From Polytrichum commune (lineage: Eukaryota; Streptophyta; Polytrichopsida; Polytrichales; Polytrichaceae), in the NCBI GenBank assembly GCA_950295325.1, contig OX485806.1, positions 43,216,001 to 43,280,000 of the forward strand: a DNA stretch of 64,000 nucleotides, in the 5' to 3' direction. The position numbers and the translations under genes were made by a program. Below the pieces are notes generated by a model. The model did no database searches and was not told the origin of the DNA. It saw nothing but the letters and a program-made list of their open reading frames with translations. This document shows positions 1-64,000 of the stretch, piece after piece. How positions within the stretch are numbered: the first letter of the stretch is position 1; every line of letters begins with the position of its first letter.

Positions 1-169
1 ACCTCACCTCACTCAAAACCCTACCTCTCACATACTCACTAAACCCAAATCAAGACAAGGCCGAGAGCAAGTCAAGTTGACATTCCATGTACTTTGAGAA
101 ATCAAGTTAATACAAAGCAAAATCCTCGGCCAACAGGTAGTTTTACAAAGCAAAATCCTCGTCCAACAG

Positions 170-191
170 GAGGCCTCGGATCCGAGGCCTC
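170..191. repeat. 22-bp perfect palindrome centred on GGATCC
   Basis: A perfect self-complementary stretch with core AGGCCTCGGATCCGAGGCCT. The surrounding sequence (a CTCGGCCAAC-like stretch before it, a pyrimidine-rich stretch after it) is partly repeated around the second copy at 299-322. The inner core TCGGATCCGA is shared with many copies between 27 and 37 kb. Function unknown. Confidence 0.9.
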
Positions 192-298
192 TTCCTTTAC
201 CTCACCTGATTCACTTACCCTAAACATACCAAGGCCGATAGCCATAGTTATGTAGACTAATCATTTACCTTTACAAAAACAATAACCCTCGGCCAAAT

Positions 299-322
299 GG
301 AGGCCTCGGATCCGAGGCCTCC
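299..322. repeat. 24-bp perfect palindrome, second copy
   Basis: Same core as the copy at 170-191, extended by one more base pair on each side. The two copies lie about 130 bp apart in similar contexts, so they look like a small tandem duplication. Confidence 0.9.
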
Positions 323-350
323 TTCCCCCAACCTCTCATTATGCACACTT

Positions 351-707
351 CTAAACCAACATAGCATGGCCAAGAGCCCGACACCTTACCAAAATTTGGA
401 GTATGCCATCCACTAAAGCCCCAATATCCGCGCCACTATCTTCCGAGCTCCCGTCCTTTGTTGGCGTTATTGGAGTGTTCCTCGAGTCACTGAGGTTTAC
501 CTGCGTCTTTCCTCTCCCGCGGCTACGCCCTCGCCTTGATGTCTGTTGTGTTCCGCCCCCCTTGCTTCGCATAAATCTTGAAGCAAGGGTCACAATATCC
601 ACATTTAGGGTTTCAGTCCCTAGGCCTCTCCTTTCAACTCTTTTGCAGCCTCCCAACAAATTTGATTTCAGATCTTCCTCTGCCGCTTTTCTCTTGGATG
701 CCTTCAT
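351..707 (-). CDS. unrecognised basic ORF, probably an exon fragment
   Basis: A 118-codon open frame whose start is a lysine/arginine cluster (MKASKRK), nuclear-signal-like, and whose middle is a serine/glycine/arginine-rich stretch. The same frame is open upstream of this ATG and adds KKRK just before it. I see no known domain. Composition suggests a disordered nuclear protein or a transposon-encoded accessory exon. It could be a chance ORF. Confidence 0.25.
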   Translation of the reverse strand: MKASKRKAAEEDLKSNLLGGCKRVERRGLGTETLNVDIVTLASRFMRSKGGGTQQTSRRGRSRGRGKTQVNLSDSRNTPITPTKDGSSEDSGADIGALVDGILQILVRCRALGHAMLV

Positions 708-3700
708 TTTTCTCTTCTTTGAATCGTTGGTTGTCCCGACAGCAGTCCTAGCTTTTCTAACGCCTTCTTAGTTTGTTGTGCTACCTCCACGTTGTCTTCT
801 TCTTCGTAGCTATTTCCACTCTCTCCACTCCCCCATCCTCCTATATTTAAGAGATAACAATGTTTATAACAATGATGACAAACTATAATATTTAAGAGAT
901 AGTTGTTTCACAGTTGAATCTGTTCTACCATTTTAATTATGTGCTCAGACAACTGAATATATGGAGAACCCGAAGAATACGTACAACACTTGTAGAGTTC
1001 GTCTCTTTGCGTGAGTCCTTGGATGCTATCATTTCCCAACTCCTCCACTTCTGCCATTGTCTGTGCTTTACTTCCGTCCGCCTCTTCTACAATCTGTGAT
1101 AAAATAAAAGGCCGAATCTCACAGTATAGCCTCCACGAAGGTTTAGGGTTTAGGTACTTGTTGCTTTAACTCAAATCCTCGGGCGTCCCACGGCCCTCGA
1201 TTGGCGCATTCGTTGACTGTATCTTTTGTGTCCTCACTGTCTTTATCTTCTTATATGTGTAATGTGTAGACGATCGCCTCCTCTTTTTCTTCTTTGATGG
1301 TTTCGCTGTCGGAGGTTGTGTATTGCCTATTTCCTTCATGTGTTCAACCCTCCTGCAATTCAGACCAAATCGCTCTATTTCCTTTCTACAACCTCACCAC
1401 ATCAAACTCACACATTGGAAAGAGAGTGAGCTTGCATTCTTCTCAATATATAATTCATGTTTAGGGTTTTCCACTTTCTGACAGACGTTCCCCGTTTTCT
1501 TTTTTTGGCATCCTTCATCTATTCTGTATATATCTCTATGGCTTCCTCGTCTACTGTGCATTCTTTGTCAGAGATGGCGGAGCTCCATGCCAATGGCTTC
1601 GGAGTGCCCATCCTCTTTCCTATAGATGCAGACAGATTTGCACATTTGTTTTCCCTCCACCTTAGTATCAAGTTCTCCTTGTAGGATGGTTCAATCTGGG
1701 TCGAACGCGAGATTTATGATCCCCTTACCTCTTTGTTGTCCTTCACCATGCGACAACGGATCATCTGTGTGGAAACTTGCCGCAGGTAAATACAGAGTCT
1801 ACGGACTCCCTGAATCTCGGCCACACGTTTCCACCGAGATCCGTACCCTTCCTTATTCGTCCGCTTCCATTTTCAACACCCCTCCCGTCGTTCGTGTCAA
1901 GATTGAACCTGGTATTCATACTGTCATACATCTTTCTGATTCATCTGATGGTGATGAGCCCGTTCATTCCACTCCTATGGTCGAGCCATCTTCGTCCTCC
2001 CTCGGTCCCCCCTCCGTGGACCCCCCTCTTGTACGCCTTGATCCCATGTGTTTTCTTCCCCCATCCCCTCCCAAACCCACCTTTTCCATTCTTCAATGTC
2101 TTCGTACTCTTGCTTCCATGCCCGGTAGGAAAAACATCCTCAAGAAGCTAGATTATGACACCTTGCAAATTGAAGAGGTGAATTTCCTCCCCCCTCGCTT
2201 TGATGGTGATCTTATGTTTGTCTTCCCCCCACTTGGTGTCTCTTCCTCTCATACGAAGGCCCAATCCATGGACGGCATGGACAAATGCTATGACGGCCAT
2301 GTTTGGACCAAGACCCAGACCACCAATATCACCAATGACGTGGGCCTTGCTTTTCGCTCCTCCACTTGTGTTGGCCACCTCCAGTGCCAAAATCCTCAAT
2401 GCGATTACCTACAACGTGCTCATCAGACCTCCCGGTCAATGATATTGATTTCGACGGATTCACCAAGGACCCCTTCCCCGTTGGTGGTCCCTTGCCTTTG
2501 GGATCCACTCTAATGTGCCGGATCTGTAAAGAGCCTCCCAAATGCATTGCACCATTTCATAACAAAATCTTCTACGTCCACGGCAATGACACCACTCAGC
2601 GTGCATGTATTCATCTGGGCAACCATCGTCATCCCGTCAAGGTTGGCAACTGTAGAGATAGCCGCAAGCGCATCGACGCCCTCATCGAGGAGCACGTCAA
2701 GCGAACGCCCCAAGCCACTCATACCAAAATCGTCCTTGAAGCCAGCAAGGACCTTGTGGGTGAGTTCCTCCTCCGCAATGATAGTGATCCTCATCAACTT
2801 CTTTCTTTGGAAGAACTTGAGCCCGTTTTTTATCGTTGCAAAGAGTTGAATTCCCCCCACCTCGGAAACAATGTTACCACCTTCAAATACTTACGTAGGT
2901 TAGGAGTTACGGATGGCATCGCGAAGCTTAGAGGTGTTAGCACTTGGGCCTATATCCAGCGGAATCAGTTCCCGGGCCAAGGTGACGAGACGGACAAAGT
3001 TTTTATTTTCAAGATGTCCGAAGTCGGCCCTAGTAGTGGGGTCGACTTGGTTAGGCGCATGCAACCTGGCGGGGATCTGGAGCATTCTTGGATCATGTCC
3101 GACCATATCAAGCGCATCGCTAAGTGGACCACCATGGCCTGCCACGTATACGACGGAACCTACCAGCGCATCATGACCATCGCTTGTTGCGACTTTCAAT
3201 CTGAGGACAAGGATGCTCAAGTGCTTTTCTGGCACAACCTCAACTACGTCATAGCTAGGCGTGGAATTCCCAAGCCTCACTTCAAAGGATTCATGGCGGA
3301 CAGTGCGCAAGCCAATTAGAATGCTGTGAGGATTGTCTACGGGTCCGGAGATCCAAAGGTTCCCATCGATGGGCGCGAGAGAACCTGCTACTTCCATTGG
3401 ACCCAGTCTTTGGAGAAACACACCAAACTCTATATCAAACACGACTTGCAAGACCAACACAAGCGTCTCTGCCTCCAGTATCGCGACGCATCCTCTATGC
3501 TTGAGGCAGAGACGAGGTACCTCGCCATCAAGGCATGTGGGCTTCGTCTAATTGCACCTCCAAAGAGGGGCTGAAACACCTTCAACTTTGGCTGGCTTTC
3601 TGGCACTTTTGCTATCGACAATGGGGTGGCTTCATGGAATTGGTGCGTTTGTTTTGTTTTATCCTTTTTTTTCCAAGCTTTGCTTATTCCTTACAGTGCC

Positions 3701-4474
3701 ATTGCAGGAGAAAATCATGACTGCCGAGGAATTTGCACAAATGCCCAAATGCAACCTTGCTGAATCCATTCACAACAAATAGCTTCAAGCGTCCGGCAAC
3801 AAGGGTGGCGATATATACGTGGCCACTATAGATGACTACATTCGAGCCTTCGTCCAAGTCGTGGCGTACCATCAATTTCTAAAGGGTGGCGTTGGGGGCG
3901 ATGGCCCTAGCAAAGAAGAACTCAAGCTTCGATGCACTCAACGTCGTGCTTAACGTACTAGTGACCTCGTTGTTCTGCAGAAGGTTCTCCTTGACTTTGA
4001 AGGCGGGGACAAATTTTGTACTCGTAGTCCCCACCTCGAGGGTGCTAAGGTATTCGGCTCGTAGAAACGCTTGTGTGGACTGCGAAAATGGTGTCAGCTT
4101 GTAGTCATCACTACATCGATTTGCACCACCTATGTCATGTTCTGGTGATGGATTAAAGGGAACATGGGGATCTCCTAGACTTCTAATTTCCTTCTCCTAT
4201 CCTAGGCCAGCAAACATGTCTCTCTCATCTCCCATTGTGTGCAAGTGTATCTACAATCATGTTGGGTATGACTCTAATTTATAATTTATTCGACTACAAA
4301 TGATAATTATTGCAGTCCAAGCTCTAGAGTTGACTCACATATAGGACAGAGAGAAAAGTGATGGAAGAAAAACGAAGCGAGTTGATCGCCCTTTGTATTT
4401 TGATTGACTCATTATTCAATTATACCAATATCAAAAAAATCATTTTCATTTATTTTTTCTTGGATCATCCTTGG

Positions 4475-4745
4475 TTTTAATCATCTACTTATGTATTATA
4501 TTACAATTTTCCTATCATTCAAGCATTTCATGGTTTCCAAACTTAATGAGAGCATTTCAAATTTAGGGCCTTTTATTTATTTTAGGAACTATACATTCTA
4601 CGGAAATAGTTTTAATCATCTACTTATGTATTATATTATAATTTTCCTATCATTCAAGCATTTCACGGTTTCCAAACTTAATGAGAGCATTTCAAGTTTA
4701 GGGCCTTTTATTTATTTTAAAAACTATACATTCCACGGAAATAGG
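4475..4745. repeat. two direct copies of a 135-bp unit
   Basis: Two nearly identical 135-bp units start at 4475 and 4610. Each contains TTTAATCATCTACTTATG and ends in a CGGAAATAG stretch. They lie in the AT-rich block that interrupts the transposase relic, so they probably belong to an inserted element. Confidence 0.85.
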
Positions 4746-4854
4746 TCATATTTTCACTATTTTTAGAAGATATTGGAATATTTTGAATATATTCGACGTT
4801 TTTTTAAATATTTTTAAATTTGGTCTATAAAGTTTGTTATTTTTACTTTCTCTC

Positions 4855-4880
4855 CGCTCACTGCTCACATAGGAGTGTCG
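4855..4880 (-). mobile_element. possible transposon terminus with GTGAGC repeats
   Basis: Read on the minus strand this is CCTATGTGAGCAGTGAGCGG, two copies of the 7-bp GTGAGCR motif. The motif marks both ends of the 13.8-kb element at 23434-37215. It sits at the right edge of the block that interrupts the MULE relic. The matching left end was not found. Confidence 0.4.
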
Positions 4881-6131
4881 TCCTTCTCCCCCGTGTTCCA
4901 TTTGATAGTAGAGATGAATTGTGACAATTGTTTATCACACTATTACATTGTCTGGTGGAAATACAGTTTGATGTCAATGTTCAAAACCTCTTTCAATCGT
5001 TTGAAGCCATTTGGAGTGGACTAGCCCGTCTTCGCCATGGAGATCATTGTGGCCCAAGTTTGGCCGCATGTTTTTTTACGGATGTATGGACATCACAAAT
5101 CATGTAGAGAGGCATTGGGAGTGGATAAAATACTCATTACTTATGGGTATAGTAAACCGCTCGCTTTGGGATTTAGTTGTAGCAATAATGAGGAGCGCCA
5201 AAGATGAAACTCGGGTTGGAGGACCCACACTTCTCGATTATTTCAAATTACGGCAAGGCATAACTAAGTAGCATCTAACCAAATTCGAATCATTTGCTTT
5301 TAATCAATAAAGTGATTATAAAATGAGAAGTAGGTAATAAGGTTTATTTTGTGATGTTTAGCAAATTTAATTAGTTTTTATTTTATAAAACAATTTTTTT
5401 TGATATTTTGAACGTTTTAAATTCTTCCAACCGGTTTCAAGAATATTAAACATATGTCTATTTTGAAAATTTTTGTGTAGGTGACTCCGGAAGGTTTTCA
5501 AGGAGGGCAAATGATAAAGCCCATCAACGGCGTCTAAAGGATGGAGAATTTTTTTATAAATTATATATTACAAATTCCCACGGAGTTCTTCAAATTATTA
5601 ACAAAGATTTCCTCCTCTATTGCATTCGAAGTGACACTTACATATAATGTGTCTTCAAGTTGTCATTATTGTGATTGTCCATCAGTAATTCTAATTTTTA
5701 AGCATATTATTGGATTACAATTTATATTGAAGAAGTACATTTCGACCGATTTCAAATTATTCGAACTTGTTGATTCCCAAGTGCAGTATGAAGAACCGGT
5801 TGTTATGACATTCAACTTCAAAGACTCGCCAATATTTGAAGAAAACACCTCACAACCAATCAAGATTCACAATTCTTTTAAAGAAGAACGGAGGATTCAA
5901 TATCTTCAGTTACAAGCAACAATTTCAAAGGTATGGCAAACACTAGAGTCCAGTTTGATACATGTTAGTGCGGAGGAATGAAAACACAAGATAAAGTTAA
6001 GTAATAATTTCATTGAGTTAATGAAAGAGCCGTTTATATTTGATAGGCCCGCTATGATAGATCTTCCTATCAAAAGTTTTATTTTTACCATTCAAGCTAA
6101 CGTGAAGCGTACAAGAATGGGGTTTGGATGA

Positions 6132-8200
6132 AGTGCAAGGTCAATTGAAAAGAACTATGAAAATATTAATAATGCAAACAAGGGTGAAGCATTGCGGAAC
6201 GACATCTTCTCAAATGACAAGGTCATACATTTGTGTCTACATCCAAATCCAATAGGGTTTTTTTTCCACGGGTACCCAAAATTCTTTATCAAATATGCGG
6301 GACAAAAATGATGGTAGAAAAAAATGATGTTTTTGTCAATTGCCGCAATTGTCTTAGTAACATTATCGTGAAGCAAATATGATGTGGATTTCTCTATCAA
6401 CTTCAACATTCTTAAATTTTGATTGGTGTCTAATTAGTTTTGATGTACTACATGTTAATACAATATTGGGGATTTAATCGTCTAATGTTGATTATATGTA
6501 TGAAAATTATCATATTTGTTTTTTTCCTTATTGAATGCACTAATTATTTTGTACTTGAAATAGTCAAATTTATGATTATATATCATTTTTGGAATTAATA
6601 TGAATGCCTAATGTTGTATTAATTTTATTATTTTATAAATTGAATTATTGCGTATAATTGCTCTAAATTCTATAATGATTGGTGATAGGGATAGACTATT
6701 GTATAATCTTCTCTATAATTATCAAATTTATTATTATAAGTAGGTAGTTTACTTTTATCAATTATTACAATACTCCAAATAAATTTTATTCTACAATTTT
6801 ATTTCTTCAAGTCCTAGAAGATAGTTCCTCGGGGAGTTCACTGCGATAATATTAAAAAACAACATGCAGAATATATAGGATAATTTATATTCACAAAAGA
6901 AAAAACTTAGAATTCTTTTAGAAGTAATATAGGTGAGTATGTATGATAAAATTTGTATTATAAATAATATAGGCTTGATACAAAGAACGCATATTTCTAA
7001 AATATTTGTAAAAATATACCCTAGGATTTAAGGATCCTAGGTTTAGGCATGATGTTGTAGTATAAATTCTATACCCTTCTACATTATTGCATGGACCCTA
7101 TTTTTACTTGCTTTGTTGTTGGTGTTTTAATTGTTTTTTTTAACACTCAATATCGTTGTGTTTAATTGTGCGTGTAACTTGATTGAAGAACATGGGCTGA
7201 TTTTGTTGTTTGAAACTGTTTATGAACACTCTTAATGTAAAACCTTGCTATGCCTTGGATTTTGGTGACTTAGTATTTTGAATGCCCTTAAACCCTTTTG
7301 GAGCAAAATCAAATAATTATAATGAACATACATAGCTTAAATTTAGAGCTTCATCAAATTTAAAAGTAATTATAGGGTCATTTAAAAAACAAAAAATTAG
7401 CAAATTATATAATTATACGGTACAAAACATTAAGGATGGATAATTAAATACCCCTTGAATAAATACCCTTGTCACGCACGTGTATGTATATATACATGTC
7501 TAGTGAACTCCCCGAGGACAATTCCGGGTTACTATACCAATTGAATAACAAAGAAATACCTAAAAATACATGTTTTTCTTTTGTTTAAAAAGTGTGTTGA
7601 ATTGAATACCTACATTTTATTGCTTGTGCATTTTTCGTTGAATTATTATCTAAGCATCTAGATACATAGATGTAGGAATAGATTTCATGAATTTATTTAA
7701 ATTTAAAATTCAAACATCTATTATATACATACATCATTGCTATATTTCTTATTCACGATATTTTTGAATGTATTAACATGGCCTCATAGAATTTTTTTAA
7801 TTACTTTAAGATTATTTATATTATTTTTTCACAAAGAAAAGAACCAAATTCATATTTGACCTCTTTCGATTCTATTTGAATACAATTCAATTATAATGAG
7901 GGCACGCTATGAGAAGCCGTTACAATTATACAAATGATTGTCATATACATACATTAAAATCTATTGCAAACAAAATTTAAACAAAAAGTAGATTATTTTG
8001 ACAATGACCGAACGGAAAATAAATAACACATATTATATTTTATCTACACAATTAAAATAATACAGTCAGAGGTCCAATCATAATCAACATTTGACACACC
8101 TAAACCCTAATAGAAACTAGTTAATAAACTTGAATAAAACATGAAGATTTATTCCTCTCATTGAAATAGAAATTGGTTGTTACAAATCCATTTGTAACAA
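6132..8200. other. AT-rich region without recognisable genes
   Basis: Very AT-rich sequence with no convincing coding signal on either strand. The only structure seen is the inverted repeat pair at 6826-6842 and 7502-7518, listed separately. Confidence 0.7.
6826..7518. mobile_element. 693-bp segment bounded by 17-bp perfect inverted repeats
   Basis: TCCTCGGGGAGTTCACT at 6826-6842 recurs as its exact reverse complement at 7502-7518. These GC-rich ends stand out in AT-rich DNA and suggest a short non-autonomous TIR element. I could not find a matching target duplication beside them. Confidence 0.45.
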
Positions 8201-8346
8201 GTGATAAAAACAATAATTTCTATTAGAATCCAAGTACACAATACTTATAAATCTTTATCCAGACCGCTATTTTGTAGGTTTTCATTTTCCCCTACCCTTT
8301 CCTCTTCCCATCCCTCTTCCCCTACCTCATCCCCTCACTCGTCCTC

Positions 8347-9150
8347 TCACTTTGTCTTGTCCTTAGATGGACCGGGTTCAGGAACAACCGTGGTTGGATT
8401 CTCTTGTTTAAGTTCTTCCTTGATAAATCGCATGGCGTGCTGCAACCTCCAAATATCTTGTTTGTTTGCAATGCATTCTTTTTTCCATTCTTCATCTTGA
8501 TTCCATAAGAGTGTGGCATAATCAAACTTGTTTGCAAGCAACAAGCAACAAAGGTCTTCCGCCCTATTTTGTTTATTTTCTACCCATGTATCTTCTGCAA
8601 TATGGAATAAATACACCAAATATATGTCTTAGAACATAATTATATATAAATATCAACATTCACACAAATATGGTAGATTATACAAACACTAGTGAAATAG
8701 GGACACAAAAAACAAACCAAGAAACGAAAAACAAATAAAGATAAAAATTGATATGAAGACACCTTGAAAACTCCATCGAGCGTTGAAAAATTTTGTTGAA
8801 ACGGTTGATGGTGAAAGAGACCCCTCGTACTTCTCCAAAGCATCCGTAATTGTTTTAACAAAAGGATGGTCAAAATTAGCAAGCACATGGACAAGGGTTG
8901 TTAAATTGGAAACCCTCAAGTATTTTAGGGGGTCCAAAAATCCGGCACGTTGTGCTAGAACTAACATGTTCTTAGTGACAATCGCCGGCAAAGGATGAGG
9001 AAAAAAAATTTTATTCTTCTCCTTCTCAAACTCACTTGGAAGGCTTCGATTGATCCGCTTGAATGCCCAAGCACGGGTATTTTTCTCGTTCTCCACGGTG
9101 GCATCCTCCCTTCTCCTTTTTTTCAAACTCGGTCCTCTTCTGCTTGGGGG
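8347..9150 (-). pseudogene. two-exon gene relic, function unknown
   Basis: Exon 1 runs from an ATG near 9150 (MAPKQKRTEFE) down to about 8764, where a GTGTCTTC donor follows. Exon 2 begins after a TATTGCAG acceptor at about 8597 and ends at a stop at 8347. The start frame and the main frame (KKRRREDATVENEKN, then FFPHPLPAIVTKN) meet only if one base is lost in the A7 run near 9112-9120, so a homopolymer indel is likely. The product would be about 210 residues with a basic N terminus and a charged helical C terminus. No family recognised; it could be a transposon gag-like or accessory ORF. Confidence 0.45.
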
Positions 9151-9180
9151 CCATAATTGAAGTTTATGAATCTTGTACAA

Positions 9181-9830
9181 ACCCTAAACAAGATAGCAAA
9201 TTTGTTATTTTTTTTGCCCTTCAGAACAAACATACAAACTTGGAAATTCTTTGACCTCCAACAAACCTACAATCTTATAATGTCTTTATCCTTCACAACA
9301 AACCTCTAAACTTGTGCCTCCTATGCCTTTCACAACAACCCTAATACAAAAAACCTTGGACCTCTTATCAACAACAAACACCCACCTCATCAACCAATGC
9401 ACAAAAAAATGAAGATACTATGAATCTAATGTACTATAAACCAACTAAAACCCTAATCCCTCCATACACTTGTTGGGGAAGTATGTGAGGAAGCATTGTT
9501 GAGGAAGCTTGATTACTATATGGTTTCCTTACTAACCCATCCACTTGTTGACGAAGTGGATGGGGCTCGCTGACCCGGCCCCGTTCCTTCCCTAAACCCG
9601 ACCCCGAACCGGCCCGCTCCTGCCCCCACCCGGCCCCGACCAGGCCCCGCCGACCCGACCCCCCTTGTGGCCCGCTCCTGCCTCACTGTTGCCCTGCCCC
9701 TCCGGGCAGCACCACCCCCGGCTAAGTCCCACCTCCATTTGGGAGTTAGGAACGAAGGCCGCCCATGGCGTAGTCTAGGATGACATTAACAATTGACTCA
9801 ATCAGGACAACAAAATCCTAGCTAACTTAG
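9181..9830. other. intergenic stretch with a GC-rich patch
   Basis: No gene seen. From about 9570 to 9720 there is a cytosine-rich low-complexity patch built from repeated CGGCCC, GACCC and GCTCCTGC words, unlike the AT-rich DNA before it. Confidence 0.6.
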
Positions 9831-10175
9831 GGCCATGTGAGCTCAAAATCTGTGCCCACATGTGTTCTTAAGATAAAAAGAGTCCATTAGGATTAGACTT
9901 TGATTTGTAATTGATTATGAAAAATATAAAAAGAATGGAGGTTCTGAATTAGAATTTGAATTGAGTTAAAACTAGAGGTTAAGGCCTTGGTGCTAGTGGG
10001 CTAGTAGGGTTCAATGAGAATTAGTGTAGGCTTAGGAAGCTTGAAGCTTAGGCTTGAGAGCTAGGTTCACCATAACCATTAGGGGAGTAGTTGCTGTCCG
10101 TTATGGGTTAGGGATCACTAGTGACCCTAGCGAAATCCGGAGTCGGGGAAAGGTAGCAGTTGGAAGGCCGAAGCC

Positions 10176-10199
10176 CTCTCTCTCTCTCTCTCTCTCTCT
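10176..10199. repeat. (CT)n microsatellite
   Basis: Twelve CT dinucleotides inside the solo LTR. The arginine/glutamate-repeat ORFs predicted over it on the minus strand are artefacts of this repeat. Confidence 0.95.
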
Positions 10200-11017
10200 T
10201 AGTGAACCTAGGACAGAAGGCCAGGTCGGAGGCGGCGGAGTAGGTATGTGCGAGGAGCGGGTGAATGCAGGGTGGTGATGGTTGAGCAGAGGACATGGGA
10301 GGAAAGCGAGCAAATGCCCTGGAGCAGAATGCCTCCAGCAAGGGGGACATCTGTGGTGAAGGCAGTGGCATTCAACTGCCGCGGCCAGCTTGGGTTGAAC
10401 TTGTTTTCTGGTTGAGATGTGGCCGAACGACGTAGGGGGACCTGCAGCTGAGGCAGGTACCAGCAAGGAGATGCCCAAAAACAATCTTCAGAGGGGAGGG
10501 CTAAAAGGCTAAAAGGCCTAATGTAACACCAGGAGGTGTGCCGCAGGAGGGCCACTTCCAGCTGAGGGGTAAGGTGAACAACACTGGTAAGAGGCAAGCA
10601 AGAGGGGAGGCAGCCTTGACTCCTTGAAATTTCCCCCTCCCAGCTTTCCCAAGGACTGTGCCGCCCAGAGTCTATGCTGCAGAATTGTGAGGAAACACAA
10701 AAATGCACAGAGGGTGGAAGATTTACAGGGTAGCTGAATGCCGCTCCAAGGAATCATGGGCCTTGCCGAACGCATATGCTGCTGCTGGGGTTGCAGATTG
10801 ATAACATTCTGGCGAGTGAAGGGCAACTTCTACAGTGAGCAGAATGCGGATGGGATTCCAATCTGATTCAGGTAGTAAGGCGCTGCCAAGGGAGGAAATG
10901 AGGCAGGGAGTCCAGGAGAGTGTTGGACCTTCCTACATCACATCAGGGCCAATGGGCTTATTTGGACGTAAGGGGCAGGAGCAAGTTCTCATGGTAGGGA
11001 GTGGGCCTCGGTTGTTG

Positions 11018-11954
11018 TGTCGCGCACCTCTCCATGAGGAGTGCCCGCAACACCATGGGCACAAGGGGGACCCCGGAGTGACACCCGGGACTTGTGGCGC
11101 CATTGGTGAGAGGGCCCAAGTACTCTTAGCATGGGTGAGGGCCCCGGGCGTTGAGAACGCCTCTCACCCACGGGGACTAAGAGTCATGAGGGTAAGGCCA
11201 TAAGTTATGAGTAGCTTATGGTGGTGGAATTCTAGAATGCTAAGGAACACCTCAATCGGAGGAGCTAGCTAGGAGATATGGCCATTTGAGTGGGGCGCTG
11301 TCCCGGGACAACACCCTGGGACAGCAGTGACCTAGGAGTGGTGCCCGGGACTGCCAAGGTTTGAAGAGCCATAACTTCCTCAATACTTCCCCGAATGAGG
11401 CAAGTGAGGGGCCCATCGGCATCTACGCAAAGAGTAAGTGACGATAGAGTGGTCGCTCAATAGCATCAAACATCATATGTAGAAGTTATGGTGGTCTGAA
11501 GCTGCTGGGGGGTTCCAGCCCCAGCGGCTAAGGGAAAATGTCCACTTGGCCCCAACCCTTGTAGAGAGACAAAAGGATACTTGATGGTGGGGTAGGGGCC
11601 CCGCCCAAAGTCCTAGAGGCTTATATGGGTGAGGCGGCTTAGCCGACCGACCCCCCCGGAGCATACTTAGCAATGTGCTCCGGGTAGTTGTAGTGTTGTT
11701 TTGGCAACACGATGATCAACTTAAGAGTGGACTTCCATGGATGGAAGTCCACCTTAGCCATTGGCTACCTACGAAGGGGAGAGTCCCGAATGCATGTGTA
11801 GGAGGGTTTGGTGACCTAGCCATGAGCTTGAAGGTCCGCGGTTTTGGGAGCTAACCATGCATGTGCGTGGGATGTGCAGGTTAGCGTTCGTGGCACTTGC
11901 TAGGTTGGAAAGGCGGTCAAGCTAAGTGAAGGAAAACTAGCAAGGGTTGCGACA
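11018..11954 (+). mobile_element. nested solo LTR (family 2), 937 bp
   Basis: Starts TGTCGCGCACC and ends GGTTGCGACA, giving a 6-bp terminal inverted repeat TGTCGC/GCGACA. Flanks are TGTTG (11013-11017) and TGCTG (11955-11959), a 5-bp target duplication with one transition. A relative starts at 63200 with TGTCGTGCACC and shares long stretches such as GAACACCATGGGCACA-type words and TGAAGCTGCT...GCGGCTAAGGGAAAAT. Removing it restores the expected length of the surrounding family-1 LTR. Confidence 0.75.
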
Positions 11955-12498
11955 TGCTGGCTGCACTCCTGGGAAGGCTGAAGCATTGGACAGCCACTGC
12001 TAGGTTCCGGTCAACAATGGAGTAAGCACTGGAATTTAAATCGGCAGTTGGAGTACGGGGACAGTGGGGTCCCACTGAGGGTCAAGGAGGCATGTCCTTA
12101 CTGGAAGTGGGGGTTTGGTAGATTGTAAGGTGGCGTTAAAGGGTAGGAATGGGGTAGGATGATTTATTAAGTGTGGATGGATACGGGTAACTACATGCAA
12201 GATTGGGGTGACTTCATGCTAATCACACATTGTTAGATTAGTTGAATAGCCATGGTTAGGGGTAGGGTTTGAGGATTTAAGAGTTGAATGTTGGGTGTTA
12301 ATGATCATGAGGTTGGGAAGTATTTTTCAATGCTTCAATCTTGTTCCAATTAAATAAAGATGTGGGACTTTATATTTGCATTGTGGGGTGCTGGAAGCCG
12401 AATCATGAATGCCAAGTAAGGGATCAATCACATGTGAGCCTAATGCTCTCACCCGGACTACGACGCATAAGGGTGGGGGTTTTCAGGCTGACAGGCCA

Positions 12499-13100
12499 CT
12501 TCGCACACGAGCCAAGTGCCGTGACCATGAAATAGTGAGAACCCAAAAGAAAGTTTCCAAAGGCCGTCCCAAGACACCTCCAAAATCATGTAGTATGGTC
12601 ACGGATCCTCAAGTGTAGTGTGAAGTCATATGTAGTCGGGCCCTCACCAAATGCTATTTCAATAAATTTCTATTCATGTGGGTCCTCACACATGATAAAA
12701 TATAATAAATCAATAACGGTTTTGAGCATTTGGAGTGCCATGGTCTTCCGGTTTTGTGTTAGGCCTACCTCCAAGAGTTGGTTTATGAAAATAGTCCAAG
12801 TGACTATGACAAATAGGAATCCATGTAGACTTTACATCCATCTTGCATTCACATACTCCGTTGATCTTTCAAGTGTATTGTGAAGCGAACTTGGACCGGC
12901 TCCGCCTTTTCCATTGGTGAGAGTGCTTAAAGTGTAATGGTCATGGGCTCTTAGTCTCGTGTTTGAAGTGGCCCTTAGTACAACTAGCGGGTTCAACTTA
13001 CGCAGGCAGATTGCAACTGCAGAGGTAATTACAGTCTAACCTCGTTAATTCGACACTCGTTTATACCCCACTTTCGATATTATGACACATTTTTGCAAGA
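12499..13100. other. gap between LTR and gypsy element
   Basis: No convincing gene. Short ORFs here lack any recognisable motif. The sequence from about 13130 resembles the DNA downstream of the second gypsy copy (from about 59075). Confidence 0.5.
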
Positions 13101-13515
13101 CCAAACTTTTTAGTTTGAAACTCCCTGTCGTGTAAATAGCGATCGTATGTCACTGCAGCTCGAGTACCAACCACCACTAACAAACAACACTAAAATATAG
13201 CAAGGTCACACATAAACAACACACCTCGACATGCCCTCCATAGCTGACTATGAAGTCCCGCCAAGCAGTTAGAACCAATGCCAATCCAAAGGGCATGGAT
13301 AATGAAGAATTGCTCCGCAACCAACTAGTGTGATGAATGTCATTCCAAGGAACTGTAGGCTGGGTGTAGTGTGAGCCCCATCTTTAATCGCCTTTGATGT
13401 TTGGCCATCGGATTCCAGAGAATTAATTCCACCGTCTCATGTTCGATTGCGTTTCTAAATTATAACTCATCATTTTCCATTTGAGCATGCATAATATAGT
13501 GAAAGCCACACATGA

Positions 13516-14067
13516 TCATTGAATACGACTGGTGGAAGCACCAGGTACTAAAGATCCTCGACAGCGAGGACAATTCCATTGTCTAGTTGGTAGAGAAGTC
13601 AAAGGTGGCCTCAAGCATGCCATGTGCCAACCACGTTGACATTGATCACACAAGAGCATAGTAGTCGTTTTTTTTTTCTCACACACAAAACATGGAAAGC
13701 CTTCTAGCATGATGGCCAGTTTAAGATGAATTGTACCTTTAATGGATAGATGACATGGGTCACAATTTTTGGAATGCTCACGACATTCCCGGCCATCCTT
13801 GCCTTCAAACAACAACAAACCACTTGCCCACACCTCCTTCACCCGAAGGATAGTGCGCCCCACCTTGACTTCCCATGTCATGGGTGCCTCACGTTGGAGA
13901 TAGACATAATCCCCTAGTTGAAATCTTTGCAATTGAGGTCGGTAAGCACCACTGGTAATGTGTGCATAAAGCAGCATGTCACGGTGCTGAGCAATGGACA
14001 AATTTTCCATGGCATATGCATGGCCCTCTGGAAAAATTGAGCCCGCTCCTGCAAACACTCTGCCCAA
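13516..14067 (-). pseudogene. gypsy integrase C-terminal region with PHD zinc finger
   Basis: The frame holds the integrase tail (LGDYVYLQREA, then a small beta-barrel-like stretch with VKVGRTILRVKEV) followed at residues about 127-172 by a C4-H-C3 PHD finger. The pairs are C-F-V-C, C-D-Q-C, H-M-A-C and C-P-R-C, with tryptophans in GWHMAC and QWNCPRC. All eight zinc ligands are present. In chromatin proteins PHD fingers commonly read histone H3 tails, so here it may guide integration; that is inference. Clean open frame of 183 codons to a stop. Confidence 0.85.
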
Positions 14068-14810
14068 ATGTTTGGGTCATCCAAATCCACAACATGGCTA
14101 GTTTTTTCCAAATAAAACTCGAGAGTATAGGCTCACGTCCATACAACAACTGATACAGGGTGTAAGATGCCAAAAAGACATGTCTACTAAATCGATAGCC
14201 CATAGCAATCCAGGGCAACATAAGGTTCCATCCCGGTGGCTCCCCCGAAGTAATCCATACCTCCTCAAGCCACGTTTGGTTGTCTGAACAACCCGTTCAA
14301 CTAAGCCATCCGCCTCCGAATGATCCCGAGAGGTGGTGCGGCGATCTATGGATGCCTTAGTGCACAATTCCTCAAAAGCACCGAGAAACTCCCTCCCTTG
14401 GTCCATCAATGCCTCAGCCGATGCTCCAAAACGTGCCAACACACGATCCAAAAAGGCGGTCGTGGCCAATTCTACAGAATTTAGGGGTAGAGCAACAAGT
14501 TCAATCCACTTGCTAAAATGCTTCACCATCACCAACACGTACTTTGCTCCACGTGGTGTGACAACCAATGGTCCCACAAAGTCCAGGGACCAACGGTAGC
14601 CCAATCCCATGATAGGCAAGCGTTGTAACTAAGGTGACAAGGTGTTAAAGCTAGACCTGACCCGATCACAAACTTCACACCTCCCGACATAAGCAACCAC
14701 TTGCTAATACATGCCAGTCCACCAATATTGACCATGTAACATTGAATGTGTCATGTATGTGCCAAAATGATCAAGTTCCTCATGCACTTGTCGCACCAAG
14801 GAGGCCCTCT
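13979..14810 (-). pseudogene. gypsy integrase zinc-binding domain and catalytic core, frameshifted
   Basis: An HHCC-type zinc module (H.ELDHFGTYMTH...CEVCDRV) runs from about 14795 to 14660 and is broken by a TAG at 14704. The catalytic core follows (SLDFVGPL, MDQGREFLGAF, HSEADGLVERVVQ), giving the D, D and E of the DDE triad. Reading then shifts frame near 14250-14200. Together with the PHD region this is one integrase. Confidence 0.85.
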
Positions 14811-15085
14811 GATCCAGCCTAAGGACAATACGCCTTGTCCCATCCGGCCACAATCGAAATAACAAATTGTTCTCCCAACAAAACTCCGTTATTTGATGTC
14901 CAATGCTATCCATTTTCATTGCCGAAGTAGACGAAAAAAAAGGTCCCATGCTGAAGCTTATGTAATACGGGAATATCCTCCCATATATCCGCAATAGCTT
15001 GAGGTCAATCAATCTCATCATCCGAGCCCTGTATCGGAACCTCAACAACTGCATTAGAAAATAAAGTGAGGTAAGTAGCCGCATG

Positions 15086-15652
15086 TCAACATGGAACCGC
15101 CTCTCGATCACAATCTCCATGCCACCTAGACCCAGTCAAGTCTTCATCCGAACGACTCGGATTGTGTAAGAATCCATCTGTATCCATGTTGGTAATCCCT
15201 GGACGGTGCACCACCTCAAAGTCATACTCTTTGAGCAACAAAGCCCACCTAGCGAGCTTATCCAACTCCATGAGCCACCATAACGGTTGATGGTCAGTCA
15301 CCAAAGTAAAGCGTTGACCATAAAGATATGGCCAAAAATGGGCAATAGCCCACACCACCGCCAATGTTTCTCCCTCGTAGGACGAATAATTGGCCTCCGC
15401 CATGTTATTGCTTCGCGAAGCGTAAGCAACAACATACTCCTGGCCAAAGTCATCATTTTGAGTGAGAACTGATCCCAAACCCAATGAATTCCAGTCCGTA
15501 TGCAACGGGAAGGATTTGGAAACATCCGGACGTCGAAGTATTGGAGCCGCACCCAGTTTCTGCTTCAATGTCTCGAATGTTTGTTGATGCTCACAACCCC
15601 AAGTCCAAGGTTGGTTCTTGCTCGTGAGAATGGTAAAAAACTTGGCGATCAA
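15086..15652 (-). pseudogene. gypsy RNase H and tether region
   Basis: Contains the hallmark stretch LHTDWNSLGLGSVLTQ, then YSSYEGETLAVVWAI and FTLVTDHQPLWWL, ending with DGFLHNPSR where active elements usually read DALSR. The first catalytic Asp (TD) is present. Continuous with the RT remnant upstream after a stop near 15671. Confidence 0.85.
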
Positions 15653-15670
15653 GCTAAAGTTCTTGATAAA

Positions 15671-16230
15671 TCAACGATAATAATTTGCCAAGCCCAAGAA
15701 AATACAAAGTCTCGGCACATCGATCGCTGCTGAGATTTTTTGCAATGCATGCACTTTAATTTGTTGCACCCCAAGACCTCTTGGAATAATCATATGACCT
15801 AGATATGCTAGTCGATCATGAATAAACTTGCACTTGCCATGATGCAAGCGCGATCCCCACCGCCACAACCATTCAAAAACGGCTTGCAGATGCCTTACAT
15901 GCTCTTGTGGTGTCTTGTTGAAAATGATCATGTCATCAATGTAACACCGAGCAAAGGGCAAGCCAAAGAGAACTTGGTCCATCACTCTCAACATCTTCTA
16001 GTGAAAACCGCATTATGGGGAGTTGATCATAATGGGAAGGATAAACTATGTCATTGGAAGTTTTTTTTATTTGGCACAAGCATACTCCCCCTTGGAAAGT
16101 TTGATTAGCCTTACTGCCAAGAGCTCTCGGCAACGAGCCTGAACGCCAATCCGCTCGGAAACACTCAGCCTATAAGGTCTCCGAAAAATGGGATGGTCAT
16201 CCTCCAACTGAATGTGGATGGGTTTTCCTT
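15671..16230 (-). pseudogene. gypsy reverse transcriptase, internally deleted and rearranged
   Basis: The 5' part (DDHPIFRRPYRLSVSERIG, LSKGEYACAK) ends near 16082, and the 3' part resumes at about 15996 with VMDQVLFGLPFARCYIDDM, which holds the YxDD active-site motif. The middle of the palm domain, including the first catalytic Asp, is missing. The 70-80 bases between the two parts are in opposite orientation (next entry). Confidence 0.8.
15999..16076 (+). pseudogene. inverted RT fragment inside the gypsy element
   Basis: On the plus strand this segment reads KTALWGVDHNGKDKLCHWKF followed by FLFGT, the gypsy RT block that normally sits just before the NAP..FQ..MDQV stretch. The MDQV stretch lies immediately beside it on the minus strand. 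The piece has therefore been flipped in place, with loss of neighbouring RT sequence. Confidence 0.75.
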
Positions 16231-16589
16231 TATAACCTTTAAGATCCTAAAGACTAAAAGCAAAACACCTATGGTACAAGAAAATAAACGCTCATATTTT
16301 CCGTGCCTCAGCATTAGTGAAATGATGGCCTAATTTCAATAGCCAATCATCAAACTCTATGGTCTCCCTCCCCACCAAAGGGGAACCACCTGATATTGGC
16401 ACTGATTCTAACTGCTACTGAAATGAGGGGACATTAATTATACCACCAACCTTAGTGCTAGCAATAGAGTTTGGCCCCTCTTCATCACCACCAATATGTG
16501 ATGATGAAGCCACCACATGAGGCAAAGAAAACAAAGTAATATAAACCCGTCGAGCTCGGAGTTCCTCCATCACCTGCTACTTGAACGAT

Positions 16590-17600
16590 TCATTCGGCTT
16601 CTCCAACCATGACCTCAATTCCTACCTCTATGGATGTGGACCGCTGTACCCCCTCACTAGAGTCCTCTGGCCCCATAGACAACAACTGGTTATCATGATG
16701 CCGTTGCAATGCAAGGCATAAACCAACAATCCACACCATGGTATAAAGATCCATGGCTTGGTCCAACACGAAGCGTCGTTGGCCCTCAAAAAGGCCATGA
16801 ACTCCGGTGGTGCGAGTGCAGAATCCCATGGCATGGTCCTGTTTGTCAGCCAATGGTTTGGTATGGGTTTTTGTGTGAGCATCCCACACCATACTCGACG
16901 CCGATCGCGGAATGCCAATAACTGTGGAAACGTCATGAAGTGGGAAAAGCCCTTTGTGGTGCCCTACTTTGTTGACCAATGCCAACGGGAATAAATCATC
17001 TCGAACAACCAGCAAAAATGTCCGGTTTGATCAAAAGGTGGAGGCACTACAAAAAATGTTGCAAGTCTTGGATCCCACTGCATTTGATCCCGGTGGAAAC
17101 CTTCATATTCTACCTGCAAATGGAGTTGGAATTCCTACAAAATATCAAAATCAGGCAAAGCCCCTAAAGAGGCTAATGCCCCCTGTGTAGCCTGGGCATA
17201 ACGGGAGAGTGAGAAGATCGAGCTCGACGTACTCACGGATGCGGAATCATGAACTTTCTTTAGGTTCACTAGGAGATGCTCCCTCCATGTCTACTACAAA
17301 AATGCTCTCAGCTTGCTCTGCCTTCATCAGAGAAAGGACTAATGAACTAAAAACTACACCCTGCTTCAACGCAGAAACCAACTCCATCCGAGTCTCCCAG
17401 TATCGCTTCATTAGGCACAACTCCATCCAATGAGCGTCCTTCCATTGCTCATAGGTCAGGAGCGCTTCGTGTTCCAAATATTGAGGGAAAAATTTGAACG
17501 CATAGCAGTCATTAAAACTCGTATTACGTTGACGTTTCTACCGCATTCACGTCCTAAATCAAATTTTCCAATCTTGCAGGGAAATGATCCCTATTCAACC
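16590..17600 (-). pseudogene. probable gypsy gag-like remnant
   Basis: Two open stretches (17477-17247 and 17015-16590) lie in the expected 5' position of the element. The first includes LTYEQWKDAHWMELCLMKRY, a capsid-like helical stretch. No zinc knuckle or protease motif recognised. The assignment rests mainly on position. Confidence 0.4.
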
Positions 17601-17700
17601 GGAAAACCGGTCTCGGACTCCACCTCGCGTCTCCTCCTCCATATCGTCAAAGGTCCCTATCCAAAGGACATGAGACCAAGTGGCAGTCCCTATGCCGAAG

Positions 17701-20290
17701 TAGGCTGAAAAACCTCGTCGGGTGCTACCACTGGTTCAACGTTTAAGAAGTCTGATGATCAGTTTTCCGATATTCTTGGAGATGGCGAACGATAATGTTG
17801 GCTCCGAGTCATAACCATAAACCCATAATGAATATATTGATTGGAACAAATAATTATTTTGGTGTCAAGATGAAAATAAAAAAATAAAAAAAACAACTTG
17901 CACCTGCAATCACTACCAACTTTATGGTCTGCTATTCATTATTCCAGCCTCATCATGAAGGAATATAACCACAACCACTAGGTGCATACACAAGGGTCCC
18001 ATAGGTCATCATTCCGACCTTACAATATCTTATCACAAACTAGTACAACAAATGAGAAATGCTGGTAACGTCCAACAACACAGCCCGCCACGGGGGAAGG
18101 TACCACAACAAAATATGGAAAAGAATGCAAATGCAGCACTAGATCCTCTTCTCCAAACAACAAATAAAAAAAATTCATATTAACCGTGCCCAACCAGCAC
18201 TAGCCTTCGGTTGGTGGTCAAGCGTGATATACCTTTGTTGCCGTAAAAAATAATTGGCACATATGCACATCTCTCATACCCACTACAACATAAAAACTCC
18301 CTCCCACATTTTCCTGGAATTTGTGTTACTAAACACAATCCGACCTTAACAATTATATTATTAAGTCGAATGATGATTCCATGTGCCACACAACTCTCAA
18401 TGGCAATTTCAACAATCCTATACACACACCCTTAAATGAATCCCAACGCCCGCAACTTGCCCCCAAAAAATTACTATACGATTGTTTAATTGTTTTTCTT
18501 TTATTTTCAGCAAAAGAAAATAAAACCCCATCTTATGCCAAGTACCTCTACCCAATCCGATATTGTGGAAGAATAAGCCAACCGCAAATTCAACGTAATC
18601 CCACGCCCTCCGCATGTTCCCGGATGCTTGTTGTAGCACGGTGGTGACGTATTCATTAAATTAACCTGATAAACGCGTAAAACGTCACAGCCGCACCAAG
18701 TTCGTTCCCACGAAGAACCTGCGGTCATTCACAACACGGAGGGAGGAAATCTTTCACTAACACACACACAAGAAACACTAGAAACTAAGATAACACAAAT
18801 CGGATTAAGAAATCCAGGATATTACGGAAATTATAGCACGGAAATTTCCGCCTTCCCGGTAGTGGACCGAGGTAGAGAACACAACACAAACTATGGACAA
18901 GCTCCCACCCTAGAGTAGTAACAACAATAGACTCAGCGTCCTGAATCCAGAGTATATCAACTATATATACTCCATTCTAAGATTCCTTATTACGGGTCAT
19001 GACTTCCGGGATAAGGTTTCCGCGATAAAGGTAGCGGATCTGACCTGTATTTCCACTATCCGCTAGATTTTTTACCGTGTCACAAGGACAATAATTCTAG
19101 TGTTTTAGGCTAGAATGCTCAGAGAGACTTGGTAGTTGTTCATCAGGATCTCGCCCTTTGGGTTGGTTTCTCCGGGTTGTCTCCCTATCTCCACTTCCTC
19201 CTCCTAACTACTACTCCCTTAGGCTGGTGTTATGATGGGGGCAGCCCTCCCTTGGGAAGGTGTCCCACTCAGGTATCCGACACGTGCCACCCCCTTTGAC
19301 GGGGGGAAAGGTGGAGGAAGTTTTGGGTCTACAAAACCAGCCTGATCCGCTTTCAGTGATGACACAATTTCTACTATACCACACGTGGAAACCAAATCCT
19401 CCCTCGAGAAAGGTGGAAACGCAACATCTGCGCTCCTATCCTCACAATGGGTAGCTTGTGCTGTTCCACCGGTCACACAGGATAGGACCCAGGTTATGTT
19501 GTTTTCCGTGACGCCGGGACTAACATAGGGATGGGGCTACCATACCTACCATCCGCGGCGGGAACCAAGCGCCAGTCGCGGCAGGTGCATGAGTGTTCTA
19601 GACCAGTCCGTTACTGCTAATCGATATCATCCACCTCCAAGTCACGGCAAGCGAAAGGCGTAAACCAGAATTCTCCCCCTACTATTGGACAGGTCTATCC
19701 ACTGCTGCTCATTGTCGGTCCCTAGTTGGACGGAATAAGTGGGGAAGAACCTACCGTGTGCGCGGAACTCCCCTTGCCCAACAACCCCACGGTGGGGTTC
19801 TTTCCCCTTACTCGTCCAATCATTTCCGTTTTTCCATGCTTAAGATTCTTCCGCCCATCACCTGCTCACACAGGGGCGTTTTAACCACACACATCTCGGG
19901 GTATTACTGACCCCCTGTCCTATCATGGAATACTAACGTAACTAACCTACACAGTGATAGGGAATGGCGGAAAACTCAGAAACCTCAAGTACGGAAAAGA
20001 GGGACCACTTGCATTACACATGGACTTAAGACTCAACTCAAACCGAAGGTGGAGTAAAGCATAAGGTCTCAATTGAACAAAAGAACACTTGCATTGCAAA
20101 ATGATGAGGAAAACACTGAAATGCTCCCTCTTAAACCAAACTAACACCCACATGCCATGGTTTCCATGCTGGAAATCGTGGGCCACGTGGCAGTCCTGAC
20201 AGTCCACCTTATTGAGAGGTCAGAACCTAAACAAAGAAAATGACAAAGCACACAACTCGAGGCCAACTAACTACTTGCCCAAAACAACCC
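17701..20290. other. repeat debris without recognisable genes
   Basis: Several short ORFs, none with domain features. Contains low-complexity CA runs near 18750 and an AT-rich block near 17870. Probably an LTR or untranslated DNA of another retroelement, but I could not define its ends. Confidence 0.5.
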
Positions 20291-20312
20291 AAAATGGAAT
20301 CCTAACTAAAAT

Positions 20313-20798
20313 CTAATCCCTAACCTTCCGCTTCTTCAGCTTGGTTTCCTTCTTATTATGCTTCCGCTCCTCTCGGCGGTCCACTCTGTCCGTTGCCAAA
20401 GATGGAGCACGTGGTGGTGGCACTGACACCTCGTGTCCATCGGGCCCGGGAATTACTCCCACGTGGTCCACCGTCTCCGTAACATCCGGCGCCAGTGGTG
20501 CGGACAGTTGGCTGTCCGGCGGAAATCCCGGAGCAAGTAGTGCAAGCGGCGGCAGATCCCGAGCAACCATCTAGAAGGCCATGGCAGGGCTTGGTGGTGT
20601 TACCTCGGCCACGTGGCAACCATCTAGGGTTTCCTCCCCAACCGTGGAGGAAACTGGGGTGGCAATGGGAACCACCACCTCAGTGGCGGAAACCGGCGGG
20701 GCCGTGAGCGCCGTGATCGCCGTGATGTCTTCCACTTGGTCCACCTCTTCCACATGTTGGTTTCCACCTCCTACCGCGGCACCCTGAATTTCCACCAC
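20313..20798 (-). pseudogene. low-complexity proline/valine-rich ORF with one stop
   Basis: Two abutting open frames (20798-20571 and 20570-20313) are in the same phase, separated by a single TAG, giving about 160 codons. It is rich in Pro, Val, Thr and Ala and ends in a basic Lys cluster (KKETKLKKRKVRD). This resembles a disordered part of a retroelement gag, but no domain is recognised. Confidence 0.3.
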
Positions 20799-20963
20799 AT
20801 ACCCCTTCTCCCAGGTTGTCGTTTTCTTCTCTCAAGCTGCCTCTCTCGGCCAAGCTGCCGCTTTCCTCTCGTAAGTTGTCTTTCTCCTAACTCGCCGAAG
20901 TCTCATCTTTTTCCTTTTTCCCCCATTTCCACTACTCGAAGTGGGATTTCTAACATAACTTAA

Positions 20964-22380
20964 TTTGGGGTTTTTAACTACTTTAAGGATTTTTATTTTT
21001 CTTCTCTCTTCTAAAGAACTAACCTACATTATGCCTACCATTTACTCCACCTATCCTATTTTCCTACGTCCATACTATTCTTTTAACTTAAAAACAAGGA
21101 TAATTGGAAAATCAAGAAAACCCGGGCCACGACCTCAGGGAGTGCATTATTCATTAAAACCAAGCATCACGTGCGTGCATGCCCCTTATTAAAATACCCA
21201 TGTATACATTCTATTTTTGCTAAAATCAAGCAATATACTTACAAATCTCATTGCTTCAAAATACATTTCCATATGTACACAAGGGTCCAAAAACAAATAC
21301 AGAAATTGTATATAACATATGTACAAATGTTTGGAAATGCAAAAATATGGCCCTATTATATGTATAATATCAAATCATGGATTTTTAGTTATAAAGTCGG
21401 TACTTAGTGGATGAAAAAACACATGATTCTTGGTCCAGGTCTGACTTGAACGCGTAAACGCGTAAATGCGTACTTTACATATATTTTTCTATAGCCTCAT
21501 GTATATCTACTTCTTGCTTAATAGCAATATGTCTCTTGTAAGTACATTTTGTACATGTTTGTTTTAAATAATACCCCTTTTGTGCACCCACGTGTATAAA
21601 TACAGTACTTGAACAGTGCACTCCCTAGGGCCACGACAATGCTCCCGCGAACTCCTTGCGATTCTTCACGCTCACGAACCCCAAAAAACCTTAATGTCCC
21701 ATAAGGCGTTTATAAACATCGGTATCGGATTGTCTTTGAGCCCCCAAATTTGTTCTTGATTAATGACAACGATCATGGAAAAAATGCTCTTGCGAAAATG
21801 TGTCCTTCATGAATTGAAGAATTATACCTTCAAAGTATGAAATTTTTGAATGCCTCCCTTTAAATATGTGAGTTTATTTTATTTTTTATTTTTTTACTCA
21901 TTTCTTTGATCACCAAAATCACATATTGATTTTCTTTGTAATATGACAATTTTTTTAAAATTATTAGAAAATTAAAAAATATTGTTGCCCCCCTTTTTAG
22001 CTGCAACTGTTGCCGCTAGGGGAGGGAAGGGCATGTTAGGCGGCCTAGGGTGGTAAGGTCCTAAGCCCTATGCAAAGGCTAGTGGGGGTAGGGGTAGGGG
22101 TATGGGCTGGGGTGGTCGGCCTAGGGTAGGTCCTACGGCTAACTAAGGGGTAGGGGCTAGCAGGGACTAGTTGGGGGGGAGGGAGGGCGGAAGAAGGAGG
22201 GGGGGCTTACTTGCCGTTGGCCGCTGCGGATTGACGCCGCGTGCCACTGGATGGCCGCCGGCTACCTGATGAAACAGGAAATCCCGGAGGAGCTCCTCCG
22301 TCTTTTTAAAAAAAAATTAATGAAATTAAATTTGATTCGGAATCATGAATGCTCTTTACAAGCTCAATGATATGAATTCA
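20964..22380. other. AT-rich stretch followed by a G-rich patch
   Basis: No gene seen. GCGTAAACGCGTAAATGCGT-type short repeats occur near 21450. From about 22005 to 22200 the sequence becomes G-rich with repeated TAGGGG and GGCCTAGGGT words. Confidence 0.5.
22084..22106 (+). other. potential G-quadruplex
   Basis: Four guanine runs (5, 4, 4 and 3 G) separated by loops of 2, 2 and 3 bases, matching the usual quadruplex pattern. Confidence 0.6.
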
Positions 22381-22589
22381 ATCTTGTAAGCAAACAGATG
22401 ACAAGAAATTCCGTAGATAATTCAATAATTCATCACCACAATTCACCTTCATGTGGCATTCACAAGAAAATATTCTTCTTCTTGTTGCTCTGCAAATCTG
22501 CAGTGTTCTCGCTTCGACACTCCGCAACTTTGCCACTCCTTATCTTCACGCCTCCCTTTGCATGTTTTATCTCAAGAATGAAAAATAAA

Positions 22590-22950
22590 TAAAAATTGAA
22601 GCTATCTTGCCAAGTGAGAAGGAAGAGAATCAAACCCTTGCAAGAGCTCTAGATCTCTCTTCAAATGCACATAATGAGTCAAATTATCTCTCATTCCACC
22701 ACGGGAGAATCCAAGAGTGTAAGAAAGGGGAGAAGATCTCAAGATTTATTGCAAAAACATGCAATCTTCACCTCATACAAGCTTTCTCCACACACTCACT
22801 CATAATACTTGATTTGGCAAGAATGCCAAGCCAAGAGGAGGCTCCTCGCTTAGGAGCCTTCCTTTCCACATCTAAGATTCATCCATCCAAATCTAAATGA
22901 ACGAATCTTAACGGATAAGGTGCAGCCGCCAACGCCGCATACCGTGATAA
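22590..22950 (+). mobile_element. truncated copy of the 58.6-kb TIR element
   Basis: About 360 bp match 58740-59070 in the same orientation, with shared words such as ATCTCTCATTCCACCA and AAGAATGCCAAGCCAA, ending in GCCGCATACCGTGA. The left terminal repeat seen at 58618 is absent here. Confidence 0.75.
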
Positions 22951-23078
22951 TTTGATCTCTAATTTCATTGAGCAACCATTATTTCGTCATTTTTTTTCAC
23001 GTAGATGCCGATGGATTCATCACCTGCCACATTTAGGCAAGTATTGCAAAAGTTATGGATGTTCTAACCTTGGTAGTT

Positions 23079-23433
23079 TGTGAGCCCGAAATAGTGCCCA
23101 CATGGGTTGTTGACCTTTAAAAATTGTTAGAATCTAGACTTTGATTTTTTTATCAATTATTATAAAACATAAACAGAGTGTAAACTTAGAGCTGGTGTTA
23201 GAATTAAGTTGAACCTGAAAAGGGTATGGCCTTATGATTGGGAATCGGTTGGGATTAATTGAAAGTAGTTAGGGGGCTCGGGAGTGGAATTTAAGCTACT
23301 AGTTGGGCTTATTGGCCAAGTAAGGCTCTTGAGTGTTTGTTTAAGGCTTGGCCACTAGTCAATTGGGGGTGGGAAGTTAATTGTCCGAATTAGGGAACCG
23401 GGGGGTTAGTATTGGAAGGGGTTCACTGTGCCC
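23079..23433 (+). mobile_element. left part of a family-1 solo LTR, split by a 13.8-kb insertion
   Basis: Starts TGTGAGCCCGAAATAGTGCC, homologous to the starts at 9836 and 61031. It stops at 23433, where the inserted element begins. The right part is 37216-38446 (37216-37225 being the duplicated target). Together they are about 1.6 kb, close to the intact family length. The LTR target duplication is TAGTT (23074-23078) and TAGTC (38447-38451). Confidence 0.8.
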
Positions 23434-23494
23434 CAGGAATGCTATCTTGTGAGCGGTGAGCGGTGAGCAGTGAGCCGTGAGCAGAAAATTTGAA
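23434..23494 (+). repeat. left terminal inverted repeat
   Basis: CAGGAATGCTATCTT is followed by five 7-mers (GTGAGCG, GTGAGCG, GTGAGCA, GTGAGCC, GTGAGCA) and GAAAATTTGAA. Confidence 0.85.
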
Positions 23495-24163
23495 TTTTTA
23501 TTCTTCAAAATTTTCAATGAAATGTATGATATAGACCCTATGACCGTGGAGAATTTATGGTTTCATTCTATAAAATCTGCATATTATTTAACAAAAATTA
23601 ATCAAGGTCCTATTCCCGCGGAGGGATTTTTGTAGTTCACACAAATGAATTTTTTTGAAAAGACCTTGTAAACAAAAAAAACACCTTTGGTACATTAGAA
23701 TCTCCCAACATGCATATCAACATGGTTGAATTTTTTTCAAATGGCCCAATTTAAATAGTCATCATCTAGACATTAAAGTGGTTAATAAAGTACGCATCCA
23801 TTTAAGTACGCATCATGGTTAAGTGCGCAATATTTTTTAACAAAAATCAGGGTTTATATTTTATTGTTTGAATATGTCATGCAGAGTCGTTTGTCGCGAA
23901 TGCATGAATTTTTTATGCTTGACATTAAATGTCAGTTTGTTGACGTTTTGCTAAAATGTCTCAAACGATCATCACAATTCATCATACATATGTCTAGCTT
24001 CCGTTTGAACATCGGAGCAAAACAATTGGTCGTCGATGTCAAGGACAATGTTATGTAGAGCTTCAAAGCCTTTAAAGTTCTTAAAATCCAAGGTTCATAA
24101 AAATAAAAATAGATCATATATTAGAAGGAAATACACGTATTTTTATGTGAAGTGCTTCAATGA

Positions 24164-27100
24164 TCACGAAGACATTTCAACATCATTAGAAGCCTCAATC
24201 CATCCTTCCTCGCTATCACTGTCACTAGATGATTCATCAACTTCTGCAGAAATATGGAAATATTTTTTTACAGGACGGCAACTACTATGTTTTTCTGGAG
24301 AAGGGTCTCGTGATGAAGTAGCTGCATGCGCTTCTGCAACAATCTCAGCATGAAAAAGAAGCTGAAGAGGTCTAATAGGGCTTCTAATCTTACTGATATA
24401 GTGTGAGAGAATGCTTCCATCATACTTCATCATAGAGGACTTCAACGCTTCTTTGCGCCATCTATAAACAAGTAAAAATCAACCATTTAAAAATGTTGGT
24501 AAAAAAAATTGAGGAAATGCTTAAAAATTTGAAGATAGATAGTGTAGACTTACTTACAAGCTCGCTTGGCAACAATCTTCTTCTCTGGCTCATCTGCATT
24601 CTCCAAAGGGCGTTTCTTCTTTGGAGAAGACCTTGTAGCTTTGACTGACTGAACTTCTTCAGCTTGGGGAAGAAGAGGAACCAATACCTCTTTGTATAAG
24701 ATACTGTCATATTCAAATACAATAATATGACGATGAAGACTCTTTGATGCCCGAACAGAAGCACCTGAAATAAACAATACCATTTAGTACTTGGTATAAA
24801 TTAATGACAAAACATATCAAAAGAAAAGTATAGGGAAAAAATAATACCTGTGGACGCTGTGAGGTCCATGACAATGTCATCTTCAACCGTGCAGAGATCA
24901 ATAAGAGCCATGAGTAAATTAGAAGACTTCTTCCGTGCACCTCTAAATGGCATTCTATTCTCCGACTGAACAGTTAGAGAATCAACATCAATGAGGTTTG
25001 TGAGATGTCATCTGATGACAACTTGATGCCTTGTGCAAGAAGTTCATGACGGTCACAAAACACAAAATTGGACATTGGAACCTCTTCATCCGGATTTTCC
25101 TTTCTAACAAAGCATTTCACTATGAAACACTTGTGCGTACGGGATGGATGATCCGGGACAGTCAAAGGAAGGCCGTTAATTGCAAACCACTTGGATTCCT
25201 CCTGAAAATTTGCCCAATCCGCCCAAGATAAAAGCTCATTGGATATAAACTTTGAATCAGGATAAAATACAATGAGGGCACCATCATCTTGAAGAAACTG
25301 CATGGCAAACTCAAAATGCCTCTTGATCCATATGGATTCCACTTTTCCATCTATACCCTCTGGTTTAGTCTTTGGATGACGGTTCCAAGGTGGAATTTCA
25401 CCAGCAATACCAAGTCCAGGAACAGGTAAATCCTCTGGAACATCAAAGATAACAAGATCAACTACATTGTCAGCTTCACAACCCGCATAGCTTCGAATCT
25501 TTTTACCTTGATGATCTTTAATCCATGCCTTCATACGCCTCCAAATCTTTGGCTCATCACTCTCAGTAACATCATCAAACAAGTCCAAAATACCTGAAGG
25601 ACTATCATTGATGATCTCTATCCCACTCTCTACATCATCCAACTGCGAGCATGGGATAGTATACACCGTTTGTGAAGGACAAGGGGCAACGGAAAGAGGC
25701 ACCTGAGAAACCAACTCTTTGTTCCGTGCCGCAACCTCCTTCTTCAATTTTATTTCCTCTTCCTCGCCTTTCTTCTTTTCTTCTTTTTCTTTCAAACGAG
25801 TTTCAACCTTTGCTTTCTTGTCAGCCAATTTCTTCCTTTGTTTGTCAGATATTGAGTTGTCATCACCCACCTCCGATGCATCTTCTTCAATATGCACCAA
25901 ATTCTCAGCCTTTAATTGTTGCATCATATTGTCACAACTAGCCTTCAAGGCTCTCTCCTCTCCAGGACATCTTTCATTTTCCTTTAACTCAAGATACCAA
26001 GGACATTGAAGAAGATGAGGTCTTCCAAAATATTTTTTCTAATATTCTGAAAAAATACATTCACTACTAGAAACTTCCACCCACTTGTCAATGGCCCCCT
26101 TAATCACCAACTCCCTCCAGAAATATCTCAAGATAGCTCTCTTCATAGCATTCTCAGTACCAGCTTGGACAAGAAATAACTCCTTCGTATAAGTGCCATC
26201 CTTTGAAAAAAATTCTTTGAAAGCCTTCCCCCACAAAGTAATAGAATAGGACTCAATCCAAGTTCCAATATCGTCCACTGGGTTGGGCAAGTCCTCGGTC
26301 TTCAATATGATAGCATCTTCCTCCATAATTTTCTCAAGTCGATTTACTGCCTCTTCCTCTAACTGCAACAATGTACAATTATTCAGCAAAACAAATTCAA
26401 TTCAATTCATCTAATTCTCAAATTTTAGATATAACTTAAACTTCATAAAAAATACAAATATACGGTTCAAAATAACATACCCCAGCCCAGAAGGCAGCTT
26501 GATCTATCCAAATCCGAAGAACTGAATCAGAAGCGGGTGAGGGAGGAAAGTTGTATTCTTTACGATTCTCCTTACTCATATTCCACCACCTTAACCATCT
26601 CTCTTTGTGCTTCAAAGAAACCTTTGTTGTTGCAATAAGTTGTAGTTTCTCTGAAGTCATCACAGGCTTGATTTGAAAGATATCAAAGTGACGAATAATC
26701 TACTTTCAAAAATACAATTAGATTAGTAAAAATTTGCACTACAAAAAAATACATAATATAGAAAACATTTAATGACATATATGCAAAATTTACGACATTA
26801 ATTGTTTAGGTTTAACCCTCTCAAACCCGTAATCAAGCCAACCATACAAAATAACATCACAAAAACCAGTGAAGGCCTCATAATTTAACTAATCACTTAC
26901 CTCAGCCACATAGAACTTCTTCTAAAACAAAGCACACAATAACCATGTAAAGGGCAGTAAGAAGATTATTATTTCATAAATATTTATTATAAACGTCCCA
27001 TCTAACTTCTCTCGGATCCGAGACCATGCAAACCAAGTTGAATAAAATTACAAAAAACAAAAAAATCTATGATAGATGGTGGAGCACATACCTCTCTTAT

Positions 27101-28303
27101 GAAACCCTCTCCATTTGCTAGATTGGCAATTGCGAGGTACCGAGATAGGACTGTAGAGAGGGAGGTCTTCTTTGCCTCAACAGCCTTAGTTGCGGCGGCC
27201 TGTAGTTCAAACGGACTTCCAATTCTATCTTCGTCTGTATCGGTGACAAGACTGTCTTTGTACCACCTGATTGCCTCTTCTTGTGCTGCGGAGATTTTTC
27301 GCTACAAACAAAGATAACAAATTCAGACAAGTTCTCATTTAAACTTGTAGGTGACAAATTGAAAGTAGACAAGTAATTTACCTCGTATAAACAATTGATG
27401 AATGCATCGTGAGTAAGATGATACCACTTCCGTCTCTTCCCACCGTGACGATTCCACTCAAGAATACTAGCTTGAAGGTCTTCATCACTGACAAGTCCTT
27501 TAAGTTGATCAAAGTCTAGCAATCCCAATTGCTGGACACGTTTGACATTGTGCGTGAAGTGTTGGGCGACGTGATCAACCTAGTTTTTCCTGGATTGCAT
27601 ACACCTCAACTAAGAATACAAATGATACACGATGCATTTACTAACATGAGTATTTAAATAATAAATAATAAGAAATTCGAAATTCAAATAACATATTTTG
27701 AAAAACTTACTTGTTCCAATCTGTCATCGCATGCAATAGCATGTTACAATTTTCTGAAGATACGTTGATGAAAACAGAACGTACGGGAGCATGAAAAAAT
27801 GCATCATCTTTATGGAGGGCACTAATGACATCCATCCATGCAATATGACGGTGATTCCCGTCCCATACGTAGAAAAACCGATTAGAATACTTTCCTAATG
27901 CTGGATTTTTTGCCAATCGAGCTTCAAACTCCAAATCCTCCTTGTGCCACAAATCCGACCATGAAGCCCGATGAGTCTCCGTGACGGTTGCTTCTTCCAT
28001 TCTGAAACTCCTTAAGGATAGATAGAAGCAGGTTGATGCCCGCCTATACCCACGAGAGAACTCTGCCTTCAACTTTTGAATGTTAGTCTTCAAGGGCTCT
28101 CTAACATCCTTCATAGGAATCATCCTGCACAAGGGCACGTCAAGCTCACAGTTTGGAGATTCAAGTGCACTTTGAATTGCATCATGTGAATTGCCTCTCA
28201 CGGCTCTCCGTAATTTCTCCTCAATCTCTGCTAAACCACCATCTTCAACCTCCATGTTGACCTTTGGGCTCTCGCTTTCACCCTCTGCAAATTCGTGAGT
28301 CAT
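24164..28303 (-). pseudogene. ParB-like domain fused to degenerate beta-class DNA methyltransferase, 8 exons
   Basis: Exons on the minus strand: 28303-27711, 27579-27382, 27301-27092, 26921-26901 (21 nt), 26699-26481, 26362-24848, 24764-24554 and 24461-24164, with GT-AG borders. Exon 1 has a ParB/sulfiredoxin-like pattern: CRMIPMKDVREPLKTNIQKL, then YVWDGNHRHIA (DGNHR at residues 148-152). Exon 6 has a Glu/Lys coiled stretch, then VVDLVIFDVPEDLP in the place of catalytic motif IV (D/N-PP-Y/F/W), then a strand-rich core. RKKSSNLLMALI followed by DIVMDLTASTG matches motifs X and I, and HRHIIVFEYD follows in exon 7 as motif II. The order IV then X-I-II is the beta class. A basic SSPKKKRP stretch is nuclear-signal-like. 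The catalytic DPPY and FxGxG are both altered, so activity is doubtful. Lesions: phase mismatch at the exon 1/2 junction, TAG at 26039-26041, and a one-base shift near 25000. The 5' end is uncertain: an acceptor-like CAG precedes the ATG, so an upstream exon may exist. Confidence 0.75.
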
Positions 28304-28321
28304 CTGCGCATATGGATAAGA

Positions 28322-30186
28322 GAATTGAGAAATAAGAGCATTTTCAAAAAAAGAAAATGAAATAGTACCCGTCCACCCTTGTTTCGGATCCGAGACAACA
28401 AATTTAACGCACAAAATTGGAGTGAGTCCCTTAACGAATTGAGAAATAAAGCTTTTTTGAAAAAAAACTACAACCAAGCAATGAGGACAAGAGCATTTTC
28501 AAAAAAAGAAAATGAAATAGTACCCGTCCACCCTTGTTTCGGATCCGAGACAACAAATTTAACGCACAAAATTGGAGTGAGTCCCTTAACGAATTGAGAA
28601 ATAAAGCATTTTTGAAAAAAAAACTACAACCAAGCAATGAGTACAAGAGCATTTTCAAAAAAAATAAAATGAAATAGTAGCCGTCCACCCTTGTCTCGGA
28701 TCCGAGACAACCCATTTAATGTACAATCCTAGAGGAAAACTGACGGGTTTCTCTGATGTACATGAAGCCCTGCCCGCTTAGAACCCAAGGCTATGAGAAC
28801 AAGCGCATTTTCAAAATAAACAAAACAAATAGTACCCGTCCACCCTTGTTTCGGATCCGAGACAACAAATTTAACGCACAAAATTGGAGTGAGTCCCTTA
28901 ACGAATTGAGAAATAAAGCATTTTCGAAAAAAAAAACTACAACCAAGCAATGAGGACAAGAGCATTTTCAAAAAAATAAAATGATATAGTATCCGTCCAC
29001 CCTTGTTTCGGATCCGAGACAACAAATTTAACGCACAAAATTGGAGTGAGTCCCTTAACGAATTGAGAAATAAAGCATTTTCGAAAAAAAAAACTACAAC
29101 CAAGCAATGAGGACAAGAGCATTTTCAAAAAAATAAAATGATATAGTATCCGTCCACCCTTGTTTCGGATCCGAGACAACAAATTTAACGCACAAAATTG
29201 GAGTGAGTCCCTTAACGAATTGAGAAATAAAGCATTTTTGAAAAAAAAACTACAACCAAGCAATGAGTACAAGAGCATTTTCAAAAAAATAAAATGATAT
29301 AGTATCCGTCCACCCTTGTTTTGGATCCGAGACAACAAATTTAACGCACAAAATTGGAGTGAGTCCCTTAACAAATTGAGAAATAAAGCATTTTCGAAAA
29401 AAAAACTACAACCAAGCAATGAGGGCAAGAGCATTTTCAAAAAAAATAAAATGAAATAGTAGCCGTCCACCCTTGTCTCGGATCCGAGACAACCCATTTA
29501 ATGTACAATCCTAGAGGAAAACTGACGGGTTTCTCTGATGTACATGAAGCCCTGCCCGCTTAGAACCCAAGGCTATGAGAACAAGCGCATTTTCAAAATA
29601 AACAAAACAAATAGTACCCGTCCACCCTTGTTTCGGATCCGAGACAACAAATTTAACGCACAAAATTGGAGTGAGTCCCTTAACGAATTGAGAAATAAAG
29701 CATTTTCGAAAAAAAAAACTACAACCAAGCAATGAGGACAAGAGCATTTTCAAAAAAATAAAATGATATAGTATCCGTCCACCCTTGTTTCGGATCCGAG
29801 ACAACAAATTTAACGCACAAAATTGGAGTGAGTCCCTTAACGAATTGAGAAATAAAGCATTTTCGAAAAAAAAAACTACAACCAAGCAATGAGGACAAGA
29901 GCATTTTCAAAAAAATAAAATGATATAGTATCCGTCCACCCTTGTTTCGGATCCGAGACAACAAATTTAACGCACAAAATTGGAGTGAGTCCCTTAACGA
30001 ATTGAGAAATAAAGCATTTTTGAAAAAAAAAACTACAACCAAACAATGAGGACAAGAGCAATTTCAAAAAACAAAAAAATGAAATAGTAGCCGTCCACCC
30101 TTGTCTCGGATCCGAGACAACCCATTTAATGCACAATCCTAGAGGAAAACTGACGGGTTTCTCTGATGTACATGAAGCCCTGCTAC
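28322..30186. repeat. 12-unit, ~156-bp tandem array with a palindrome per unit
   Basis: Units carry TTCGGATCCGAGAC at 28382 and recur at steps of 155-159 bp (28381, 28536, 28693, 28848, 29005, 29162, 29318, 29475, 29630, 29787, 29944, 30103). Two unit types exist. Type A is followed by an ATTTAACGCACAAAATTGG stretch. Type B (28691, 29473, 30101) has the full palindrome TTGTCTCGGATCCGAGACAA followed by CATTTAATG and a CCTAGAGG stretch. Blocks repeat at about 782 bp, a higher-order structure. The array abuts the first confident exon of the methyltransferase gene, so it may be its promoter or an intron. ORFs in it are repeat artefacts. Confidence 0.95.
28691..28710. repeat. 20-bp perfect palindrome in array unit 3
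   Basis: TTGTCTCGGATCCGAGACAA. Identical copies lie at 29473-29492 and 30101-30120. Most other units carry the one-sided variant with TTTCGG in place of TCTCGG. Confidence 0.95.
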
Positions 30187-30880
30187 TTGACAATTATCTT
30201 TCAACACTCTGGTATCATTTTCTGCTAAAGCTGGAGAGCGATCTTTGACATGTCAAATAACCTAAGCCAAAAGAATCAACTCTTCAGGAAATGATTTTTC
30301 ATAATCTGATTTAGAATTGACCTATATCTGATTTAGAATAACCTCATTTTTTGCTTGATTTGGTACCTTGAATGTTTGGGGGTAAAACATTTACCAGAAT
30401 CTAATCTCAAGCAAGCCATGCGTTTAAGCACCAGGATGACAATTATATGTCTCTCTAAGTTTGAGATTAATCTCCAACAATTTCATTTGACCACCAAACT
30501 TCATTTTAATGGTGAATTTAAGAAACTGATTCAAGGCATTTGAGTTGAGCATACAAGTGGAGAGGAAGACAATACCCCGACAATGCAGTGAACTTATCAA
30601 CAACTTGTGCACGCTAATTGCAAGTTTTCACAAAACATGCAATGTTTTTTTCCAATTCAAAACACAATGTGAAGTTGCAATTTGACCCCACATAGAGACA
30701 CCAAACCCTAAGCTCCATCCCCTTCAACTCTGCAGTGCAGATTACGTTTCTCCTGTGCTGACAGATCAAAAACACACACATATTATTATTTCTTTTTAAG
30801 CAGCTCCGGGAGCACTCTGGACTTCAAGCTCCAAGTCAGGGCTTGGGATGAAATATGGCCATGGATGAACCCCGATTTAG
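30187..30880. other. unassigned DNA between array and rDNA fragment
   Basis: AT-rich sequence with no convincing ORF. It may include further captured or intronic DNA. Confidence 0.4.
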
Positions 30881-30900
30881 TTGTCTTGGATCCGAGACAA
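30881..30900. repeat. palindrome with one mismatch beside the rDNA junction
   Basis: TTGTCTTGGATCCGAGACAA, one base off the perfect 20-bp form. It ends 12 bases before 26S rRNA similarity starts. A half copy (TTCCGAGACAAG) lies directly at the junction. Confidence 0.85.
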
Positions 30901-30912
30901 CCATTCCGAGAC

Positions 30913-30985
30913 AAGCATATCACTAAGCGAAGGAGAAGAAACTAACCAGGATTTCCCTAGTAACGGCGAGCGGAAAGTGCCCATG
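30913..30985 (+). pseudogene. 26S rRNA 5'-region fragment
   Basis: Contains AAGCATATCACTAAGCGAAG and AAGAAACTAACCAGGATTTC, then TAGTAACGGCGAGCGG, the conserved start region of nuclear large-subunit rRNA. A few substitutions are visible and similarity fades after the AACGGCGAGCG block. No adjoining 5.8S or upstream 26S sequence is present. Confidence 0.85.
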
Positions 30986-31105
30986 CAATGGGAGAACTCT
31001 AGTTTAGATTGAGTTATCTATGCATTACTAAAATCAAAAGCCCACACCCTAGACATAACGTTACCTTGTTTTAGGTATTTTATTAGTTGCGAAACCTGTC
31101 GAAGA

Positions 31106-31131
31106 GGGTTTAGGGTTTAGGGTTTAGGGTT
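31106..31131 (+). repeat. interstitial plant-type telomere repeat
   Basis: Three consecutive TTTAGGG copies with partial copies at each side, between the two rDNA fragments. Confidence 0.9.
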
Positions 31132-31852
31132 GATTTAATAGCGAGACATACGGCCTGCCATGTGGAAACTATATGTAGCACATTTCAAATGCATAAGCAC
31201 TCTTTCTGTAGCTGCCACTCAGGCTTTCATAATGATTATTAGCATTTTTGAGACTGCAGTAAGCTCTAAGAACTCGCATAAATTTCGTTAGTGTCACCAA
31301 TGGCGCAATCTCCGCCTTCAAGTTTTGCAGTGGCTAGACTAGAGGAATTTCCTGCGGTTTCAAGATTCACATAGTTTGGAGTGACACATTAAGTTCTTTT
31401 TGACCGCATGTACTTAATCCATATACAACTAAATTCCTCTCTTGAAAGATTGCCAGGGAATTGATTCACATAAATAGAAATGGACATTACAAGTAAATTA
31501 TGAGACTCTGGAGATGTTCTTGTACTTGGATGAGGCAGCTTGTCACTACACTGAGCTATAACTATTTAAAGTTGTATATATCAAAGAGCTAACCGTGAAG
31601 CTCAGAACAGATTGAAGAAAATTTGGGTATTTTATCCGATTCTAACCTATACGAGTTCATCAAGGCAATAGATATTGAAGTTACCACCAAAATTCAAGGC
31701 AACTGGTACACCTTCAAAAACACAGTACACTATTCATGGTTTTTAGTGTCACTTACTATTTAGAGTTACACAGTGCTGTAAAAAAATTACTGTTAGCGTA
31801 AGTTTTTACCAAGTTAAAAATGTTTTTTGAAATTTAAAAAAAAAACCATTTT

Positions 31853-32284
31853 CTAAAATGTCCAACCAACCAATTCGACCTTTGTCAGTGAAAGAATGAA
31901 GATGTGAAAGAATATTTGTAGCCTTGCGTAACTCCAAATAGTAACTGATAGCAAATACCACAAATGGTGCAGCTGGGTAACTCCTATTCCAACGAGCACA
32001 GGGAACTTCTGGAAATTTATCGCCACATGTAGAAACATGTCGTAATAAATTGCCAAAGCTTCAGCACAATGACGCTAAACATATAAGTAGTGAACTAAGA
32101 ATTTAGCTCTGTGATAGTTGGAACATTAAATTGTCGATCAGCGGAGTACTGCTCAGTGCAATAGAATTTCAAGATGCAATTTCCTCTTACCTGGATAATT
32201 AAGAGCTGTCAATGCCTCATGACACTCAGCTTCACCCTCAGCATCTAATACATCCTCAGCCTCTTCTTCACCGGAACAATGAGA
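31853..32284 (-). pseudogene. possible captured gene fragment, unidentified
   Basis: Read on the minus strand, 32284-32193 is an acidic open stretch (GEEEAEDVLDAEGEAECHEA) ending in CCAG followed by a GTAAGAG donor. Further on, 32060-31860 reads AEALAIYYDMFLHVAINFQK and, in a neighbouring frame, APFVVFAISYYLELRKATNI. The exon-like borders suggest fragments of a spliced gene. I do not recognise the protein. Confidence 0.3.
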
Positions 32285-32302
32285 ATACCTGTTGGGACCC
32301 GA

Positions 32303-32332
32303 AAGCCTTGTCTCGGATCCGAGACAAGGCTT
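32303..32332. repeat. 30-bp perfect palindrome at an rDNA duplication junction
   Basis: Each arm is AAGCCTTGTCTCGGA followed by its reverse complement. This is the longest member of the GGATCC-centred family in the window. An identical copy lies at 32449-32478. Confidence 0.95.
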
Positions 32333-32448
32333 CATTGAGGCGCAAGGAACCTGACAGGTGGGATCCCCCGGTAACAAAGGGGAGCACCATCGACCGACCC
32401 TGATCTTCTGTGAAAGGTTTGAGTGTGAGCATACCTGTTGGGACCCGA

Positions 32449-32478
32449 AAGCCTTGTCTCGGATCCGAGACAAGGCTT
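32449..32478. repeat. 30-bp perfect palindrome, second copy
   Basis: Same sequence and same position within the 146-bp unit as the copy at 32303-32332. Confidence 0.95.
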
Positions 32479-32707
32479 CATTGAGGCGCAAGGAACCTGA
32501 CAGGTGGGATCCCCCGGTAAGAAAGGGGAGCACCATCGACCGACCCTGATATTCTGTGAAAGGTTTGAGTGTGAGCATACCTGTTGGGACCCGACAGATG
32601 GTGAACTATGCCTTAGCAGGGCGAAGCCAGAGGAAACTCTGGTGGAGGCTCGTAGCGATACGGACGTGCAAATCGTTCGTCAGACTTGGGTATAGGGGCG
32701 AAAGACT

Positions 32708-32718
<11 letters not shown>

Positions 32719-32738
<20 letters not shown>

Positions 32739-33162
32739 GCGGGTCTTCACAGCAAAGGCAGTGCGGCCGTGATGTGCTCGTTGCCGTCTGAAGCATGAGA
32801 AGGATACGCATAAGGAGGTCTGTCAGAGTGTATATTATGGTGGCTGCAGGGAGCCGAACCATCTCCTTAGGAGCCATTCCAAGTGCCACATCTGCCATAT
32901 CATTGATTATCTGTTTCATCAGGAGCCCCTGCAATGCTAGGGATTGTTCCGCTAACGGTGCGCGTGCAAGGTATTTCCGTGATTTGTAGACAAGTGCCCA
33001 TCCCAGGGCTGTCAAATTACCTATCGCACATCGAGGTATGGGAGAATCCAAAGGGTGCGACAAAATACTATTGTTCTCCCGACCGAATTTTATCGACTGA
33101 CCTTGGGTGTAACAAACTAATTGCACCAACTCCCGGCGGTAGTGTCCTGTCCTTCCTTCCAT
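32719..33162 (-). CDS. unidentified 147-codon ORF, possible captured exon
   Basis: Begins at the end of the rDNA fragment and runs toward 33162. It includes LVYKSRKYLARAPLAEQSLA and PAATIIYTLTDLLMRILLML. Composition is protein-like, with alternating helical and hydrophobic stretches, but I recognise no family. Base composition is more GC-rich than the flanks, in line with a captured fragment. Confidence 0.3.
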
Positions 33163-33221
33163 TTTTCTTTCAATCTAATTCTCCACCCCAGAACATCCGT
33201 CTGAGCAGCTAAATTTGAACG

Positions 33222-34023
33222 TTGGAGACCTGTCGATGGTTGGATGTGGCCGACATAGCCCTCTCTGACGACAAATTTACCAAGCACACAAACATATGCA
33301 ACTGCAAATCACAAGTAGGTGAACGAAAAATGTTGAGGAAGTCCACATACATGTTACTTAATCCACGGAGCCTACTAGCACGAGTACCGCCCACATCGTC
33401 AAAAACAGGACTTCTTCGAGCTCTCTCGAGAAAATTTCTATCGAAGCAGCGCGTGCTGGAGCGAAGAAACCAAGACGATGATGAATCTCGCCAGCCTGCA
33501 GCTCATCATGTGGGGATCGTAGTATGCTGGAGATGCCTACAAAACGAGACACTGTGACTTCCGACTACGATCTGTACAAGAGTAGATTCATGCGTCCATC
33601 GTGAATGTGAAATTTGCATGATGGGGAAGATAATTTTGCAGCCTGCCTCAAAGGTAATTCTCCGTGCGTAGGATCAGCCGGCTACTCCAATTTTCTGTGC
33701 ATGTAATGCAGCTGACGACGGAAGGAGCTCCAAGGCCTAATTGCAACAAGAACCAACCGACGCAAGCTTTGGATGAGCTCATCCCTGGGACAGCAAGAGT
33801 GAAGAAGTGGATTGATGCAGCGGAACATCAACTCTGCGCGGATTATCCGTCGTATGAGGACCGAATTAGTCGGCAAGGCTCCAATCCCGAGACAGAGGGA
33901 GCCAAACATTGGAATAACGTCTCTGATCGCGATTGCAAGCAATCGTGTGGCTCCACCAAGAGAGTTTCTGTCCATTTTTTTTCCGGTTTGGGTGATCTTG
34001 TATGCTTTCTAATAATGGAATAA
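33222..34023 (+). other. GC-richer stretch with unidentified ORFs
   Basis: Two plus-strand open frames (33222-33557 and 33664-34023) lie in DNA less AT-rich than its neighbours. The second includes DELIPGTARVKKWIDAAEHQ. No domain recognised. It may be more captured gene sequence. Confidence 0.3.
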
Positions 34024-37000
34024 ATGTGTCTCAGATGTGTTGTAACAAAAAGAAATGAAGAAATGTTAGGGTGAGTTTCCATGTAGGATGCTCGCCCACG
34101 AGATTCTATCGGGAATAAAGACAAACCTGCCCAAATATATGTAGAGGGAATATGGTGGGGTAGCATTCATATGTGCCAACTAGTTACTCCCATCTTCTCA
34201 AATCCGGACCCATCTACGAACTTCCTCCTCCCAATTACCAAGGTCATAGTTCTAGACCTACATCAGTTCTTTTGAGTCTTGAGCTTGACCTTAATCCTTT
34301 GATGACAGGTATGTGTAGATTAAATCTTCTTTAGTGGACACATGGAAGTGTAGCGAACCGTGTCCACAACCCTTCATGTTCTAGCGGACTGCCATAATGT
34401 GGTTTGGATGATTGCTTATGCTTAACTACATGCAAACACCTCCAACCCACTATTATCTAAAAACTAGTGGGTGAGTGACCTACATGGAAACTCACCTTTA
34501 TCCCGGGATGTTGGACCCCTTGGTCATCGCTTAGCAAAATGGAGTCACCATAATCACATATCATAAGGTCAATGGGAGGAATTGCTCAAGACGGTGAGGG
34601 TTGTCCGGAGAAATCGGCAGAGGTCCTAAGAAGAAAAATCATTGACCTTTACTTGAGACGATGTGATTTTATTCTCATGGATCCTCATAGTTGAAATCAT
34701 GGGCTTCTGGATACGAGTTCTTAAGCTACACCATGGTAATCAACCGTGATCAGAGCAGTGTAAAAACCTCCTCCTCAAATGATTCATGAGAAAGAAATGC
34801 CATGGAATGTGCATTTCCTCAAGTGGCACAAATGCGTTTTGACTGCGTTAATGGCAGCTTATTGAGCACAATAATGTCACAAATACGACACTTTCTCTCA
34901 GTGGAAGCTTAGAACGTCACAAAGTTGACAAACGAAGATGACATTAAATCCACTGGATTTCAGTAATTTGGGGTGTTGTGTGAGATAAATTGAGGAGTAA
35001 AAATAGAAGAAGCATTGATTTGGGCTCTCTTGAATAAAGCGGTTGCGGTTGAATTCTGGAGGACACGTTAAATTGTCAATTTTAATGATAAATGCCACAT
35101 ATGTGCTCTTGACATATATTGAGATTGTGGCACATCTAGTCATATATAGGAAAGGCTCTTCAAGACCGTTGGACTAGCACCATGAGATTTTTGGGAAGAA
35201 AATCCCCGCCTCATGTAGCAAATCCTCTTAAATTTGGCAGCACGCCACTTGCACATTGTGGACCATTTTAATTGAAAGAAATGACCTCACCTTGAATAAT
35301 ATTAGGTGGGATGCTAGAAAGGTTATGGAAAGTATAGAAAGGTTATTTTATGAGATCTACTTGACTATACTATAGTTGCTTTCAAAAAGCCTCTCAAAGG
35401 CTCGAAGAGGAATTCCGTAGCTATCTACGATGATGTTGTCACCAAATTTGACACTTGGGGGGCATCAACAACCTCTTCTATCATATGTCGAATACTAGGA
35501 TTATGTAAGATAGTCGTGCACCTAATGTTGGCTTAGTTGGCCATTCTTAGGTTGTTCACAGTCCTTGACAACTTTGTGATTCACCAGTTATTGCCAAGCT
35601 AATTACCCCGGCTCTCTTATTTTGGGCTCTGGTGGACTTTTATGTTTTTGGCAATATAATTATTGAACATATTATGTTTTTCTGTAATAAATAAATAAAT
35701 CACATGGCTAATGTATAACTGCATTTAAGTTTATTTGGACAAACCCCTTTGTCCAAAATTCATAAGGGATGTACAATTCTAGGGACAAAAACACATAATG
35801 ACAACAACAACCACAACTTGAATGTTTGTATTCCATGTTCACCAACCACCATAGTTGTGTAGTTTTGCAATTTAATATACATCATGTTGGCAGTTAGAAT
35901 TGTTCGGAATTCATGCATCCATATATACTTCAATCCTAGTTTGTGTGTGCTGAAAGGTTTATTATCTTTACCATCATATACCATGGTCATTACATTGCAT
36001 ATCTAGAGGTTAAAACTTCTAGAACCTTTTCCAACTCCCAATCGATTTTCCATTGTTATGTATACATGAAATATCAAAAGAAAATGTCATTATTAGCTTC
36101 TCTCTAGCTAGCTTTGTGTTTGTGTTTGTTAGGCAAATTGAAAACACATTAGTCAAATTCGTCGAACTTGTCTTTATACCCTTTCATTGACGAAGTTTTA
36201 TGTCTCAAGTGTTTCAATCAATCATCATATTGTAAATTGCTACAATATCAACTCTTTGAATTTAGACTAAAATATTACATGACCTTTGTTTGATGTACCT
36301 CTATCAACCTCAACTTGAGTCCACCAAAGATGGGCTCATTCTCTCAACAAAAAAGATATTATTTCTTTCTTTCTTTCTTTTGATTTGGTCAATGGAGGTA
36401 TTGCAAGCATGTGTACTACATCTTTCGCTATTTCTGCAAGATGGATTACAAAGTGGACACTTTCATGCACGCACCCAGCTTTAGCTACAATGAGGTTATG
36501 CATATTTTAGAACTTGCTAAAGTTGCTGAACCACTTGTGTAGTTCCTTGACTTCCTTCATGCTTCAAGGTGCTTGGTAGTGATCTTTTTAGTTTGTGAAT
36601 CCCATCTTCAAATAGCGGAATTGATTTGAATTGCCTTTGATTTGTATTTGAATCTGCACATTATTAAAAGATCATTTTTATGAAACCATGAATTTTCCAA
36701 TCTTGGATACAAAAGGATTGCCATGAAAATGACTATTTTTCTCTATTTTTTATTCTCAATTGTGACTATAGAATATTCTTGTCTCGGATCCGAAAGGACA
36801 TGGACAAAAAAAATTCATTTTTTTTTATTTGTTTTCTTTTTTTTGAGTTTTCGTGGATAATACTTAAAATTTTAATTTACATTCTTATTCCCTTATTTTA
36901 TGTTCCCTATTATTTTGGAAGTTTTTTTTCTAAATTTTTTTTTTTCGTTTTCTTCCGTTTCTTTTTATGGATGGTTTTTTCAAAAGTTTATAATTTCTTC

Positions 37001-37154
37001 CACTCCACGGTTATAGGCACCATCCACAGTTAAACGTACCATCTACTTCTAGTCATATTTGTAAAGAAACTATACGAAGAGTCCTACTCGGTGTAAGAAT
37101 TAAGTCAAATATTCTGATTTTTTTTTAAAAAAATCAAAATTTGTTTTCAAAAAT
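34024..37154. other. right part of the 13.8-kb element, no genes recognised
   Basis: AT-rich with no supported coding region. It includes a (TTTC)n run near 36360 and a partial palindrome TTGTCTCGGATCCGA near 36779. About 150 bp before the right TIR there is similarity to the left subterminal region (CCTATRACCGTGGAG-like words at 23540 and, inverted, at about 37010). Confidence 0.5.
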
Positions 37155-37215
37155 TTCAAATTTTCTGCTCACCGCTCGCCGCTCACTGCTCACCGCTCAC
37201 AAGATAGCGTCGCTG
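37155..37215 (-). repeat. right terminal inverted repeat
   Basis: Read inward on the minus strand it is CAGCGACGCTATCTT, five 7-mers (GTGAGCG, GTGAGCA, GTGAGCG, GCGAGCG, GTGAGCA), then GAAAATTTGAA. It is collinear with the left TIR with seven mismatches. Confidence 0.85.
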
Positions 37216-38446
37216 CACTGTGCCCTAGCAATTCCAGGGGTTCTGGAAATGAAGCGGCGGTGGAAGGAGCGAGGCAGCGGATTCAAGGACACACACAGGG
37301 GACACGAGGATGAGCGAGGAAAGAGAGGAAAGAGAATGCGGGAAGCTGCAAGGGAAGAAAGGGTGAATAGATGCTGCTGGACTGAGATGGATGCGGCTGG
37401 GAAGAAAAGATGAAGATTCAGGGGACGCTTGAGGTAGAGGCCACTGGCCGTGGCCACAATCTGGTAGAATCAGGCCCAATCGGGCCACAGAACGTCTGGT
37501 CACCAGGGAATGCGAGAGCAACCGAGCAATCTAACAAGGGGGGCTAATTGAGAAGAGTGTGAATGCCGCAACCATTTTCTGATTGAGAGCTACCAGGAAT
37601 GCGCTCTCACCGATTTGGATTGCATAATTCTAAGTCAGGGGGCTTGGAAGGGAAGTAAGGGTGATTGACAATGGGTGCAAAGCGGCAGTGGAATCTTGGG
37701 GGCCGACATTGCCTGATGACTGAATGTTAGGGGTGGAAGGATTCACTCTGATGCTAGGGCCGAACGGCGACATCAGAATTTAATCAAACTCTCAAGCCAG
37801 TTGGCGGAATGCAAAAGAAGGATGAGGCTGCAAGCCACCTCAACAGGTGCAGGCTTGTAGACAGCCGAGGAGGGGTCACAGAAGCCGTTGGGTTGGAGGA
37901 CAGCCAAAGACCGGTACTGACGGGCGTTGACGGGCGACCAACTAGAGGGAACAACGCAGAATCTTTTCGCAGGTGGCTGGACTGCCGGCAAGGTTAAGGG
38001 GTTGTAGGCAAGGACCAAGGGTTAGGGATCTTATGCTAGAAGGGTTGATTAAGGGGAGAAAGGGAAGTGCCTCAACAAGGTGACATTAAGCCTTGGTTAG
38101 TGGTTGTAAGGGGGAGATTAGGGGGAGAGAGAGGATGAGTGTTGGCCACCCGGTATTGGGGTGATTCCCGTATGAGGGGAAGTTAGATGTAGGGAGATGA
38201 TGAGTGTTTTAGTAGTTTGAACGGAATATAGTGCGGGTGGGAGATTAACTAGTGGCAGGAAGCCATAGGATGAAAGCATTGATAAATGCTTAAATCTTGA
38301 TTTATGTAATAAAGTTGGGTGTCCCATGAACAATGGTAATTCTAGGTGACAAGTGGTTGGGAAAGAAGTGGAGTGCAAAGTACATGTGAGCCCGGGGCTC
38401 TCACCCGGACTAGGACGCAACCAAGGGTGGGGGTTTAGGGCTGACA
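37216..38446 (+). mobile_element. right part of the split family-1 solo LTR
   Basis: Resumes with CACTGTGCCCTAGCAATTCC and ends GGGTTTAGGGCTGACA. The 3' end matches those at 12493 and, inverted, at 51353, including CTCACCCGGACTAGGACGCA. ORFs here are incidental. Confidence 0.8.
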
Positions 38447-38699
38447 TAGTCCTAGGCGCCATTTCCAAGTTATTGTTGTCCCATCACAACGCCCCTTGAA
38501 ATGTTGGGCATTGTCCCTAGGCAAGGCCACCTACAGGTTGCCATATCCTTTAGCTCACACTTTTGATTGGGAAGTTTTTGAGCATTCTAGAGTCAATTTC
38601 ATGGTGTGCAATTAGACTTCAACATTTTAAAAGATGCTCGAGGTTAAAATCAAAATGGTGAGGTGAGTTTCATTATTTTTTTGGAGTTATTTTGGTAGA
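38447..38699. other. short unassigned gap
   Basis: No gene or clear repeat boundary recognised. Confidence 0.4.
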
Positions 38700-39450
38700 G
38701 TTTGGACGCAATGTGCTTCGGTGTTAGCAACTTGGTTGTTCTCCAACTCTTTAAGGCTGGATTTGAGGGTTTATTGTGGTAGGAATTGGGAGAAAAAAAG
38801 AATTATTTAAGATTAATGGTGAGATTCTCGTAATATTTGCAATGCAATTTGTGTTGGTCCTCTATGGACTTTTAAATTTATTGGAATAGATTTTGACCTA
38901 CTAAGGGACACATGAGGTTGAAGTCGGGTTTTGTCAACCGCCACTTTTCTTAAATGATTTAGGACTATGTTTGGAAAAAAATGGACAAAATTTGTTTTAG
39001 TTTTGCACCTCGGCACACTTCAAAACTCTTTGTGGTTGGACCTCGTTGTGTTGAGGAATTCACAAGGTAGGAATTGGGAGAAAAAAAAATTTCGTGTTTC
39101 ATGAGTTGGTGACCTACTTCATGGTAATGTTTGCACGAAATCTATGTTTGATATGGCCTTGGTTCCCTGTGTAGATGTTGGAGTTAGATGACGACCTATT
39201 GAGGGACGCGTGAGGTTGAAATAAAAAATTGTGAGATGCATCATAGTACTACAATTGACATTTGTTTTGTGGCTACTTTTGGCAAATTTTAAATTCAATA
39301 TGCTTTAATTATGTACCTTGGACCTCTGTGCATCTTTTTGTGGTTAGATTTTGTGGTATTGATAGCTTTCCAAGACATGAAACAAGAGAAATATGATATG
39401 AACACTATATTTGATAATCATAGTTTTTTGATGATTTGAGACTATTCAAG
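38700..39450. repeat. diverged ~290-bp tandem units
   Basis: The stretch GGTAGGAATTGGGAGAAAA occurs at about 38779 and 39066. Each is followed about 110 bp later by GACCTAYTRAGGGACRCRTG and a GAGGTTGAA word. A third weaker unit begins near 39320. No coding sequence seen here or on to 40000. Confidence 0.6.
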
Positions 39451-40029
39451 GATGTGGTTTACAAATTTGGACCAATGATAACAACATTAAATTTCCATAT
39501 GTATAATATTGGATACAATTATCAACACAAATGCATCAAAATGAACAAAAAATGAACCATACATGAAAATATTTGCATATAAAATGAGAAATCGTTGCCA
39601 ATGGAAGGAAAGATGTGGAGAATGATTGGAAATTGAATCTATTCAATGCATTTGATATGCAAATAAAATGGAAATACCATTAATGTCTTAAAGACCTTCA
39701 AATGGAATCGATAACCAAACACTATGTTTTACACCTACACGCATTTAGGAAGTCTATAGATGTTTATAGCCCCACTAGTACGTCCCATTTTCTTGTGCAT
39801 GTGTCTTTGTTTCTTGCGGGGCTTCTCTTTTTAATGCTCCAATGACATCCATGGCTATGAAAATCTCAGGCTTGTGGCTCTAGCCATGTTTGTTGATTGG
39901 CACAAAATGTGTCATTCTTCCATATATCTCGACGCACTCCCAAATTATATGACATTGTATTGTAAGTGAAATACGAGGGTGTCTCCGGGGGGCCAAACAA
40001 CGATTGGACTCAAAAGATGTAGCCTTAAT

Positions 40030-40290
40030 TTATTTGTTTATAACTTTCTTCTTATGTAGTGTTGTATCTTCTTCATTTGTCGCAGTTGTCTCTTTAAGCT
40101 CAAGTGTTATTTCTATGTCTAGATATTGTTCACTTCTCCTCGTATGTCATAGTGTTGTATTTTTTTCATGTGTTGTAGTTGTCTCTTTAAGCTCGAGGAT
40201 TACTTCTAAGTCTAGATCTTGTTCATTTCTCCTCGTATGTCGTAGTGTTGTATCTTCTTCATGTGTCGCAATTATGTATTTTTCTTCTTA
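40030..40290. repeat. 93-bp tandem repeat, nearly three copies
   Basis: GTGTTGTAT recurs at 40059, 40152 and 40245 with conserved text between (TTGTCTCTTTAAGCTC, CACTTCTCCTCGTATGTC). The period is a multiple of three, so it gives an open frame, but the protein is repetitive and unlikely to be real. Confidence 0.85.
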
Positions 40291-42405
40291 AGTATCTTAG
40301 TACCTCTCTCTTACAAGTTGATCAAGGGTTCATGTAACTGAATATTTATTTTATAAGTTATCAAGTCACATGTTTACTCTTTTGCCAAGTAGCTAAATGA
40401 CCAAGTATCAAGTTCATTCTTCTTTCATTTTGGTAAGTAGCCAAGTAACAATTTTTTTAAAGTCTCTCAAATCGCACTTAACTTCCTTCAAGTAGCCAAA
40501 TAACTCTTTTCCATTGGCCAATATCTCTCTTAAGTAATCTTCTTAGGGTATCCAAGTAAATGTCTTCAATCTAACCAAACAGCCTTCTACAAGTGTCCAA
40601 ATAATCAAGTCACATTTTACAAATGTAAAAAGTAACCGTCTTCAATGTAGCCAAATAGCCAACTTCCATTTAGCCAAGTAGCCATCTTCCATGTAGCCAA
40701 GTAACCTTTTACAAGTGGCCAAGTAATAGTCTTCAATGTAGCCAAGTAATCTTTTTGGATTATTTCCAATAATCTTGTTTCTATCTATTTTTAATTATTA
40801 TTCTCTACGGCAATCTACCACATATAATGGAATATAATACATTATGTCTATTTATAGTCTATTTATAGTATATCTCAGTCTTGGATATACTTAGGTACAA
40901 TTTATTTTTAACAACTCCCATTTATATCAGCCCCAATTATAATTAAATACAATTTATTTTTAGCACTCTCACAATAGTTGTAGTGCAGTCTTTAGTATGA
41001 TTGTATTGCAGTCTATTTTTAGTGCAACCTCTTAATGATATTAAAGCATCAACTATAACATCCACAACCTATATTTGAGCATAAATATTATAATAATAGA
41101 TTTTGGCAAAAATTTACGTGTCAATTTATCATATTGTAAATCATATCATAACACTTCTTATGATTGCATTACTTGTCACATTTAAATTTCCTTAGGCAAT
41201 CAATCATATTTGTAAAGTATAGAAGATATAAGTATAAAAAAATATTATGATAAAAATGATAATAGAGAGAAGTAGTTATATGATGAACATATTTTGACTT
41301 ATGTTAAGACTTTAATAACTTTTTTAGACTCATGACATCCATTCATTTAAAAAAATGTACAACTCAATTGTCAAAGTTCTTGCATGCAAACCATATGTTC
41401 CGATGTTTTTAATTCCTCCTTCCCTCATAGATCTTATCAATAATCCCAAGTATCCAATTCCACTCATAAACTTTGTAATATGATTACTCTCACCTCATGT
41501 GAGTTTCTATATTTTCTCACTTACACAAATGCCTTTCATTACTATAATTCCGTCATCATATGTTGGAGTCCATAAGCCACTCCTTACATAATTGCTTCTC
41601 AATTTCTATGTCAAGTTTTTTAAATCAATTTGCTACATAAACTACCTCTTTTGAACTTATGTATCTATTTCACCTCATGTGAGTTGCTATAGAACATCTC
41701 AAGTTGCATTCACAATCTCTCAACTTAACTATGTCTAAGCTAAAATTTTACTTCGCCTCTCCTTTGAATAACTATGAAGAAGGTTGAGCATGAAGCTTGT
41801 ATATTCCAAAATGATAAAGATACAAAGGACCTAGTTCTTGTGTAGCGTATCAACGTGAATAAGGTAAGGTATTCTAATTCTCTTAACTCTATATATAGTG
41901 GAAAGAAACGCCTAACATGTGACTCTCTCCTATATCATTATATATCCTATTTCCCTAAGAAGTTGAAGATAGCTCGTCTGGATATCTTTAAAATGAGCAC
42001 ATATAATTCACATCTTCTATTACAATCAAAATGTGGTAGATTGCATTTTAGAATCTACATATATATTATCTAGGTATGAGAGTTTTCCTAAGGCTAACCA
42101 AGAAGTCATTCTTGGACCCTGCTTACTTCCACCTCCGATTGCCTTGCTTATGTGGCCTAGCTCAGTATTAATCATCCTGGGGCTCCCAAATTTCAAGTGG
42201 CTTGCTACGTGGCTTACTAATCTATCAATAATCTCACTAATGTTTACTTGCCTCCTACATAGTTTATTAGTCTAAATTGGCTTAATAAAGGTGTGTTTAA
42301 ATTTTATGTGGTTACTAAATTATCTTTACTAATTTGGTAACCGGCCCATAGGCCTCTTTAAACCTAATCACATAATCCTCCTTGAGTGGCGACTATGGTG
42401 ATTTT
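40240..42405 (+). repeat. left arm of giant inverted repeat 1
   Basis: Matches the reverse complement of 43015-45010. Inner markers are TTTGGTAACCGGCCCATAGG (left) against CGGACCGGTTACCAAATTAG (right). The outer half is a degenerate tandem of AAGTAGCCAAGTAACC-type words, mirrored by GGTTACTTGAAGAC-type words in the right arm. Confidence 0.85.
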
Positions 42406-43014
42406 GACTTAGCGTTGTTAATCGACACCGTGGTGGTAGTCCAATAACCGTATTTTTTGCCCGATACTCTTGGGGTATTCGAGTTGTTGTCTCGCCTGAT
42501 GTATGGCTAAGATGGTCTCATACCCACCACGACTAATTGATGTCTGAGCTTCCTTTTTTATTTTTGGTGGTTATGTATGTTTTTGTCGTTTGATTTGTGA
42601 CCTTCAACCGTCAGCTTTAGACCTTGTTGAAAATTCATTGAAAATGTGTAATTTCTCTCAGGCGGTAATCTAGCACACATGTTCCTAAGGCAATATGATG
42701 TCGTGTCCTACAAAATTGATCAACTTAAAGGAACATGCACAAAAAAACTCTTACAGGTTTTGGTTGGCGATGAAGAGACTGCGCCAAAAACAACAACATA
42801 GGTGGTTAGAATTGCTAAGAACGCGCATCCATCAATCTATGTGGAATTTTCAAAGATGAATTAGCTCGTCATGGGGGGGGGGCATTATCATCGGACCGAA
42901 CAACCGTTCCTTTCTCAACAATTAATGAACGCTCATTCGTAAGGTCCACTGTTGCTAACGCCTTTGTCTCCATGAGATTGTATGTTGTTCACCACAATCT
43001 CAACGACGAAAGGG
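42406..43014. other. spacer of giant inverted repeat 1
   Basis: About 610 bp without a convincing ORF. Includes a G9 run near 42878. Confidence 0.6.
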
Positions 43015-44046
43015 GTGAATCACCAAAATTGCCACATGAGAAGGATTATGTAATGAGGTTTACGAGGGCCAACGGACCGGTTACCAAATTAGTGAAGATA
43101 GTTAAATTAGTAACTACGTAAAGTTAAATGGCCAAAATTAGTAAGCCATTTAGATTAGTAGGTTATGTAAGAGGCAAGTAAACATTAGTAGCATTATTAG
43201 AGAAATTAGTAAGTCACATAGCAAGCCACTTAGGATTAGTGGGCTTCATGGTGTAAAACACTCACTAGGCCATATAGGTGAGGAAAATGAAGGTGGAAGT
43301 AATTAAGGGCCAAGAAATGACTTCTTGGTTAGCCTTAAGAATCCTCCCTTACCTATATATTACATATGTAGATTTTAGGCTACAATCTTCCATGTAAAAT
43401 TTTGAATGTAAAAGAAGATGACGATTATATTAGCTATTTCTGAGGATGTCCGGAAGAGCTATCTTCATTTTCTTAGAAAAATTAAAGATATGATAATTAA
43501 GAGGACGGCACATGTTAGACACCTCCTCTCAATATATATGTATATAGAGTTAGGATTAGACTTAGAACACCTTACCTTTTTTACGTCGATAAGCTACACA
43601 AGAGCTAGGTCCTTTGTATCTTTACCATTTTGGAATACAAGAGCTTCAAACTCACACCTTCATCTTAGTTATTCAAGATAGAGGCAAAGTAAAATTTTAG
43701 CTTAGACATACTCAAGTTGAGCGATTGTAATTGAGACTTGAGATGATCTATAGCCACTCACATGAGGTGAGATAGTTGAATGACAAAACGATAGCAACTC
43801 ACATGAGATGAGATAGTTGTAGAAAATTCTTATAATCTCTTACATGATGTGAGATAGTTGTGAGAGATTTTATAATGACTCACATGAGGTGAACTTAGAC
43901 AATTGAGGAAGCAAAATCATGATGAAATATACGACATAAAAGAGTGAGTGAACTTGAGAAATTGAGGCATGAGTGATTAACCATTGAGAAATGAGTAGTT
44001 CAAGATGTGACGGAATTATTGTTGACACACAAGACAAATTATAAAG

Positions 44047-44080
<34 letters not shown>

Positions 44081-45010
44081 GAAGAAGGCAAAAATTGTAC
44101 GTGAAAGCAACTAAGACATATTAACAAATTAACCTTAAAATACTTCTTCACATTCTTTGATATTATAATTCCCTTTACAAAAAAAAAGATGATTGATTAA
44201 CTACATGTTTGAAGTATTTTCATTTCTAAAGCAACTCAATTATGTGTATATTATTAACTTATGATATGAATAACTTTGCTATGACTTCATTATGATATTA
44301 CTTTAACCTTGATTGGTTATATTGTGATTATGCTAAAAATAGGCTGATGCCATATATATTATAACCATGCTAAAAATAATTTGATTGGGATCAAAATAGA
44401 CTGGACCTAATTATAAAGCATTAATCGACTACTCACGGGAAGATTACTTGAAGAACTCGAAGACGGTTATGTGGCTACTTGAAGATAGTCACTTAAAAAA
44501 TAATATTCGATTACTTAAAGATTATTTTGGATACGTTGAAGATGTTACTTGATCAAGTAGAAATGATTAGTTGACACTCGAAGAAGGGTTACTTGAAGAC
44601 TTGAAGACGACTACTTGGCCAATTAAATAAAGATACTTGAGCAAATTGAAGACGGTTTACTAAATTACATTGAAAACTCGAAGACGATTACGTGGCCAAT
44701 TGAAGATAATTACTTGGCCGAATAGAGAGGATCATTTGGGCACTTAACAAAGTTATTTGGATAATTGTAGAAGATGATTTGGCTACCTTGAAAACGGAGG
44801 TTTCTTGTTACTTAGACACTTAGCTACTTGACGAAGATTATGTGAACACTTGAAGAAGATGGCTTAACCATTGAAGAATGTTACTTTGACATGAGAAGAC
44901 GGATTGAAGAAAGTTACTTAGTCACTTAAAGAAGGTACTTAGCCTACTAGAATTGAAAATCCAAAAGAAGCGAGAAGACGATTACGGCACATGAAGACCT
45001 TTACAACACG
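43015..45010 (-). repeat. right arm of giant inverted repeat 1
   Basis: Reverse-complement partner of 40240-42405, with diverged but continuous similarity. Includes a (GA)n microsatellite at 44047-44077 that has no counterpart in the left arm. Confidence 0.85.
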
Positions 45011-45055
45011 AAGAGAAGATCAATAATAAGATTAAATAGAAAGAACCACTTGAAG

Positions 45056-46531
45056 AGATTGTGGTAACTATTGTTATTCCAAACGAAGTAACAATCCACA
45101 AAATTGGCCGAATGGGTGTACAACTATAGTGCCTCCAAGCAATGACCTTCTAATTTCCATAATGTTGGAGACCAATGTAGGGTCTGATACAGAGGATTAA
45201 TGCCGAACACTATTGCATGACACGCAGGACACTATTACAAGACACACATGACACTATTGCAGGACACGCATGATACTACTGCATGACATGCAACACATGA
45301 TCACAGAGCACGAATGCAGAATATTGATATAAAAGGCTAATGCAAAACATTAGCGCAAGCCTAACACGAAATCTAATCCAGAAGAATAATACCGAACATA
45401 GTGCATGAGAGTAATGTAGAAGTTGATGCAGAAAACTAATGTAGAATCTACTGCAAGGGACTAATATAGAGGTTTGATGCAACGGACTGATGTAGAACGT
45501 GATACAAAAGTTTAATATAGGAGATTGATGCAAGAGACTAATGCAAATTTTAATACAGAACGTAATGCAGGAGACTAAGACAGAAGATTATTGCAAAGGA
45601 CTGATTTAACAATAATGTAAAGGCTAACACCTAAACTAGTGTATAGACTAAGGCAAGAACTATTGGAAGGAAAGATTAAGTAACCATTAAGTAACATCCA
45701 ATAACTTAGGATATCAAGCTAATGCGACTAGACAATAACACATCTCTTCAATAGGGTTCAAAAACCCTGTTATTCAACATTCATGGGGCTCATAAACCCC
45801 TTTGTCCATCATTCCTATTTTTATACTTCAACAACTAATTGCATCTACCTACATGGAGAAGGGCTAAGAGAAAAGTTGTGCTAACCACAAGAGTGTGTGA
45901 GAGAGAAAGAGAGAACTCTAGTTCTAACTACTAGAATTAGATAATGAGAATGAGGTCCCGCGCTCCCTTCGGGGGACTACCCCTTCCAACCACTAAGTTT
46001 TCTTAGCCGTAGATCAAGTCATACCTACATCTAACGGCTGGCCTTTACGACCACCATAACCCTAGCCGCCATTATCTAAACCCCTGGATCCAACGGTTTT
46101 AGTTTCCCAACCGGTTGATCCAACGGCCTTCATCCACTCGCCATCTCATCCGTTGACATCATCCTCCGTTCATTGCTGTCATACGTTTACACCTTCATCC
46201 GCTCGCTTTCTCAACCGTGAGCGGTTTGATTACTTCACGTGGGTAAATAATAACATGTTTCTAAAAGATAAAAAATACTTGAGAAGATTTTACGCACACC
46301 TGCGTAGTAACATCTTCTTTGTATCCGCCTATGGATTATTCATGCTTTATCACTAGCTCAATTTGGTATAGCACCAGTCAATGTAACCAACCAGATTCAA
46401 ACCCAGGTTGGTCCAGACCTAATACTAGTCTCTTACACAACTCGCATTCACAAGCAAATGTCTCAAAAACTTACATCCACCTATATATTAACTAATTCTA
46501 ACCACTAATTTTTTTTTTGTAGATTGTGGAC
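45056..46531 (+). repeat. left arm of giant inverted repeat 2
   Basis: Starts near GAAGTAACAATCCACAAAAT and GGCCGAATGGGT, mirrored by 49080-49170. The middle is a degenerate tandem of ACTAATGCAGAA-type words. The inner part (CCAGTCAATGTAACCAACC) mirrors GGTTGGTTACATTGACTGG near 47588. Confidence 0.85.
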
Positions 46532-47444
46532 CTTAACTCAACCCATAAGCAGTTTGAGTGGCTCACAGAAATATCAAGATGAGAGGTTCATTCGACGGCA
46601 CGAAGAGTTACATCATTGGATATACAAAGTAAAGGAGTTCTAAAGAACATCCGGTCATCAATGACTAAGTCGAGTTAATAAACTCAAGGATGCCTCCTTA
46701 AGAGTCGATAAGAAAATGGAAGATTAGTAGAGGCATTATTACACATGTGAAGAGGAAATCTCCTTTACATGGCAAAAAAATATTTAGCAATCACTTCATT
46801 ATTGTTAAAATACTATCAACACATGTTTCAACGGAGGGGAGTTCTGGAAGTGAAAACTAATAATTAAAAGACTAAATATAAGACTTGCAAGAGAGAGAAA
46901 TTTTTTGGAACAAAAGGTAACTTGGCTCATTGAAGACGGCTACTTGGCTACTTACCGAATGTAAAAGAAAGGACAACCGCGAGACGATAATAACACACAA
47001 TGAGGTAATTAGGTAGTTAGGTCATCATAATCCGGACGACGCTCTAAGTCACTACGACACGGTCACCCTAGAAACAAGTGAAGGTAGTTGAGCTCTATAT
47101 ATGCCTGCTGCGTTTGAGATGTATCGGTCTGTTGGATGGGCTCCATATCATTGTTGTCTCCCCTAGGTTGAGTGTCTCTACATGTATATCTTTCAAATCT
47201 ATAAAGGATTGTTAATTTTGTGTAGGGTATTTCTCGACTTCCATCCTTTGGGCCCCCGCCGTGTCATTTAGATTCCTCTATGTGTTTTTCACAACAAAAG
47301 CGGAAGTGTGTTGCACAATATTATCGCCTTGTATATCTTTCACCTTCAAAACGATGGTGAAAGATGTCGTGTCCACGTCAAAAAATAGTCTTATTTTTTA
47401 TGGGGAAGTGGGAGCCACTCAAACTACTCACAGGTTGAATTAAA
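46532..47444. other. spacer of giant inverted repeat 2
   Basis: About 0.9 kb with no recognised coding sequence. Confidence 0.6.
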
Positions 47445-49180
47445 ACCCACAATCTACAGAAACAAAGAAGTTAATTATTAGAAATAGTCAATATATAGGT
47501 GGCTATTAGGTTTTGAGACATTTGCCTGTGGATGTGAGTTGTATAAGAGACTGGTTTTAGGTCTGGATCAATCCAGTTTTGAATTCGGTTGGTTACATTG
47601 ACTGGTGCTATCTCAAATTAAGCTAGTGTTAAAGCAAGAATAATCTATAGGCGGATAGAAAGAAGAAGTTACTACGTCGGTGTACGTAGAACCTTCTCAA
47701 TTATTTTATATATTTTAAAAACATATTATTATTTACCCGCGTGAATTAATCAAACCGCTTGCGGTTGGGCTAAGGTTTGTGGTCTAAATAGAAAAGAAGT
47801 TAGTGAATAGAAATGAGATTTAGGTCAATTAGTGAATATAAAAAAAACATAGACAATGGATGAAGCACAACAAAAGACAATGTCGAATTGATGAATGACA
47901 ACGTAGAACGATGTTAAATGGATGTATGACAGTGTAAAACAACGTCAAATATAAGACAACAACGAACGGATGATGATGTCAAACAGATGAATGACATCGT
48001 AAGACAACATCGAATATAAGACAACAATGAACGGATGATGATGTCAAACGGATGAGATTTCGAGCGGATGAAGGCGTAAACGTAGTACAACAACAAATTA
48101 AGGATGATGGTAAGCGCATGAAGTCGAGCGGATGAAGGTCGTTTCATCAAACGGTTGGAAAACAAATACCATTTGATCTAGGGGTTTAGATAATGGCAGC
48201 TAGGGTGGTGACGGCCGTAATTGCCAACCGTTAGATTTAGGTATGACTAGATCTACGGGCGAGAAGGCTTGGTGGTTGGAAGGGGTAGTCCCCTGAAAGC
48301 AGTGCGAGGGCTCATTTTCTCATTTTCTTACTCTCTCATTCTTGTGGTTGGCACTACTTCTCTCTCTCCCACCTCTCTATGTATGTAGATGCAAAGAGTT
48401 GTTGAAGGATAGGAATAGGAATGATGAACAAAAGGGTTTATGAACCCTATGAATATTGAATAACAAGGTTTTTGAACCCTAGTGAAAAAAGGTGTTATTG
48501 TCTAGTTGCATTAGCTTTTATATCCTAAGTTATTGGATGTATAGATTATTACTTAATCTTTTACTTCATTAGTTCTTGCCTTAGTCTATATACTAGTTTA
48601 TGTGTTAGTATTTGCATTATTATTAGAACAATCATCTATATTAATATTCTATCTTAGAGTCCTGCATTACGTTTTGTATTGGAATTTACATTAGTCTCAT
48701 GCATCAATCTCCTATATTAAACTTTTGTATTATATTTTGCATTAGTCCGCTGCATTAATTTTCTATATCAACCCATTACATTAGATTCTACATTAAATTC
48801 TACATTAGTCTTTTGCATGAATTTTTTACATTACTCTCATGCACTATGCTCGACAGTATTTCTCTGCATTACGTTTCATATTAGGCTTTGCGCTAATATT
48901 TTGTATTGGTCTTGTACACCAATATTATGCATTCGTGCTCTATATTCTACGTGTTATGCAGTAGCAAATTGCGTATTATACAATAACGTATTGCGTATTA
49001 TGCAGTAGTGTTCAGCGTGTTGTGTAATAATGTTACGCGTGTTTTGCACTAGTGGTCAGACCTTACATTAGTTTTTGGCATCATAGGGATTAGAAGGTCA
49101 TTGTTTACATGCACTAAAGTAGTATACCCATCCGGCCAATCTTGTGGGTTGTTACTTCACTTGGAGTAACAATTGTCACC
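47445..49180 (-). repeat. right arm of giant inverted repeat 2
   Basis: Reverse-complement partner of 45056-46531, somewhat longer because of internal indels. Contains GCATTAGTC/GCATTACG-type degenerate repeats. Confidence 0.85.
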
Positions 49181-49189
49181 ATAAGAAGG

Positions 49190-51352
49190 GTGAGGTATGT
49201 TGTACCTGAAGATTCATAGACGATCATTTGTAAATCCTTATTTTTTTGGATAGCCGCCGAGATCGCATTGTTGGGGTTGAGGGTGTTCGTCGGCATTGCA
49301 ACCAATGGAAAAAAACCCAACCAATTTTGAGTAAGGTGCTGCTTGGTATGAGAGTCATCCCAGGTATGGTGTATGGGATGGGTGGAGGGGTATTTGGGAG
49401 GGAAGGGTTATGTTGGTTGAGGGGCTGTTGCAAAACTTTGCATCTTGCTTAGCATCTTTAATATGGCAGTTGTCTTTGCATAACAAGCCCTCAGCTCTTC
49501 TTGAATGACGAAGATCTTCCTGGCATTATCCGCTACAACTGCCGCCAAGTCCTCCATTATGTCAAGCTCGAGCTTGGCGTTTGGCTTGGCAATAGAGAGC
49601 GTCTTTTCTTTGACCCTCTTATTATTTTCAAACTCCATCCCCTGTTCCACAATGATGTCCATGTCTCCTTGTCCTCGTCAAAGACATCCATTATAGCGCC
49701 CTCCGGCAATTCCACACATTGGGTCTTCTTCATCCTCCGTCAGGTATTGCGGAATTTGTCCAACGATGGGCGGGATTGTTGGTCAAGGACACTTGAGGTA
49801 CCAAAAGCCTCCGCATTGGAGGTTTGTGGGCAAAGTACATATTGTATGGTGCATGTAAACGATCATGTATAGCCAACTGGGGTACCTTGTGGCTTGGAGC
49901 GATTTTCCACTGGTGCCCACATTGTCAACGGGGGGGTGTTGAAAGCATGTGCCATCGGATCCCTATGGATTCAAGGGAAAAATTCTTCGTCATCTGTCTC
50001 CAAGGCATGAATGCTCTTGTCGATGGACATGTTGATGTCCATCCTTAAGACATACATGTTACTTAGGTCCATCGTCGATGCCTTCAACATATAGACTTTG
50101 TATTCCTCACCAAAAATCAAGAATATAGAGGAAATGGGTGTCAACTAAATACAAATGGGCATTTGTAAACATCAACCGTATGCATAACAAATATAATCTA
50201 AACAAATAAATTAATACAAGTACTAAAACATTGAATTTTGAATATGCTTGAAACATTGAGCATACAATATTTTACAAACAAGCATTTGTAAAACTTGGGA
50301 GATGGCTTACCATGGCAAGGTACAAAAATTTACTGCCTTAAAAAAAATTGGTGCACCGTCTTACCATTCATCGCCAAATCTTGCAAGATAGAGATGTAGA
50401 ACTTCATTTTGAGTTCGAGTGTTGGAAAAACTGTGTACAACATCTTTTTCAAAAGATCCTTGCAAGGTATATGAGGGATGTTGCAGATCTTCTTGAATGT
50501 GTTGTTCACCTTGATGAATATACATCCATGCCTAAGCACATTGTACGTAAAGAAGATGAGACTCACCACTCCCACCTACTTGTTCCTTCTGGCCTCGTTA
50601 ATTACAACAATATTTTCCATATTTGTAGGCACGTATAAACTGTGAAAGATGTTGTACTTGAACTTGATTGTCTCTTTGTGGAGCTCGGTGACAACGGGGA
50701 TATTTTCTTGTTCCACAATTTATAGCCATACGTGTGGCTCTTTCGTGGCTGGAAATTTGTATTTCATGAATTTTGCCATGAAATAGTTGTAAAAAAACAC
50801 CATCCTTATTTTTTTGGTTTTTTTGTTATTATCGAGCTTCAAATGTCAATAAAAATTCTTCACCATACTGCCTATTGAGACCTTGTTGATTTTTTAAACT
50901 TTAACTCCTTCCACTTTTCCGAATTGATATTATTGTTGGCATGGAAGAGTTTTTTTTCCAGCATGTGCCCATTCAACTCCCTCATCGCGGTAGTCTTGAG
51001 TTTCTGGTGGTCGAACCACTTCTTGATGGAGTATGTGCCAACCTTGTGCTTTGGCCTCTTCAAGAATATCTTAGAATATAGGATGCTCCTTCCCACTATG
51101 TTCCCAAGAACGTGCACCACGCATCACTACAACTCTGACTATGTCAATCCTTGCAATACCCTGAGAAATTCCCTCAATAGTGGAGGGGTATTTATGCTCT
51201 TGTTGATGTTGTACTTTTCTTCAATATCAAGGTTGATCAAATTGCTTGAGCTATGAGCGTCAAAAAATCAAATCCACAACTCCCATGTGCCATTATTCCA
51301 ACAAATCAATCTAAGCTCTCTTTTGAGCTCCATAACTATTTTGGTTGTTGTG
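49190..51352 (-). pseudogene. decayed coding relic, 3' part, probably transposon-derived
   Basis: Several minus-strand pieces read as protein: KRPKHKVGTYSIKKWFDHQK at about 51060-51000, ILQDLAMNGKTVHQFF at about 50390-50350, EGAIMDVFDEDKETWTSLW at about 49700-49645, and ELDIMEDLAAVVADNARKIF at about 49580-49520. They are broken by frameshifts and stops, including a TGA before RRMKKTQCVELPEG where Trp would fit. No family recognised. The relic appears to continue at 53083-54000 across the solo LTR. Confidence 0.45.
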
Positions 51353-53082
51353 TGTCAGCCCTAAACCCCCACCCTTATGCGTCATAGTCTGGGTGAGAGC
51401 CTAAGGCCCACATGTATTCCATTTGGTCCCACTCGCACCTCTCGACTAAGCCCTCAGTGCTCAACCAATATAATTACTGAACACAAAGCTTTATTCATTT
51501 GACAAGAGGTCCTAGTATTCAGAAATACTTTTTACTCTTGTGGTCATTGCCCCTCACAATTTCCACCATAAACCCAAAACCACACCAATTCCAAACCAAC
51601 AAGAGGAACCACATAACACTCCAAGGCCAACTCTTAATGGCATTGAGAGGCACCACCCACACGGTGGTATGTCCAATTCTACATTCAAACTCACCCCTAC
51701 GTACTTATCATAAGGAGGCACATACCCATTAACATCCTAACCCCCCCACTCACTATGCAATTTACTAACTACACCCAATTTCCAACCCCCTGGAATCCGT
51801 CGGCCACTGTCACCCCCACTGGGAATATTCTAGAGTTCACAATGCGGTGAACCAGCGTGAGTCACAGCAATACATCCCCACTGGTAAGAGGAAGGCAGCC
51901 TCGACGGAAAATGGCTTATCGACTGCATTAGCAGACGCGGCATCTAGTTGCAATTACCAGGAGCCTACTCATGTGCCGATTAATCACTCATTCAGCTCCA
52001 GCCATCAACCCTTCCAGAGTCCAGGAATCCCGCACTTGGCTCTCGACTCTTCCATCTTGGCGCTCGATTCAAGGGATTCTTCCTTCCCCTTGGCTGGTCT
52101 CGGCAGATCTACCCAAGCTCGTAGTGTCCCTGACCTGCCTCACAATTCGCAATGGCGAGGTGTCTCCTTTATCCTCCACTCACTCTGAGCTTTGTGATTG
52201 CTCATTCTTTAGATTGACCAGCGGCGCTCCTAGGCCAGGTGAACTTTGGTCACGTTCCTTCCCAATTCCAGCATTCTCAAATTTAATCAGTCAACGGGCT
52301 CATAGTTGGCATTGCTATAGCTCATTCACGTGCAACCACCGAGTCCTCCAGAGGGCCTAGTGCCCTTTCCCGAATGCCTCACCTCCTCCCGATGAGCTAG
52401 GTCTCACTCCAGTTGCTAACCAAAATGGTTTTCTGTTTTGACCTCCCAGCTGCGTGCATTGATCTCTCAACTCCATGCCTGATTCCTGTGCTCGATTTGC
52501 TGCCACTCTTGCGGCGGCCATCCTAATGCGAACCTCACATGGCCCTTGTTGTTGCTCAACCTTGCACCACGCCGCTGGTGCTCGCGCTGGTGGCATTTGC
52601 TCTTGACCACCTCCTCTCTTCACCCTGCTATCCCGTAACCAAAAACCCAGAACCCCTAGAGCGACCAAGAGTCCACTGTTCCGAGTTGGGAAGGTTATCC
52701 GGATCTCAGTGACCCACCCCTTAATTCAAACACTAACTTATTCTAAAGCCGCCAGGCCACATTTCAAAATCGATCACCTGAAAGGCCACTCTTCCACTCC
52801 TGCTAGGTATTAGTTTTTAACTCGACCCCCAACTAACTTATTACCATCTAAATTGGCTCCAAACATATCTTAACTCTTCATAATCAATCGATTAATTCCC
52901 AACTAATTCGTCAAGACTGGAGTTACCCAAGTCATCTCCACACCAGTTCTTAACTCAACTCAAACCTAAACACAAAAACTTAACTCTTTTTATACTTTTG
53001 AATATTTCAACATCAATCTAAAGCCTAAGTTTCCAATGAATTTAAGGTCAAAACCATATGTGGGCCTAACATTGGGCTCACA
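51353..53082 (-). mobile_element. solo LTR (family 1), 1730 bp
   Basis: On the plus strand it starts TGTCAGCCCTAAACCCCCAC and ends ATTGGGCTCACA, so the LTR is inverted relative to 9836-12493. The flanks TTGTG (51348-51352) and TCGTG (53083-53087) are a 5-bp target duplication with one transition. Both flanks belong to the same minus-strand coding relic. Confidence 0.8.
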
Positions 53083-54000
53083 TCGTGGGTTTTATGTCAA
53101 TGGAGGAAAATCTATCCGCCATCGCATCACAGATAGTTTGCAATGCACACCAAGCAATATCAACGCTTAAAGTTACATACAAATGCACGTTCATAAATTG
53201 AAATACCAAACAATTTAATAAACAGTCAATATAGTTTATACAAATGTTCATTCGTAAATCCACCTTTCATTGAGATGACTAGATCTTTGCGTTCCTCGAC
53301 TCTTTTGAAAGGCAACCATGTGCAACATAGACATCCAATATATTGGCTACCAAAAATGCCTTCCAAAGTGAAGGTCCGCCTTGAGCTCATGCTTGTAGTT
53401 GTTGTCCTTGATTATGATCTAAGATGCCTTCAAACTGTGTTGATCGTCAATTATCCAGAATTCACCATTCTATATTCGGGGCCAATCATTTTGGTGGGAC
53501 AATAAGTCAATCCATTCGGCATGATGCACACCGTCTACCTATCCCACTTCACATTGTTCATGAAATTATCAATTTTCCACCTCACCCTCGCTCTCACGAG
53601 ACCTAACGACCCAATTGTTAGGGAATTTCTCGCATTTGAAGTGGTCCATGTTGAATGTGAAGTGGTGTCCCATTGGCCAAAAATCATTTGAGTATTTGTT
53701 GAAGTCTCTTAGGATTTTAATAGCCTTGACATCATTTGGATTCCCTCCCTTCTTCAAAGGAGGCGATGAGCTCACCTCAACGGCCTCAGTGACTCCAAAC
53801 TTTTCCATGTTGTCCTTAGACCTCTTGGATGGCGTAGATTGTTCTGATGGGTCTACCTACTTATGGAAGGCACTAGCTTGGTTGCACCTCTAAAATCCTT
53901 GGGCAAACTTTGAGAAGATAGCCTCTAGGTTGAAATGTTTGGCATTTGGTCTTGCATTCATGTAAGAATATACGTAGGAGAAGGAGTGTTCCTGTAAATG
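53083..54000 (-). pseudogene. decayed coding relic, 5' part
   Basis: Best piece is 53808-53569 with ILRDFNKYSNDFWPMGHHFT followed by FNMDHFKCEKFPNNWVV. Further down, at about 53530-53290, are short pieces such as GRHFW, PIYWMSMLHMVAFQKS in shifting frames. This is probably the upstream half of the relic at 49190-51352, split by the solo LTR. Confidence 0.4.
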
Positions 54001-54320
54001 TAGTAGGAAATTTACGTGGTCATTCTTATATTGTAAATCTAGTATTACATAATTTCCTTGGGCCTCTATGAACTCTATACCCCACGTTTTTTATCTGCAC
54101 CCATTGTTCATGTCTTTACTTAAACTGCAGAGCAAACTGATTGTCTTTGGTATTCACTGGTATCACCATCCACTTTCCTATGAGATCTTATTTGGGAATA
54201 TAGGTATCATTTCCATTTATATCCTCTATGGTTTTTGGCAAATGAATTTTAGGCACGACAAACATTTTGATTACGTTTCTATTTGTTCGTCTAAAAATAA
54301 CAAACATAGTTAGACTCATT

Positions 54321-54845
54321 TTTACAAACATCCGTTTGTAAGTAACAATATTGTGTGACATGCACTATTGAGGGCATTGAAGCCAAAGATGTAGTACGTT
54401 CATTATGTGGAAAATTTATGCACAACATAAAGTATATCCACAATGAATTGTTACAATAGATTTTGGTAGTATATTTACAAACAACCATTTGTAAATAGAG
54501 GATTCATAATTCTATGGGTGGGACAACTATCTACATTACAAAAAAAATTGAACGCGCGTTCATAGATAGATATATTTTTTCATATTTACTTGTATAAACA
54601 TATATAAAATGGGTTTTCATGTATATGTAATTTTTATTTTCTACAATAATTGTAGCATTGGCATGGTGCATATTTTCATTGCATGTAGCATATATCTACA
54701 AATGCGCGTTCGTAAATATGTAGCCGTTGGTTTTTGTGCAGAAGTTTACAAACGCCCGTTCGTAAAGGGGATGGTGTTCATTTGAATTTTTTCTAGTAAA
54801 TTTGCCTTGTGGTGGTTTGGAGTTTTCAAATGTGCGTTTGTGAGT
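54321..54845. repeat. cluster of short palindromes TTTACAAACG-CGTTTGTAAA
   Basis: Near-palindromic sites at 54322-54341, 54473-54496 (9-bp arms), 54549-54562 (TGAACGCGCGTTCA, perfect), 54697-54717, 54745-54766 and 54823-54844. Related sites lie at 49215, 49852, 50151-50166, 50271-50292, 53175 and 53233. No coding sequence here. Confidence 0.8.
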
Positions 54846-54849
54846 GGGT

Positions 54850-55190
54850 GTGCTTATATGTTGATGTGTAATATTTCATATGTATAATATTTCATACATA
54901 TATATATATACAAATTTGTATTACAAAATATTTACTTGTTATGCATCACTAATTATTGCATTGCTTCATGCACTTTTGGTTTGTGATTGATATATATCAA
55001 CCTAGAATGAGTGCTTCTGCATATGATAACAGAAGATAAAACCTAAAAGTTAAAGAAACTGAAGAAAATGAATGAAAACATAATTGAGAGTCAGAATGTG
55101 TGGGAGAAACCTAATTGAAGAACATGACAAAACTCAACATACATGTGAACCCTTTGAGTGGTCCACCACTCTGCGGGATCACTTTTAGTT
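54850..55190. other. AT-rich gap
   Basis: TATA-rich sequence without recognised features. Confidence 0.5.
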
Positions 55191-55194
55191 AGAA

Positions 55195-55893
55195 TGTTAG
55201 CATTAAAAGTTAGAATTGATAGGGAATTTAGGGAAAATTAGTTCATTTAGCATTTAGCCTAGAAGAAGGAAGGTCAAAATGAAACTAAGTAGTGCTAGAA
55301 GATAGCAAAGTAGAAAAAATGTGCTAGCTAGTAAAAACAACTAGCTAAGCAAATATTAGTAGATGCTAGTTATTAAGCAAATGTTAGTAGATGCTAGCTA
55401 AGCAAGTGTTAGTTTATTAGTTAGTGTGAGGCACACAAGGCTATTGGAGGTGTTTTACGTAAGAAGATAAAATCGGCTTGAAGACTTTTGAAGAAAAAAA
55501 GAAAGAGAGCAAGGGGGCTACTTGCCCACTTGCCCCCTTGCCAACTCGATGGCGAAAAATTAGAAAGATTTCTAAAGGTTTTTTGTCGGAGCCACCTCGG
55601 CGAGAGGGTGGCAACCTCAACCGGGAAAACCCCCGAGCCAAAATTTCGGGAAAGGGTTTGAAAAATGAATCTGGTGGAGGAGGGGTCCAACCCTTTTGTG
55701 AGAGGGTTTAAAAACCCCTCCTTCCACCTTGTAGCTCTCTCTCTTTCTCTAGTTTTTGGGCGAAGCCCTGCTTCAATGTAGTTAGGAAAAAATCCTTTAG
55801 CATGTATTCTCAATGGTCTAAAAGAAAGGCTTGAGAACCTCCTCTACTATCTCTCTCTCCTAGTTAGGTTGTGTGTTTATTAACACACCAACA
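55195..55893 (+). mobile_element. LTR-like segment, uncertain
   Basis: Starts TGTTAGCATTAAAAG and ends ACACACCAACA. It contains GCTAGCTAAGCAA-type direct repeats (AGTAGATGCTAG twice) and a CT-rich stretch before the end, as in many plant LTRs. No target duplication could be matched (TAGAA against AAATT). Confidence 0.3.
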
Positions 55894-56209
55894 AAATTAT
55901 TCCTTCTTTTGTAGAGGTAGGTTGGATGGTAGAGTTTTGAGTAGAGGCATTATAGACCTCATCTGCCAATGCCCTGAAGGCTTAGTTCAAAAGCTAGAAC
56001 AAGATACTTATCATTTTTCTCTTAGAGAGATTTCATATAGCCATCCATAGCCGTTTCCCATTTGTGATTTGGTTGAGATGACAATTAGTTATGGATTTTC
56101 AAAGATGGAGTAGAAAAACTGGGTGGTCTTGTGGGTAGCGGCTGCTGGATCAGACCTGCGAGCCCAATAGGAATTTTAATTACAAGAAATTATATTTTTC
56201 CCAAGTAGA

Positions 56210-56640
56210 ACTTTTGTGTAGCTTTCCAAAATGGCTTAGAACATTTGATTTGAGCATGATTTGAATTAGATATGAATTGTGCAAGATGGGACACATAGTT
56301 TGAGAACTTTTGGTTGACTGCTGCATTACAGAGGACCTGCTGGGTTCACTTCGGCTTACCTTTCTAATCACATATTTTTATCAAATACATCTTTTTAATA
56401 TCTCTCCAGGGTCATATAGAACGTTTGATTTGACGAAGATTTGAATTAGATATGAATTGTTGAAGGCGAGATACATAGTTTAAGCCTTCTTGATTGACTG
56501 CTGTGTTACAAGGAGTCCGCTGAATTTCTATTAGCTTAACCTGCTGATGTCATAATTTTTCTAGTTAGAGCTTGTTCATAGCTTTCCAATGGTATAAGGA
56601 AAGCCTAGATCCAAGTAGTAAAGAATGTGCTATGAATTCT
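56210..56640. repeat. three diverged ~180-bp tandem units
   Basis: TTTGAATTAGATATGAATTG occurs near 56260 and 56440. Each is followed by TTGACTGCTG and preceded by a CTTTCCAAAATGG or similar word. A third, weaker unit with GCTTTCCAATGG starts near 56580. Confidence 0.7.
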
Positions 56641-56649
56641 TGAAGTTAG

Positions 56650-58240
56650 AAGGTAGATAGGTGGGTTGGAAGGGTCGGTTGAATCGACCTCACACTTCCA
56701 ACCCTCATAACTTTTGCATTTCTTATCCGATTAGAGTGATTTTTAGATCATTGGAAAGATAATTTGGTGCACTAAGTATAAATATTATGCTTAGGATTAA
56801 ATTACAGGGCAGAATAACACTTTATATTTTAATTGTTAACTAAGGTACGCTTACTACCAAACTAGTTACAAAGAAGGAGGCAAGGTCGACGCTCGGAAAG
56901 TGGAGCAAGGAAGGAGGTAGCGGCTCGGCCTACATCAAGCCCAAATCAACCGAGGAAAATTGAGGTAAATTAACTAACCTTAAGCCTTCCATTTAGGATC
57001 GGAGGGAGCACGGCTAAGGTACGTATCTCTAAACCCACTCACCTATCTCGTAAGGTCAAGTGGCTTGACCACTTGACCGCCAAGGGAGTACCCAATTCCA
57101 TTGTTTTCGGGGCCCTTGGTATGTTTTGTGGTAGTAGCTTCATTTATTAGCAAGTTTCGTGTGTGGTAAGTCGGATTAATCACCGACACGACCACTCTGA
57201 ATGTTGTTGGTGGAAAGGTGGGGTTAATGACCCGCGAATCCACTATTATGTTGTTGGCCCCATAGATTGGGAGTAATGGCCCCAATTTATGAAGATTGCG
57301 CAACAGGTTGAACCTACAGGTCGCCCGTCACCCTGGTCCCATTGAGTTGCATTTCGTGGTCTATCCAGTGTAAACACATTTAACAATCAAAACATACAAA
57401 ATAAATCGTAAACCCTTGTTGGCAAGAGACCCGAGGTAAGGGGTGATGCCTAATATGTTAATGTAGTGAGTTAGGACGTGCAAACAAAAGTAAGTAATTA
57501 AGAAGGAATTTGTGTGAAGGGTGGGACTTAGGCCAAGTTCCCCCGCTTAGAAAACTAAATAGAACTAAATAAAGAAATAGGAAGAATTGAATGGTCCATC
57601 AAATTGTCGTTATTCCGTTCGTTGAGTTAGGGTGGTATGAGTCACACCCGGTTGGGTGTATCAGAACCATCCCAATTCACAAATTAGGATTGCCTTGGTT
57701 TCAAGGCTGATGCGTCTGCGCGTAGAATAGGTTGTAGGTTAAGGTTAGAACTAGATATGAAATTGGTTAGTGGAGTTTAAAGCCACACTAGTAAAAAACT
57801 AAGGCCTAACCTCCGGAGGTACTACGACGCATATTTAATCTCCCTTAAAAATCTAACTACTCACGTTATACACCTATCATCCGGGTTCGGCTTGGGCGCC
57901 TGCAAATGCAGGCCACCTTCACCGAAGGGCTTGTGTGATACTTTTAGGCTCCCTCGAAAGGGGGTGGCCCAAAAGTACCACAATACATGTAAGAAAAGAC
58001 ATTGAATTCAACAATGTTCAGATCTCAGAATGTGAGCAAAATGAATTTAGAAGGATTATTATACTCACAAAGTGAATTGGTCAACACTTAAAACTTGTAC
58101 CTCCTCTTTTAGTGAAAAACCCATAAAACCTCACAAATGTACACTCAATCGACTTTCAATTGCATCCTCACACCACTCAATCTTCCCTCACACTCTCAAG
58201 CCCTTGTACGTTATATACAAACCCTTACAACTACTCTGAT
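56650..58240. other. region without recognised genes
   Basis: Short ORFs only, with no motif. Looks like non-coding retroelement DNA or intergenic sequence. Confidence 0.5.
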
Positions 58241-58245
58241 GTGCA

Positions 58246-58340
58246 TGCAACTCTTAAGCTTGCAACTGTCAAGCTTGTAGCTCTCAAGTTTGAAATTCTT
58301 AAGCATGCAACTGTCAAATTTGCAATTCTCAAGTTTTCTA
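58246..58340 (+). repeat. 15-bp minisatellite
   Basis: Six to seven diverged 15-bp units of the type GCAACTGTCAAGCTT. In one frame they read as five-residue repeats (ATLKL, ATVKL, VALKF, EILKH, ATVKF, AILKF). Confidence 0.8.
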
Positions 58341-58580
58341 CTGTAAAGGAAAATTTGCAATTTTCAATACTCACACCAATAACACTAATAGGAGAAATAC
58401 GAGACTAAAAAAGTATGCTCAACATTTTGCTCTCCATCTAAGAGAACTAACATCTATATAGTGCATTGAATTCGAACTACTGTTTTTGAGCCATGTGGTC
58501 GAAAACGTTTCATTTTTAACATAACGTGGATTTTATTTTTCCTCTTTCCTATCAAACATAGGAGAATGATGTTGTTTAAT

Positions 58581-58600
58581 GAATTGAATTGAATTGAATT
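58581..58600. repeat. (GAATT)n microsatellite
   Basis: Four GAATT copies just outside the left end of the TIR element. Confidence 0.85.
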
Positions 58601-58617
58601 AATGGAACATGGATTGA

Positions 58618-59070
58618 GTTGTCACGGTATGCGGCATCGGCGGTCACACCTTATCCATGGGGTTTCATTCATTTCTATTTGGATGAATGAATCCTAGAAG
58701 AAGAAGAGATGCTCCTAAATGAAGAGCCCCCTCCTTGCCTTAGTATTATTGTCAAGTAAGAGGAAAAAAAGTCAAACCCTAGCAATAGCTCTAATTCTTT
58801 CTCCAAATGCACACAATGAGTTAAGTTATCTCTCATTCCACCATGGGAGAATCCAAAAGTGCAAGTAAGGGCAGAAAAACTCAAGATTTTGTTGCAAAGA
58901 AATGCAGTCTTCACCTCAACCAAGCTCTCTTCACACGTTCATTCATAATGCTTGACTTGACAAGAATGCCAAGCCAAAGAAAATCAATTTCTAGGAATCA
59001 TCCATCCAAATCTAAATGAATGAAATCCTATGGATAAGGTATGGCCGTCGACGTTGCATACCGTGACAAC
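58618..59070 (+). mobile_element. 453-bp TIR element (MITE-like)
   Basis: The left end GTTGTCACGGTATGCGGC and the right end, whose reverse complement is GTTGTCACGGTATGCAAC, are inverted repeats. Similarity extends about 75 bp inward (ACCTTATCCATGGGGTTTCA against its counterpart). No ORF of note. No clear target duplication. It lies against DNA shared by the two gypsy copies, so it probably inserted into the gypsy element. A right-end copy is at 22590-22950. Confidence 0.75.
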
Positions 59071-59074
59071 TATC

Positions 59075-60720
59075 GTGTAAATAATAATTATGTGTCATTA
59101 CAGTTCGAGTACCAATCATCATTAACAAATAAAATTAAAACATAGCAAAAACACACATACACAATACACCTCCATATGCCCCCTTTTGATTAACTGTCAG
59201 ACCCCACCAAGCAGCTAGGACCAATGCAAATCCAAAAGCCATGGAAAATGAAAAATGAAAAATTGCTCCGCAACCAATTAGTGTGGTGGTGAACGTCCTT
59301 CCAATGAACTGTAGCTTGGGTGCAGTGTGTGTCCCATCCTTAATCGCCTTTGATGTTTGGCCATCATCTTGCATTCGATCGCGTCTCTAAATCATAACTC
59401 CTCATTTCCCATTTGGGCAGGCATAACACATTGAAAACCGCACAAGATCATTGAGCACGATTGGTGGAAGCATCAGGTATCAAAGATACTGGACAGTGAG
59501 GACAACTCCACTGTCTAGATGGTAGAGAAGTTAAGGGTGGCCTTAGGCATGCCATGTGCCAACCACATTGACATAGATCACACAAGAGCATAGTAGCCAT
59601 TTTTTTCTTCTCCCCACACACAAAACTTGGAAGACCCTCTAGCACGATAGCCAGTTCAAGATGAATTGTACCCTCAATGGGTAGATGATACGGGGCACAA
59701 TTTCTGGATTGCTTGCAATATTCCCTACCATCCTTGCCTTCCAACAAAAACAAACCACTCGGCAACACCTCCTTCACTTGAAGGATAGTGTGCCCCGCCT
59801 TAACATCCAATGTCGTAGGCCCCTCAAGTTGGAGTTAATCATAATTATGTTGCCGGATTGTCCAAAATTGAGGTCGGTAAGCACCACCGCGAATGCGTTT
59901 ATATCACAATGTATTACGGTGCTGAGCAATGGACAAAATTTCTATGGCCCTTCGGAAGAATTGAGCCTGTTTTTGCAAACACTTTGCCCAAATGTTTGGG
60001 TCATCCAAAGCCACAACAAAAGCAATTTTTTCTCGAATAGATTTTAGGAACATAGGCTCATATTCATACAACAATTGATATGGGCTATAGGACGCCAATG
60101 AGGCCTGCCTACTAAATCAATAGACCATAGCAATCAAAGGCAACATAAGTAACCAATCCCGGTGGCTTCCCTGAGTAATTCATACTTCCTCAAGCCATAC
60201 TTGGTATCCTGAACAACCCGTTCAGCCAAGCCACCCACCTTCGGATGATCTCGTAAGGTGGTGTAGTGATCTATGAGAGCCTTAATGCACAACTTCTTAG
60301 AAGTACCAAAGAACTCCTTCCCTTGGTTCGTCAATACCTTAGCAGATGCTCCAAAATGTGCCACCACACAATCCAAAAAGGCTATCATGGCCAACTCTGC
60401 AAAATTTTGGGTAGAGCGACAAGCTCAATCCACTTGCTAAAATGCTCCATCACCAACACGTACTTTGCTCCACGTAGTATGACAACCAATGATCCTGCAA
60501 AATCCAACGATATCCCTGTTCCATGATAGGTAAGGGTTGTAATTGAGGTGACAAAATGTTGAAGCTAGACTTGATCCAATCACAAATTTCACACCTCCTG
60601 ACATAAACAACAACATGCTAATACATGCATGTCCACCAATATTGGCCACGCAATATTGAATGTGTCTTGCGTATGCCAAATTGGGCAAGTTCCTCGTACA
60701 TTTGTCGCAGCAAAGAGGCT
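59075..60720 (-). mobile_element. second gypsy copy, integrase-PHD portion only
   Basis: Collinear with 13130-14830 of the first element. Minus-strand pieces include the integrase zinc module near 60600 (CEICD), core stretches (LTNQGKEFFGTSK, HPKVGGLAERVVQDTKYGL, with the Asp of the TDQG motif changed to Asn) and the PHD region at 59810-59448. The homology ends near 60720, upstream of which RNase H and RT are missing. Many stops and frameshifts. Confidence 0.85.
59448..59810 (-). pseudogene. gypsy integrase tail with PHD finger lacking one ligand
   Basis: Homologous to 13516-13870. The PHD finger keeps CDLC, HMAC and CPHC pairs, but the first ligand Cys is replaced by Ser (LPSFVCG where the other copy has FPCFVC). 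Zinc binding by the first site would be impaired in this copy. Confidence 0.8.
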
Positions 60721-61030
60721 GTGAGCCTCAAAATTGCCCCCAACGGCAATTTGGCTCACAATTGAGGTGTTTTAGCAAAATCATTAGCTTAGTAATAGGG
60801 AAAATTTAGCGAAAAATCATTTAAATTAAGGTAGGTTGGCTAGGGGTGTTTTACCCTTGGGATAAAACTTTTGGGCAAGTAGAAATTAAAAACCGAAGGG
60901 CTAAAAAAGAAATTTCCTTTATCCGAATCAGAACTGTGAAAGTAGCGGGCTAGTAAATAAGCTAATTCAAGCAAGCAAAAAAATATATAATTCCGGAAGC
61001 GGCCAAGAAAAAAAAAGTGACAACTACAAG
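60721..61030. other. gap between gypsy copy and LTR
   Basis: No gene seen. Similarity to gypsy stops abruptly after GCAAAGAGGCTGTGAG. Confidence 0.5.
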
Positions 61031-62184
61031 TGTGAGCCCAATATAGTGCCCACATGTGTTCTTAACCTTAACACCATTAAAATCATAGGCTTTGGAGTTA
61101 CATTGAATATGCCAAAGATAAAAATTATGAAGCTTTCAAGTTTGAGTTTGATTTGGGTTTAAAGACTTGTTTAGGTGTTAAGGGGGTTTGACACTGGGGG
61201 AATTGAATTAGTGATTAATTGATTGTTAGTTAAGGCTTAGATTGGTGGGGGTGTGATTTAGGCTAGCCGTGGCTTAGAGTCCTAGTCTAAGCCAAGTTTA
61301 ATTGTTTGTTTTAGGATTAGAGTGTGGTTGTTTAGGAAAAGGGGGGGGGGGGTTATGCAAACGGATTAGGACCTAGAATTCAGGATCGGTTGAAGGAGGG
61401 GCTTGGGGCTGCCCACCAAGGGGAGCCAGCCGAACAGAGGAGGGGGGAAGATAGAAGAGAGCGGCGCCGCAAAGTGGTGGAAGCTCTGGCCAAGGGCAAA
61501 AAGAACTGGTAGTTGGATTGAGGGGGAGGACTGCAATGCAGTTGGGGAGAGGGGTAGGAATTGGCTGCGAAGATTGATGTGAACACATGAGTTTGGATGG
61601 AGAGCGGGGATGAGTGAATGGCCTGCAACGCAAGGGGGAAATTTTGCTCAATGCCAAGGTGGCAAATCCACACTTGGTGGGCGTCTGCTTCTGTTGGCTG
61701 AGGCACTGGGCTGGAGAAATCAGGCAGATGGATGGAGGAGGAGGAGGTGGATGGCTTGGGTATAATGCCATGGTGGAATTCCATTCCAAACGGGGGACCT
61801 GGGATGCGAGCTCAAGTGGGCGACACCAATGCAAAGTAGGCAGAGGGTTGAATTCGGTGCCACATTGAACTGTGATTTTGAGGCTAAGGCAGCAACTGGG
61901 GTGCGGCAAGAGAATTTGAGCATTAGTCGATGGATCATCACCTACCAAGTTATGCCACGATTTGCCTCTTGCTGGAAGGCTGGGTAACACACAATGAGTA
62001 GGAGACAGTCAAGAAATCAACTCCGAAGAAGGAAGCAGACACCGCAGGGGGAGGGATGCCACCTCGCACCCCACTTGTTCAAGCCCTTAGAAAGGTTTTT
62101 TCATTTCCGTTTGAACTTCATTTTTGGTTGCAAGGGTGGCAACATGGCCCCCTCGCCCTAGTTGGCAAGATCCCTTACACTTGT
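61031..62184 (+). mobile_element. truncated family-1 LTR
   Basis: Starts TGTGAGCCCAATATAGTGCC, matching the 5' end of family 1. The expected 3' end is not found; an inverted family-1 end begins at 62185. The minus-strand ORFs (61373-61990) are incidental and proline-rich. Contains a G-run near 61340. Confidence 0.65.
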
Positions 62185-63199
62185 TGTGAGCCCCAAACCT
62201 CCACCTTTATACGTCGTACTCCGAGTGGAGGCCCAAAGCTAACATGTACTTAATTACCTTGCTATCACTGTAGAGCTAAGTGCCTAATGCCCCAACAATT
62301 TGAATGCCTCATTCAAGACTTTATTTCCACAAGAAGTAGAGCTACAAACATTCAAAAATACCACCTCACTCATGAATGTGGCACCCTCTCCATTATTGAG
62401 GCCATCACAACATCTTTAAACTATTATTTTAATTAATTAAACTACCCTAAATCACTTTGTGAGCTAGGATCACCCCCACCTTTGAGTGCGTCGTGGTCCA
62501 GGTGAGGGATCCCCCGTCCACTCTAGGTTTCGGTCTTACATAACAGAGGGCACACCCTCCCCTTAAGTGACAAAATGGTACCTTTGTACCTTTGCTTTAT
62601 TATGTTTAGGCCACAAGCATTAAGAAATATTTGGGTCTCTCATCAACATACAAAACCACACACTAAAACCCTATCTATGCTAATTGAAATCCTAATCCAA
62701 TTGCTAAACTCCAATTCTACCAACAATCCCACTTCCACTACAGTACCGACCTACACGTAGGTATATCCAGTGACCAAGGTCTTAGACTCATTCAAGAGCC
62801 CGAGGCCCAAACAGTAATAAGCCCCTGGCACTTTGGTGTTGTCACTCAACCCACAGTAAACCAGGTTTTCTGTAGCCCACTAGCACACAATTCCAGCAAC
62901 ATCTAAGTCGAATCGGGGCAGGTAATGCGGAATTCCGCCTTTCTCAAGGCTCATTCACCACCTGTGATTGAAATGAGGTGCCAGACTTACAAGTGTCCCT
63001 CCTTGGTGGCCATGTCGGCTTCTTAAAACCTTTGCGGGCCTTTTTATGGATAATGCACAATTCTTATAGTAATCTTGACAGTGTTACTACAGATTGTTGA
63101 CATGTTCAATGTGTTCTATTTGTTTTCTACTATGGCATTCAATGACTATAGGGCGGGCATCTCAAAGACCTTTGTATTTCTCACACGCCATACACCTGG
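62185..63199 (-). mobile_element. inverted family-1 LTR fragments
   Basis: TGTGAGCCCCAAACCTCCAC at 62185 and TGTGAGCTAGGATCACCCCC at 62458 are each followed by a CGTCGTRSTCC-like word. That is the reverse complement of the family-1 3' end, so two 3' ends lie 273 bp apart. The matching 5' end is not in the window, and a family-2 LTR starts at 63200. Confidence 0.6.
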
Positions 63200-64000
63200 T
63201 GTCGTGCACCTCTTAATGAGGAGTGTCCAGAACACCATGGGCACATGAGGGACCCGGGAGTGACACCAAGGACTTATGGCGCCGTTGGTAAGAGGACACA
63301 AATGACCCTAGTGTAGGTGGGGACCCCGGGCGTTGGGGACACCTCCCACCCACGAAGACTAAAAGGCACAAGGATAAAGAATTTAGCTATGAGTAGCTTA
63401 TGTTGTGTAGATTTTAGAATGCTTAAGAACACCTCAATCGGAGGTGTGAGCTAGGAGATATGGCAATTTGATTGGAGCATTGTCTTGGGACACCGCCCTG
63501 GTATAGTAGTGGCCTGGGAGTGGCTCCCGAGACTGCAAAGGTTTGAGCATGCATAACTTCCTCAATAACTGCCTAAATGATGCAAATAAATAGTCCATCA
63601 GTATCTATGTAAAATGTAGATGACGATGGAGTGGTTGTTTGTTAGCGGCAAAGATCATACAAGGACGTTATGGTGTTCTGAAGCTGCTAGGGGCTTCCTG
63701 CCCCAGCGGCTAAGGGAAAATATCTACTTGGCCCCAACTTTTGGTAGAGAGAAACAAAATTTCTTGACAGTGGGATAGGGGCCCTGCCAAAAGTTCTAGA
63801 GGCAAATATGGGTGAGAATATGTGGCCGCCAAACCCACCTGAGGTCGAACGGCACGACCTCCACGAGCATTGGCCCAACATGGGGGCATAGTTGCCTAGT
63901 ATAGTTCGGGTTATTGTTGTGTTGCTTCGGAAACAAGTCCGACCCACACTTGGCCTTGTTGACACTTGGTGTTGACATTTGTATAACTTTGACAAAAATA
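63200..64000 (+). mobile_element. family-2 LTR, cut by the window end
   Basis: Starts TGTCGTGCACCTC and follows the LTR at 11018-11954 along the visible 801 bp, with frequent transitions. ORFs on the minus strand near 63700-63990 are not supported as genes. Confidence 0.75.

What the first reader, a model, noticed from the sequence alone, without database searches (positions are those of the whole stretch)
24164..28303. Eukaryotic, intron-bearing ParB-DNA methyltransferase fusion
Seen: a ParB-like DGNHR stretch in exon 1. Downstream, spread over exons 6-7, are a motif-IV-like DVPE, a motif X/I-like stretch ending DLTASTG, and a motif-II-like IIVFEYD, in beta-class order. Known: ParB-type domains fused to N4C/N6A-type methylases occur in bacteria and phages. 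Inferred: an old capture by a plant transposon, spliced into eight exons. Both hallmark catalytic motifs are altered, so it may bind DNA or cofactor without methylating, or may have a changed role.
Basis: partly seen in the sequence, partly recalled or inferred. Interest (0 to 1): 0.9.

Follow-up and report, generated by a model that had tools for sequence, protein, structure and literature searches.

The report
Transposon gene with methylase-like fold
A plant- or alga-like jumping gene carries a now-broken gene for a large protein descended from a bacterial-type DNA methylase whose catalytic motif is altered, next to many copies of one palindromic DNA word that this protein may recognise.

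Summary
The gene is real: minus strand, eight phase-consistent exons, 1,097 codons as modelled. This copy is broken by two in-frame stops and a frameshift. It lies inside a 13,782-bp transposon (23434-37215) with 66-bp inverted repeats and an exact 10-bp target duplication. The C-terminal half is a beta-class N6A/N4C methylase domain by Pfam and fold. Motif IV is DVPE or DIPE in 9 of 9 relatives that cover it, so I predict a reader, not a writer, of DNA. The ParB half is unproven: the DGNHR box is there, but profile and structure tests fail. New here: the palindrome TTGTCTCGGATCCGAGACAA occurs 17 times with up to 3 mismatches, all 17 inside the element, none expected; an element-like stretch at the window's left edge has the same core with other symmetric arms. 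Best reading: a transposon accessory protein that binds its own element there, working like VANC anti-silencing proteins. ParB-methylase accessory proteins are already reported in a brown-algal transposon (PMC12477816), so this is a new variant of a known kind.

The parts
23424..23433 (.). target-site duplication, left copy (CACTGTGCCC)
   Evidence: exact 10-bp match to 37216-37225, directly outside the inverted repeats
23434..23499 (+). left terminal inverted repeat with GTGAGC heptads
   Evidence: 66-nt arm, 88% complementary to 37150-37215, aligned
37150..37215 (-). right terminal inverted repeat
37216..37225 (.). target-site duplication, right copy
27711..28303 (-). exon 1: N-terminal part with DGNHR box (ParB-like by motif only); start codon uncertain
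   Evidence: 13 relatives found with it, 12 of them 59-97% identical over at least 58% of the query, the 13th over 19% only
27382..27604 (-). exon 2 (acceptor uncertain); in-frame TAG at 27580-27582
27092..27301 (-). exon 3
26901..26921 (-). exon 4, 21-bp microexon (uncertain)
26481..26699 (-). exon 5
   Evidence: P0023 covers it and most of exon 6
24848..26362 (-). exon 6: helical region, charged linker, methylase domain with DVPE and motif I; in-frame TAG at 26039-26041, frameshift near 25000
24554..24764 (-). exon 7: motif II-like IIVFEYD
24164..24461 (-). exon 8: acidic, serine-rich tail to the stop
28334..30136 (.). tandem array, 157-bp unit, 11.5 copies, beginning 31 bp upstream of the modelled ATG; holds 12 of the 17 palindromes (3 exact, 9 with a T that breaks the symmetry in one arm)
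27007..27026 (.). palindrome, 2 mismatches, in the intron between exons 3 and 4
30881..30900 (.). palindrome, 1 mismatch (in the core), solitary
32308..32327 (.). palindrome, exact, inside a 30-bp perfect palindrome in a 146-bp repeat
32454..32473 (.). palindrome, exact, second 146-bp repeat
36779..36798 (.). palindrome, 3 mismatches, near the right end
32454..32729 (+). fragment of eukaryotic LSU rRNA gene inside the element (its matched start overlaps the second 146-bp repeat)
   Evidence: Rfam RF02543, 226.7 bits

Best explanation
The element at 23434-37215 is a long-TIR DNA transposon of Mutator-like type. Its gene encoded an accessory protein of about 1,097 residues whose C-terminal domain descends from a beta-class N6A/N4C DNA methyltransferase. 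The catalytic tetrapeptide became D-V/I-P-E, which all relatives that cover it share, so the domain most likely no longer transfers methyl groups and serves as a DNA-reading module. [quoted passage not shown] The protein most likely binds, as a dimer, the palindrome TTGTC-TCGGATCCGA-GACAA, which the element carries in an array just upstream of the gene, in an intron and at scattered places. By marking its own element it would relieve host silencing or regulate element transcription and transposition, in the manner of VANC proteins. Shown: transposon structure, methylase fold, conserved altered motif, palindrome enrichment. Inferred: loss of catalysis, dimer, binding to the palindrome, anti-silencing role.
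Against: No binding data. DVPE is not proof of inactivity. The structure model is poor overall (mean pLDDT 54.9, pTM 0.42). The palindromes could serve a transposase or a host factor instead. 9 of the 12 array sites have lost symmetry at one arm position. This copy is a pseudogene. Seven of 10 relatives gave no PF01555 match at E up to 1; the best E of the other three is 8.3e-4.
Confidence: 0.42

Rival explanations
1. An active self-methylating accessory protein: it binds its own element and writes N4mC or N6mA there despite the altered motif IV, as suggested for the Ectocarpus protein.
For: PMC12477816 proposes this for a 1104-aa ParB plus N4/N6 methylase transposon protein. The fold is a beta-class DNA methylase. 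One relative keeps a motif I closer to the classical one (P0020 DLTAGTG). The palindrome centre is GGATCC, a known kind of methylase target (recalled).
Against: Motif IV lacks the second proline and the aromatic residue in 9 of 9 rows that cover it; motif I lacks the phenylalanine in 8 of 8 rows that cover it.
Confidence: 0.18
2. A transposition helper (in the manner of TnpA of En/Spm, recalled): it bridges palindromes along the long element or represses its own promoter through the array; silencing is not the target.
For: The array lies just upstream of the gene and other sites lie far along the element.
Against: No palindrome match in the inverted repeats themselves; sites are dense at one place and sparse elsewhere.
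Confidence: 0.2
3. ParB-parS-like spreading complex: the N-terminal part loads at the palindrome and spreads along the element.
For: DGNHR beside the ParB/Srx VDGFHR box is the stretch aligned against YbdM and against the ParB/Srx alignment; palindromic sites as in parS (recalled).
Against: Not significant: hhalign probability 0.3-0.6%, 22 of 100 column shuffles score as high; against P1 ParB another stretch was aligned; no exon-1 protein exceeds 2.9 bits with a ParB/Srx HMM while shuffles reach 7.8. No ParA-like gene was searched for.
Confidence: 0.08
4. A passenger gene caught by a Pack-MULE-like element; the palindromes are unrelated to it.
For: The element also holds an LSU rRNA fragment; no transposase was seen in it (by eye); this gene copy is broken.
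Against: The gene family is multicopy (clusters of 18, 25 and 27 member sequences for P0002, P0015 and P0020) and conserved as open frames; a parallel gene sits in a brown-algal transposon.
Confidence: 0.12

Closest known systems
ParB plus N4/N6 methylase accessory protein of Sola1-1_Ec32 (Ectocarpus; PMC12477816) and the green and red algal transposon proteins it cites (pmid 21507349, pmid 40345196; neither held, not read)
   Same: About the same length (1104 against about 1097 residues), methylase domain, ParB-like part (here by motif only), borne by a large DNA transposon.
   Different: The host element here has long TIRs and a 10-bp duplication (Mutator-like) and no recognised transposase; motif IV is DVPE; a palindrome array is described here.
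VANC anti-silencing proteins of VANDAL elements (PMC5735166 passages, PMC10398659 abstract)
   Same: Transposon-encoded; a short recognised motif is concentrated in tandem repeats in noncoding parts of the same element.
   Different: Here the candidate motif is a long palindrome and the protein is methylase-derived; homology to VANC was not tested; no binding or demethylation data.
CcrM and M1.HpyAVI (beta-class N6A methyltransferases)
   Same: Fold of the C-terminal domain and motif order IV, X/I, II (by eye).
   Different: Catalytic DPPY-type motif replaced by DVPE/DIPE; motif I altered; embedded in a protein of about 1,097 residues.
ParB/Srx-type IbrB/YbdM-like proteins
   Same: DGNHR against VDGFHR box, before a stretch VPV or LPV (by eye).
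   Different: No significant profile similarity.

Membership tests
Beta-class N6A/N4C DNA methyltransferase (PF01555) | profile match to N6_N4_Mtase | tested here: met
   E=1.3e-6, 29.0 bits, cut-off 26.7, joined exon 6-7 piece; of 10 relatives 3 match at E up to 1, best 8.3e-4
Beta-class N6A/N4C DNA methyltransferase (PF01555) | Rossmann-type methylase fold | tested here: met
   on model m009abdc2370f (low overall confidence)
Beta-class N6A/N4C DNA methyltransferase (PF01555) | catalytic motif IV (D/N/S)PP(Y/F/W) (recalled) | tested here: not met
   DVPE or DIPE in 9 of 9 rows covering it, and DVPE in the window
Beta-class N6A/N4C DNA methyltransferase (PF01555) | motif I D-x-F-x-G-x-G (recalled) | tested here: not met
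   8 of 10 rows cover it: DLTASTG 4, DITASTG 1, DLTTTTG 1, DLTAGTG 1, and DLTASTC 1 (P0015, whose frame runs into the intron there)
ParB/Srx | significant profile similarity | tested here: not met
   Pfam, no ParB family for any of 13 members; hhalign; HMMER against shuffles; PHROG ParB family matched by 3 of 13, best E 0.14
ParB/Srx | fold | tested here: inconclusive
   model pLDDT 41.5, best Foldseek E 0.74 to an unrelated protein
Mutator-like element | long TIRs with 8-11 bp target duplication (recalled) | tested here: met
   66-bp arms, 10-bp exact duplication
Mutator-like element | MULE transposase | tested here: inconclusive
   none seen by eye inside the element (its frames were not scanned with Pfam); the transposase-like frame of the left-edge stretch has no Pfam match above cut-off
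Algal transposon ParB-methylase accessory proteins | one protein with ParB-like and methylase domains in a transposon | tested here: inconclusive
   methylase and transposon met; ParB not shown; no sequence comparison possible
VANC | binding to a motif repeated in the own element, and loss of methylation | not testable with these tools
   motif concentration shown, binding not testable; sequence homology to VANC not tested

The most novel reading that the evidence does not exclude
A lineage of long-TIR transposons has turned a bacterial-type DNA methyltransferase into a catalytically dead reader that addresses its own element at a dedicated palindrome; related elements keep the core TCGGATCCGA and change the arms symmetrically, so reader and address co-evolve, independently of VANC.
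Probability: 0.3. Interest if true: 0.8.

Novelty: new variant of a known kind. Interest (0 to 1): 0.6.

Why it matters
The one paper of this kind that I could read (PMC12477816, passages) only suggests that transposon ParB-methylase proteins may bind and mark their own element. Here a concrete candidate address, a 20-bp palindrome confined within this window to the element, makes that directly testable, and the conserved loss of the catalytic motif argues for reading rather than writing DNA marks.

Tried and rejected
ParB by sequence, none significant: Pfam, PHROGs, NCBIfam, PDB sequences, hhalign against YbdM, P1 ParB and an 11-member ParB/Srx alignment, HMMER in both directions with shuffles (best exon-1 protein 2.9 bits, best of 2,600 shuffles 7.8; best of the ParB proteins -0.5 bits with the exon-1 HMM; there being 200 shuffles for each real protein, higher maxima among shuffles are expected, so this shows only lack of signal). 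ParB by fold: model too poor.

Viral contigs: no relative of exon 1 or of the methylase exon by tblastn, no exact palindrome (the tool warns that records near the window's genome may be left out). Phage tblastn: 17 records match the methylase piece, best E 0.02, none covers 80%; three of the 17 were opened and show stand-alone methylase genes of about 250 codons without a ParB part. Exon 1 against phages: 49 records at E up to 10, lowest E among the 20 listed 0.5; the one opened is an 872-residue frame that I took by eye for an unrelated phage protein. Plasmids: one record at E 4. Methylase piece and A4 against PDB sequences: nothing relevant. MULE transposase by Pfam in the left-edge frame: no match.

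PMC6446971, on Mutator elements, was only searched for terms and has none of methyltransferase, ParB or methylase.

Full report
What is there. This copy is broken: in-frame TAG at 27580-27582 and 26039-26041 and a frameshift near 25000. Relatives with open frames exist. The start codon is uncertain: the frame is open upstream to 28498 and P0003 starts further upstream.

The element. The repeat finder reported inverted arms 23434-23499 and 37150-37215, 66 nt, 88% complementary. Directly outside them lies an exact 10-bp direct repeat, CACTGTGCCC, at 23424-23433 and 37216-37225. Long TIRs with a 10-bp target duplication point to a Mutator-like element (hallmarks recalled). The element is 13,782 bp. 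No transposase was recognised inside it (by eye; its frames were not scanned with Pfam), and it contains an LSU rRNA fragment, as Pack-MULEs may (recalled).

The ParB question. The box YVWDGNHRHIA resembles the ParB/Srx box (IVDGFHRY) and is the stretch aligned against YbdM and against the ParB/Srx alignment; against P1 ParB another stretch was aligned. The hhalign probability is 0.3-0.6%, 22 of 100 column shuffles score as high, an HMM of ParB/Srx proteins gives the 13 exon-1 proteins at most 2.9 bits while the best shuffles reach 7.8, and the structure model failed. ParB remains a lead, helped only by the published parallel.

The palindrome. TTGTCTCGGATCCGAGACAA has 17 matches with up to 3 mismatches in 64 kb, against none in 100 shuffles; 17 of 17 lie inside the element. 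Twelve are in a 157-bp tandem array (28334-30136) that begins 31 bp upstream of the modelled ATG; one is in an intron; two are in a 146-bp repeat where the dyad is 30 bp perfect; two are solitary. Five of the 17 are exact; 9 of the 12 array sites carry a T that breaks the symmetry in one arm. The array copies are not independent, so the useful count is contexts: the core TCGGATCCGA has 17 exact copies in 5 contexts in the window, 15 of them in 4 contexts inside the element; of 71 distinct 10-bp palindromes the next by contexts has 3 copies in 3, and another has 5 copies, all in the array. I looked for this palindrome after seeing it, so these are not blind tests. At the window's left edge two further copies of the core have arms AGGCC/GGCCT, still symmetric, near a transposase-like frame (by eye) that no Pfam model matches above cut-off. 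A GCTCAC stretch like those of the TIRs occurs there too (4849-4866, 2 mismatches). That this is a related element is inference.

How it may work. A methylase-derived protein with a lost catalytic motif, encoded beside an array of a palindrome confined, in this window, to its own element, is best read as a self-addressing DNA binder. The nearest working analogue is VANC: VANC21 binds a 9-base motif that is concentrated in tandem repeats in introns and upstream regions of the same transposon, and VANC proteins cause loss of methylation (passages of PMC5735166; abstract of PMC10398659). Whether the protein here binds the palindrome was not tested.

What is known. [quoted passage not shown] those two sources are not held. 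So the architecture as such is known. In the listings and passages that I saw I met no DVPE change, palindrome address or Mutator-like host for such a protein; no search was aimed at the first two by name, and the library lacks most subscription papers.

Limits. The host species is unknown; a TTTAGGG-type run (31105-31131; plant telomere type, recalled) and spliced genes suggest the green lineage. The genome search did not complete, so copy number and linkage of array and gene in other copies are open.

Noticed in passing
1-4880: Element-like stretch cut by the window's edge: two palindromes AGGCC-TCGGATCCGA-GGCCT (171-190 and 301-320), transposase-like frames (1626-3574, by eye, one stop inside) without Pfam match above cut-off, and a GCTCAC stretch at 4849-4871.
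   Followed up: partly
32280-32729 and about 30940: LSU rRNA gene fragments inside the transposon (the second by eye), the first joined to a palindrome-bearing 146-bp tandem repeat.
   Followed up: partly
13330-15670 and 59286-60506: Two related stretches of a retroelement; the first matches integrase (rve) and RNase H Pfam models.
   Followed up: partly
45357-48888 and 41665-43775: Two large nested inverted-repeat (foldback-like) structures.
   Followed up: no
22607-22950 and 58749-59069: A diverged repeat pair near the element's left flank, with a further inverted pair 58617-58699 / 58989-59071.
   Followed up: no
31105-31131: Telomere-like AGGGTTT run inside the element.
   Followed up: no
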